This document shows, one piece after another, positions 1 through 37,509 of a stretch of DNA of 37,509 bases (position 1 is the stretch's first letter; every line of letters begins with the position of its first letter). The DNA is taken from the IMG/VR virus record IMGVR_UViG_3300046517_001320, positions 1 through 37,509 of that record; one strand, written 5' to 3'. A program made the translations under genes and the position numbers. A model generated the notes under the pieces. It did not search any database, was not told the DNA's origin, and saw only the letters and a list, made by a program, of their open reading frames with translations. Source of the stretch: a virus.

Positions 1-127
1 ATTGGCATTGCCAGAATTAACTGTGCCTGATCCAGAAACATTTGCCCAGCTTGGCAATGCACCCGCGCCATTTGACATCAAAAATTGACCCAGAAGACCA
101 ACGCCTGACACATTCTGGAAAGTACCT
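1..127. repeat. Left copy of 127-bp terminal duplication (circular contig overlap)
   Basis: These bases recur without a difference at 37383-37509. An exact 127-bp overlap at contig ends is the usual trace of a de Bruijn graph assembler closing a circle at k=127. It is therefore most simply an assembly overlap and not a biological terminal repeat. Removing one copy gives a circle of 37382 bp. The open tail fibre frame continues across the join in phase, which supports true circularity, as expected for a headful-packaged, circularly permuted P22-like genome. Confidence 0.95.
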
Positions 128-1656
128 GTTGCTGTTGTGCCAGCACAAATAACAGAAAATGCTGTAAATGTCGTATTTCCAGTGCCGCCATGCGGAACTG
201 TAATCGCAGTAGCGTTCCATGTTCCTGTTGCGACTACGCCAAGCGCAGTAATGTTTGTTTGCACAGTTGATGGCAGCGTTGTGCCAATGCTTGGTACGCC
301 TGTTACATCGGTTAGCAATACACCATTTGCTGCAGTAGTAATTTCAGAGACAGTATTTGCAGCGCTCGAATATAAAATACGGTTTATGGAAGTGGTTGCT
401 GGCCATGTTGCTGTTGACCACGCAGGAGCAGCTGATGCGCCAGATTGCAGCATTTGTCTAGCCGTTGCTGTTCCTGAAAGGATAGCGCCAGCCGTTGCGG
501 TTGAGTAAAAAATTCCCCCAAGACTTGCTGTGAGCGCTGCATTAGTGCCGCCATACAAAAGTGCAATCGGTGTTCCTTGCCACACACCTGTGCCGATCGT
601 TCCAACGCTTGTGATATTCAATTGAACTGTTGATGGCAATGTAGAGCTAATGCTTGGCACGCTGCCAGCACTGGTTATCAGAACACCATTGGCAGCAGTA
701 GCCAATCCTGAAACGGTAGTGCCGTTTGCGGCATAATAAGCTAGCTGATTTTGTAGACCAGCAGCGACGGTGCCAGTCCCCGCAACACTTTGCCATGTAG
801 GTAAGCCGCCAGCACCATTACTGGTTAATACTTCACCCGCAGCGCCAAGACCCGATACATTTTGAAACGCACCTGTAGCTGTTGCGCCGGCGCATATTAC
901 AGAATAAGCAGTAAACGTACTATTGCCTGTTCCACCAAAAGGCACTGTGATTCCTGTGCCATTCCAGACACCTGATGCAATCGTACCCAATGCAGTAATG
1001 TTGCCCTGTACCGTAACAGGCAGCGATGTGGAAATGGAAGGAACTGAGCCAGCACTGGTAATTAAGACGCCATTGGCAGCGGTTGCAAGACCAGAAATGA
1101 CTGACCCCGAGCTGGCATAATAGGCCATCTCATTGATAAGCCCTGCATTAACGCTGCCAGAACCGGGCGCATCTTGCCATGTCGGGAGAGAGCCAGCGCC
1201 GGATGATGTTAAGACTTGACCATTCGTTCCTAATCCAGAAACGGTCTGCAATGGATTGGCAGAAGTAGTTCCCCCACAAATAACTGCATATGAAGCGATC
1301 GAAGTAACGCCAGTGCCACCATGAGGAACGGTAACAGGAATATCGAGAGCAATCGTACCAATTGTTGTTATAGAGCCGCCAGTCAATCCAGCGCCAGCGA
1401 CAACTAAAGTGACAGTACCTGCACCACCGCCAGATAACTGAACCCAGCTGGAAGTTGTTGCATTCCAGTACTCCCATTGCGAAAGACTGGTATTGTAGCC
1501 AGAAAATCCATTGGTTGGCGCAACTGGCCTTAATGCAGTTGTCCAGTTGATGGGCAAATCAGAAATAGCATTTGCACCAGCTGATAAACCAACCAGCTGA
1601 TTGACGCCGCTTTTATTAATAGCGGTAAATTCAGAAAACTTTTTAGTCAGTACCAT
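1..1656 (-). CDS. Tail fibre / adhesin, N-terminal 552 codons (continues across the junction to 36423)
   Basis: This is the first part of a structural fibre protein of the short tail. The ATG is at 1656 and the frame is open to base 1. After removing the duplicated end it continues in phase from 37382 to the stop at 36423, giving 871 residues. The start MVLTKKFSEFTAINKSG is followed by repeated glycine, threonine and serine rich modules: ITVPxGGTG, TAYSVICAG, NVSGLGAxGxVLTSNGAG, LPTWQ, YYAANGTTVSGL and ANGVLITSAGSVPSI. About three modules lie here, some 350-390 bp apart, with high similarity. Such beta-structured repeats are known in phage fibre shafts. It is the last large gene of the minus-strand tail operon. 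It probably carries host recognition at its distal end (see 36423-37509). The repeats are likely recombination hotspots and could misassemble from short reads. Confidence 0.88.
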   Translation of the reverse strand, partial: MVLTKKFSEFTAINKSGVNQLVGLSAGANAISDLPINWTTALRPVAPTNGFSGYNTSLSQWEYWNATTSSWVQLSGGGAGTVTLVVAGAGLTGGSITTIGTIALDIPVTVPHGGTGVTSIASYAVICGGTTSANPLQTVSGLGTNGQVLTSSGAGSLPTWQDAPGSGSVNAGLINEMAYYASSGSVISGLATAANGVLITSAGSVPSISTSLPVTVQGNITALGTIASGVWNGTGITVPFGGTGNSTFTAYSVICAGATATGAFQNVSGLGAAGEVLTSNGAGGLPTWQSVAGTGTVAAGLQNQLAYYAANGTTVSGLATAANGVLITSAGSVPSISSTLPSTVQLNITSVGTIGTGVWQGTPIALLYGGTNAALTASLGGIFYSTATAGAILSGTATARQMLQSGASAAPAWSTATWPATTSINRILYSSAANTVSEITTAANGVLLTDVTGVPSIGTTLPSTVQTNITALGVVATGTWNATAITVPHGGTGNTTFTAFSVICAGTTATGTFQNVSGVGLLGQFLMSNGAGALPSWANVSGSGTVNSGNAN

Positions 1657-1695
1657 CGTTCATCCGTGAACAAGTCTGGTTAATCCATTAACCGT

Positions 1696-1717
1696 TTAAG
1701 TACTTTAAAGTACTTAA
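1696..1717. promoter_or_regulatory. Perfect 22-bp palindrome between tail genes
   Basis: The left arm TTAAGTACTTT is followed directly by its exact complement, with no spacer. It lies in the 69-bp gap between the stop of the 112-aa tail gene (1726) and the fibre start (1656). It has no T-run, so it is not an ordinary terminator. It could be a protein binding site or an RNA hairpin used for processing or for separate control of the fibre gene. Confidence 0.55.
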
Positions 1718-1725
1718 TCTATATT

Positions 1726-2064
1726 TTAGCCTGGTATAGCCAACAGTGATATGCCTAGATATGCCCCAGCTGCATCAGGTGAAACAGCATGAATCACATC
1801 AGCGCCTTTTACATATTTTGGTTCACATGGTCTAAATTCCAGATTCGCTGTAGTAGTTGTTAATCCAGCACCCGGTGCTGCAGCGGTTACATTTAAACCG
1901 ATAAATACATTGCTATTGCTCGCATAGGTAAAGAATGCCCGATATTTCTGACTATTGGCCCCGGGAACCGTTACTGTTTGTTCAGCATTTACTGCTAAAT
2001 TAATTTGCCAACAAGTATCACTAAATGGCTTTGTATGATCAAAATTGCTTCCGTACATTGTCAT
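1726..2064 (-). CDS. Small tail/virion protein, unknown (112 aa)
   Basis: A 112-residue soluble protein with no signal peptide or membrane segment. ATG 2064 is preceded by AAAGGAGT at good spacing. The second ATG two codons later is less well placed. The sequence is rich in beta-prone and small residues (for example VTAAAPGAGLTTTTANLEF), as in phage head or tail accessory proteins. It lies between the 720-aa tail protein and the long fibre, 13 bp after the former, so it is read in the tail operon. A role as a fibre adaptor or tail cap is inferred only from position. I do not recognise a named family. Confidence 0.7.
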   Translation of the reverse strand: MTMYGSNFDHTKPFSDTCWQINLAVNAEQTVTVPGANSQKYRAFFTYASNSNVFIGLNVTAAAPGAGLTTTTANLEFRPCEPKYVKGADVIHAVSPDAAGAYLGISLLAIPG

Positions 2065-2076
2065 GATTAAACTCCT

Positions 2077-4239
2077 TTATTTGCCAATGCGAGCATCAGC
2101 CGTATAGTGAAAAGTAATTTCTGCAGTCGGCGCTGTTGTTGATCCACCATCGCCAACATTTAAAAGATCGGCTGTTGCGACAACAATAGCTGAAACTCCT
2201 TTAGTTCCCGGTGTTGGCAGCCAGAAAGTATCTGCAACACTAGCTGTTCCTCTTGAGACTGCATTCGTGCGATTTGTAATAGTAACTTCATCTGTCACAC
2301 CAGTAGTCGATCTTAAATGAAGTGTCGGTATGTCTCGTTTTACTGTATTAAATCTAAAACCAAAGGGCCATGCTTTGGAATTAACAAAACCACCGCCTGT
2401 AGCTACAAACATAACGAAATTCAAACAACCAATCGATGTAGATGCGGTAGGAAGAACATATTGATCGTAACTTTTCTCATAATAATATTGGCAATCTTCC
2501 AATACCTGATTAAATGTTTGTGGTTGAGTTGGAAGCGCAAAATCATTATTCACAAGTGAAACATCATTAATAAAAATAATATCTGGCGTTCCACTAATAG
2601 ACATATCAGTTATGGAATAAAATATGATGCCAAGTGTTTGTACGTCTGTAGAGCAAGATGGAAGTGTAAACTTATTAAATGAAAATGTTTGCTCAGTTGC
2701 ATCAGATAAAATAAATATCGGATCATTTTCAGGAATAATTGCTGTATAGCCAGCCGCAAATACGGGATCGCTTCCAGAAACCCATGCCGATACTGGATCG
2801 GTTTGTGATACAGCTCCCGGCACAGTTAACTTGGAAAATAAACGCATCTTCATTGCTATTTTGGATGAATTAATCGTAGTGATTTTTGCTTTTACCATTG
2901 CAGATAAAGTTTTTCCCCAATATGGCGCAATCGTTGCAGTATCAATATATTGAACGATGCCAAATTGGTTCGTTGCTGTAACAGCATTTATTTGCAAGGC
3001 GAAATTATTTGTATTAATCGCTTGTCCAACAGCAATATTATTTGCCGTCGTAGAAGCAACATAGGCTTGCTGAATCATAATTGTTTGATCAGCGGCATGA
3101 TATCCATTATTTGCAACATTGGTTATGGCAGTTGTTGTAAATTGCCAAGGATTCAATGGGAAATTCCAGCCAGCAAGTAAACTATCTTTTGGTTGTGCAA
3201 TTAATGCATCAGCATAATAATGGAAAAGATGATCGAGATTTCTTTCTTCCGTTGTTTGCTGATATTCAGGATTAATTGTTGAAATCAATGTCTGAGTGGC
3301 ATAAGGCATTGATGTAGCAGGATCAATTAATGGGGTATTTTGTCCTACTACCTGCACATCAGTTATTTCAACTGCACCCGTAGTTGGCAAAGTGAAAATA
3401 ATATCTGTATAAGCAACAGAGCTTAAATCAGAGTTATCTTGCACAGGCAAATTCATTGTACCTGAATAAGTAACATAATGCCCTGTCAGGACAGAAGTAT
3501 TAATAACGGTTGTTGGTGTACCTGAATCACTTGGCGAATAGGTGGCACTAACAGATTGCGCTGAACTTGGCGCTCTCCCAAGGAATGAAATGTTAATCGC
3601 ACCATCAGCAAATATATTTCCATTATTATTAAATCTCTGATACAGGATAACGCCCGACCATCCTGAGCTAGAAATATTCAGACCATAATTTATTGCATTA
3701 GGTTCAAGCGCAGCACTTGAGCCAGAATAAATCTTCTGCGTTAAAGTAGTTGTGCCAGAGCCAGTTAATGTTAAAAACCAACCTGGAGAGATTTCATAAG
3801 TACCTGCAACTGTAATCGTAATTGTCGGAACAGTAGGTGAAAGCACTGTCGCTGAAAAATTTACTAATGAAAAATTTCCATTGCTAATCTGATTTTCAGC
3901 AAACAATATCGATACAGCATTAGTAATAATGGAATTGGATGGCCCGGGAACAAAATCATTTATCTCATAAATAAGTGCATCAGTCTGACTCGATCCATGC
4001 CTGATTTCAATTCGATAGACTAAATTAGGATCAAAATATAAATTATCTGGCAGCGTTCCATTTGGATAAAATTGTAATACGCTATTTGTCCAGACTGTCA
4101 TTCCCTGATTGTCTCGGTACACAGCCTGTGGAATGTATGGCAATGTATTTGTCAAAAAAAATGCATAGTACTCATCATTTAAAGGCAAGCCAGTTAAGTC
4201 AGGCAAGTACCATATTGGATTAGGTGCGCGTACAAACAT
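2077..4239 (-). CDS. Large tail protein (720 aa), probable fibre or tail-tip component
   Basis: A long, mainly beta-rich structural protein. The N-terminal part (FVRAPNPIWYLPDLTGLPLNDEY, split by LP and YFDPNLVYRIEIR motifs) resembles an N-terminal tail-attachment domain repeatedly found in uncultured podophages. The middle is Ser/Thr/Gly rich. Near residue 590 the motif LEDCQYYYEKSYD matches the 'LxxCQRYYEKS' signature often seen near the C-termini of phage tail fibres. ATG 4239 follows AAAGGAAAC. It is read after the ejection-protein block and before the 112-aa gene, in the position where P22-like phages place receptor-binding proteins. Virion association is well supported. The exact role (fibre, spike stalk or adaptor) is inference. 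Confidence 0.75.
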   Translation of the reverse strand: MFVRAPNPIWYLPDLTGLPLNDEYYAFFLTNTLPYIPQAVYRDNQGMTVWTNSVLQFYPNGTLPDNLYFDPNLVYRIEIRHGSSQTDALIYEINDFVPGPSNSIITNAVSILFAENQISNGNFSLVNFSATVLSPTVPTITITVAGTYEISPGWFLTLTGSGTTTLTQKIYSGSSAALEPNAINYGLNISSSGWSGVILYQRFNNNGNIFADGAINISFLGRAPSSAQSVSATYSPSDSGTPTTVINTSVLTGHYVTYSGTMNLPVQDNSDLSSVAYTDIIFTLPTTGAVEITDVQVVGQNTPLIDPATSMPYATQTLISTINPEYQQTTEERNLDHLFHYYADALIAQPKDSLLAGWNFPLNPWQFTTTAITNVANNGYHAADQTIMIQQAYVASTTANNIAVGQAINTNNFALQINAVTATNQFGIVQYIDTATIAPYWGKTLSAMVKAKITTINSSKIAMKMRLFSKLTVPGAVSQTDPVSAWVSGSDPVFAAGYTAIIPENDPIFILSDATEQTFSFNKFTLPSCSTDVQTLGIIFYSITDMSISGTPDIIFINDVSLVNNDFALPTQPQTFNQVLEDCQYYYEKSYDQYVLPTASTSIGCLNFVMFVATGGGFVNSKAWPFGFRFNTVKRDIPTLHLRSTTGVTDEVTITNRTNAVSRGTASVADTFWLPTPGTKGVSAIVVATADLLNVGDGGSTTAPTAEITFHYTADARIGK

Positions 4240-4251
4240 AGTCAGTTTCCT

Positions 4252-5310
4252 TTAGTCATTCTTGCCAGTTAGTTTATCCATTAGATATCCACCACCCGCC
4301 ATCGTTGCACCAACAGCAGTAATGGGTATGCCAGCATTTTTAAGAAATTCCATCATCATATCGCGTCTTTCAATTTCAGGATGAGCCGCACCTTTCTCTG
4401 CCATAAACGAACCACTTTTTAATTTTGACATTAATTGCTTGGCAGTCATTTTTCCAGCTTCATATTTCTTAATAGGAGGAATGTCATATGGTTTGAAATT
4501 TTTTCCATAGCTAGCAGAAACTTTTGTATAAGCATCTTTTAATGGCTGATTAATTTGCCCAGCCTTATCTCGAAACATCATATCTTTAATATGTTCTTGC
4601 GCTTTGATAGCAGCTTCTTTTGCTGCATTTTCTTCGGAAGTCAAAACTTCTTTGCTTAATTGCTGGCTATTAATAAATTTACCCAAATCGCTTTGCGCTT
4701 TCTGAGCATTTTCTAATGTTGGATTTATCATTAATTCTTTCAATGGCCGTATATATTTACTATTTACACCTGATTTCATTAATACTGGAAAACCAAGCTT
4801 GCTGTAATCAATAGTAACATCATTAACTCCTGCAGTTTTCGCAGCATCCCATATTTTATTATATTCAGTGGTATGAAATAATTTTTCTTTATTCTTGTTT
4901 TCAATAATACCTTTAACAATATTTTTCAGACTTAATTTAAATGGAGCCTGAGCAACCATTTTTATGCCTGGGCCACCACCAGAAGAATTAATTAAATCCT
5001 CGGTAAATTGTTTATTTTCAGGTGTGCCACCTTTAAATTCCTGTGGATTTTCTGGCATTCTTCCCATAAAAGTTTCAACCATTGGCTGACCTTGCGAATC
5101 AACTTTTTTTGGGTTCATGAAGTCCTGATAAGCACTTCCTTGCTGTTGCTGCGCTTGCGGTGCCGTAGGCTGTGCTTGTGATGACATGCCTTGATCAGGA
5201 GTAGGAAATTTTTTATGAATAGCTTCCTTGATCTGATCTTTTGACCAGTCATCAGGATAGGACATTGGTTGCATAGTGCCATCAGGCAATTTCACATTAA
5301 CCATTCCCAT
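4252..5310 (-). CDS. Internal virion / DNA ejection protein candidate (352 aa)
   Basis: The N-terminus reads VNVKLPDGTMQPMSYPDDWS, then a Q/P rich linker of about 40 residues and a long helical, Lys/Glu-rich body. The C-terminus has a glycine-rich hydrophobic segment (IPITAVGATMAGGGYLMDKL) that could enter a membrane. An 'xVKLPDGT' opening followed by a disordered linker is common in large phage virion proteins. It is the third protein after the gp10-like gene, matching the P22 ejection trio (gp7, gp20, gp16) in order and not in recognisable sequence. The start overlaps the upstream stop as TAATG, so translation is probably coupled. Confidence 0.6.
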   Translation of the reverse strand: MGMVNVKLPDGTMQPMSYPDDWSKDQIKEAIHKKFPTPDQGMSSQAQPTAPQAQQQQGSAYQDFMNPKKVDSQGQPMVETFMGRMPENPQEFKGGTPENKQFTEDLINSSGGGPGIKMVAQAPFKLSLKNIVKGIIENKNKEKLFHTTEYNKIWDAAKTAGVNDVTIDYSKLGFPVLMKSGVNSKYIRPLKELMINPTLENAQKAQSDLGKFINSQQLSKEVLTSEENAAKEAAIKAQEHIKDMMFRDKAGQINQPLKDAYTKVSASYGKNFKPYDIPPIKKYEAGKMTAKQLMSKLKSGSFMAEKGAAHPEIERRDMMMEFLKNAGIPITAVGATMAGGGYLMDKLTGKND

Positions 5311-6296
5311 TATTCATATTCTCCTGTAGCAAGATTATACGTCAGTCCAGATGCAGGTTGCGCGGGAGCGGTTCCTTCTTCTGGAGTTTCATCATAAATA
5401 TCTGCATTTTTAGCAGCTGAAGTAAATGTTTTCATTTCTGTTTTTAATATATGTTTAAATTTATTGAAACGTGCTTTAGCTGCTTTTGGATCTTCAATCC
5501 ATGAAGATGAATTAGTTAATTTTTTCAAATCATTTTGTACAGAAGGTGTGATTGAATCTCCATAAAATTGCCTAACTTGTTTTGCCAATGTATTAGCAGC
5601 AACCAATGATTCCTTGTAGGCAATATATTTTGGAGAAGCATTTCCTTGCGCTGAAGCCAAAGAATCTTTAACCAATTCAGTCGCGCCCTTTAATCCTGAA
5701 TAGGTTGTAAGATTATCCACATTTAAATTATCAACAGTTTTTTCAACATTCTTTCCATATAAAATTCGTTGACGTACTCCAGTATCAGTAACATCTTTTA
5801 AATCTTTTAATTTATACATTCCTTTCAAACGTTCTTGCTGGTCAGGTCTTAATGTAGTACCCGTTCTATTACCTACAGCGGAACCTGGCATAACACCCTG
5901 ATCTATTTCAGCTTCTTCCTGAGCGCGTTTTCCTTCTGGCGTGGCAAAACGTTTGCCTTGCGTGTCCATCAATGATTGCTGATAAGCCATTGTCTGTTCG
6001 GCTCTGCGTGTTTCAAGATCGTAAAGTTTTTTAGTTGATTGATATTCAGGGCTATTTTCACCATATTTACGCTTTATCATTTCAACAGCTAAAGCTTTAC
6101 CTGCAGCCCCGGGCATTTCCCGACCACCAAAAGGAAGTTTAGCCAATTCTTCATTACGACTCGCCTGAGCCAATTCATTTTTAGCCTGAGCATCCTTTAA
6201 TGGTTGACCTGCTTTTCTGGCGCGTACTTTTTCCAGATAATCAAAAACATCATCAAAAGAACGATTAGGTGCGGAAATTGGTAATCTTGCGTCCAT
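5310..6296 (-). CDS. Internal virion / ejection protein candidate, coiled coil (328 aa)
   Basis: ATG 6296 is chosen because AGGAGG lies just upstream (6303-6310). A start eight codons earlier lacks such a site and would overlap the preceding gene more. The protein is almost entirely helical with several coiled-coil stretches (residues about 20-110 and 170-300), no transmembrane segment and an acidic, proline-rich tail. It is the second of three genes in the ejection-protein position of P22-like phages. The assignment rests on gene order and composition. Confidence 0.6.
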   Translation of the reverse strand: MDARLPISAPNRSFDDVFDYLEKVRARKAGQPLKDAQAKNELAQASRNEELAKLPFGGREMPGAAGKALAVEMIKRKYGENSPEYQSTKKLYDLETRRAEQTMAYQQSLMDTQGKRFATPEGKRAQEEAEIDQGVMPGSAVGNRTGTTLRPDQQERLKGMYKLKDLKDVTDTGVRQRILYGKNVEKTVDNLNVDNLTTYSGLKGATELVKDSLASAQGNASPKYIAYKESLVAANTLAKQVRQFYGDSITPSVQNDLKKLTNSSSWIEDPKAAKARFNKFKHILKTEMKTFTSAAKNADIYDETPEEGTAPAQPASGLTYNLATGEYE

Positions 6297-6297
6297 G

Positions 6298-6903
6298 TTA
6301 AGCTCCTCCTCCGCCACCATAAGCTTTGGCTGCGGCAGAAATTAAATCTCTAGCCATGTCACCCGGTGCATTTGTAGCGCCATATTTTGCCTGACCCATT
6401 GCTCCGCCCATTTGCATAGCCTGATTGCTCATATTCCCAGCTGTTGTCGCGCCAATACCATACATATCTTTGCCTATTCCCACTCCAGCCATGTATTTTT
6501 TCATTAAATCCTGCAGATATTCCGAACGATCTTTATTCATGATATCGGATGATGATTGCTGGATATTCTGAGTAGCAGCTGAGCTACCCAATAAGCCTTG
6601 TGAGCTTGCAGCATCTAGGCCAGAAGCCGAAGCATTTTGCATAGAGCGCTGAGCATAAGGAGAAGTTTTGTACTTATCCATCCATTCGCTCAAAAGCTTA
6701 GATGGATCAAGCAAATTATTTTCAGCAGTATTTAAACGACCAGTTTGATCAAGACCATTTTGCCTAAACGGTTCCTGCGCGCCTTTTGCTTCGTTGTAAT
6801 ATTTTTCATATTCTTTCGCAGCATCTTCATAACCCTCTTGCGGGTTCCAAAATGAATGAATCATTCCAGGCACTGCGCCAATTGCATCTAATCCGAAGGC
6901 CAT
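6298..6903 (-). CDS. DNA transfer / ejection protein candidate (201 aa)
   Basis: ATG 6903 is preceded by AAGGAGCATAAGGAT. Upstream in-frame starts would run deep into the neighbouring gene. The protein begins MAFGLDAIGAVPGMIHSFWNP, has a helical Gln/Ala/Ser-rich centre and many Met-Gly and Gly-rich stretches (AMQMGGAMG, AYGGGGGA at the end). Gly/Ala/Met-rich small proteins at this position act as internal virion proteins that enter the host envelope with the DNA in P22 (gp7-like). The stop is two bases before the ATG of the next gene. Confidence 0.6.
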   Translation of the reverse strand: MAFGLDAIGAVPGMIHSFWNPQEGYEDAAKEYEKYYNEAKGAQEPFRQNGLDQTGRLNTAENNLLDPSKLLSEWMDKYKTSPYAQRSMQNASASGLDAASSQGLLGSSAATQNIQQSSSDIMNKDRSEYLQDLMKKYMAGVGIGKDMYGIGATTAGNMSNQAMQMGGAMGQAKYGATNAPGDMARDLISAAAKAYGGGGGA

Positions 6904-6907
6904 ATCC

Positions 6908-7204
6908 TTATGCTCCTTTTTTCGTAATCGCGTCTTCCAGTGACTTGATACGTTTATCCATTTTAGCAAATTCAGATGATAAACCACCTAAATTTTTATT
7001 TAAATTATCAACTAAGCCATCTAATGCATTTTTCAAATACTGTATTGGCGGGGTATCAATAGTTGATAAGTTCTTATCCGCTCCTAGTGATGCCGGAAGT
7101 GCTTTTTCAATTTCCTGTAAATTATAATTAATGCCGTCTGACAAGGTAGAAAACCATCTGTCCAAATCCTGCATTTGAATTTTCTTAATTTCAGGAAGCT
7201 CCAC
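6908..7204 (-). CDS. Small coiled-coil protein in the tail-needle position (98 aa)
   Basis: The probable start is GTG at 7204, 14 bases inside the end of the gp10-like gene, with GAGAGG upstream. An ATG ten codons later is possible. The protein is short and helical, with heptad-like spacing of Leu/Ile (for example LDGLVDNLNKNLGGLSSEF) and a Lys-rich end. In P22 the gene after gp10 encodes the trimeric coiled-coil tail needle gp26. This protein is less than half that length, so the equivalence is only positional. It could instead be a neck or ejection accessory protein. Confidence 0.6.
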   Translation of the reverse strand: MELPEIKKIQMQDLDRWFSTLSDGINYNLQEIEKALPASLGADKNLSTIDTPPIQYLKNALDGLVDNLNKNLGGLSSEFAKMDKRIKSLEDAITKKGA

Positions 7205-8987
7205 CGCTGCACCTCTCTAAAACCATAATACCGCCAAGAATGACGATAGGCGACGAGCTGACGCATATTAGCTTATAGCATCGATTCCTTGATGCACCGA
7301 GTTGATACCATCTCATGCGCCATTGATAAACACCGATTTGACTAAATTCAAGAACATCAGCGGCAAAGAATGAAATGCCACCATCGTCTGACCAATAAAG
7401 TTCAATATGCGGCTTGTATAATTGATTGTAAGTCGCTTCATTTATCTGAGGCGTATTGCCTTCATCCGCTATTAAATAAACCGGCTCACCACCAACCGCA
7501 TCTTCATCAATTAAATAAACAGGTTCACCACCAACCGCATCTTCATCAATTAAAAATTGCGCATTGGCAAATGGCGATTCCGAGAAGAAAGTAAAGTTTT
7601 CACCCCAGACAAAATCAATCTCAACCCACGGTGTAATAAATTCACCATAGTCTGGCAATGATATAATCGAGGTAACACGCTCATACCTGAATGGTTCGCG
7701 AATATATGCATCAGTTGCCTGACTATCCGGTTGATCTGGATTAGTTACTTCATTATCATAAAACTGACCAGACATTTCATAGACAGTTTTATCACCCTGT
7801 ACAGTAACAAGATGCGTGTTATTAAAGAAAGTATGTTGTTGTATGCGATTTCGTTCACCATTTTTCTCAATAACGCGATGCCATGTATCTGTTTCAAAAT
7901 TATATTCAATACTATTTGCGTTCTGATCCTGATCGAGTAAGCCTGTACCTGAATAATCGCCAGCCGATAAACGATAAAAAATAGTATTTTCCCATTGATA
8001 TAGAAAACCATTCGCATTCCCATTTAAAAATGGACTTAATGCGCCGACAATTCCCTGTCGATAATTTCGTTGAAATAAAATATCAATTGCTCTTGTGCTG
8101 ATTCGTTTTGGCTTATCGCCAGAGCTAGACATGACCTGAATAATACCTTCACTATTTTGAGCAAGCCATGTAAGCATACTGAAACCAACCGAAAGCGTTT
8201 TCGGGTCGGCCATGCCAAAATCCCATGCATAGGTTTTGTTATTTGTAAGAGGAAATGTAGTTTTCACTCCGCCAGTAGAAAAAAAATTCGAAGGATTATT
8301 TGACCATACACCTGTCGTGAAATCAGTATAAATATAGAGCGTATTATGCAAGACTGCCATTTGCCGTATAATTCCGCTTTCTTGCGCAAATACTGCAAAT
8401 CCGGCAATATTAAAAGACATAGTTGGCAGATAAGAATTACCACCAAGATTAATTTCAGATAAATTAAACTGAGAGCTTTCTGCTTGCGAAACAACAAAAC
8501 GATTGCCAAATGCAGCAATAAATTTTGGTTTCGTTGGAACGCCTATACCTGACTGAATATCAAATGCGCCAGTATCTTCCCGATAAACATAAATATTCTG
8601 ACCATCTACAAAAGCAGCAAAAGTAATGCTTGGCGTGACAAGGTAATCAAAAAATACATCACCATCCAGTGTTGTAACTTTTCCTTGGCTAATTTCAAGT
8701 ACATTAAAAAATTTATCTACTCGAAAAATAGCATCAAGAACGACAATATAAGAATAATTAACACTATGAAATATTGCTCTTGGCTCTGCAGCAAAAATAA
8801 GTTTGTTTTGATCCTGCAAATGAATATGCCGTCTACCCATAGTAGGATACATTGCTATTTTTTTCTTACCTAACTCATCATCAACCAGATACCAATTTGC
8901 GCAATCTGATGGATTAAATTGTTTAAATCTTTGCTGGTCATAATAACCAATAATAGGCATTTCAACTGGCTTGACATCGGTTGGCAT
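7191..8987 (-). CDS. P22 gp10-like packaged-DNA stabilisation / tail hub protein
   Basis: A 598-residue protein that closes the head-tail channel after packaging. ATG 8987 overlaps the stop of the gp4-like gene (TAATG); an earlier in-frame ATG is inside that gene. The N-terminus MPTDVKPVEMPIIGYYDQQ, then a beta-propeller-like run of short strands (ANWYLVDDELGKKKIAMYPT, FIAAFGNRFVVSQ), and the C-terminal IELYWSDDGG ... GVYQWRMRW ... LGASRNRCYKL pattern are typical of the family. A 13-residue unit (LIDEDAVGGEPVY) is duplicated in tandem near residue 500. The order coat, small gene, gp4, gp10 agrees. Confidence 0.85.
   Translation of the reverse strand: MPTDVKPVEMPIIGYYDQQRFKQFNPSDCANWYLVDDELGKKKIAMYPTMGRRHIHLQDQNKLIFAAEPRAIFHSVNYSYIVVLDAIFRVDKFFNVLEISQGKVTTLDGDVFFDYLVTPSITFAAFVDGQNIYVYREDTGAFDIQSGIGVPTKPKFIAAFGNRFVVSQAESSQFNLSEINLGGNSYLPTMSFNIAGFAVFAQESGIIRQMAVLHNTLYIYTDFTTGVWSNNPSNFFSTGGVKTTFPLTNNKTYAWDFGMADPKTLSVGFSMLTWLAQNSEGIIQVMSSSGDKPKRISTRAIDILFQRNYRQGIVGALSPFLNGNANGFLYQWENTIFYRLSAGDYSGTGLLDQDQNANSIEYNFETDTWHRVIEKNGERNRIQQHTFFNNTHLVTVQGDKTVYEMSGQFYDNEVTNPDQPDSQATDAYIREPFRYERVTSIISLPDYGEFITPWVEIDFVWGENFTFFSESPFANAQFLIDEDAVGGEPVYLIDEDAVGGEPVYLIADEGNTPQINEATYNQLYKPHIELYWSDDGGISFFAADVLEFSQIGVYQWRMRWYQLGASRNRCYKLICVSSSPIVILGGIMVLERCSGGAS
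7471..7548. repeat. Two tandem 39-bp units inside the gp10-like gene
   Basis: Two adjacent 39-bp copies differ at two positions and keep the reading frame, producing the duplicated LIDEDAVGGEPVY peptide. A partial third unit follows with AATTAAAA. Acidic 'LIDEDAVGG' type repeats are seen in tail-hub relatives, so it may be a variable-number loop of the hub. Confidence 0.9.
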
Positions 8988-9706
8988 TAGACACCTGCCC
9001 GGACGCGCCACGCCCCATTAAGATAAGATTCCTGCTCAGTTTCAATATTTAAATTTACTGAACTGACAGATTCCATATCTTTCTTTAATTCCATGAACTC
9101 ATCCTGCAATGCTTGAGTCCAGGCCAGAGAACGACCTTTATAAAACGCCAGATATTTCGCCAATGCAAATTGCAGATAAAGAATGTAATAAGTTGGTAGA
9201 GACACCATAGTGTCATTTTCAGTTAAATCGGGAAGCTGAAATTTTCCATAGATATGTACATCATATCCCTGTGAGGCTCCAGGATAAAATTGCACCTGAG
9301 TAAGATCAACCTGATTCTGGATAATGGCAAACCGTGGCAAGCCAAGTTGAGGTTGATATTTATATGAAGCATAAAATGTATTTCTATTCTCAATCATTAA
9401 TGGATAGGTCACGCCATCCAGTTCAAGCCATGCATTTTGCATGTTGGATAAACGACCTTGCACCACATCAGGTGTTGGAAGATAAGTAGGTGAGCCAAAT
9501 GTTTTGAAACTTTCGCCAGCCAATAACGGAAATACAATCTCTTTGGCAATCGTTGTCATCAAACCCGTGGCACTATATTGATTAAGCAGTTGATTGAGAA
9601 ACTGCACACCTTTTGACATATCATTGCCATGCAAAGGTGTAGTTGGCGTGCTTGCGCTAACTAGCTGATAGCTATCCTCAACGAATTGCTTAACTGTTTG
9701 CGTCAT
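8987..9706 (-). CDS. P22 gp4-like head-to-tail connector (tail accessory factor)
   Basis: A 239-residue connector that binds under the portal ring and starts tail assembly. The N-terminus TVKQFVEDSYQLV, then TPLHGNDMSKGVQFLNQLLNQYSA, the central FGSPTYLPTPDVVQGRLSNM and the C-terminal helix LAKYLAFYKGRSL match the gp4 family pattern, which is a helical bundle with a C-terminal arm. Length is close to the relatives in uncultured P22-like phages, though P22 gp4 itself is shorter. It overlaps the upstream 73-aa gene by 17 bases and the gp10-like gene by one base, as expected for a tightly coupled neck operon. Confidence 0.85.
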   Translation of the reverse strand: MTQTVKQFVEDSYQLVSASTPTTPLHGNDMSKGVQFLNQLLNQYSATGLMTTIAKEIVFPLLAGESFKTFGSPTYLPTPDVVQGRLSNMQNAWLELDGVTYPLMIENRNTFYASYKYQPQLGLPRFAIIQNQVDLTQVQFYPGASQGYDVHIYGKFQLPDLTENDTMVSLPTYYILYLQFALAKYLAFYKGRSLAWTQALQDEFMELKKDMESVSSVNLNIETEQESYLNGAWRVRAGV

Positions 9707-9911
9707 TTTTTGGCTTCCTGCCAGTTACTTTTTTAGCTGATTCAACTGGTTTTGCGTTTACCTCATCCTGAGATGCAAACCATAAACCACTATCAATCAA
9801 CTTGGCAAACTCATCCCATGTATTGGCAATTTTCCTTCCAGTCGCATTATAAACCCATGCCCTGAAATGCTCTTTGCTAACCCATTGGCCAAGATATTCA
9901 ACTTGCTCCAT
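9690..9911 (-). CDS. Small protein between capsid and connector genes (73 aa)
   Basis: ATG 9911 is preceded by AAGGAGTTTTGC. An earlier in-frame start would fall in the hairpin after the capsid gene. The protein begins MEQVEYLGQWVSKEHFRAWV and ends in a Lys-rich tail (KKVTGRKPKNDANS). It has no membrane segment. Small proteins at this point in P22-like phages are common and mostly uncharacterised. It may act in head completion, but only position supports that. Confidence 0.7.
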   Translation of the reverse strand: MEQVEYLGQWVSKEHFRAWVYNATGRKIANTWDEFAKLIDSGLWFASQDEVNAKPVESAKKVTGRKPKNDANS

Positions 9912-9923
9912 GCAAAACTCCTT

Positions 9924-9956
9924 AAAACAAGGGCAGCTTTTCAACCACCCTGTTTT
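9924..9956 (-). terminator. Stem-loop after the capsid gene (attenuator or partial terminator)
   Basis: On the minus transcript, AAAACAGGG pairs with CCCTTGTTTT through one bulged base across a 14-nt loop, just downstream of the capsid stop. The right arm ends in TTTT, giving a weak intrinsic-terminator shape. It may lower expression of the neck genes relative to the capsid, or protect the 3' end of a capsid mRNA. Confidence 0.5.
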
Positions 9957-9965
9957 GTCTTTTAC

Positions 9966-11213
9966 TTACGAAAGCACGATTACAGCAAACTCAGGATTGA
10001 TTGAAACACCGCCAATTACGTCCAGACGATCTAACTGGATGTAATTACGGATATCCGCACCAAGAGAGTAAGTCATCGCTAACTTATAAAGATCACTATA
10101 AGTCGTAAGCGCATCTACACCGCCTTTCAATTCCTTGATTGGAGGAGCTGCAAACACAACCGCTTGATTGTGGAATGCAATACTGACGTTATGGTCATCT
10201 ACAAGCAAAACCTGAGCGCCAGTTTGAATTGCCGCTGAAATATTCTGCCTTGCGCCGCTAACAACGATTGCTGGACTAACAGGTATTGTCGCATTACTAC
10301 CACCAGCTGAAATCACATCTGCCGTTACAACAAATTGTGCAGTTGTACTAAGATCATCGTAAGTTAATGGATTAACCATGAACACACCATCAGCCTCAGT
10401 AAAGGTAATCAAATCACCTTTATTGAAAACTTGTGTGCCGGGAGCCTGACCTAAGCCGGTAACAGATATGCTACTGCCACTGGAAATTGGGCCACCAGTA
10501 ACGGTTCCACCCAGTTTAAATCCAGTTGGAGGACTGCCGCCTAATTGGCCTGCACCAGCAATTTGTCTACGTAAAAAGTTAGTTTTGAAGAAATCAAAAC
10601 CAGACAAATGACCAATAAAACCATCCAGCAATGCACCGCGATTAACAGTCATATTGAAGACATTTTTAAGATCATTAGACAATCCAGCTGATACACGCGG
10701 GCTATTGGCAAAATATCTGTTGCCATCTTCCGGTATACCCAATTCAGTCATATAAGCATCTGCTAACAGGACTGCATTGAAGTCAATCGCAACACCAGCC
10801 GTACCAGTGAATTGATAAACCTGTAACTGAAAATTCTCGCTTGCAATGAATTTCTCAACATCATTCGCTAATGTTTTAGCGCGTGGATTGAGCATCATAT
10901 CAAGATATGGCTGATCCCTTGCGCGATCAAATGTGAGTTCCATTCCATTGAACTCAACCATAGTATGAAACTGTGTATCAATTGTCAGAGGACGAATGAC
11001 CTGTACACGGGCTTCTGATGTAGCAGTTGCGCCACGTCCACCGAGATATCTTTCTTCCAGACGATAATTGATTGTTTGGCCAGTCGCGTACTTTAATCCT
11101 TTAAAGTCACCCTCAAGGTTGCGGTTAGCTACTTTTGCAAAATTTAAATAGTTTACGAAACGAACGAATACTTCATCCAGTACATACTGAGAAGTTTGAA
11201 ATGAATTAGGCAT
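9966..11213 (-). CDS. Major capsid (coat) protein, P22 gp5-like
   Basis: The 415-residue protein forms the icosahedral shell, HK97 fold with an added domain in this family. The N-terminus MPNSFQTSQYVLDEVFVRFVNYLNFAKVANR, read in two parts around VLDE, plus YATGQTINYRLEERYLGGRGA, TFDRARDQPYLDMMLNPRAKTLANDVEK and a beta-rich insertion near residues 225-300 fit the P22 coat family. Length is close to the 430 residues of P22 gp5. ATG 11213 follows GAGGGAATTGCC, behind a 155-base leader with three stem-loops. Unusually, 14 genes separate it from the scaffold gene. Confidence 0.9.
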   Translation of the reverse strand: MPNSFQTSQYVLDEVFVRFVNYLNFAKVANRNLEGDFKGLKYATGQTINYRLEERYLGGRGATATSEARVQVIRPLTIDTQFHTMVEFNGMELTFDRARDQPYLDMMLNPRAKTLANDVEKFIASENFQLQVYQFTGTAGVAIDFNAVLLADAYMTELGIPEDGNRYFANSPRVSAGLSNDLKNVFNMTVNRGALLDGFIGHLSGFDFFKTNFLRRQIAGAGQLGGSPPTGFKLGGTVTGGPISSGSSISVTGLGQAPGTQVFNKGDLITFTEADGVFMVNPLTYDDLSTTAQFVVTADVISAGGSNATIPVSPAIVVSGARQNISAAIQTGAQVLLVDDHNVSIAFHNQAVVFAAPPIKELKGGVDALTTYSDLYKLAMTYSLGADIRNYIQLDRLDVIGGVSINPEFAVIVLS

Positions 11214-11368
11214 GGCAATTCCCTCGCCAATGATTAGTAATTTAGCCCTCCTGGGCTATCCTTTTACTTGTTTCATTGTCGAGCGGACGACATGTTTTAC
11301 GCGCTGATGGGCTTGACGGAAACCCTATTGCTACACATCAATTAAGATCATTATGCTCTTAGTTTGTA
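11214..11368 (-). promoter_or_regulatory. Structured 5' leader of the capsid gene
   Basis: This 155-base stretch has no gene. On the minus transcript three short hairpins can be drawn: GGGTTT/AAGCCC, GTCG/CGAC and TAGCCC/GGGCTA (11243-11258, loop AGGA). The last one buries a full AGGAGG sequence about 35 bases before the start codon, while a nearer GAGG serves the gene. It may stabilise the very abundant capsid mRNA or give a ribosome standby site. No clear sigma70 promoter was found, so a late promoter of another type could lie here. Confidence 0.45.
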
Positions 11369-12268
11369 CTACTTTGCAATAGTCTCCTTAATTGGTCTTG
11401 AGATGATAAATTTTGTTCCTTGGTAAACAAATTCATTTATTCCACGAAGATATTTTTCAATATCAATATCAATTCCTTTTTTAATTCGTCTTTGGTGTGC
11501 ATTTACCCAATGTAAAATTGGTCTTTTTCTTCCAGTTTCAGTCATTGGTAATTCACGCGCATAAAATAATGATTTTACTTGTTCAGGATAAACTCCAAAC
11601 ATGGCTTTTGCTTTTCCTTCATTTGCAGTTACATTCCATAAATATCTTCTATCTTGATAAAAACCAACAACCGCAGAAGTCCATCCAATATCTGAAATAA
11701 ATGTTTCAGTAGTTTCTGAATCAGATTTTATTGTTCCATGGGCAGTAATGATTAATTTTCCATCATTTCGTCTAGCAAATGTATCATATATATGTCCTTT
11801 TTCATCCACACTAACATAACTTTTCATTAAGTGTATGCCACCAACGCCAGTAGCAGAAAAAGAAAGGAATTTATAGATTTTATGCTTGCCAAAATATTTC
11901 AAGCCTTTATGATTTAAAATGCTTGGTGGTGGTTGATCAATAAGCCTCAAATAACCCAAACGAAAATATTCATCATCAATTAAATCATCTTTCTTTTCTT
12001 GATTAAAGCTTTTATCAGGATTGTATGCCCATGATGCCTCTTTAGGCAGTCCGTCATTTATCATATCTATTTCACCATAAAAAATATCTCTGTCTTGTGG
12101 CGGGAAATAAGCACCAAAATTTCTAATTTGCAGAATATCTTTTTCATTAGGACGAATAAATTTTGGAACTTTTATGCATTCTTTATACATATCTTTTTCA
12201 TACATTGCGATTAATGAGCGAGCTACTAAATCTTCAAACTCATCTTTTTGCCAATAACCTTCTGACAT
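11369..12268 (-). CDS. Conserved phage protein of unknown function (299 aa)
   Basis: ATG 12268 follows AAGGAAATAAA. There is no membrane segment or signal peptide. The C-terminal motif LHWVNAHQRRIKKG, followed by an LRGINEF...GTKFIISRPI pattern, resembles a conserved ending that I recall from many uncharacterised phage proteins. The middle contains VGFYQDRRYLWNV and GKHKIYKF motifs. It is the gene just before the capsid leader and the last of the scaffold-to-capsid accessory run. A nuclease or mRNA-binding role would be a guess, so none is given. Confidence 0.7.
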   Translation of the reverse strand: MSEGYWQKDEFEDLVARSLIAMYEKDMYKECIKVPKFIRPNEKDILQIRNFGAYFPPQDRDIFYGEIDMINDGLPKEASWAYNPDKSFNQEKKDDLIDDEYFRLGYLRLIDQPPPSILNHKGLKYFGKHKIYKFLSFSATGVGGIHLMKSYVSVDEKGHIYDTFARRNDGKLIITAHGTIKSDSETTETFISDIGWTSAVVGFYQDRRYLWNVTANEGKAKAMFGVYPEQVKSLFYARELPMTETGRKRPILHWVNAHQRRIKKGIDIDIEKYLRGINEFVYQGTKFIISRPIKETIAK

Positions 12269-12280
12269 TTTATTTCCTTA

Positions 12281-12886
12281 TTAACAACGGTCAATCCGTT
12301 CCTGTAAATCTTCAACTTTGGAAAAACACTGTGCCAGCATTAGGCAATCAGACAATGCTCTATGTGCATCAACATATGGAACGCCCATTGCTTCACACAC
12401 ATCTTGCTGACGAAATCGCATTAACTTGACAGGCCATGTAAAATTAGCCTTGGTACAAATCCACTTATTCAGCAAAAGAGTATAACCCCATGGCGCAGTA
12501 GCAATGAATCGCTTATCAAAATCTGCATTATGCGCAACACATGCTTGGGCTTTTTTATTCATCTCAATCAGGATATCACCCGTTCCAATAAGCGATGGAT
12601 CATTTATAATAGAACTTGTTTGTGATTCTGGATTTGTCCACATCTGAGTAAATATTTCAGCATTTGATAGATTGCGAAATGCATAATCTTCACGTGTAGA
12701 TTCAGCGCTAATATGGTTAATATTTTCAACAGGATTTATTTCGCATGGCAAAAGAGTGGAAAAAGATTGTAAAACTGTTTTATATTTTACACTGAATAAA
12801 ACTGCGGCTATTTCGATCATTACTGCGCCCTTTTTCACATCAAGTCCTGTTGTTTCCGTGTCAATTATTAGCAAATTTTCTATCAT
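12281..12886 (-). CDS. DEDDh-type 3'-5' exonuclease (DnaQ-like)
   Basis: The 201-residue protein carries all four acidic residues and the histidine of the DEDDh exonuclease fold: DTET at 9-12 (D9, E11), HNADFD with D122, and HRALSDC with H175 and D180. It hydrolyses DNA or RNA 3' ends with two metal ions and may serve in proofreading, repair, recycling of ends or host nucleic acid degradation. ATG 12886 has AGGGATATTT upstream. It sits 12 bases before the 299-aa gene in the accessory run between scaffold and capsid. No polymerase is encoded nearby, so it probably acts with host enzymes. Confidence 0.88.
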   Translation of the reverse strand: MIENLLIIDTETTGLDVKKGAVMIEIAAVLFSVKYKTVLQSFSTLLPCEINPVENINHISAESTREDYAFRNLSNAEIFTQMWTNPESQTSSIINDPSLIGTGDILIEMNKKAQACVAHNADFDKRFIATAPWGYTLLLNKWICTKANFTWPVKLMRFRQQDVCEAMGVPYVDAHRALSDCLMLAQCFSKVEDLQERIDRC

Positions 12887-12894
12887 AAATATCC

Positions 12895-13020
12895 CTATCT
12901 ACGTTTAGTATTAAGAAAAATTCCATATATACAAAAACCTATCCAGAATTGATAATTCGTCCAGTTATCAAAATGAGCTATTGAGAATGTAACAATAAGA
13001 GAAATAAATGTATTTAACAT
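12895..13020 (-). CDS. Small membrane protein (41 aa)
   Basis: Starts with MLNTFISLIVTFSIAHF and ends NTKRR. One to two hydrophobic segments are followed by a basic tail, so an inner-membrane protein with a cytoplasmic C-terminus is likely. The ATG overlaps the DUF3310 stop by seven bases and its stop lies eight bases before the exonuclease start, so it fits the operon exactly. There is no family assignment for such a short protein. Confidence 0.6.
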   Translation of the reverse strand: MLNTFISLIVTFSIAHFDNWTNYQFWIGFCIYGIFLNTKRR

Positions 13021-13241
13021 TTATTAATCTCATCATTGATATACCAAATTGCTTTTTGCAAATCTTCTTTGCCATTCTTAAGCTTGTATCGCCAAATATA
13101 TTTCATAGAATTTCCAATATTGAAAGACATATGACGAGTAACATCGATACATTCAATCGGCTTTTCACATGCCGAACATTTCATTTCGCCAGAAGTATAA
13201 TGTACGGGATGATTAACATTATCATGCTCGTGATTACTCAT
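13014..13241 (-). CDS. DUF3310 family protein
   Basis: A 75-residue protein with the DUF3310 signature: NHPVHYTSGEMKC, ECIDVTRHMSF, SMKYIWRYKLKNGKEDLQKAIWYIND. This family is very common in phages, often called a 'nucleotide kinase' by transfer, but its real function is not established. An extra CSAC pair after HYTSG suggests a small metal or disulphide insertion. ATG 13241 has GAGAGG eight bases upstream. It overlaps the next gene upstream by four bases. Confidence 0.88.
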   Translation of the reverse strand: MSNHEHDNVNHPVHYTSGEMKCSACEKPIECIDVTRHMSFNIGNSMKYIWRYKLKNGKEDLQKAIWYINDEINKC

Positions 13242-13450
13242 CCTTTACACCTCTCAATTATTCTCAATAATTTTCTTCCCTTACCAGCCTTAATCATTTC
13301 ATAAGGAGCAATATTTCCTAATTCTGGTTGCTGAGATATCCACCAGAAGTTTAATTTATTTCTATCATGTTCAAATAATTCCAGCGCAGCGGAATATACA
13401 CGTTCATAAGTAGTTCGACGAGAAGTTGTCTTAGATTCATTTTGTATCAT
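13238..13450 (-). CDS. Small protein with an MbcA/ParS/Xre antitoxin-like C-terminal motif (70 aa)
   Basis: The C-terminal half has W..SQQPELGNIAPYEMIKAG....LLRII, the pattern of the toxin-binding (DUF2384-like) domain of MbcA/ParS/Xre antitoxins. No helix-turn-helix is seen in the N-terminal half (Arg-rich, ERVYSAALELFEHDRNKL). No RES or Mbc-type toxin gene is nearby. A solitary phage copy might counter a host toxin of the RES family or serve another role. A second protein with the same pattern lies at 35399-35575. The start overlaps the upstream stop as ATGA. Confidence 0.6.
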   Translation of the reverse strand: MIQNESKTTSRRTTYERVYSAALELFEHDRNKLNFWWISQQPELGNIAPYEMIKAGKGRKLLRIIERCKG

Positions 13451-13758
13451 ATCATTGAGTTCTTTATTTTATGGTTAACTTCATCCCTTATTTTTTCGAA
13501 AAGACTTTTCATAAAATCTTTTCTTTTGTCCTTAATATTGAAGGTTTGCAGAAAATGAACAATAACATCGCGGTTAAACATAATGAGACATGAACACACT
13601 ATATCACTAACAGCTTGTGGGTGGTGCAGAAATTTATCTTTATCTTTTTCCAGATTTGAATAAAATGCTTCCATCAAATCCTGCATTATTTTATGTTTAA
13701 TATTTTTTTGTTCGTCATTTAAAAAATGACTATTATTATTTACTATTTTTCTATTCAT
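13447..13758 (-). CDS. Hypothetical helical protein (103 aa)
   Basis: ATG 13758 is preceded by AAGGATTTACA. It is a highly charged, helical protein with a central hydrophobic patch (VSDIVCSCLIMFNRDVIVHFLQ, written here from its two halves VSDIVCSCLIM and FNRDVIVHFLQ) and a basic C-terminus. It is in an accessory operon with clear coupling to the next gene. The family is not recognised. Confidence 0.6.
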   Translation of the reverse strand: MNRKIVNNNSHFLNDEQKNIKHKIMQDLMEAFYSNLEKDKDKFLHHPQAVSDIVCSCLIMFNRDVIVHFLQTFNIKDKRKDFMKSLFEKIRDEVNHKIKNSMI

Positions 13759-13773
13759 TGTAAATCCTTAGTG

Positions 13774-14238
13774 TTAATTCCAGACTATGCCTTTACTTTC
13801 ACAGGCATGACATTGGCCGCCACAAGAAATATTATCTTCTATTCCGCGCCAATAACCTTTGCCATCACAAACAGGACATTTGTAAGGAGATTTCTTTAAT
13901 TCAATATCAATTAATTTTACATGCTTTATTGAGAGTCCTTTATACATTTCTGTTAATGCAGTAATTTGTTTTTCAATTTCATTTTTTTCTTTGAAATATA
14001 ATTTTATAAATCGTTCATGAGTATTTTCTAATTTTTCAATTTTTTCCTGTAATTTTATATACTTCAATTCTTCCGATAGGACATTCCCAGCAATATTTTT
14101 CAATGATTGCATTTTACATTGATAACAATCATCAACAAGCCCATGAACACATCTTGATTTGTGAGGACGGGCGCAATTAAAACAAATATTACCTTCATTG
14201 CCAGTTTCTTTGCCGCAACCACGACACAATAAAATCAT
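13774..14238 (-). CDS. Zinc-ribbon protein with DnaJ-type CxxCxGxG ends (154 aa)
   Basis: The N-terminus has C-RGC...C-FNC and CVHG...CYQC pairs, the middle (residues about 50-115) is a coiled coil, and the C-terminus has CPVCDGKGYW...CGGQCHACESKG, a DnaJ-like zinc centre. Two zinc centres joined by a coiled coil suggest a nucleic acid or protein binding adaptor. The ATG overlaps the stop of the 50-aa gene (TAATG). It is one of five small CxxC proteins in this genome. Function unknown. Confidence 0.65.
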   Translation of the reverse strand: MILLCRGCGKETGNEGNICFNCARPHKSRCVHGLVDDCYQCKMQSLKNIAGNVLSEELKYIKLQEKIEKLENTHERFIKLYFKEKNEIEKQITALTEMYKGLSIKHVKLIDIELKKSPYKCPVCDGKGYWRGIEDNISCGGQCHACESKGIVWN

Positions 14239-14390
14239 TACCTATATTCCTTATATCGATAAGCTGGCTCTGATTGACCCTTGTTAGGGTAAAAAGTATT
14301 ATCAGCCGATTGGACGGTTTTATCGATATATTCAGGCTCACCCGTCTGAGGTTCAGACGGATTCATCATTTCGCCTTCTGTTGGCTTCAT
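14238..14390 (-). CDS. Small acidic hypothetical protein (50 aa)
   Basis: Begins MKPTEGEMMNPSEP and ends YRYKEYR. It is low-complexity, Pro/Glu/Gln rich, probably disordered. Start and stop are tightly packed: the stop overlaps the zinc-ribbon start as TAATG and the ATG directly follows the stop of the Lys-rich gene. An 8-bp perfect stem (CCGTCTGA / TCAGACGG, 3-nt loop, 14342-14360) lies inside the gene. Confidence 0.5.
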   Translation of the reverse strand: MKPTEGEMMNPSEPQTGEPEYIDKTVQSADNTFYPNKGQSEPAYRYKEYR

Positions 14391-14498
14391 TTATTTCTTA
14401 CCTTTCTTTTTTTCATGTTCTTTCATTTCATGTTTCTTGCTTTCTTTCTTTTCAGGCATCTTTTGCTTTTCTTTGCGTTTATCTTCGCTTTTGCTCAT
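14391..14498 (-). CDS. Lysine-rich peptide (35 aa)
   Basis: Most residues are Lys or Glu (MSKSEDKRKEKQKMPEK, then KKESKKHEMKEHEKKKGKK). GGAGA lies seven bases before ATG 14498. It is disordered and strongly basic. Such peptides in phage operons may bind nucleic acid or be packaged with DNA, but nothing in the sequence decides this. Confidence 0.5.
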   Translation of the reverse strand: MSKSEDKRKEKQKMPEKKESKKHEMKEHEKKKGKK

Positions 14499-14653
14499 CG
14501 ATATTCTCCAAAACGGGGTTCGGGTTTTCTGGCCATGCATGAACGATCTCGCTCATCAATGGTTGAATCATACTTCTCAGTCTTTGCAGGTTTCTGCAAA
14601 TTCTTTGCCGTAATCGTATCAATTTGCTGATTTGATTTAATAAGCTTTGGCAT
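14495..14653 (-). CDS. Small hypothetical protein (52 aa)
   Basis: Begins MPKLIKSNQQIDTITAKN and ends KPEPRFGEYR. The start lies inside the end of the upstream gene with GGTGG before it, and the stop overlaps the next start as ATGA, so it is likely translated by coupling. The single Cys and the DERDRSCMARKP segment are its only distinctive features. No family recognised. Confidence 0.5.
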   Translation of the reverse strand: MPKLIKSNQQIDTITAKNLQKPAKTEKYDSTIDERDRSCMARKPEPRFGEYR

Positions 14654-14789
14654 CTTCTGCCACCATAGCTTCTCTGCTCATTTCAGATAAATTATTAACA
14701 TCTGGCAAAATGTCATTGCGATAAACAATACGTGGCATTGGCATGTTGTCAGGCTCATTCAGATTTTCATTAGCATGTCTTTTTTCCAT
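14637..14789 (-). CDS. Small hypothetical protein (50 aa)
   Basis: ATG 14789 is chosen because AAGGATTTATCTT precedes it. Earlier in-frame starts would double-code with the upstream gene. The protein reads MEKRHANENLNEPDN and ends MVAEDAKAY. It is charged and without membrane segment. Part of a dense run of small genes between scaffold and capsid. Confidence 0.5.
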   Translation of the reverse strand: MEKRHANENLNEPDNMPMPRIVYRNDILPDVNNLSEMSREAMVAEDAKAY

Positions 14790-14802
14790 AAGATAAATCC
14801 TT

Positions 14803-15003
14803 TTATCTATAACCATCATTTCTGCCTGATTTCTTAGCAGACTGTTCTTCCTGTACCGGCGTTTTACCTTGACCATGCGCACGACCTTTTCCTTTTCCGG
14901 GTTTTCCAACCTTTCCAAGTGACCGCAATGCATGGCCAGACGAAAATAAATTCGCATCACCATCTATCTTCCGATTCTTAGCCACGTTTGTAAATGGCTC
15001 CAT
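14803..15003 (-). CDS. Gly/Lys-rich basic hypothetical protein (66 aa)
   Basis: Starts MEPFTNVAKNRKIDGDANL, then a GKVGKPGKGKGRAHGQGKT stretch. ATG 15003 overlaps the upstream gene by 26 bases and has a poor ribosome site. A GTG at 14985 with GGAG upstream is an alternative start. The GK repeats look like a flexible nucleic acid binding tail. Downstream of the scaffold, such a protein might assist packaging or assembly, but this is conjecture. Confidence 0.5.
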   Translation of the reverse strand: MEPFTNVAKNRKIDGDANLFSSGHALRSLGKVGKPGKGKGRAHGQGKTPVQEEQSAKKSGRNDGYR

Positions 15004-15151
15004 CAAGATGAATCTTAGGCTCAGGCTTTGGCGGTTCAAAATGATTAATGTCTCTTTGCACGTCAGCGCCAGTCAATGCAACATCCCTAATTCTGACATT
15101 CTGTTTTTGTCGCTCAAGTAATGGCTGTCCATTATCCCCTGGTATCGGCAT
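14978..15151 (-). CDS. Small hypothetical protein after the scaffold gene (57 aa)
   Basis: ATG 15151 is preceded by GGAGGATTTGCA, a near-perfect ribosome site. The protein (MPIPGDNGQPLLERQKQN...) is Pro-rich, charged, without membrane segment. It lies 23 bases downstream of the scaffold stop, suggesting it is made with the head proteins. No recognised family. Confidence 0.55.
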   Translation of the reverse strand: MPIPGDNGQPLLERQKQNVRIRDVALTGADVQRDINHFEPPKPEPKIHLDGAIYKRG

Positions 15152-15173
15152 TGCAAATCCTCCATGACATAAA

Positions 15174-16070
15174 TTACTTTCTGTTATCTCTAATCTTACT
15201 TTTTCCATGACTGTGAATCAATGAATCAATATCTTGTTTTAGTGGCTCAAATGTAGCGTCGCCACTGATTCTTTTCGCTGGCACAGGCGCAGTCGTTATT
15301 ACTCTAGCCTTGCGCATTCTTTCTTCCAGACGCCCAATCTCAACTCCTTGCGTTACCGCATTGGGAATTTTCGCAATCCGTTCAATTTCACCGGGATTTT
15401 GCTTACAGGCAGCATAAAGAAAAGCAGCCGGGTCTTGCATATCTCTTGCCGCAACCATTATCGCCGCTGTAATTGGCTTTCCACTAACTACCTTTTCAAA
15501 ATCACTATATTTTTGCATACTAGTCGAAAACTTGCTTTCAAATTCAACCTGCGCAATTTCTTCATTGCGACGCCATTGCTTTTCCTGAGTTTCTTTTTCA
15601 ACTTCCTGCGCCGTTTCCTTTATTACTTCCTTTAATTCCTGTTTCCAGTTGGTTTCACTTTCCTCACCTTCCACTGGCGCAGGTTTTTTCTCCGGAGCTT
15701 GAACAGGTTGTTCAATATGGCGATCTTTTAACCGCTTGCGAATCATTGCCTGAACTTCTTCTTCCGTGTATGTTTTTGCTTTAGCGACAGGATTTCCATA
15801 CTCATCTACATTTTCATCAACGCTAGAGGTATCTTCTTTTGACTTATCTTCTGTTTGCGATTCTGTTTTGTCTTCCTTTTTTTCTTCTGGCACTTCCAGA
15901 GAAACCGGTATTTCTTCCTGGCTGGTATCTGGATTTATATTATCTTCTAATTTTTCTTCTATTGGTTTATTGGCTACTTCTCCTGGCATAGGCGTACCCA
16001 GCTTTCTGGCTTCTTCACTAACGATCAAGTTATCAGCGCTTCTTGTTCTATCAATTGCCAAATCAGTCAT
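15174..16070 (-). CDS. Scaffolding protein
   Basis: Guides assembly of the procapsid and leaves before DNA packaging. The 298-residue protein is acidic and Glu/Lys-rich with a disordered N-terminal half, then the motif YTEEEVQAMIRKRLKDRH, coiled coil (residues about 135-175), a compact part with FSTSMQKYSDFEKVV, DMQDPAAFLYAACKQNPGEIERIAKIP and EIGRLEERMRKA, and a basic C-terminus (SHGKSKIRDNRK) that would bind the coat. This matches P22-type scaffolds in size and layout. GGAAATGAGAA precedes the ATG and the gene overlaps the portal stop by eight bases. Confidence 0.85.
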   Translation of the reverse strand: MTDLAIDRTRSADNLIVSEEARKLGTPMPGEVANKPIEEKLEDNINPDTSQEEIPVSLEVPEEKKEDKTESQTEDKSKEDTSSVDENVDEYGNPVAKAKTYTEEEVQAMIRKRLKDRHIEQPVQAPEKKPAPVEGEESETNWKQELKEVIKETAQEVEKETQEKQWRRNEEIAQVEFESKFSTSMQKYSDFEKVVSGKPITAAIMVAARDMQDPAAFLYAACKQNPGEIERIAKIPNAVTQGVEIGRLEERMRKARVITTAPVPAKRISGDATFEPLKQDIDSLIHSHGKSKIRDNRK

Positions 16071-18213
16071 TTCTCATTTCCTTATGTTGATTACTGGTCT
16101 TTTGTGTGTGCGTCAATAATCTGACAATATTGTCAGCATGTGACATTTGCATATCCGCTGACATGCGTTGCATCTCAGCCTGATAACGCAATTCTTGTTC
16201 TTGCAACTTCGCCGCTGCTTCCAGCTTTGCAGCTTCAATTTCCTGCAGCTTCACAGAGATATCCTGTCCTGTTTGAATGCCTTGCAGTTGCAATTCATGT
16301 TCCTTGTTTTCCAGCTCACGCATTTTCAGCATGGTTTTAGCTTCATTGTCCTTTTGCTTCATTTGCAGTTCCTGCATTTTCAGCATCACTTCTGGTGGCG
16401 GCTGATCCTGCTTAGGCGGCAACGGCTCACCAGTCTTGCCAGCTTCAATAATTTCTGGGGGAACAATAGTTCTGAGACGATTACGCAATTCAATGTTGTT
16501 CGCCATCATTGGCAGATTTTCAACATACAAATCAGCTACCATACGGAACAATGTAGGATCGGCTTGCAGGACTGTCTGGATAGATTCGAGATTTTCCTGT
16601 TTCTGTCCTTCAAATGACGCACCAGGCAACAATCTGATCTGATATTTTCCTTGCGTCATGTCATTTTCAATCTGACTGCCGTAAGCATCGACCTGTTTGT
16701 TTAACATGACTGGCTTCACGCCACTATCTGGCATATTCAGCATAACTTCACGTTCCGTATCGTAAATAAACGGAATCATTTCATCTATGATAGAACCGCC
16801 CACAGCAATAGCACGATTAAGGCTATCGAAAGGTACGTAAGTATTAAAGTTCCCACGCTTTGTGCGTGCATCAATAGCTGCGCCAGAAGTTTCATTTCCT
16901 TGCTCTCCCATTTGAGTTCCATAAATGCCAGTACATGACTCAATGTCAGACATGGCGCGTTGATACTGCGTAATCAGTGATTGTGATAATTCAGGTGGCC
17001 TAAGCTGCTCAGGTTTGTTTCCGTTAGCCGATTCATCATAAACTAGCCCACCCTGAGCCGTAGAAGGATCACGCCAGATAATTTGCGTATCTGGTGATTT
17101 GACATTCGCTTTACTAACAAGAAATTGATCATAACGAGATACGCGCATCATATATGCTGATTGCGTACCCAAATAATTGATGTATCGTTGCGCATCACGC
17201 GCATCTTTTACGATTGGACGACATATTTGCTTGCCAGATTTATCAATGTAACTATTCTGATCAACAAAAATGACCGGCAATTGCTCGCTGACAATATCCG
17301 TTTCTTCCAGAATAAACTCACCGGCTAATTTTCTGTGCTTAATTTTGTATTTTGGAACATCCCGCTGATTCTCTACCGACACAATTTCGCCATTGTCGAT
17401 ATATAATTTTTCCATTCTTGCGCTACTTGCTGACTTAACCTTGATTTTTTCCAGTTTTCCCAATTGCTTACTGGTTAAAGAACGACCATTAGATAACTGA
17501 TAAAGAGTTTCCGAGGAATATTCACGTTCATAATCATTAATGATCGTAATTTCCTTGTCATTACTGAAAATCCAGCCAGTCGCCGATCCTTCGTCATAAT
17601 TCGCATCGGAGCCAATCTGCGCTTCAATATCCTTGCCATAAATGCCCGCAAACATCTTTCTGGACATTCTGGTACGATATCCTGCTCCCATACCATCAGT
17701 TTTACATGGTGACAAGGCTGAAATATCCCAATAACACCATGTTGGGTCTTTAATATCCCGCAATACAATAATCTGATTGAATGAATGGTTATTTTCATAT
17801 TCCGTATCAAGCATATAAGCGCCAAAACCGCCAATCGCTGCCTGTTGAAATGCTGTCTGATAGACGCGCTTCGCATCACTGTTCAAGGAAATATCCTTGA
17901 TCAATGCCTCACGTATCTTGCTTGTCTGAACCGGCACACCATCGCTTGGCATAACCTGCAAGTTAGGCGTGTTTTGCCGTTGTTCGCCAAGTAAATGATT
18001 GATAAGAGGGGCTAATTTATTAAAACTGAGAGGGATTTTTTTGTAATCAACAAATAGTTTTGACTCGTCCTCTGTCCACTGACTACCCATGACAAAAGAA
18101 GTAAATTCATGATATTGGTCTTTATTAAATCGCCAGTTATCATCCCATTTCTTGACGCGTTCACGTATTTTTTTCGCAACTTCCATATCGCGATAAGGCT
18201 TGGCCATGTTCAT
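16063..18213 (-). CDS. Portal protein, P22 gp1-like
   Basis: Forms the dodecameric ring through which DNA is packaged and released. The most likely start is ATG 18213 (MNMAKPYRDMEVAKKI, 716 aa; M at 18207 also possible), since the frame upstream to 18345 codes for an unusual hydrophobic stretch containing a DnaA-box sequence and probably belongs to the leader. Characteristic parts are FTSFVMGSQW, LLGEQRQNTPN, YQTAFQQAAIGGFGAY, DPTWCYWDISALSPCKTDG, and a long Gln/Glu-rich helical barrel at the C-terminus (residues about 610-700), as in P22. Length compares with 725 residues for P22 gp1. Confidence 0.9.
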   Translation of the reverse strand: MNMAKPYRDMEVAKKIRERVKKWDDNWRFNKDQYHEFTSFVMGSQWTEDESKLFVDYKKIPLSFNKLAPLINHLLGEQRQNTPNLQVMPSDGVPVQTSKIREALIKDISLNSDAKRVYQTAFQQAAIGGFGAYMLDTEYENNHSFNQIIVLRDIKDPTWCYWDISALSPCKTDGMGAGYRTRMSRKMFAGIYGKDIEAQIGSDANYDEGSATGWIFSNDKEITIINDYEREYSSETLYQLSNGRSLTSKQLGKLEKIKVKSASSARMEKLYIDNGEIVSVENQRDVPKYKIKHRKLAGEFILEETDIVSEQLPVIFVDQNSYIDKSGKQICRPIVKDARDAQRYINYLGTQSAYMMRVSRYDQFLVSKANVKSPDTQIIWRDPSTAQGGLVYDESANGNKPEQLRPPELSQSLITQYQRAMSDIESCTGIYGTQMGEQGNETSGAAIDARTKRGNFNTYVPFDSLNRAIAVGGSIIDEMIPFIYDTEREVMLNMPDSGVKPVMLNKQVDAYGSQIENDMTQGKYQIRLLPGASFEGQKQENLESIQTVLQADPTLFRMVADLYVENLPMMANNIELRNRLRTIVPPEIIEAGKTGEPLPPKQDQPPPEVMLKMQELQMKQKDNEAKTMLKMRELENKEHELQLQGIQTGQDISVKLQEIEAAKLEAAAKLQEQELRYQAEMQRMSADMQMSHADNIVRLLTHTQKTSNQHKEMRND

Positions 18214-18482
18214 ACATCCATGTATGTCAATAATTTGTTCTAGTCTATCATGCAACTTATCCACAAAAAATGTTAATAAGTATGTGAATAAGCCATGTAT
18301 GAGTTGTTGATGACTATTTTCGCTATTTATTTCATACAAGGCCATCCATAAGATATCCCCACCTTATCATTTCTGCCAAGCCGTCTGCCAAATAGGTAAA
18401 TTAGACTTATCCACCATTTTTACCTCACATAATAATAGTAAAAAAATAAAATCTATTATAATATCCGGCAACATAATATAAT
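18214..18482. promoter_or_regulatory. Divergent control region between portal operon and plus-strand small-gene block
   Basis: This stretch separates divergent operons. Near 18420-18482 it is almost pure A/T with TATAAT boxes on the plus strand at 18457-18462 and 18477-18482, but no good -35, so an activator may be needed. On the minus strand a possible 16-codon leader peptide (18417-18367, MVDKSNLPIWQTAWQK, with GAGGTAAAA before its ATG) lies before the portal gene. A perfect DnaA box TTATCCACA is at 18257-18265 and a one-mismatch copy TTATCCACC at 18407-18415. Confidence 0.45.
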
Positions 18483-18722
18483 GGCGCTTATGAACGGTTT
18501 CGCGGGTTACCGTAAAATCCTTATCTTGCAAACGCCTGACTTGCAATCAGTAGCGGGCAAGTAAAACGAAAGTAAGCGCCAATGATTTATGGGCAACGAT
18601 ACTGGATAGGATTACAGGAACGCTTAGGCGAAACGGCTACCTGCCGGGAAAATAGCCCACCAAATGCAAAGGGGTCATTCCCTTACTTATGCGTCTGGCC
18701 GGTGACGTGCATAAAACCGGCC
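18483..18722 (+). ncRNA. Structured leader RNA candidate, four hairpin domains
   Basis: About 240 bases with no reading frame form consecutive closed domains. Domain 1: GGCGCTTA (18483-18490) pairs with TAAGCGCC (18573-18580). It encloses a hairpin ACGGT/ACCGT and a longer arm CTTGC..CGCCTGA / TCAG..GCG..GCAAG with a 7-nt loop. Domain 2: TGGGC/GCCCA (18590-18594, 18655-18659) around CAGG/CCTG and CGC-TTAG-GCG. Domain 3: AAGGG/CCCTT at 18669-18684. Domain 4: GGCCGGT/ACCGGCC at 18697-18722. It ends 20 bases before the first plus-strand ATG. It is locally richer in GC than its neighbours. It could be a leader regulating the whole block, a free small RNA, or a DNA element. No known family is recognised. 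Confidence 0.55.
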
Positions 18723-18742
18723 GCTAATTCAAAGGAACAAAC

Positions 18743-18991
18743 ATGACAAAAGAAGAATTTATTTATAAATATGGACAGCCAGCTTATCTTGGCGATTCTG
18801 TGTATGCATGGTTCGATGGCGCGCATCTCGTACTTGAAACCAGAAATGGCCTGCCAACTGACCCAAGCAATACCATCATGCTTGAATCAGTCGTACTCAA
18901 AAACCTGTTTGATTACAGCATGCAACTTGCCGACGATGCCGAACAATTAAAGAACATTGCCACAGTCAAGGAACTCGGCAATGACGGATAA
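18743..18991 (+). CDS. Conserved phage protein, unknown (82 aa)
   Basis: ATG 18743 has AAAGGAACAAAC upstream and is the first gene after the structured leader. The sequence MTKEEFIYKYGQPAYLGDSVYA, here shown only by its two key parts YGQPAYLGDSVYA and LESVVLKNLFDY, fits a small phage protein type with a 'YG.P.YLGD..YA.FDG' core that recurs in many early gene blocks, function unknown. Being first behind the leader, its level is the most likely to be set by that RNA. Confidence 0.65.
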   Translation: MTKEEFIYKYGQPAYLGDSVYAWFDGAHLVLETRNGLPTDPSNTIMLESVVLKNLFDYSMQLADDAEQLKNIATVKELGNDG

Positions 18992-19268
18992 CATTGATTC
19001 AATTGTGCATAAGATTGTTAGAAATTCCATTGATTCAGCTTCCGATATGGAAGCCAAACTTTTTGAAGCAGAAGATAATTTATCAAAAACATATAACGAA
19101 TTAATAAAAATTGAAATAACAAATATGTGGTTAATGGATTTTGTCAGAAATTTAGCTGCACAAGATCATGATGAAGCTAAAAGATTTTTAGAGTTATTTA
19201 GCAAAAGAATAAATCTCACAAAGGAAATCTCACTTGAAAACAACCATAAAGATGGAAAATCAATTTAA
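18981..19268 (+). CDS. Hypothetical helical protein (95 aa)
   Basis: ATG 18981 follows AAGGAACTCGGCA. Earlier in-frame starts lie inside the preceding gene. It overlaps the preceding gene by 11 bases. The protein is helical, charged, with no membrane segment. It begins MTDNIDSIVHKIVRNSI. No family recognised. Confidence 0.55.
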   Translation: MTDNIDSIVHKIVRNSIDSASDMEAKLFEAEDNLSKTYNELIKIEITNMWLMDFVRNLAAQDHDEAKRFLELFSKRINLTKEISLENNHKDGKSI

Positions 19269-19578
19269 TTCCCCAGAAGAAAAACTAGGATTTTTCCAGA
19301 TATCCTGTCTATCTTCAATAATAGCAATGGCTCATGAAGGAGCAAGTCGCGGCATATTAATGGAGATGAAAGAAATTATAGAAAGTTTCAACTCTACTAT
19401 CTGGTCTTTACTTGCATTATGTTCAACAGGAAAACAAATGCCAGAGACTGATAAAATAATTCAGGTATTAGGAATACAATTAGATACAACATTTTCAGAT
19501 TTAAAATCAATGACAATGGAGTTAAACGAACTACGAAAAAATAATACATTGAAAAAAGCGAAAACAACTAATGACTAG
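19234..19578 (+). CDS. Hypothetical protein, probable TTG start (114 aa)
   Basis: The best ribosome site, AAGGAAATCTCAC, precedes a TTG at 19234. The first ATG (19252, MENQFNSPEEK) has no good site. The protein is helical with hydrophobic patches (FFQISCLSSIIAMAHEG) and a Lys-rich end. It overlaps the gene before it by 35 bases if TTG is used. No family recognised. Confidence 0.5.
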   Translation: MKTTIKMENQFNSPEEKLGFFQISCLSSIIAMAHEGASRGILMEMKEIIESFNSTIWSLLALCSTGKQMPETDKIIQVLGIQLDTTFSDLKSMTMELNELRKNNTLKKAKTTND

Positions 19579-20047
19579 CCTAGAAAATCAGGTATGCTCA
19601 CTTGAATTAGCTAAACAATTAAAAAAACTAAAAGTCAAACAAGAAAGTTTATTTTATTGGTATTTCTGTATGCTTGATGAAAAAACACCAAATTGGCATA
19701 TTCGATATACTAATTTTGGTTTAATGCCTGATAGATATTCAGCATTCACTGCTGCCGAATTACTCGACCTATTACCGCATCGCATTACACTAAAAGAAAA
19801 TGAGCCATATAATTCATTTCGTTTTCGTATGGAAAAAGGCATTTGGGCAAACGATAAATCAAACAATATAGCAACCATACAATTCTCTGAATTTTATTCT
19901 GTAAATTATTATTGCGATACCACTTCACAGCAAATGGACTGGATGTTTACCTCTTTAACTCACCATATTAGTGATGAGAATCCTTCAAATTCGCTTGCCA
20001 AAATGCTTATATATTTAATTGAGAATGAACTGTATGAAAATATCTGA
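19571..20047 (+). CDS. Conserved phage protein, unknown (158 aa)
   Basis: Contains WHIRYTNFGLMPDRYSAFTAAELLDLLPHRI and YSVNYYCDTTSQQ (the first read in parts: WHIRYTNFG, AFTAAELLDLLPHRI). The 'xFTAAELLDLLP' pattern is common in small phage proteins of unknown role across Gram-negative hosts. No membrane segment, signal or catalytic motif is visible. It overlaps the upstream stop by eight bases and has a poor ribosome site, so coupling is likely. Confidence 0.65.
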   Translation: MTSLENQVCSLELAKQLKKLKVKQESLFYWYFCMLDEKTPNWHIRYTNFGLMPDRYSAFTAAELLDLLPHRITLKENEPYNSFRFRMEKGIWANDKSNNIATIQFSEFYSVNYYCDTTSQQMDWMFTSLTHHISDENPSNSLAKMLIYLIENELYENI

Positions 20048-20225
20048 AAAACAATTAATCATTCTTTTTGATTTAGCTTTATGGTTTTCTCAGTTAAATA
20101 TGTCATGGCGATCCTTAGGCCCACCCTTTACCAGAGAAATGATAAATGATCTAGTAAATGAAATTTATAATCAGCAATCCAATAAATTGATTGATATTAA
20201 AGATGACTTACCTTTTCGAGAATAA
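20034..20225 (+). CDS. Hypothetical protein (63 aa)
   Basis: ATG 20034 overlaps the end of the preceding gene by 14 bases, with GAGAATGAACTGT upstream. Begins MKISEKQLIILFDLALWFSQ. The N-terminal half is hydrophobic and could be a membrane-associated helix, the rest is charged. No family recognised. Confidence 0.55.
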   Translation: MKISEKQLIILFDLALWFSQLNMSWRSLGPPFTREMINDLVNEIYNQQSNKLIDIKDDLPFRE

Positions 20226-20231
20226 ATTAAT

Positions 20232-20882
20232 ATGATTACCCAGATAATCGACACATCCACCGTCAAAGATATCGCCAGCGAAGTACTCTTGCCAAATGGG
20301 CAAATCAGGCTAATGTCTGCCAAAGAATGGCAGCAATTTGACTGGCTAGACTTTCGCACCTTCTGCCACGTCCATGCACGCTATGGCATACCCACCACGG
20401 AACTCATTGGCTTCTTGCAAGAGCAAATCCCAAGCAAAAAGCACGCCATAGAAATAGGCGCAGGTTCCGGCGATCTTGGCCACTATCTTGACATTCCCAT
20501 GACCGATTCTCGCATACAAGAAGACCCTGTCATCCAAATGCAATATGCAGCCATGCGCCAACCTGTCATTAAATATTCCCCAGAAGTCAAAAACCTCGAA
20601 GCACTTGACGCCGTAAAAACTTTCAACCCCAGCACTGTTATCGCAAGCTGGATTACTACTTATGCACCGCATAAGATGCCATATGGCTCCAATCCTTATG
20701 GCGTAAAAGAATCCATTATACTTCCGCTCATTGATAAATTTATTCTGATTGGCAATCTTGACCAGCACTGGGATAAGCCAATCATGAAAATGAAACATGA
20801 AGAATATTATTTCGACTGGCTTGTTAGCCGTGGCAAAGATCAAAGTAAAAACCGTATATGGATTTGGGAGAATAATGTATGA
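20232..20882 (+). CDS. Putative SAM-dependent methyltransferase (216 aa)
   Basis: AIEIGAGSGDLG (residues 72-83) is the glycine-rich SAM-binding motif I of class I methyltransferases. An acidic residue follows at the end of the next strand (DIPMTDSRIQ). There is no DPPY or PC motif, so it is not an ordinary DNA adenine or cytosine methylase. I recall related proteins in proteobacterial phage early regions, with unknown substrates. The DNA is richer in G and C than its neighbours, hinting at recent acquisition. ATG overlaps nothing. The stop overlaps the next start as ATGA. Confidence 0.7.
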   Translation: MITQIIDTSTVKDIASEVLLPNGQIRLMSAKEWQQFDWLDFRTFCHVHARYGIPTTELIGFLQEQIPSKKHAIEIGAGSGDLGHYLDIPMTDSRIQEDPVIQMQYAAMRQPVIKYSPEVKNLEALDAVKTFNPSTVIASWITTYAPHKMPYGSNPYGVKESIILPLIDKFILIGNLDQHWDKPIMKMKHEEYYFDWLVSRGKDQSKNRIWIWENNV

Positions 20883-21040
20883 CTGACACACAATTCTTGG
20901 CATTAATGGGAACACTGTACCTGATACTTGCAGCGCAATGGAAAGATACATTTAAAATATTCGCAATGTGGCAATGGCTTGGCATATTCATGTTAATAGT
21001 ATCGGCTTGCGTTTCAATTGCGAGGATATTCGTACAATGA
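20879..21040 (+). CDS. Small two-helix membrane protein (53 aa)
   Basis: Overlaps the methyltransferase stop (ATGA) and its own stop overlaps the next start, so translation is coupled. Two hydrophobic segments are visible, TQFLALMGTLYLILAA and WQWLGIFMLIVSACVSI, joined by a short WKDTFK loop, so a membrane hairpin is likely. Such phage proteins may be superinfection exclusion or lysis-accessory factors, but this is only a possibility. Confidence 0.6.
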   Translation: MTDTQFLALMGTLYLILAAQWKDTFKIFAMWQWLGIFMLIVSACVSIARIFVQ

Positions 21041-21324
21041 GAATATTCCAGTTTACTAATTCATTTATAGCAATTGATGACATACGCAGCGTTCTTATTT
21101 ATCCTGCACGCGAAACCTCTGGCGTCATTCGTCAACATCATCATGCTCCACGATGGATAATGAAAGTTATCTACAATAACGATGGCGTATATAAGGCATT
21201 CTTTGACAATGAAAACTTGGCACGTCAGGTTTATATACGATTAATGAATACCATTGAAAGCAATATAAAAGAAGAAATGAAACTACAATCAGCAATGGGC
21301 TGGGAAGCGACAAAAGGGTTTTAA
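21037..21324 (+). CDS. Hypothetical protein (95 aa)
   Basis: ATG 21037 (MRIFQFTNSFIAIDDIRSV) is in the overlap ATGA with the membrane protein, with GAGG 11 bases upstream. The protein looks like a small alpha/beta domain with VIRQHHHAPRW as an odd histidine cluster. No family recognised. It is probably cytoplasmic. Confidence 0.6.
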   Translation: MRIFQFTNSFIAIDDIRSVLIYPARETSGVIRQHHHAPRWIMKVIYNNDGVYKAFFDNENLARQVYIRLMNTIESNIKEEMKLQSAMGWEATKGF

Positions 21325-21326
21325 AT

Positions 21327-21548
21327 ATGAGTGAATTTACCTGCTCTCTTTGTCAGGAAACTTTTCCCAAGAAAAATGATAAAGAATGGAATGATTTTAA
21401 AGCCGCTGAGGAAATGCTAACTCTTATGCCAAGATGCAAAAATCATCCAACTGAGACTATATGCGATGATTGTCATAAGATATTTTTAACCTGGTTTAAT
21501 GAATTAACTGACGAAGAAAAGAGAGCTATTGAAGATGAACCCTATTGA
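21327..21548 (+). CDS. Small Cys-rich (zinc ribbon-like) protein (73 aa)
   Basis: CSLC near the N-terminus, then C..H (CKNHP) and CDDCHK give a probable four-ligand zinc site. The rest is Glu-rich (ELTDEEKRAIEDE). It starts two bases after the upstream stop. One of several zinc ribbon proteins in this block; likely a nucleic acid or protein interaction module of unknown role. Confidence 0.6.
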   Translation: MSEFTCSLCQETFPKKNDKEWNDFKAAEEMLTLMPRCKNHPTETICDDCHKIFLTWFNELTDEEKRAIEDEPY

Positions 21549-21903
21549 TACATGCCAGAAATGCCAAGCAGAAGAAGATGATTTAAGAACATTATGGATG
21601 GCCTGTTTTTATGAGATGAACGAACTTGACTTGCCGTTTACCAAACAAACAATACTGGAAGGTGGCAATGAAAAAGATAAGCGAACCTTTTATACCTTGC
21701 GAGTCTGCAAGAATTGCCGCGCACGATGGATGGATATGATTAAGACATGGTTTCATTTCGATTTCAAACGACCATCACCCAAAACGGGTATTTATGTTCG
21801 CCATTACGGAACTAATATAGAGCTTACCGAAGAAGAATGGCACGACAAGTTTTCAGGACAAGTACCAATAAGGTTTATATCAAATGATGAAATGCCAAAC
21901 TAA
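21535..21903 (+). CDS. Zinc-ribbon-like hypothetical protein (122 aa)
   Basis: ATG 21535 overlaps the preceding gene by 14 bases. CQKCQ near residue 7 and CKNCRARW near residue 60 form the likely zinc pair. The C-terminal part, GIYVRHYGTNIELTEEEWHDKF, is read in pieces as GIYVRHYG and LTEEEWHDKF. I know similar pairings only from uncharacterised phage proteins. Confidence 0.6.
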   Translation: MNPIDTCQKCQAEEDDLRTLWMACFYEMNELDLPFTKQTILEGGNEKDKRTFYTLRVCKNCRARWMDMIKTWFHFDFKRPSPKTGIYVRHYGTNIELTEEEWHDKFSGQVPIRFISNDEMPN

Positions 21904-22075
21904 TGCTAAACCCGGCATGATTTTATATGCCATTTTATGTAAACAATGCGAAACACATCATCCAGATTGGCGTTATCCATGCCCTGATAAATGCGAAGGT
22001 GGAAAGATTTCTATCGAACCTCTTGGTTATAAAATTTGCCCAATATGCCAAGGAAGAGGATATTTAAATGAATGA
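21884..22075 (+). CDS. Zinc-ribbon protein with DnaJ-like CxxCxGxG end (63 aa)
   Basis: Three pairs, CKQC, CPDKCEGG and CPICQGRGY, give one or two zinc centres. The last copies the CxxCxGxG of DnaJ. It overlaps the upstream gene by 20 bases and the next by eight. A later ATG (MILYAILC) is an alternative start. Confidence 0.55.
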   Translation: MMKCQTNAKPGMILYAILCKQCETHHPDWRYPCPDKCEGGKISIEPLGYKICPICQGRGYLNE

Positions 22076-22244
22076 ATGGATAAGTGTAAAAGATAGATTA
22101 CCTGAAAAAGAAGATAGATATTTAACATTTGGAAAGCCATTTGGAATAAGTACAGAATATTGGCGACATGATAAAATATGGCAGCGTGATCCATATCACT
22201 GCATAACCCATTGGCAACCATTACCGGAGCCGCCACATGAATAA
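22068..22244 (+). CDS. DUF551 family protein (58 aa)
   Basis: Begins MNEWISVKDRLPE and ends THWQPLPEPP, the start and end signature of DUF551 ('WI.V.DRLP' ... 'THW.PLPEPP'), a small protein common in enterobacterial phages and prophages, function unknown. It is shorter than many members, lacking part of the central region. It overlaps the neighbours on both sides by eight bases. Confidence 0.8.
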   Translation: MNEWISVKDRLPEKEDRYLTFGKPFGISTEYWRHDKIWQRDPYHCITHWQPLPEPPHE

Positions 22245-22485
22245 GCTGCCAACTCTCAAGGATTACTTGACGAATGAAGAATGGGAAAATATGGGCAAGC
22301 ATGAATGGATAAATATAGATGTTGAATATCCACCATTTTTTAAGCCAGTCTTAACAACTGATGGTAAATCTTGCGAAATAAGAACATTACGAATCAGAGA
22401 TGGAATAAAATTCTGGTTTAGTCATTCAAAAAGTAAAATGCATTTCATAGTACAATATTGGCAATTATTACCGGAGTTACCATGA
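22237..22485 (+). CDS. Second DUF551-like protein (82 aa)
   Basis: After a 22-residue lead it repeats the pattern: HEWINIDVEYPP...PVLTTDG and ends YWQLLPELP, like the DUF551 beginning and 'W..LPE.P' end. It directly follows the shorter DUF551 gene, suggesting duplication and divergence, or two acquisitions. The stop overlaps the next gene by four bases. Confidence 0.6.
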   Translation: MNKLPTLKDYLTNEEWENMGKHEWINIDVEYPPFFKPVLTTDGKSCEIRTLRIRDGIKFWFSHSKSKMHFIVQYWQLLPELP

Positions 22486-22703
22486 AAACAGTAACCATAA
22501 CAGTAGCGCTAAATCAACCATACAGCGATGAAGATATACGGCCACTGATTACCGCCATCAAACAATTGAAAGGCGTTGCCAATGCTACTGCAATAGAATT
22601 TACAGGCGATGATCAAATGAATGCATGGTGTTATAAGCAAAACTGGATAAACGAAATGATGTCGAAAGCAATAGCCGTTCTTTCCGGTGAACGTATTGCA
22701 TGA
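22482..22703 (+). CDS. Hypothetical protein (73 aa)
   Basis: ATG 22482 follows GGAGTTACC. Earlier starts lie inside the DUF551-like gene. The protein MKTVTITVALNQPYSDEDI... looks like a small ferredoxin-like alpha/beta domain (beta strand, helix, strand). Ends in a helix with AIAVLSGERIA. No family recognised. Confidence 0.55.
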   Translation: MKTVTITVALNQPYSDEDIRPLITAIKQLKGVANATAIEFTGDDQMNAWCYKQNWINEMMSKAIAVLSGERIA

Positions 22704-22721
22704 AAGTTGAGGATGCCTGCA

Positions 22722-22850
22722 ATGTCAAATGAAGTATGTAAAATATGCGATGGTCATGGCGACTATTATATAAAAATAGAAATTTTCGATGAACCATTAT
22801 TAATAGAATGTGACAACTGCAAGGAATTTAAAAATGACACTAACAATTAA
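22722..22850 (+). CDS. Mini zinc-ribbon protein (42 aa)
   Basis: Has CKICDGHG and CDNCKEF, a DnaJ-like CxxCxGxG plus a second CxxC, a complete zinc site in 42 residues. ATG 22722 has GAGG eight bases upstream; ATG 22713 is in frame but too close to it. It overlaps the next gene by 17 bases. Confidence 0.55.
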   Translation: MSNEVCKICDGHGDYYIKIEIFDEPLLIECDNCKEFKNDTNN

Positions 22851-23085
22851 CGAAAAAATAGCATTAGATATACTACACGCTGAAAAGAAAGGCTTTGATG
22901 AAGCTATAAACCGTGTATTGAAACTATGCTCAGAGCAAGCCAATGATTATGCACGCATAAGAAAAGAATTATCAGAAAAACATAGGGAATCATTGCCATT
23001 TCATTACAAAGCATTAGCTATAATTGATTTTAAACTTTACCTTGAACAACTCTTTCAAATGGAAGTGTCAATCAATGACCGATAA
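22834..23085 (+). CDS. Hypothetical helical protein (83 aa)
   Basis: ATG 22834 follows AAGGAATTTAAAA. The protein is helical and charged (MTLTINEKIALDILHAEKK...). No membrane segment, no recognised family. Overlaps the next gene by 11 bases. Confidence 0.55.
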   Translation: MTLTINEKIALDILHAEKKGFDEAINRVLKLCSEQANDYARIRKELSEKHRESLPFHYKALAIIDFKLYLEQLFQMEVSINDR

Positions 23086-23338
23086 ATTAGATATTGATGT
23101 TGAAGAATTAGGCAAATTAATACTTGAGATGACACCTCGATACAGAGCTATCGTTGAACTATTCCCGAAAGGCAATGAAAGCATGTTGCGACATCTTGCA
23201 GCGTCATCAATACACTTGGCTTTCTTTATGCGAGACTTTCATGATGTACATAAGGGAACGAAAACTGCCATTTGTCCCATGCATGAAAAAGAGTTTTTGA
23301 AAAAATGTGGATGTGATTTTAATACCAAGGATAAATAA
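23075..23338 (+). CDS. Hypothetical protein (87 aa)
   Basis: ATG 23075 (MTDKLDIDVEELGKLI) overlaps the previous gene and has GGAAG upstream. A C-terminal CPMHEK...KKCGCDF could bind metal through C, H, C and C. No family recognised. Confidence 0.55.
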   Translation: MTDKLDIDVEELGKLILEMTPRYRAIVELFPKGNESMLRHLAASSIHLAFFMRDFHDVHKGTKTAICPMHEKEFLKKCGCDFNTKDK

Positions 23339-23339
23339 T

Positions 23340-23405
23340 ATGTCATATATTTTTGTATTAATAATTACATTAACACTTGTTATGCTGACATTAAGGGATA
23401 GTTAA
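23340..23405 (+). CDS. Single-helix micro membrane protein (21 aa)
   Basis: MSYIFVLIITLTLVM then LTLRDS is one transmembrane helix with a short charged end. ATG 23340 directly follows the upstream stop, with AAGGATAAATAAT before it, and the next ATG directly follows its stop. The precise packing argues it is translated despite its size. Confidence 0.5.
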   Translation: MSYIFVLIITLTLVMLTLRDS

Positions 23406-23537
23406 ATGAATAAATGCTGCAAAGAAACAATGAAAAGAATTCTCGAGGAAATCATATTTAACATGGAACACGCTAAGTTTGAAAGCCCACAAATGCATAT
23501 TGATGCGCTTAAATATGCTCGTTCATTACTTAAATAA
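23406..23537 (+). CDS. Small hypothetical protein (43 aa), last of the plus-strand block
   Basis: MNKCCKETMKRILEEI... ends ALKYARSLLK. Helical, with a CC pair. It overlaps the convergent TerL stop by eight bases, and no terminator is visible between the two convergent operons, so read-through and antisense transcription into terL are expected. Confidence 0.5.
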   Translation: MNKCCKETMKRILEEIIFNMEHAKFESPQMHIDALKYARSLLK

Positions 23538-25056
23538 ACATTCCCGGCCGTGGCTTTGGCACAGTTGTTATGGCAAAGTCACTGACAGGCTCATAGAAAC
23601 CGGAATAGAACGTCAATGCTAACGCATCACTTGTGTCAGGCGATGGCATACCACGTGCCTTTAAATCATCTTTCGACTCTATTTGCAGTCGCCCCGAACT
23701 ATCATATTTGTAACCAAGATTGCATAAGTCGCCGTGAAGATCATCTCTATCAGGAATCTCAACAGGCATCTCTTGCACAAGCCAGTCACGCATCGTCGAC
23801 CATAATTCAGCCCGAAGATTTTTGAATTTATCCTTTTGATTTGCAGAACGAGCTACGTTAATACCTTCGACAAAACTAAAATTATGCTCACGCAACCGGT
23901 CAACAACGCCAGCACCGACACCGATGCAATCAATGTATACACGATAGGGATTTTCCTTTTCAATGATATGTTTAAGTAAGCCCGCAATTTCCATTGTGTT
24001 CATGTTGCGGTAAGTTTCAAGATTATAGGCTACACGTCCACGTCTTCGAATGATGGCAGTTTTATCAGTGTCGCCAAGTGCGACGTCAACGCCAATGATA
24101 AGATTCTGCGTATCGTTGTGTTCAACTCGTTGCTTTCTCGCCTTAACCACATGCTTGCTATTAATAAAGACATTGGCAATCGGATTGAGAAATGCTTCTG
24201 TAGCCGAAAATGGGAACTCCTGCTTGAATGATTCGAGACCAATATCAAAATCATTACTAAACTCCGCTATCTTAAACCTGCGCCATGATAAATGCTTATT
24301 AGTTAGTCCATCTTTACCATATATAGATAAAAGGAATTGTTCCTCATCCGATGCCTGAAAACCATTATCAATAGATGTATATTCATTTTGCCAATACCAT
24401 GGCAAGAAGATAGGAATGTAACCATTACTACCATCTTCCGCAGCTTTCCACATTGAATGAAAGTAATTGCCAATACCATTAGCCGTTGATTCAAGAATGA
24501 TTTCAGTACCAGCTTCATTACTAACAGCTTGCAATACACCTCGAGCATGCTCCTCAGCATTAGGCCAAAAACCTACCTCTGAGCCATGAAATAGCTGGAT
24601 TGTCTGCGAACGTCCCGCTCCTTTATTTCCGGCTGTTCCGATAGCATAACCGCTATCATAAGACTTAAAATAGAGTTCTTTGCTGGATGATTTATCAGCT
24701 TTACATGCCAGGCCTTTAGGTAATTTGTCATAAAACCTCTGCGTCATTTCAAATAAATTCTTTGTTGCTTCTGCTTCATGCGTGAGTATGTAAACCTTTG
24801 TACCCAAACGTGTAACCATCTTATGGAAATAACGGCCTTGGGTATAAGTCGAGAAACCTTGCTGTCTACCCTTTAAAGCTAAAGCGCGAACACGGCCAGT
24901 TTCCCTGAGTTGCGTTTCTATTTTGTCATGCGCATATAATTGAGCGCGATTCAATCTGAAAGGCTCAATGCTTCCGGCTTTACTTCTTATTACTAAGCAA
25001 TCAGGGGCAAACTTTGTGAAGTCTTTAACAATATCCAACAGGTGTGACTCATCCAT
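23530..25056 (-). CDS. terL: Terminase large subunit (TerL)
   Basis: The DNA packaging motor: N-terminal ATPase and C-terminal nuclease. 508 residues, usual for the family. Walker A-like KGRQQGFST at 62-70, followed by the YFHKM and ILTHEAEATKNLFE region, then the FGSEVGFW-like FHGSEVGFWP and EIILESTANG (Walker B/coupling region), and the RNase H-like nuclease with IGVDVALGDTDKTA near 320 and YIDCIGVGAGVVDRL, then a conserved acidic KSKDDLKARG region near the end (read as ESKDDLKARGMPSPDTSDA in the protein). It cuts concatemers by the headful mode in P22-like phages. It lies just after the Acb2-like gene and far (about 5 kb) from the portal gene. Confidence 0.92.
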   Translation of the reverse strand: MDESHLLDIVKDFTKFAPDCLVIRSKAGSIEPFRLNRAQLYAHDKIETQLRETGRVRALALKGRQQGFSTYTQGRYFHKMVTRLGTKVYILTHEAEATKNLFEMTQRFYDKLPKGLACKADKSSSKELYFKSYDSGYAIGTAGNKGAGRSQTIQLFHGSEVGFWPNAEEHARGVLQAVSNEAGTEIILESTANGIGNYFHSMWKAAEDGSNGYIPIFLPWYWQNEYTSIDNGFQASDEEQFLLSIYGKDGLTNKHLSWRRFKIAEFSNDFDIGLESFKQEFPFSATEAFLNPIANVFINSKHVVKARKQRVEHNDTQNLIIGVDVALGDTDKTAIIRRRGRVAYNLETYRNMNTMEIAGLLKHIIEKENPYRVYIDCIGVGAGVVDRLREHNFSFVEGINVARSANQKDKFKNLRAELWSTMRDWLVQEMPVEIPDRDDLHGDLCNLGYKYDSSGRLQIESKDDLKARGMPSPDTSDALALTFYSGFYEPVSDFAITTVPKPRPGMFI

Positions 25057-25072
25057 GAGTTAGCCTTATTAT

Positions 25073-25270
25073 TTAGGTAATAGCTTTAATTGCCCACATG
25101 ACAGCTTGTTCAAGATTAACAACAGATAAAGCCCTACAGCGCTGGTCAGATCTGATTTGCATATCATTTATTATTTTTAATAATAATTCAGCGCTATCCT
25201 TTATTTCAGCGCATCTATCAATTTGTTCTTTTGTAAGCGGTATATATTCTTTTCTAAAAGTATCAGCCAT
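25073..25270 (-). CDS. Acb2/Tad1 hairpin family protein, candidate anti-CBASS/anti-Thoeris sponge (65 aa)
   Basis: The C-terminal half SDQRCRALSVVNLEQAVMWAIKAIT matches the helical hairpin family seen in Acb2 ('Rxxxla.T.LEeAvMWa..aI'), shown here by its key parts RCRALS and NLEQAVMWAIKAIT. The N-terminal half has PLTKEQIDRCAEIK and a long helix, as in the family. Known Acb2 proteins bind cyclic oligonucleotides of CBASS, and some also Thoeris signals. Length fits. It sits between TerS and TerL and shares their late operon. Binding is not shown by the sequence alone. Confidence 0.72.
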   Translation of the reverse strand: MADTFRKEYIPLTKEQIDRCAEIKDSAELLLKIINDMQIRSDQRCRALSVVNLEQAVMWAIKAIT

Positions 25271-25279
25271 TTTAATCCC

Positions 25280-25735
25280 TTATTTGCTATTTAATTTCTC
25301 TCTATTCTTACTAATAAAGTCCGATCCATCTTTTTCTTCAGACTCTTTCTTTTCACCATATATGCGAGGTGCAAGTTTAGCGGCTAACCATTTACGTGAA
25401 TCAACACGCAATTTAGAACGGTTAATCCATTCACTATTTGCACTCTCATATTCATCACCTTTTGTATTGCTTTTGATGATAGTGTCATGCGTCGAATCGT
25501 CGGAAATATCCAGTATTTGATCGACTAAAAGTTCAATTTGATTTTGTTTAGCGCGTAGATACATGTCGCCGAAAGAAGGAACCTTTATGCGCCATTCATA
25601 AACAGTTTGATAACATGGCCAATGAGAATTTTGCTTGCATAGCGTTACAATGCTAGCTGAATTAGTAGCCATTTTAAGGCAAATTTCTTCGCCTATTTCT
25701 TGCGTATATTCTAATTGACGTCCTATCTTTCCCAT
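25280..25735 (-). CDS. terS: Terminase small subunit (TerS), Sf6-type
   Basis: Recognises the packaging start site and recruits TerL. 151 residues with the N-terminal helix-turn-helix region (YTQEIGEEICLKMATNSASIV), the motif SHWPCYQTVYEWRI, FGDMYLRAKQNQ, and the C-terminal RSKLRVDSRKWLAAKLAPRIYGEK. This order matches Sf6 gp1-like small subunits, which are 140 residues. No ribosome site is visible before ATG 25735; an inverted repeat occupies that place. The gene lies directly upstream of the Acb2-like and TerL genes. Confidence 0.88.
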   Translation of the reverse strand: MGKIGRQLEYTQEIGEEICLKMATNSASIVTLCKQNSHWPCYQTVYEWRIKVPSFGDMYLRAKQNQIELLVDQILDISDDSTHDTIIKSNTKGDEYESANSEWINRSKLRVDSRKWLAAKLAPRIYGEKKESEEKDGSDFISKNREKLNSK

Positions 25736-25739
25736 ATTT

Positions 25740-25755
25740 TAGCAATCCATTGCTA
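25740..25755 (-). promoter_or_regulatory. Inverted repeat over the expected TerS ribosome site
   Basis: TAGCAAT CC ATTGCTA has 7-bp arms and a 2-bp centre. It lies four bases before the terS start, where a Shine-Dalgarno sequence would be expected and none is seen. It may bind TerS or another protein, or fold in the mRNA, and so control packaging gene translation. Confidence 0.5.
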
Positions 25756-25813
25756 CTAATAATTGCCTATATTTTACCCATAATTATTGATGATAGATAG
25801 CATTAAAATAATT

Positions 25814-25853
25814 ATTACACAGTGTTGACATGAATATAACAACAAGATAATAT
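25814..25853 (+). promoter_or_regulatory. Promoter of the 25889 cassette with shared operator-like sequence
   Basis: TTGACA (25825-25830), 17-base spacer, TAATAT (25848-25853). The 16 bases ATTACACAGTGTTGAC at 25814-25829 match 15 of 16 bases at 31145-31160, where they overlap the -35 of the recombination-block promoter. It directs transcription into the small plus-strand cassette, against the terS promoter direction. Confidence 0.8.
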
Positions 25854-25888
25854 AGGTTCATCTTAAACAAGTGATGAGGTTAAAAGAA

Positions 25889-26110
25889 ATGAAATCCAAA
25901 CTCGATATAATAAATGACGTAATAAATAACCAACAATATACAAAAATATCAATGTTACTTGGTACAAAAAGAAAAACAGTAATATTAGATTTTCAAACTG
26001 CCAATCTTTTAAAGAAATTATTTGACACTTCCCCAACCGAAAACATAGGAAAATTGCAAAAACTTGGCTGGGATAGACTTTGCAATATGGCATGGTCAAT
26101 GATCAAATGA
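25889..26110 (+). CDS. Hypothetical basic protein (73 aa), first gene of the cassette
   Basis: ATG 25889 with GAGGTTAAAAGAA upstream. Two earlier in-frame starts lie closer to the promoter and lack spacing. The protein MKSKLDIINDVINNQQYTKIS... is Lys/Asn rich and helical, possibly with a small DNA-binding domain near SMLLGTKRKTVILDF. No family recognised. It is the first gene after the 25825 promoter. Confidence 0.55.
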   Translation: MKSKLDIINDVINNQQYTKISMLLGTKRKTVILDFQTANLLKKLFDTSPTENIGKLQKLGWDRLCNMAWSMIK

Positions 26111-26142
26111 AAAAAGAATTAACTTAACTAGGAGCACTAAAA

Positions 26143-26280
26143 ATGAAAAAAACTTTACTAATAACGACTGGCATTTTATGGCTAATAACTTTAAGCATTA
26201 TCGAGACAAAAGTATTTGCAGCAACATGCCATACTGTATGTAGCGAATGGAATAATATGTGTGATACAACCTGCGATTAA
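26143..26280 (+). CDS. Exported cysteine-rich mini-peptide (45 aa)
   Basis: MKKTLLITTGILWLITLSII then ETKVFA is a textbook signal peptide: two Lys, a long hydrophobic core and a VFA cleavage site. The mature part would be about 19 residues (ATCHTVCSEWNNMCDTTCD), with four cysteines spaced CX3C-X6-CX3C, so two disulphides in the periplasm are likely. AGGAG precedes the ATG. It is the only exported protein predicted in the window besides membrane proteins. Role unknown: envelope modification, host inhibition or a signalling peptide are options. Confidence 0.72.
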   Translation: MKKTLLITTGILWLITLSIIETKVFAATCHTVCSEWNNMCDTTCD

Positions 26281-26323
26281 TTAAAACATCAAAGCCTATT
26301 ATGAGTAGGCTTAAATGTTTTAA
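26281..26323. terminator. Long stem-loop after the exported peptide gene
   Basis: TTAAAACAT (26281-26289) pairs with ATGTTTTAA (26315-26323) outside an inner AAGCCTA/TAGGCTT stem with a 7-nt loop and 2x2 internal mismatch. The arms end in U-rich bases on either strand, so it can act as a terminator in both directions. The gene at 26345 lies beyond it and may be expressed by partial read-through. Confidence 0.65.
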
Positions 26324-26344
26324 TTAATCAATTAAGGGATGAAA

Positions 26345-26515
26345 ATGAAATACGATTTAATCATTGAGGAAGAAAACTTTATAATTATAAACACCATCGA
26401 AAAAAAACCTGTAGTCTGGATAAACAAGGAATATTCCAATATTGAAGCTGCAAAAAAAATAGTAGTCAATTTCAACGCCCAAACAGACCAATTGCCTTTA
26501 GCTAAATTGGCTTAA
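26345..26515 (+). CDS. Small hypothetical protein (56 aa)
   Basis: MKYDLIIEEENFIIINTIE... looks like a short beta-alpha domain with a VWINKEYSNIEAAKKIV middle. ATG 26345 has AAGGGATGAAA at good spacing. It overlaps the convergent holin gene by 14 bases. No family recognised. Confidence 0.55.
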   Translation: MKYDLIIEEENFIIINTIEKKPVVWINKEYSNIEAAKKIVVNFNAQTDQLPLAKLA

Positions 26516-26972
26516 TACGTTGCTTGGCACTTGATCCAAAAAAGTAACCAATAATCATCACCATAATATCTTGCACTCGAGCTGAAATTAAATCTTCACC
26601 GGGTGTAGGATAAAATACAGCCGTAAATTGAACCAGCGCATAAATCACAACAAAGATTATCGCCAATATAAATGGCACGTGGTCATGCAAAGTCATTTCT
26701 CTTAACCGGGCATTTTTCCTGTCATCTACCTCTGTTGCATAATCAGCCGATACAAGCTGCGCCAGTGCAATCGAATGCGTTGCTTCTATTTCAGCGAGTT
26801 TTCTATCTGCGTCTGGATTAGATAACACAGCCCGCGAAATTGAATCGACATCCGTAGTAGAAACGCCAAAAGCGTTAGCCAGTAATGACAGGCCAATGCC
26901 TGCAACCGGAGAGCCCAATACCGCACCGAGTAGCGGCGCTTTAGAAGCGATAACATCTATCCAGCCAGCCAT
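26502..26972 (-). CDS. Holin, 3-TM type
   Basis: A 156-residue membrane protein that forms lesions for endolysin release. The N-terminus MAGWIDVIASKAPLLGAVLG begins a hydrophobic region (residues about 11-35). Two more hydrophobic segments lie at about 98-120 (VPFILAIIFVVIYALVQF) and 134-147 (DIMVMIIGYFFGSS). A charged helical stretch (DADRKLAEIEATHSIALAQ) connects them. This matches the GTA-type 3-TM holin family (PF11351-like). GGAGGATTTAC precedes the ATG, which overlaps the endolysin by 32 bases. Confidence 0.82.
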   Translation of the reverse strand: MAGWIDVIASKAPLLGAVLGSPVAGIGLSLLANAFGVSTTDVDSISRAVLSNPDADRKLAEIEATHSIALAQLVSADYATEVDDRKNARLREMTLHDHVPFILAIIFVVIYALVQFTAVFYPTPGEDLISARVQDIMVMIIGYFFGSSAKQRIKPI

Positions 26973-27507
26973 GTAAATCCTCCATATTTGCTGACCGAAT
27001 TGCAGCCAATAGCCGGCAATATCCTGCGCGTTCTGATTGAAGTGAAGCTTTAAAAGATGAAGCCAAGTACTTGTCAGATAACAATATCATGACTTGATTT
27101 ATTGTTCTGAAACCGAGCTTGCCATCATCCAGAATTACGCCAAACATACCTGTTGCTGCCCATGTAGCTCGCTGTAGCAAGCGTATAGCCTGAGCGATAC
27201 CATGATGCACTGCCATATCAAAAACATAATTGCATATTGACTGGTTTTCGATATGGTCAAACATGGCGGTGTCCCAGAACTCGCAGCGATAAATCATTCG
27301 AGCCTGATCGAGCGTAAGATTGCGAATAGTATCTTCATTCAGAGGCTCAAATATGCCATATTTGCGCAGCCTTTCGACAGGGATTTCCCGGAGAAACCTT
27401 AGTGATATCCCATAGTTCGTTGCGCCTCCTGCATCGGCCGGAGAATTGACATAACCCCCTTCATTTGCCAATACATAGGCTACGGCATCTTCAAAATTGC
27501 TTAGCAT
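26941..27507 (-). CDS. Endolysin, GH108-type N-acetylmuramidase
   Basis: Cleaves peptidoglycan glycan strands at the end of infection. 188 residues from ATG 27507 (MLSNFEDAVAYVLANEGGYVN: E16 in the EGGY catalytic motif), then PADAGGATNYGIS, an aromatic-rich centre, and the C-terminal peptidoglycan-binding part with FDMAVHHGIAQAIRLLQRA and GKLGFRTINQV. The ribosome site AAGGAACGCCGAAAG fixes the start; earlier starts would read into the nuclease gene. Overlaps the holin, forming the lysis cassette. Confidence 0.88.
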   Translation of the reverse strand: MLSNFEDAVAYVLANEGGYVNSPADAGGATNYGISLRFLREIPVERLRKYGIFEPLNEDTIRNLTLDQARMIYRCEFWDTAMFDHIENQSICNYVFDMAVHHGIAQAIRLLQRATWAATGMFGVILDDGKLGFRTINQVMILLSDKYLASSFKASLQSERAGYCRLLAAIRSANMEDLHGWLDRCYRF

Positions 27508-27994
27508 CTTTCGGCGTTCCTTGTGCCAGATAATCGATGATACTTTGCTGTACTTCGGCGAGATCGTCAAACCATTCCGCTTTATATCCGTCACGCCGGG
27601 CATCTTCCATAAAAAGAAGTTGCTCAGCAGATGGTTTCTTGCCCGGCGTTTTTAATTCGATGTAGTACCCACCGTACCCACCACGCATTTTTTGCAGAAA
27701 GAGGTCAGACGCCCCTGGACGCAAGCCCATTTGCTTAAGCCGGTGTGTTGCAAGCTGGCCCCGATTACCTTCGTTTGGAATCGAATGAACTGACCGCCCT
27801 AAACCATGCTTTGTCAGCCAAACAATGAGTTTCATTTGCATTCCAGCTTCAATATTCTTCCGCTTAAGGTGAGGAAGGCTGTTTTTTTGCGATTTAGCAA
27901 ACGATCCAGTAGTAGGTAATGCACTTGCCGCGGGTTCTTCAATTACATCGCCGTAAAGCGAACCTAGAGCCTTTGTGTATTTTGCGTATGACAT
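27491..27994 (-). CDS. VRR-NUC family nuclease (167 aa)
   Basis: Contains HSIPNEGNRG, GLRPGASDLFL (D97) and YIELKTPGKKPSAEQ (E113, K115), the D...ExK site of the VRR-NUC group of PD-(D/E)XK endonucleases. Members of this phage group process DNA junctions or ends. The N-terminal 40 residues are Ser/Pro-rich and may be a linker. The start is ATG 27994 with AAGG nine bases upstream; ATG 28003 is possible. It overlaps the endolysin by 17 bases. Confidence 0.82.
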   Translation of the reverse strand: MSYAKYTKALGSLYGDVIEEPAASALPTTGSFAKSQKNSLPHLKRKNIEAGMQMKLIVWLTKHGLGRSVHSIPNEGNRGQLATHRLKQMGLRPGASDLFLQKMRGGYGGYYIELKTPGKKPSAEQLLFMEDARRDGYKAEWFDDLAEVQQSIIDYLAQGTPKDAKQF

Positions 27995-28043
27995 TCGAGG
28001 CATCCTTGCCAAATGAGCGTCCCTTGTACAATCTTATCACAAT

Positions 28044-28442
28044 TTACTCAGTAATGGATGGTTTTTTAAATTCCAGCAACCATGACTCACCTGCAGTTTG
28101 TTGTTCTTGTGAAAGTCTGAAATCAGGATCATAGAATAATCTTGCATTAGTTGAGCTTCCTCCAAGTTCATCCTGAAACTCTATTGACCATTCATCACCA
28201 TGACCGGTATTAGCATAAATTACTTCTTCTTTTTTCCAGTCTGTATGGCCGTTATCCCAAGTGGAACGTGTTTCATATTCAACTTTGGCAAAAAAGGCTA
28301 CCGCCGCAATCCATGATTCATTTTCCATATTGACAAATACTTTCCACCATCCATTTGCTGGCATCATTTGAGTCACAACTTCTTTACGATATTCATTACG
28401 CCAATTTGGATAACGCTCTGCCCATGATTTTTTTTCAGTCAT
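28044..28442 (-). CDS. Hypothetical acidic protein (132 aa)
   Basis: ATG 28442 follows AGGAGA. The protein has many Trp and aromatic residues (KSWAERYPNWRNEY, GWWKVFVNMENESW, DEWSIEFQDEL) and no membrane segment. It is the first gene after the replication origin. No family recognised. Its aromatic surface suggests a protein or carbohydrate binding role, which is inference only. Confidence 0.6.
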   Translation of the reverse strand: MTEKKSWAERYPNWRNEYRKEVVTQMMPANGWWKVFVNMENESWIAAVAFFAKVEYETRSTWDNGHTDWKKEEVIYANTGHGDEWSIEFQDELGGSSTNARLFYDPDFRLSQEQQTAGESWLLEFKKPSITE

Positions 28443-28507
28443 TTTTCATTCTCCTAAATAATGTTTCACGAAATTGTTTCACGCTCTCTAAACATAGAAA
28501 AAGGGGA

Positions 28508-28792
28508 TTATCTCTATCTCTATTCATAAGTATATAATAATAATAATAATAATAGAGATAATTGTATATTATATTAGCGATAACGTTATCGCTATATACC
28601 GATAATGTATTAGATTATCGCTATTATTATCGCTAATTAAATGTACAATTATCGCTATTTTTCCCCGTAAACACGGGGGTTGAAAAATAGCGATAGCGAT
28701 AAAGGGTGTGTATATAGCAAATATTTTTTTGGTCAAAAAAAAACCAGATAATCAAGAGAATATCTGGTTTGCTTTATCGCTATTTATCGCTA
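28508..28792. other. Iteron-type origin of replication (ori)
   Basis: Nine copies of TTATCGCTA (one lacks a base) occur: five on plus at 28615, 28627, 28649, 28774, 28784, one on plus in a 20-bp palindrome at 28575-28594 with its minus partner, and minus copies at 28688-28695 and 28694-28702. A large hairpin has arms TATCGCTATTTTT (28650-28662) and its complement at 28683-28695, plus CCCCGT/ACGGGG. An AT microsatellite (TAA)n at about 28533-28553 is framed by TTATCTCTAT/ATAGAGATAA. It lies beside the RepA-like helicase gene, so this is very probably the origin. The iteron matches neither the DnaA box nor a known phage O site. Confidence 0.85.
28735..28770 (-). terminator. Intrinsic terminator of the rep operon
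   Basis: On the minus transcript, AAACCAGATA pairs with TATCTGGTTT (28741-28750 and 28761-28770) across a 10-nt loop and is followed by a run of nine T, a canonical rho-independent terminator. It ends transcription from the helicase gene before the origin and the gene at 28442. Confidence 0.9.
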
Positions 28793-28801
28793 TTTATTTG
28801 A

Positions 28802-29947
28802 TCATTTTCCGATATACCAGATAAATTTTCGCTTATCCATCTGACTTCCTTCCATTATGATGTTTGTTCCTTCCTGTTTTAACTTCTGTCTGGCAAGCTT
28901 GAGTGTATGTTGATTGATTTCTTCATTTTCGGCTGCCTTGTAAATATCATCCCGGCTTTTAGCCCCGCTCATTAACATTCGCAAAATAAATTCCTTTGCT
29001 ATTTCTGTCTCACATCGCTGGTCATATGCTTTTTTATTGACCGCTTCATCAGCATCCATATTTACTTTGCCAGTTTGCCAGTCAATACGGGATGTAATTA
29101 CTTTTATAGCGCCAATCATTATTTCTTCCTGCTTGATTCGATAACTTAATCCCTCAGGTTTTTTGTGGTTGGTTTTGGAAGCGGTGCAAATATATAAATC
29201 GTGGTCATCATGGTGACGGGTAAAAGAAAACGCCATGCGTACCGTATTACCCCACGCACTCGAACCCATAATCTCATCACTGGCAGAAGTAATATTTTCA
29301 CTATTGCCAGACGATTTTCTAGTATGAGTATTTAAAATATTTGCCAATTTATATTTGATAGCGATTTTATTTAAACGCAAAATGAGATTGCGAATTTCAG
29401 TTGCGCGATTTTCTTTTATATCGCCAAGATATGCAGTAATAGGATCAAAAAATATCGCCTTAACATTACCAATTTCTTCAATAGATTTTTCAATAGCTAA
29501 AATATCTTGATCTAATCTGATAAATCTTTCCTTGGATTTTGTAGCCTTATCTATTGCTGATTCGATAATATGAATATTCGAAAGATCGGCTCCGGCTGCC
29601 ATTAATCGTGGAATAATTGTATATGCTGGATGATCCTCGGCTGAAAGAATAATAACATTTCCTTGCATGATTTCATGAGCTTGATCGCCAGTTGAAAATG
29701 AATGTCCATTACTAATAATTGCAGCAAGCCACATTAAAAATTGACTTTTTCCAATACCTCCCTTCCCTGCCATTAGCGTACATGTTTCAAGAGGGATGTA
29801 ACCTTGCCATAACCACGGCTGCTCAAGTGGTTTTATTTCAGTGGCATTTAAAACATTTAATTCAAATAATTCACTTACATTTAGATTGGAAAAACGTAAA
29901 TCGTTTTTTCTTTCGTCGTGCAGTTCGGAAAATGTTTTGTCTCTCAT
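28802..29947 (-). CDS. RepA-like replicative helicase (RecA-type AAA ATPase)
   Basis: 381 residues. Walker A GKGGIGKS at 61-68, Walker B strand AIFFDP with D168, and NILNTHTRK and a switch glycine-rich region typical of RepA/DnaB-type ring helicases of plasmids and phages (AAA_25). The C-terminal 100 residues form a winged helix-like part (KSRDDIYKAAENEEINQHTLK). It unwinds the phage origin, probably loaded through the adjacent iterons. No separate primase is visible, so host primase is likely used. A terminator follows at 28735. Confidence 0.88.
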   Translation of the reverse strand: MRDKTFSELHDERKNDLRFSNLNVSELFELNVLNATEIKPLEQPWLWQGYIPLETCTLMAGKGGIGKSQFLMWLAAIISNGHSFSTGDQAHEIMQGNVIILSAEDHPAYTIIPRLMAAGADLSNIHIIESAIDKATKSKERFIRLDQDILAIEKSIEEIGNVKAIFFDPITAYLGDIKENRATEIRNLILRLNKIAIKYKLANILNTHTRKSSGNSENITSASDEIMGSSAWGNTVRMAFSFTRHHDDHDLYICTASKTNHKKPEGLSYRIKQEEIMIGAIKVITSRIDWQTGKVNMDADEAVNKKAYDQRCETEIAKEFILRMLMSGAKSRDDIYKAAENEEINQHTLKLARQKLKQEGTNIIMEGSQMDKRKFIWYIGK

Positions 29948-29949
29948 AA

Positions 29950-30288
29950 CTAAAAATCCCTTTTATAGACAGTTGGAATAAAATCCACAGTAATAACTGT
30001 GACCTTAAAAGCTTCATGCTTAAATAAAATATATACAACGTCTTCAATATACGTTGCCTTTTGCGGAGAGGTTTCTATGATCAAAATATCACAATCCCTG
30101 ACTGGCCACATATAATCTATTGGCCGTTCACTGGAGGGCAATATAAGAGTGCGAGCAGGACGACAGATAGAGGATGATTTGCCTTTTTGCCAAGCAAATT
30201 TTCCGATATATAGATAAATAGAATTGTTTGGGAGCGCGCCTGCATCAAGCAGCGCTTTAAGAGGCTTGCCAAAAGGAGGTATTTTCAA
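29950..30288 (-). CDS. Conserved phage protein, unknown (112 aa)
   Basis: MKIPPFGKPLKALLDAGALPNN then SIYLYIGKFAWQKGK, a pattern I recall from uncharacterised replication-region proteins of proteobacterial phages. Ends in a VTVITVDFIP strand. No catalytic motif can be named. It lies two bases before the helicase gene, so the two are probably coupled. GGAG lies 13 bases upstream of ATG 30288, a weak site. Confidence 0.65.
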   Translation of the reverse strand: MKIPPFGKPLKALLDAGALPNNSIYLYIGKFAWQKGKSSSICRPARTLILPSSERPIDYMWPVRDCDILIIETSPQKATYIEDVVYILFKHEAFKVTVITVDFIPTVYKRDF

Positions 30289-30314
30289 TAGTATTGCTCC
30301 GTGTCTGCATTTAT

Positions 30315-30361
30315 CACGGTTCGTTACAATTCTGCCGAATTACATTACATAACGAACCGTG
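30315..30361. repeat. Long perfect inverted repeat between replication genes
   Basis: CACGGTTCGTTA (30315-30326) is complemented exactly at 30350-30361. The loop holds a second inverted repeat AATTC/GAATT. It lies between the 46-aa gene and the 112-aa gene in the same operon and has no T-run. It could be an RNase III or endonuclease processing site, a regulatory hairpin, or a protein binding site. Confidence 0.6.
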
Positions 30362-30378
30362 AGCTTTAAACATCTTAC

Positions 30379-30519
30379 CTACAAATCAAGCACTTGCAAT
30401 AATTTCCTGACAAAATCATCGTATCGTTTACCTTCCTGTAACTGCCAATAATCTTCAATCAATTTTTTAATTTCGACATAGCGTTGCCATTCCCTGCGAG
30501 AGGGAAGTTTTCTTTTCAT
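30379..30519 (-). CDS. Small basic hypothetical protein (46 aa)
   Basis: MKRKLPSRREWQRYVEIKKL... is helical with a strong basic N-terminus, suggesting nucleic acid contact. ATG 30519 has AAAAGGATTTGATTC upstream. It ends 18 bases before the long inverted repeat. No family recognised. Confidence 0.6.
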   Translation of the reverse strand: MKRKLPSRREWQRYVEIKKLIEDYWQLQEGKRYDDFVRKLLQVLDL

Positions 30520-30551
30520 GAATCAAATCCTTTTGATTTTATAAATATAAA

Positions 30552-30851
30552 TTAAAGCCAGCCAAACCCTTTTGCCATAATGCCAAATGCAGTACCGGTT
30601 AAGCCAAAGATAGCACTAAGTGTCCATATAAAATTAGCCCATAATTGCCTATCAAGGCTATTCATGCGTGTGTTCATAAAATTTAATCTTGCATCAACCT
30701 CTGAAAAGCCTTTATCAATTTTAGTTTCAATTCTTTGCAGTGATTCGCTAATATAGCCTATACTTTGTTCAAGTAGTGCAGTTCTTGTTTCAATATTATT
30801 TTTCATAATTTCGTCATCCGGTTTTCTTAGTCTGCTCATCGTCAATTTCAT
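30552..30851 (-). CDS. Coiled-coil protein with C-terminal membrane helix (about 99 aa)
   Basis: A charged coiled coil (RIETKIDKGFSEVDARL) is followed by WANFIWTLSAIFGLTGTAFGIMA, shown by its key part FIWTLSAIFGLTG, a single membrane helix. The layout resembles XhlA-like or DUF1640-like phage proteins. It overlaps the repressor-like gene by 38 bases if ATG 30851 is used; internal ATGs at 30839 (MSRLRK) or 30806 (MKNNIE) are possible. Immunity-region position suggests superinfection exclusion, but this is inference. Confidence 0.6.
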   Translation of the reverse strand: MKLTMSRLRKPDDEIMKNNIETRTALLEQSIGYISESLQRIETKIDKGFSEVDARLNFMNTRMNSLDRQLWANFIWTLSAIFGLTGTAFGIMAKGFGWL

Positions 30852-31062
30852 CCATGCTGTTAATAAAGTCCTGATAAGTTATCTTTATGCCTTTTTCATC
30901 TACAAATTTCATTACCTTTCTAATTGTTTTATAGGAAATTTTTCGCAAACCTTTCTCGTATAGACACATAGAGGATGGGGTTACATCGATAGCACGGGAA
31001 AGCTCCGCCTGACTTAGGCAAAGCTCATGACGAATTTTTCGAAACAGGTCACTTAAAGTCAT
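30814..31062 (-). CDS. Cro/CI-type HTH repressor-like protein (82 aa)
   Basis: ATG 31062 follows AAGGAGAATAAAA; upstream starts are not needed. HTH_3 motif LCLSQAELSRAIDVTPSSMCLYEKG lies at residues about 13-38, key residues Q-A-E-L and S-S. The C-terminus is short, without a CI peptidase domain, so it is Cro-like in size. It is divergent from the recombination block, the usual immunity layout. It is the prime candidate to bind the shared ATTACAC sequences in the 31112-31160 and 25814 promoters. Confidence 0.82.
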   Translation of the reverse strand: MTLSDLFRKIRHELCLSQAELSRAIDVTPSSMCLYEKGLRKISYKTIRKVMKFVDEKGIKITYQDFINSMDEIDDEQTKKTG

Positions 31063-31098
31063 TTTTATTCTCCTTATTATTTGTGATTTATGAGGCTT

Positions 31099-31127
31099 TT
31101 TATAAAACATGATTACACTTTTGTCAA
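31099..31127 (-). promoter_or_regulatory. Promoter of the repressor-like operon
   Basis: On the minus strand, TTGACA (31127-31122), a 17-base spacer and TATAAA (31104-31099). An ATTACAC copy at 31112-31118 (plus sense) lies within the spacer. It faces away from the recombination-block promoter, forming a divergent control region. Confidence 0.82.
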
Positions 31128-31144
31128 TTAAAGATAATAATAGC

Positions 31145-31184
31145 ATTACACAGTATTGACTTTAATTTGCGGAGCTTGTAATAT
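31145..31184 (+). promoter_or_regulatory. Promoter of the recombination block with operator-like sequence
   Basis: TTGACT (31156-31161), 17-base spacer, TAATAT (31179-31184). The 16 bases 31145-31160 (ATTACACAGTATTGAC) match 25814-25829 in 15 positions. The two ATTACAC copies here (31112, 31145) are 33 bp apart, three helical turns, on the same face of the DNA. Confidence 0.85.
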
Positions 31185-31226
31185 CGACCTTGTTAACTAA
31201 CTAACCTAGTGATGAGGAACAAAAAA

Positions 31227-31505
31227 ATGACTATACTAAATCTATCTCAAAACAGGATTGTCTTGAGCTACACCGAGAAGGAACTCGCCATGTCACCGCT
31301 AATGAGTTATATCGATGAACTCATCTCTGACCACGCTATTAAAACCAGCGATGGATTTTCCCTCAATGTCCTTGATTTATCCGAAGCAGAACGCGACCAC
31401 ATTCACGATTTAGCTAAATACTATTGCTCAATGCAGGAGTTGATTAATGCTCGTTGTGATGAAAAAAATCAATATTACTGCGATTCAAGGGGATTTAATG
31501 ACTGA
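31227..31505 (+). CDS. Hypothetical protein (92 aa), first gene of the recombination block
   Basis: ATG 31227 with GAGGAACAAAAAA upstream. A GTG and an ATG 18 and 15 bases earlier are in frame but lie closer to the promoter. The leader sequence AGTGATGAGG is shared with the 25889 cassette. Protein MTILNLSQNRIVLSYTEKEL... is acidic with a DLSEAERDHIHDLAKYYC helix. No family recognised. Confidence 0.6.
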   Translation: MTILNLSQNRIVLSYTEKELAMSPLMSYIDELISDHAIKTSDGFSLNVLDLSEAERDHIHDLAKYYCSMQELINARCDEKNQYYCDSRGFND

Positions 31506-31608
31506 TTACATAACATCAAAACAACGAATAAAGCTAACGTTATGGCAAGAAATTAAATTTTATCTTTGGAGAAGAAAAAATGCTTACACCCGAACAAAAA
31601 GCAATTAG
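31498..31608 (+). CDS. Possible small basic peptide (36 aa)
   Basis: MTDYITSKQRIKLTLWQEIK... overlaps the previous gene by eight bases and the exonuclease start by 29 bases. AGGGGATTTA precedes it. Short and basic, so it may only be a translational coupling leader. Confidence 0.35.
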   Translation: MTDYITSKQRIKLTLWQEIKFYLWRRKNAYTRTKSN

Positions 31609-32416
31609 AAAATCAGGACTTGGCGCAACAGATTGCGCGGCAGTGATGGGCTTGTCTCCGTACAAAACCCCATTTGAGCTTTGGCTTGTCAAAACAGGCA
31701 GGGCAGAAGAAGAAGCGATCTTGAATGACTCCCGTTTAAGACTTCGCCATGCGCATGAAGAAACGATCGCGAGAGAGTACGCAGCGCAGCGCGATGTCAA
31801 ACTGCGACGTGCTAACCAAACGATCTATCATGACCGGCTGCCGTATATGCTTTGCCATTTAGACCGCGTTGTCATTGGCGAGCGAAAGATTATCGAGTGC
31901 AAAAGCTCAAGCGGGTTTCTGCGGCAGGTATGGGGCGAAAGCGGTTCGGATGAGGCGCCGTTACATTACATCTTGCAAGTGCAACATCAACTGGCGTGCT
32001 CTGGCTACGATGATGCCGACCTTGCTGCGCTGATAGACATTGACGACTATCGTATTTATCCACTGCCAAGGAATGAAAAAATCATCGCCAAAATAGAAAG
32101 TGAGTGCGAGCGTTTTTGGCATGAGCATGTTCTTGCAGATATACCGCCAGCGCCAACAAACCGGGCTGACTTAAAGTTAATGTTCCCACAGAACAATGGC
32201 AAGTTCATCACGGCAACGCCTGACATCGAGTGCTTTATTGCAGAACGCTCTTTACTGAAAGCAACAGCAAAAGCAACAGAAACCGAAATTGAAACTCTTG
32301 AAAAGGAAATTATTCAATTCATTGCAGATAATGACGGCATTAAAAATGAAGAAGATAAAATTATCGCAACATTCATTGCAAATAAAAACGGCACACGTTC
32401 ACTGAGGATTAAATAA
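31580..32416 (+). CDS. YqaJ-type (lambda Exo-like) 5'-3' exonuclease
   Basis: 278 residues. GLGATDCAAVMGLSPYKTPFELW near residue 13-35 (shown as GLGATDCAAVMGLSPYKTP and FELW), then LPYMLCHLDRVV with D95, and IIECKSSSG with E106 and K108, then VQHQLACSG. These are the YqaJ catalytic and binding motifs. It resects double strand ends to leave 3' single strands for the neighbouring RecT annealase. GC content is visibly higher than in recT, suggesting separate histories. GGAGAAGAAAAA precedes ATG 31580. Confidence 0.9.
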   Translation: MLTPEQKAIRKSGLGATDCAAVMGLSPYKTPFELWLVKTGRAEEEAILNDSRLRLRHAHEETIAREYAAQRDVKLRRANQTIYHDRLPYMLCHLDRVVIGERKIIECKSSSGFLRQVWGESGSDEAPLHYILQVQHQLACSGYDDADLAALIDIDDYRIYPLPRNEKIIAKIESECERFWHEHVLADIPPAPTNRADLKLMFPQNNGKFITATPDIECFIAERSLLKATAKATETEIETLEKEIIQFIADNDGIKNEEDKIIATFIANKNGTRSLRIK

Positions 32417-32417
32417 C

Positions 32418-33236
32418 ATGGCTACTCAAAGACAAGAATTATCATTACGAGATCAAGAATTTAATTTTACGCCAACTACTCTTGCTGAAGCGCAAGAGTA
32501 TGCAAAGATTTTTGCAACAAGCGGATTGTGTCCACAAGCTTATCGTGGTCGTCCTAATGACGTTTTGCTTGTTTGGCAAATGGGCGCAGAACTCGGGCTT
32601 GGTAAAATGCAAGCATTGCGAACAATCGGTTGTATTAATGGTACGCCATTTGCTTACGGTTCTGGCTTCCTTGCATTAATCAGAAGGCATAAAGATTTTG
32701 AAGATATGCGCGAATGGATGGAAGGGTCAATCAAGGAAGGCAACCTTACAGCATTTTGTGCGATTAAAAGAAAAGGTCAAACAGAAACTGTAAAAAAATT
32801 CTCAATGGAAGATGCAAAACGTGCTGGTCTTTGGCAAAGAAAAGATAGCAACTATGAAAAATATCCAGGACAAATGCTTGAATGGCGTGCAAGGACATTT
32901 GCAGGACGCACAGCAATACCAGAAGCGCTTTATGGATTGCCAACAGAAGATGAAGTTCGAGGTATGCAAAAAGACGACCCGGCAGTGAAGCCAAAAGGCA
33001 AAGGCATATCAGGTCTTGAAGATACATTGGATATTAAAAATGATGACACAATACTGGAAGCAGAATTTGAAGTTATGCAATCACCATTAGATGAGCTAAA
33101 AGATTTAATCATGAAAAAAAATGTTAATCATAAAACAATTGAGTTATGGTTAAAGAAAGCAAATGTCGTAAGTCTTGACGGCATGAGTGATGAACAAATA
33201 TTGCAAGGCATTAACTTTTTAAAAAATAAGGATTAA
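32418..33236 (+). CDS. recT: RecT-family single-strand annealing protein
   Basis: 272 residues, next to the YqaJ exonuclease, as usual. Motifs include EAQEYAKIFATSGLCPQAYRGRP (read as EAQEYAKIFATSGLCP and AYRGRP), VLLVWQMGAELGLGKMQALR, ATIGCINGTPFAYG-type region (TIGCINGTPFAYG), RRHKDFEDMREW and MLEWRARTFAGRTAIPEALYGLPT in part. It anneals complementary single strands during recombination and replication restart. GAGGATTAAATAAC precedes the ATG, two bases after the exonuclease stop. Confidence 0.9.
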   Translation: MATQRQELSLRDQEFNFTPTTLAEAQEYAKIFATSGLCPQAYRGRPNDVLLVWQMGAELGLGKMQALRTIGCINGTPFAYGSGFLALIRRHKDFEDMREWMEGSIKEGNLTAFCAIKRKGQTETVKKFSMEDAKRAGLWQRKDSNYEKYPGQMLEWRARTFAGRTAIPEALYGLPTEDEVRGMQKDDPAVKPKGKGISGLEDTLDIKNDDTILEAEFEVMQSPLDELKDLIMKKNVNHKTIELWLKKANVVSLDGMSDEQILQGINFLKNKD

Positions 33237-33240
33237 GAAA

Positions 33241-33657
33241 ATGGACTTTAATACAAAACAATTGCGTGAAGATGCACTATTAAAAAAAGGAAAATATAAA
33301 TTCACAGTATTACATACAAAAGAAAAAACATCGGCCAAAGGTACAGACATGTTCATCCTTAAGATGCGCCTCGATGTAGATGGAAGACCAGTACAGTTTT
33401 ATGCCACTCTTTTAATGCTGCCTAGCATGTTTTGGCTTTTTGAGCATTTTTGTAAATCAACTAATCTTGAAGCGGCACTCGATGAGGGCTCATTAATGGC
33501 ACAAGATATTGATGGCAAGGAAGGTATACTGGAAATTAACCATCGCGTTAATAAGGAAACTGGGGAAGTGGAAGCTTATGTAAAAGATTTCATTGCGCCA
33601 GAAGTTATTACAGAAAATGATGTTATGTTTAATGATGATGTGCCAAACTTTGCATAG
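33241..33657 (+). CDS. DUF669-like, probable single-strand DNA-binding protein with SSB-like tail
   Basis: 138 residues: an N-terminal YKFTVLHTKEKTSAKGTDMF-type beta fold, shown by YKFTVLHTKEK and GTDMFILKM, FYATLLMLPSMFWLFEHFCK, EGILEINHRVNKETGEVEAYVKDF, matching DUF669/single-strand binding neighbours of recT. The C-terminus ENDVMFNDDVPNFA is acidic and ends like the host SSB tip (DDxxPF), which binds partner enzymes. It follows recT by four bases. Confidence 0.75.
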   Translation: MDFNTKQLREDALLKKGKYKFTVLHTKEKTSAKGTDMFILKMRLDVDGRPVQFYATLLMLPSMFWLFEHFCKSTNLEAALDEGSLMAQDIDGKEGILEINHRVNKETGEVEAYVKDFIAPEVITENDVMFNDDVPNFA

Positions 33658-33666
33658 CATAAAGTT

Positions 33667-33781
33667 CTACGTGGAACATTATCACTCCCTGTGATTGTTC
33701 GATTCCCTTCGTTGCAGTGTTCCACGTAGCTATGCTACTGACCGGCTTTTCTTGACTCATCACTCAGCCTTGGCCGGTCAG
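33667..33781 (+). ncRNA. Structured non-coding region, three domains
   Basis: CTACGTGGAACA (33667-33678) pairs exactly with 33718-33729. The loop contains ATCAC/GTGAT (33681-33695). Next, CTGACCGGC (33738-33746) pairs with GCCGGTCAG (33773-33781). A T-arm-like GTTCGATTCCC lies at 33697-33707, but no GGG partner precedes it, so it is not a tRNA. It sits between the recombination operon and a terminator. It could be a 3' processed small RNA or a DNA site. Both stem GC motifs resemble the GGCCGGT stem of the 18483 leader. Confidence 0.5.
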
Positions 33782-33786
33782 AAGCT

Positions 33787-33818
33787 AATGAAACGGGCGT
33801 TCCCTACGCCCTTTCATT
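33787..33818. terminator. Bidirectional terminator-like stem
   Basis: AATGAAA (33787-33793) and GGGCGT (33795-33800) pair with ACGCCC and TTTCATT (33806-33818) through one bulged C and a 5-nt loop. It would stop recombination-operon transcripts before the next promoter. The downstream T-run is only three bases, so efficiency is uncertain. Confidence 0.65.
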
Positions 33819-33824
33819 ATCTCA

Positions 33825-33852
33825 TTGTACACCCCACTGTTTGTGATATAAT
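33825..33852 (+). promoter_or_regulatory. Strong sigma70 promoter of the 33898 structural gene
   Basis: TTGTAC (33825-33830), 16-base spacer, TATAAT (33847-33852) with an extended TG before it (TGATATAAT). It directs a separate, probably high-level transcript for a virion protein, apart from the other structural genes on the minus strand. Confidence 0.85.
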
Positions 33853-33897
33853 TTTTACCATACGGAAATAATTACCATCTCATGGAGAGAGACTATT

Positions 33898-35025
33898 ATG
33901 GCTATTACCGCAATTTCACGGGATTTCAATGAAACTCCCAACATCGTTCGTGTCACCGCAACAAACACTCTTGCAGAAGTAGCTGCAGCCGATTATGTCA
34001 CTGCGCAAACCGATAATATTACCGCTTTAAATAGTGGTACATGGACATGGGTTTTGGGCGACGTTATTTTAATAGCTGCAAGTGATGGATCGGAGTTTTT
34101 CAGATTTAGTGGCAGCGATTTCACATCATTCATTCAACTGCCCGGCGGTAATGGTGCAGTAACATTGCCAGTTGTTGATGGCGATTTCACAGTATTTGAT
34201 GGTACTTTAGGCGCGTTAAAAGATTTAGGTTTTCTCCCATCCAACGCTGCAAAAACCAGAGTTGTTATGGCAGGCTCAGCCGTACAGGTTGGTTATCTTG
34301 CTCACTTTGTTGACACAACGGGTACGATTGATGATACCGCAGGTAATGTTATCAATGCTGGCAACATTCAGGCTGGTTTGTCTGGCACGGCTGGAACGAT
34401 AATTTCTTATCCTGCAGCAGCTGCAAATGGCAATTTCATTTGGGCAGCAGTTGGCAATGCTGGCAATTTTTCCATGACTGTCAGTCCCATATCTACTTTA
34501 GGTCAAGCAAGCGTTATTACTATTCCTGATCCGGGTGCGGCAACTGCGAATTTCATGTTAGATGCCGGAACAACCACAGCTAAAACTATTACCACTTTAA
34601 CTTCAACGACTGCCAATATTACCAATCTGAAATATGGCGCAACACCTGTTGCTCAGGTTGATCCTGCATCTTGCACTATTACTGCAGCAGCAGGCGCTGC
34701 CAATACTTCAACTGTAACCATTCAGTTAAAAGATGGTAGTGGAACCAATCTAACAAGAAGCATGAAATTCACTGTTTATTCATCTTCTGCATCTGATGGT
34801 TTGACACTTGCAAGCGCTGCATCAACAGGCTACTCAGTTGCATCTGGTGGATTAAGTCTTGCAAATGCTACAGCTATTACCACGCAGATTACTGCGATGT
34901 CGAGCGCTACTGGCGGTTGCGTACTTAGTTTGTTAGATACTGCCAAATTAACCAGCTTCCTTGTTTTAGTGCTGCCAAATGGAAATAAAATTTCCGCTCA
35001 GTTAACTGCAGGTAGTTACGGTTAA
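33898..35025 (+). CDS. Virion surface protein candidate with Ig-like C-terminal domain (375 aa)
   Basis: An Ala/Thr/Gly-rich, mainly beta protein. Residues about 105-220 contain LGFLPSNAAKTRVVMAGS and VDTTGTIDDTAGNVINAGNIQAG (read as VDTTGTIDDTAG and NVINAGNIQAG) and IPDPGAATANF, a pattern seen in many uncharacterised phage structural proteins. The C-terminal part (DPASCTITAAAGAANTSTV ... NGNKISAQLTAGSYG) resembles an Ig-like domain of head decoration or tail proteins. GGAGAGAGACTATT precedes the ATG. A strong private promoter suggests high copy number, as for a decoration protein. Confidence 0.7.
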   Translation: MAITAISRDFNETPNIVRVTATNTLAEVAAADYVTAQTDNITALNSGTWTWVLGDVILIAASDGSEFFRFSGSDFTSFIQLPGGNGAVTLPVVDGDFTVFDGTLGALKDLGFLPSNAAKTRVVMAGSAVQVGYLAHFVDTTGTIDDTAGNVINAGNIQAGLSGTAGTIISYPAAAANGNFIWAAVGNAGNFSMTVSPISTLGQASVITIPDPGAATANFMLDAGTTTAKTITTLTSTTANITNLKYGATPVAQVDPASCTITAAAGAANTSTVTIQLKDGSGTNLTRSMKFTVYSSSASDGLTLASAASTGYSVASGGLSLANATAITTQITAMSSATGGCVLSLLDTAKLTSFLVLVLPNGNKISAQLTAGSYG

Positions 35026-35040
35026 TAATAATTGACTGAC

Positions 35041-35063
35041 AGGGCGAGCATGGTGCTGGCCCT
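35041..35063 (+). terminator. Stem-loop after the structural gene
   Basis: AGGGC (35041-35045) pairs with GCCCT (35059-35063) and continues inward as AGCA/TGCT with a 3-nt loop and one mismatch. A short T-run follows (TTTA), so termination is probably partial, allowing some read-through to the four small genes. Confidence 0.6.
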
Positions 35064-35091
35064 TTAATGAATTTTTTACGGAGTAAATATC

Positions 35092-35337
35092 ATGGCTGAA
35101 TATGGAAGTGCTGATGGTGTAAATGGACAAGTTGAAAATGAATCTTATTGCATGAAGAAATCATGGCAAGCAAGAAACGTTGATGAAATGACAAATGCAA
35201 TGGGCTATCACGATATGGGCGATCTTGCCAATACGCCAAAAGCGCCAACCAGAATGGAAGGTGAAAAACGTAACGTGCAATTAGAACCAAATATGCCTAA
35301 AGCAAACATGAATGATCGCAAAGGCAAAGCTTACTAA
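35092..35337 (+). CDS. Small hypothetical protein (81 aa)
   Basis: MAEYGSADGVNGQVENESYC... is Met/Asn-rich and probably disordered, with MKKSWQARNVDEMTNAMGYHD as its most ordered part (shown in pieces MKKSWQARN, MTNAMGYHD). GGAGTAAATATC precedes the ATG. No family recognised. Lies just before a strong terminator. Confidence 0.55.
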   Translation: MAEYGSADGVNGQVENESYCMKKSWQARNVDEMTNAMGYHDMGDLANTPKAPTRMEGEKRNVQLEPNMPKANMNDRKGKAY

Positions 35338-35352
35338 AGATTACATCTCGTT

Positions 35353-35379
35353 ACCCCGTTGTCTTGGCGGGGTTTTTTT
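35353..35379 (+). terminator. Strong intrinsic terminator
   Basis: ACCCCG (35353-35358) pairs with CGGGGT (35368-35373) across a 9-nt loop, followed by seven T. It lies within the reading frame of one upstream start, so the next gene probably starts after it. Confidence 0.9.
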
Positions 35380-35398
35380 GCAAGGATTAGCGACGCTA

Positions 35399-35575
35399 AT
35401 GATACCGCAAGAATATTTTGCAAAAGTGAAAAAGCATTTCCGTGGCGATGACAAAAAAGCATGGCTATGGTTTCAATCTATTCATCCATCGTTTGGAATG
35501 CTATCCCCTTTGAATATGATTAAGTTAAAACGCGAGAAAACCGTAAAGGAATTTATTGATAAGGAGATGAAGTAA
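35399..35575 (+). CDS. Small protein with an MbcA/ParS/Xre-like antitoxin motif (58 aa)
   Basis: ATG 35399 ([14 protein letters not shown]) is chosen because an earlier in-frame start (35312) reads through the strong terminator at 35353-35379. AAGGA lies 11 bases upstream. [22 protein letters not shown]...VKEFI matches the toxin-binding domain pattern seen at 13238-13450. No toxin gene is adjacent. Could be an orphan antitoxin-like or a host toxin antagonist. Confidence 0.55.
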
Positions 35576-35736
35576 TGCCATTAAAAAAAGGAACTAGTAA
35601 AAAAACTATTGGTAAAAATATTTCAGAAATGGAAGCAAGTGGCCATCCAAAAAATCAGGCTATTGCTGCCAGTCTAAATGAAGCAAGAAAGTCAGGAGCA
35701 AAAATCCCAAAACCAGCAAAAGGAAAAAAGAAATGA
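35575..35736 (+). CDS. Small basic phage protein (53 aa)
   Basis: [20 protein letters not shown], then [20 protein letters not shown] and a Lys-rich tail. The 'MPLKKGxSxxxISxNI' pattern recurs in small, uncharacterised phage proteins. The start overlaps the preceding stop as TAATG and the stop overlaps the next start as ATGA. Strongly basic, it could bind nucleic acid. Confidence 0.65.
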
Positions 35737-36026
35737 GCGAACAACAAAGTCCACAAATTCAATTAGTGAGAAGTTCATTATTGAATGCAGTATTTGCAAA
35801 ATTTAATGAATTAAGAAATACAGTTGCAACACTTCCAATTGATCCATCAACACATGGTATACTTAAGGGATTATCTTATCTTGATGATGGTATTCTTTGG
35901 TTAAAGGAAGCCATTCTTAATGCACCTATTGAACTAAAAAAAACAGAAGAAGTCGTCGCAGAGACGCCAGTATTAGACGTAATAAAAGAAGACATTAGTG
36001 TAGAAGCTGAAATTATTCCCGCATAA
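35733..36026 (+). CDS. Helical protein, weak candidate for the Acb2/Tad1 hairpin fold (97 aa)
   Basis: Starts [20 protein letters not shown]. The central [14 protein letters not shown] can be lined up with NLEQAVMWAIKAIT of the 25073 protein and with the family pattern ending in MWxxxAI, after a helix [16 protein letters not shown]. The C-terminus is acidic and disordered. It overlaps the preceding gene by four bases. A second Acb2-like copy is possible but not proven. It could simply be a helical hairpin protein. Confidence 0.55.
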
Positions 36027-36033
36027 TGAAATT

Positions 36034-36068
36034 GGGCAGCTTGCATTATGCAGAACTGCCCTTTTTTT
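36034..36068. terminator. Strong terminator at the end of the plus-strand block
   Basis: GGGCAG (36034-36039) pairs with CTGCCC (36056-36061), with inner TGCAT/ATGCA, and is followed by seven T at 36062-36068. It ends plus-strand transcription and lies at the end of the convergent 36067-36423 gene, for which the opposite orientation has a weaker T-run. Confidence 0.88.
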
Positions 36069-36423
36069 ACAAAGTAATTGATTCAAGATAATCCAAATAT
36101 TGATTAAAGGTTGAATCAGGATTTGTTAATAAATAAATATTAAATCCATTAATCATACTTAAATCTTTTTTATACATATCATCTCTTGCTGATTTTCTTT
36201 TTACGTCCAGATCAAGATTAACTTTTTCAATATCAACATTATTAACTTCTTTCTCAGTAGGACATTGCATTTTATTTGATAGATGCCAATCGACTAACAA
36301 TCCATTAATGATTACCGGTTCACTTTCTCCGTGATAATCTTTTCGTTCACATTCTCCCCAGACGCAAAGATTTGCATCAGGTACAAGATATTTAAGAATA
36401 TTATGCAGTTCAAAACTATTCAT
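36067..36423 (-). CDS. Tail fibre assembly or chaperone protein candidate (118 aa)
   Basis: Follows the long tail fibre: its ATG overlaps the fibre stop (TAATG). Position after a fibre gene suggests a chaperone or fibre cap. ADANLCVWGECE-type N-terminus (VPDANLCVWGECERKDYHG in part), GLLVDWHLSN and a C-terminal helix SMINGFNIYLLTNPDSTFNQ, no membrane segment. The family cannot be named with confidence. Confidence 0.6.
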   Translation of the reverse strand: MNSFELHNILKYLVPDANLCVWGECERKDYHGESEPVIINGLLVDWHLSNKMQCPTEKEVNNVDIEKVNLDLDVKRKSARDDMYKKDLSMINGFNIYLLTNPDSTFNQYLDYLESITL

Positions 36424-37509
36424 TATAGCGCGTACTCCGTAATTATAATGGTTGATGCCAATACTCCACCCATAAATGCTGATCCTGCATTACCATTAAA
36501 TGTAGTAGTATTTCCCAATCCATTACCAGCACGAACCTTGAAAGTGGTGGCTGAGGTAGTTCCAGCTGCCATATAATAAGTAAAACCACATTCTGAGGCA
36601 ATTGATATAGCCGAATTAAACATTCCAGCGGCAAGTGCATTTGCTGTTGAGTCCTGAAATAATGCAACAGCCGTATTGCCAGCGGTTGTTGCACGTGCAA
36701 AAAACATACTGATATCTATTTTTAATACATTGGCAGTATTTTTGGGTGTAATAGCAAGTGTAAGATACTGATCACCTTCGCCGCTTTGAGGAATGGTATT
36801 ATCAATTGGCAACGTAGTTGAACCTGTGGCAACTGATCCTGAAATCGTTCTCACTTGCTGAATAACAGGATTAGTTGCTAAAGCTATCCAGTTTGTTCCA
36901 TTACTTACTAAAGTATTGTTTGCCGATCCTGGCACAGCCCATGTTTCAGTGCTATAAACATTATTTGTAGCATCAGATACAAGAATTTTTCGCGCAGTAC
37001 CACTTGTTGTAGGATAAGTTGGCGTTGACCATGCTGGCGTACCAGCGGTTGAAGCCTGTAATACCTGACCGGTTGTTCCTGCAGCGATAATCGTTGGAAC
37101 GCCTGCACTTGTTGTAACCACTGCACCGCTATTTGCCGAAGTTACACCAGCGATCACATTGGCAGAAGATGAGTAAAGAAGTTGATTGATAGTCGTTGTA
37201 GCTGGATATGTAGCAGTTGACCATGCAGGAGCTGCACCAGAGGTTGCTTGCAGGATTGTTCCTGTTGTGCCAGAACCTACTAAAATAGATGGCTGTCCAG
37301 TATTACTGGTAACTAGTACGCCACCATTTGCAGTGGTTAATCCAGAAACAGTTGTGCCGCCTGCAGCATAGTAAGCAATTTCATTGGCATTGCCAGAATT
37401 AACTGTGCCTGATCCAGAAACATTTGCCCAGCTTGGCAATGCACCCGCGCCATTTGACATCAAAAATTGACCCAGAAGACCAACGCCTGACACATTCTGG
37501 AAAGTACCT
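36423..37509 (-). CDS. Tail fibre / adhesin, C-terminal part (continues from 1-1656)
   Basis: Continues the frame from base 1 through the duplicated junction to the TAA at 36425-36423, giving 871 residues in total. 37493 codes GTG in frame, but the true start is ATG 1656. It contains further repeats (GTTGTILQATSGAAPAWSTATYP and GTTGQVLQASTAGTPAWSTPTYP, shown here as the two 'TGxxLQA' units), then a different C-terminal domain from about residue 720: EGDQYLTLAITPKNTANVLKIDI, GFTYYMAAGTTSATTFKVRAG, and a final ASTIIITEYAL, as in beta-sandwich tips that contact host receptors. Its stop overlaps the assembly protein start. Confidence 0.85.
   Translation of the reverse strand, partial: GTFQNVSGVGLLGQFLMSNGAGALPSWANVSGSGTVNSGNANEIAYYAAGGTTVSGLTTANGGVLVTSNTGQPSILVGSGTTGTILQATSGAAPAWSTATYPATTTINQLLYSSSANVIAGVTSANSGAVVTTSAGVPTIIAAGTTGQVLQASTAGTPAWSTPTYPTTSGTARKILVSDATNNVYSTETWAVPGSANNTLVSNGTNWIALATNPVIQQVRTISGSVATGSTTLPIDNTIPQSGEGDQYLTLAITPKNTANVLKIDISMFFARATTAGNTAVALFQDSTANALAAGMFNSAISIASECGFTYYMAAGTTSATTFKVRAGNGLGNTTTFNGNAGSAFMGGVLASTIIITEYAL
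37383..37509. repeat. Right copy of 127-bp terminal duplication
   Basis: Identical to 1-127. One copy should be removed to give the circular genome of 37382 bp. Any feature at 37383-37509 is a duplicate of 1-127. Confidence 0.95.

Follow-up and report, generated by a model that had tools for sequence, protein, structure and literature searches.

What does a gene of 65 codons do when it lies between the two terminase genes of a small uncultured phage? The window analyzed here is the whole 37,509-nucleotide stretch of the IMG/VR virus record IMGVR_UViG_3300046517_001320. The open reading frame was found at 25073..25270, exactly where the first-pass annotation had placed it with the strand unstated; it lies on the minus strand, starts with ATG, and encodes a 65-aa protein ending in RCRALSVVNLEQAVMWAIKAIT. 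This protein matched the Pfam family PF24729 (Acb2/Tad1 hairpin) with 55.8 bits (E 5.3e-15; profile positions 2-57 of 58) against a curated gathering threshold of 27 bits, and the gene, hereafter the acb2-like gene, is the only PF24729 gene in the 37.5-kb record. Relatives of the protein were detected by tblastn at 55 viral loci, and a copy with 48% identity occupies the same place in another phage, L081. The score at twice the gathering threshold, the 55 loci, and the L081 copy together ruled out a chance ORF. Between the window and L081 copies, differences were found at 29 first, 20 second, and 38 third codon positions over 65 codons, the second position being the least changed, as would be expected of a protein under constraint.

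The acb2-like gene is flanked directly by both terminase genes, in agreement with the placement initially proposed. TerS, an Sf6-like terminase small subunit (25280..25735, minus; PF20901, 104 bits, E 4e-30; phrog_1482, E 5e-31), lies upstream across a 9-nt gap, and the terminase large subunit TerL (23530..25056, minus; phrog_2, 117 bits, E 2e-33) lies downstream across a 16-nt gap. The next head-module gene on the minus strand encodes the portal protein (16063..18345; phrog_156, E 5e-85). Small plus-strand ORFs occur on either side of TerS-acb2-TerL, at 25871-26515 and 18743-23338. A pattern scan, which found five terminator-like repeats when 2.6 were expected, detected an inverted repeat with T-rich tails both ways upstream of TerS (26292..26312). 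This repeat may mark the boundary between the lysis genes and the TerS-acb2-TerL unit, and together with the flanking plus-strand ORFs it suggests that the three genes may be a transcription unit of their own. No promoter-like site above chance was detected on the coding strand near the acb2-like gene (nine on both strands against 13.2 expected), so that the gene is most likely carried on the TerS-TerL transcript. In L081, the stop codon of the acb2-like gene overlaps the TerL start (ATGA). Given these two observations, the late expression suggested in the first-pass annotation appears reasonable, with the timing deduced from the terminase.

The plus-strand ORFs between TerL and the portal gene, about a dozen, form a 5-kb island (18743-23338), while the TerL-portal spacing in relatives is about 0-3.6 kb. 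Most of these ORFs had no homologue in related loci except in copies of the same virus, and seven of them matched no family in a Pfam scan. The island is an accessory-gene hotspot. On the plus strand at 31580-33236, a gene for a YqaJ exonuclease (PF09588, 109 bits) is followed by one for a RecT-like protein (below the cut-off), and the two are a phage recombination pair.

The assignment to the Acb2/Tad1 hairpin family, made at first from the letters of the DNA, was supported by the Pfam score at twice the cut-off. All 15 relatives aligned from viral contigs also matched PF24729, and M1, F5, A27, R44, L48, and N52-A60 (NLEQAVMWA) were invariant in them. The true relatives in the PDB were found by profile search only and were absent from a single-sequence phmmer search. 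The profile of the 15 relatives detected nine PDB sequences, each of them Acb2 or Tad1, at marginal E-values of 0.012-0.46; the matches included T4 Vs.4, Acb2 homolog 43, p26/Acb2, and Tad1, and three Tad1-type entries bear the names ABC transporter ATPase or Thoeris anti-defense 1. Profile comparison gave a probability of 91% (E 9e-7) with PaP2 Acb2 and of 93% (E 3e-7) with T4 Vs.4. The NCBIfam scan of the protein gave zero matches, and the PHROGs matches were limited to the unannotated families phrog_717 and phrog_1454. It is well supported that the 65-aa protein is a clear and fairly ordinary member of PF24729, slightly unusual in its compactness and position.

The hairpin aligned to positions 207-282 of phrog_717, a PHROG of 289 positions with unannotated function, which suggests that an Acb2-like hairpin forms the C-terminal part of some larger phage proteins. 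In records of Paenibacillus phages (KT361656, NC_055029, MH454076), PF24729-like proteins carry the annotation phosphomannomutase, which is apparently erroneous.

A Tad1-like anti-Thoeris protein binding gcADPR would carry the same Pfam hairpin, and Tad1 chains were among the profile-search matches, but we give this reading almost no chance, because only 13 residues precede the hairpin, strands are absent from the structural model, and the solved Tad1 chains have 123-138 aa against 65 aa here. Tad1 has an N-terminal four-stranded antiparallel beta-sheet in addition to its helices (PMC12043709). Membership in Tad1 was rejected, as this N-terminal domain is missing from the short, strandless protein. 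The activity against Thoeris raised in the first-pass annotation was thus unsupported, the absent beta domain being a contributor to the gcADPR pockets, and sensible prediction is limited to CBASS-type cyclic oligonucleotides.

The AlphaFold2 monomer model (mean pLDDT 87.7) was a two-helix antiparallel hairpin, consisting of an N-terminal strap (residues 1-13), a helix (14-36), a loop, and a second helix (43-64). Such a helical hairpin had been anticipated from the sequence, and the nearest solved structures were those of Acb2/Vs.4. Foldseek against the PDB gave T4 Vs.4 (with cGAMP) and PaP2 Acb2 at the top, and ranks 1-7 and 9 were all Vs.4/Acb2 with probabilities of 0.87-1.00 and weak E-values of 0.1-1, as expected for a hairpin of 65 residues. 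VIA-align against Vs.4/Acb2 gave Z of 7.0-7.2 and rmsd of 2.0-2.6 A over 60-61 of the 65 residues, with 26-28% identity, which exceeded that of unrelated helical rows. As Z of 7 is common among helical hairpins, the weight rests on the sequence agreement.

When the window protein was aligned with the L081 copy, PaP2 Acb2, T4 Vs.4, and five further relatives, Y9, K24, M58, and the start Met were the sole invariant columns. K24 aligns with K26 of PaP2/PaMx33 Acb2, which we take to be a residue of the cyclic-dinucleotide pocket. Y9 aligns with Y11 of PaP2/PaMx33 Acb2 and with Y8 of T4 Acb2, and the Y8A substitution in the latter was reported to disrupt cyclic-dinucleotide binding (PMC12657218). 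The Tyr and Lys that belong to the cyclic-dinucleotide pocket are thus kept; a lack of binding-pocket residues would have spoken against the original proposal. The base-stacking F82 of T4 aligns with the terminal T65 here and with Ala in PaP2, neither of which provides an aromatic counterpart, and the pocket therefore differs from that of T4. The inter-helix segment is also shorter than that of Acb2 by about 20 residues, so that the hexamer may differ from that of Acb2.

The ligand range varies among family members, and both Acb2 and Tad1 bind cyclic trinucleotides at a trimer interface (PMC12043709). The hairpin could accordingly sequester a signal other than the CBASS dinucleotides, either cA3/cA4 from type III CRISPR or a further nucleotide, and the face formed by R44 and the A/N/E/A/M/W residues is indeed the best conserved, above the N-terminal pocket. 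We regard this as unlikely in view of the retained dinucleotide-pocket residues.

The placement of the acb2-like gene, unusual and informative, was compared among relatives gathered through TerL. The order TerS-acb2-TerL is common to one other phage, L081, the TerL of which is 75% identical to that of the window. In four close relatives TerS is next to TerL and the intervening gene is absent, with the two genes overlapping in L068 and L078 and separated by a short gap in L069 and L070. No PF24729 gene was detected throughout the 37.6-kb records of L068 and L069, while the records of L070 and L078 are fragments, so that a copy at another site of these two genomes is possible. L006 and L008 have TerL, the portal, and the next head gene in common with the window, and their acb2-like gene is located downstream of that head gene. 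In the distant carriers (L005, L011, L012, L013, and L018), the gene is again close to a head-tail adaptor, portal, or major head gene. Mapped on the TerL tree, its presence needs four changes, at least three of which are forced by well-supported branches. The TerS-TerL copies, the empty junctions, and the other head-module sites point to an accessory gene that was gained and lost within the morphogenesis region, and the pattern is one of repeated landing there. Among named phages, those with the TerL closest to that of the window were Pseudoalteromonas H6/1 and Vibrio 1.182.O (42-44%), and in H6/1 TerS overlaps TerL with the intervening gene absent.

The location between the terminase genes, which the window shares with L081, would also agree with a hairpin that was recruited as an accessory factor of the terminase, perhaps in TerS/TerL regulation or as a scaffold, and has lost the sponge role. 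This is highly improbable, however, as the close relatives L068 and L069 package without the gene, its position is different in L006 and L008, and the pocket residues are kept.

The host was sought among genome contigs, and only six members of the wider family were found, all from Bacillota (Paenibacillus, Metasolibacillus, and Lysinibacillus); their identity of 32-45% is too low for the host to be named from them. In L078, an 883-aa TerL ORF (462-3113) contains both halves of a 508-aa TerL with some 375 additional residues between them. It gave weak NCBIfam matches to proteins with inteins, and this large terminase probably contains an intein. In L071, a 98-aa ORF (3697-3993; QNLDQSFMWAREAF), the end of which overlaps the start of the TerL ORF, showed a weak Acb2-like profile match (E 7e-5) and matched no Pfam family; it is possibly a diverged hairpin at the same terminase-side position.

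Returning to the question of function, we consider with good confidence that the acb2-like gene encodes a compact Acb2-type cyclic-oligonucleotide sponge and is an accessory gene in the packaging operon. Judging from the family, the predicted fold, and the pocket, the most likely role would be that of an anti-CBASS sponge made together with the terminase. On the model of Acb2, the hairpins of 65 residues would associate as a hexamer, in which Y9 and K24 would line pockets for 3',3'-cGAMP or other cyclic dinucleotides. Packing of the protomers would rely on the inter-helix interface (R44 to A60), where the cyclic-trinucleotide sites would probably also lie. The sponge would hold the CBASS signal uncut, so that the effector would stay off during virion building. 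As an accessory (moron) gene in the head/packaging operon, it would share a transcript with TerS and TerL and probably be coupled to them in translation, and this membership in the operon would have the sponge made in the late phase.

Phages without acb2 escape CBASS via mutation of the major capsid protein, according to a review (PMC10419184), which would fit a sponge made when the capsid is made. Acb2 also triggers the Panoptes defence (PMC12657218), so that a sponge may be costly to the phage, and such a cost would explain why the acb2-like gene is present in some relatives and absent from others. We tentatively raise the possibility, doubtful as it is, that in this phage group a minimal Acb2 is encoded within the terminase/head operon, in some cases with a stop/start overlap coupling it to TerL, and is thereby timed with the late products that trigger CBASS. 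If this is true, the late-operon sponge would represent a timing strategy distinct from the early-region Acb2 as in T4. The late-operon position raises the question of whether a CBASS sponge is needed only once structural proteins appear. The family of cyclic-nucleotide sponges is now extended, in a version of 65 residues, to small uncultured phages of about 37 kb, and its gene there enters and leaves the junction between TerS and TerL.

Acb2 sponges form homo-hexamers that have three sites for dinucleotides and two for trinucleotides; they bind cyclic oligonucleotides, let them go intact, and block CBASS in infection. The protein described here resembles Acb2 of the PaP2 p26/PaMx33 gp24 type (PDB 8H2J, 8H2X) in the PF24729 hairpin and the aligned pocket Tyr and Lys, with 26% identity and a Foldseek/VIA match of 2.0-2.4 A over 60 residues. 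In contrast to the 65-aa protein, PaP2-type Acb2 has 93 aa, its inter-helix segment is longer, and it has a C-terminal tail, and the PaP2 gene is located not between TerS and TerL but at the end of a gene run including DNA polymerase that converges on the capsid gene. Tad1 (PDB 7UAV, 8SMD) has a similar C-terminal hairpin (RExAxALTxxExAxMW) but differs in the N-terminal beta domain contributing to gcADPR binding, which the 65-aa protein does not have. Acb2 homolog 43 (PDB 9PTQ, 76 aa) is likewise compact and shares the Arg and the T/N-x-LE-x-A pattern, whereas its last helix is without the MW motif. T4 Vs.4/Acb2 (PDB 7UQ2) differs in its length of 88 aa, in the base-stacking F82 absent here, and in its location in the T4 early region, while sharing PF24729, the aligned Y8 and Lys, and the A-x-MWA-x-x-A last helix at 29% identity.

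Follow-up and report, generated by a model that had tools for sequence, protein, structure and literature searches.

What is the function of a block of short repeats that lies directly behind a helicase gene in a tailed phage, and which protein reads it? The window analysed here is the whole of IMG/VR record IMGVR_UViG_3300046517_001320 (37,509 nt; W in the locus comparisons), and the block occupies about positions 28508-28792, after the stop codon of a minus-strand AAA_25 helicase gene. The record ends in an exact 127-bp terminal repeat (1-127 = 37383-37509) and is therefore a complete genome, probably circularly permuted; joining its two ends gives a circle of about 37,382 bp (~37.4 kb). The same helicase was found at 100% identity on two other contigs, with an identical repeat block on L001, and a near-identity search of phage records with the window region returned no match. 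The label of a P22-like phage, given in the initial annotation, agrees with the portal (PHROG 156) and the terminase and extends to these two proteins only; the nearest named terminase, that of Pseudoalteromonas phage H6/1, is 44% identical to that of W. Rfam and tRNA scans gave no matches. GC skew had been proposed as a check on the origin. The raw cumulative minimum lay at 31.4 kb and the detrended minimum at 20.8 kb, neither pointing specifically to the repeat block, and because gene direction flips where the raw minimum sits, the skew is uninformative on the place of the origin. The meaning of the block is settled better by comparison of relatives than by its anatomy, which is described first.

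Anatomy of the repeat block

A 9-mer scan of the whole genome located eight exact copies of TTATCGCTA and one copy with a single mismatch in 28575-28792. Exact copies start at 28586, 28615, 28627, 28649, 28774 and 28784 on the plus strand and at 28575 and 28694 on the minus strand, and the 8/9 match lies at 28688 on the minus strand. All nine copies previously described (six plus and three minus, one of them 8/9, in about 220 bp) were thus recovered, with a span of 218 bp. No exact copy was found outside 28575-28792 in the 37.5-kb genome, indicating that the short repeats are clustered in a few hundred bp and absent elsewhere. With one mismatch allowed, TTATCGCTA had 31 genome sites versus 10.2 +/- 3.0 expected, the surplus sitting in the cluster. 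When words with at least two G/C were scanned in 220-bp stretches and compared with first-order shuffles, the TTATCGCTA block was the densest 9-mer cluster genome-wide (eight exact copies; at most three in 20 shuffles), and an equal 9-mer density elsewhere, named in the initial annotation as evidence that would count against an origin, was not seen. A DNA pattern search of viral contigs for three TTATCGCTA copies returned, beyond copies of the same phage, only two unrelated contigs, in which the unit falls within low-complexity sequence. The unit is not a DnaA box, as had been stated: TTATNCACA occurs at five places in the genome and nowhere in the block, and the cluster of such boxes typical of an oriC-like origin is absent.

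Two plus-strand iterons (TTATCGCTA, 28774..28792) lie between the helicase stop codon and an inverted repeat at 28736..28775 (minus strand, AACCAGATA..TATCTGGTT with a loop and T9, z -4.6). The latter is a terminator-like stem ending the helicase operon and not an origin hairpin, and similar terminators are present in L030 and L031. The remaining iterons lie beyond this stem. The outer arm of a hairpin at 28650-28695 is made up of inverted iterons at 28649..28702 (28649 plus; 28688 and 28694 minus), two direct iterons occupy 28615..28635 on the plus strand (starts 28615 and 28627), and the copies at 28575 (minus) and 28586 (plus) form an exact 20-bp palindrome (28575-28594), as annotated, which together with the degenerate copy TTATCGGTA at 28597 (minus) fills 28575..28605. 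At the far end of the block from the helicase is an AT-rich tract (28530..28575), a proposed unwinding element, which contains the reported (TAA)n run as ATAATAATA at 28534-28553 and is flanked by degenerate iterons (TTATCTCTA, 28508 plus and 28553 minus). Beyond the block, a second conserved element consists of two CGTG(A/G)AACA units 13 bp apart and recurs in phages with differing iterons (W 28462-28483; L030 6462-6483; L043 6743-6764; L036 2669-2690); it may serve the genes downstream as an operator or a promoter element.

The hairpin itself folds as the initial annotation described, with 13 outer and 6 inner bp, and its inner part (28664..28681) comprises a 6-bp GC arm, a 4-nt loop and a 4-nt bulge; folding z was -5.7 and -6.8 for the two strands compared with shuffles. 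The outer arm is simply the inverted iteron pair, and since the inner GC arm is missing in the nearest relatives, where the fold was weak (L030, z -2.0) or like shuffles (L031, z -0.2), a structural role of the hairpin is not supported. W, L030 and L031 have the same 28-bp gap between the inverted iterons but unrelated spacer sequences, which would fit a constraint of protein geometry, three loci being few, and the spacing is claimed for these three only. A 28-bp spacing shared by the TAGCGAT and GGGCAAAC groups was dropped, because it depends on where the unit edge is drawn.

Repeat blocks and helicase genes in related phages

Relatives were gathered by TerL-based and helicase-based scans of viral contigs; a first contig scan with a single protein as the query had found none. 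The core relatives keep the layout of a helicase gene followed by a repeat block and an AT-rich tract, the tract being at the equivalent place in L030, L031, L055, L024, L034, L035, L043, L014, L036 and L045. The repeat units are lineage-specific (TAGCGATCA, TAGCGACA, GGGCAAAC, TGGGCAACC, ATGAGCGCA, ATGAACTA and GAGAAGTGA), with GGGCAAAC forming the block of L034 and GGGCAACC that of L043. We examined the 350 bp after each helicase stop codon, with the best 7-mer picked automatically and 300 likewise-treated shuffles for each locus. Ten of the 13 core helicases (W, L024, L034, L035, L055, L043, L063, L031, L036 and L045) were followed by a significant exact 7-mer cluster of 5-11 copies, against at most four in shuffles, and at these ten loci no other 350-bp window of the same locus equalled the post-helicase cluster. 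L037 was borderline, with four copies matched by 2 of 25 other windows. L030 and L014 failed the exact test, their copies being degenerate; mismatch-tolerant motifs, which were picked by eye for these two loci, for L044 and for the repeat-similarity test, gave 7 sites versus a shuffle maximum of 3 in L030 and 3 versus 1 in L014. Unsupervised EM motif finding was discarded, as it drifted to AT-rich words.

With the word again chosen automatically and the shuffles treated alike, downstream clusters were also identified at some distant AAA_25 loci (L064, L068, L107, L129 and pCG2) and were absent from many others, e.g. L066, L105, L106, L120, L133 and L136-L141, indicating that the layout of a helicase followed by repeats, although frequent in the core family, does not extend to all AAA_25 proteins. 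On the 6.8-kb Corynebacterium glutamicum plasmid pCG2 (NC_004534.1, L130), the AAA family ATPase gene matches the W helicase, and right after it CATACAT/ATGTATG repeats, including seven copies of CATACAT, occupy 2337-2650. In the bacterial MAG element L129, the repeats behind the AAA_25 gene are long (CGATCCACAAAAGCTATTACGTTTTGTCCT, 5915-6440), unlike the short iterons of the phages.

Repeat similarity was correlated with helicase identity (Mantel 0.63, p 0.0002) and with identity of the helicase C-terminus (0.52, p 0.0008) across 11 related loci, those within a lineage not being independent. The correlation with identity of orf112, the gene directly upstream of the helicase gene, was not significant (0.26, p 0.06), and the helicase-repeat correlation persisted with orf112 controlled for. 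The repeats correlated no less well with the ATPase part of the helicase than with the winged helix, so that correlation alone would fit either winged-helix recognition or co-inheritance by linkage.

Natural swaps are more telling than this correlation. L034 and L044 have flanks that are 73-76% identical, with an alignment at 74% that stops at helicase codon 9 and resumes just past the last repeat, and they are unrelated in between; the cassette consists of AAA_25 and GGCAAAC in L034 and of VapE and TGACAGG in L044. The pairs L035/L045 and L035/L044 have the same swap boundaries, and W/L043 is similar. VapE-like helicases occupy the helicase slot of L044, with ten TGACAGGT-type sites (shuffle maximum two), and of L051, where the repeats are weak (two sites at one mismatch). 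The helicase gene and the repeats are thus replaced together as a single cassette, and this holds even where one of the two helicases is a non-homologous VapE protein. In L011 and L012, whose terminases are 77-79% identical to that of W, the slot holds an HTH_36 initiator-like gene, and 5-7 copies of GATCACC or GTATCAC lie within this HTH replication gene (L011 4125-4650; L012 6050-6575). From the pair swaps and these two loci, it follows that the slot is a replication module and that the repeats belong to the replication gene. The joint replacement suggests that the helicase itself may recognise the repeats.

The first nine helicase codons (MSxxRRPDK) are common to the non-homologous AAA_25 and VapE helicases (L034 437-463; L044 1324-1350; also L024, L030, L035 and L045), and the junction lies just after them. 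They may mark a recombination seam or else serve as a docking tag, for which orf112 is a conceivable partner.

The helicase as putative initiator and competing explanations

The helicase gene (28802..29947, minus strand) encodes 381 aa with the Walker A motif GKGGIGKS. The protein matches Pfam AAA_25 at 3.3e-25 and, by profile, RSF1010 RepA at 8.8e-10 (matched RepA chain, 279 aa). Its AlphaFold model (pLDDT 87) has a RecA core whose best PDB fold match is RepA 1nlf at 8.9e-11. Profile and fold agree with the RepA-like helicase named in the initial annotation, and by homology and predicted fold it would be a hexameric helicase of the RepA type that characterises the RSF1010 class. Residues 305-381 (28805..29035, minus strand) are modelled by AlphaFold2 as a C-terminal winged helix, the proposed iteron reader, with helices at 305-325, 332-341 and 346-358 and wing strands at 362-367 and 375-380; pLDDT is about 90-95 for the domain and 71 for the last residues. 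A profile of this domain gave only weak, unrelated matches to PDB sequences and no solved homologue. The protein contains neither a fused primase domain nor an SF3-type helicase domain, and the RepC initiator and RepB primase families had no match among the neighbour proteins included in a non-exhaustive search.

We consider it likely that 28508-28792 is a replication origin and that the adjacent helicase is its own initiator, reading the iterons through the winged helix. The iteron-type, plasmid-style origin proposed earlier gains support because relatives keep the position, the AT tract and the clustering while the repeats turn over with the helicase and are exchanged with it as a cassette; origin activity of the block is deduced from these sequence patterns, and iteron reading by the winged helix from the AlphaFold model and from SaPI Rep and P4 alpha. 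The C-terminal winged helix would bind the 9-bp iterons on both strands, and helicase copies would assemble on inverted and direct iterons. The adjoining AT tract may then open, the RecA-fold motor would load itself there as the replicative helicase, and the host would supply the rest of the replisome.

An origin could also be read by a separate protein, either orf112 or an unannotated small protein, with the helicase loaded afterwards, as with RSF1010 RepC. The closest solved relative of the helicase is RSF1010 RepA, in whose plasmid the initiator is separate (PMC8965321), and orf112 (29950..30288, minus strand) is conserved immediately upstream of both AAA_25 and VapE helicases and is a candidate replication accessory protein. 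However, repeat identity does not track orf112: L031, with 39% identity to W in this protein, has nearly the repeat of W, whereas L043 (57%) and L045 (55%) have different ones. Moreover, the swapped segment does not include orf112, which stays in place beside a VapE helicase and new repeats. It had no Pfam, PHROG or NCBIfam match, and its predicted alpha/beta fold (AlphaFold pLDDT 95) has only a weak phosphoribosyltransferase-like match and no evident DNA-binding motif. We therefore regard a separate reader as unlikely.

The repeats might instead be operators of a phage repressor or activator acting on the downstream (late) genes or on the helicase operon. An HTH regulator gene (30814-31146) is close by, the block sits between two same-strand genes and one palindrome is operator-like, but the repeats change together with the helicase between flanking genes that stay homologous, at least nine sites spread over the two strands about an AT tract are more than usual operators have, and where an O-like gene takes the slot the repeats fall inside that gene; operators are thus improbable here. 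Very improbable is a reading of the hairpin as a single-strand initiation site or a pRN1-like stem-loop origin, with the iterons secondary. The hairpin of W is strong (z about -6) and an essential stem-loop lies just downstream of the pRN1 replication gene (PMC4234260), but what L030 and L031 keep is the iteron positions and the 28-bp spacing and not the inner arm. Clustered short repeats can also be parS or parC, so the block could be the partition (centromere) site of a plasmid-prophage, but none of the proteins searched was ParA/ParB-like and the repeats travel with the helicase, not with a partition gene, making this the least probable of the readings.

Helicases of the DnaB and RepA types usually depend on a separate protein as initiator or loader. 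If the W helicase reads its own origin, it would be a one-protein initiation system on a RecA fold, and the phages would offer natural matched and mismatched helicase-iteron pairs for working out the recognition code. We give an even chance to a broader proposal, namely that phages, MAG-borne elements and small plasmids such as pCG2 share a widespread class of replicon. Its RecA-fold AAA_25/RepA helicase would bear a winged helix of its own for reading the origin, would act as initiator and would also load itself as the replicative helicase, while a private iteron code that evolves fast would pass between phages with the gene. For origins in uncultured phages and small plasmids, the resulting sequence rule is to inspect the DNA immediately behind the gene of an AAA_25 or VapE helicase, and pCG2 is a convenient laboratory test case for the layout. 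The logic of an initiator-helicase is already known; a RecA-fold AAA_25 helicase may be a new setting for it, as no published RepA-like helicase with an iteron origin in phages was found in the literature covered, to which most subscription journals do not belong. A RepA-like helicase of a lactococcal phage has been studied biochemically in a text that mentions no iterons (PMC8965321).

Comparison with known replication systems

SaPI Rep and SCCmec Cch2 have their iterons immediately behind the helicase gene and recognise them with the C-terminal domain of the protein (PMC7581432). W shares this position of the iterons, and for its helicase too a C-terminal DNA-binding domain is predicted, the winged helix. 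SaPI Rep and Cch2 carry DUF927 or D5/SF3-like domains, whereas the W motor is a RecA-fold AAA_25/RepA helicase of a tailed phage without a fused primase; because the DUF927 or D5/SF3-like domain is missing, the W module would work like SaPI Rep and is not a member of that group. P4 alpha reads iterons at ori and crr. It thus resembles W in its iterons and, as far as the W model predicts, in a C-terminal winged helix on the helicase, and differs in having a primase domain and an SF3-type helicase. The C-terminal winged helix of P4 alpha is its origin-binding domain (Yeo et al. 2002, cited in PMC4234260). A profile search against PDB found no sequence link between it and the W domain. In the crenarchaeal plasmid pRN1, ORF904 has a C-terminal winged helix and the origin stem-loop lies immediately 3′ of the replication gene, past a terminator (PMC4234260). 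W has its block 3′ of the replication gene, for the most part past a terminator-like stem, and a predicted C-terminal winged helix, unlike pRN1 with its stem-loop without iterons and its SF3 helicase with prim-pol. Lambda O-type modules, represented by L011 and L012, occupy the same genomic slot as the W helicase and have their own repeats, but these lie inside an HTH initiator gene and not a helicase gene, whereas the W repeats are intergenic.

RSF1010 oriV has iterons beside an AT-rich stretch, and RSF1010 RepA is not known to have a C-terminal winged helix. Its helicase fold family is shared with W, but RepA is shorter (279 aa) and the iterons are read by RepC. Where that plasmid has 20-bp RepC iterons and ssi hairpins, W has a 9-bp unit and an inner hairpin arm that is not conserved. 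The RSF1010 initiator is separate from the helicase (PMC8965321). The initiator-helicases SaPI Rep and P4 alpha are a better working analogy for the W module than RSF1010.
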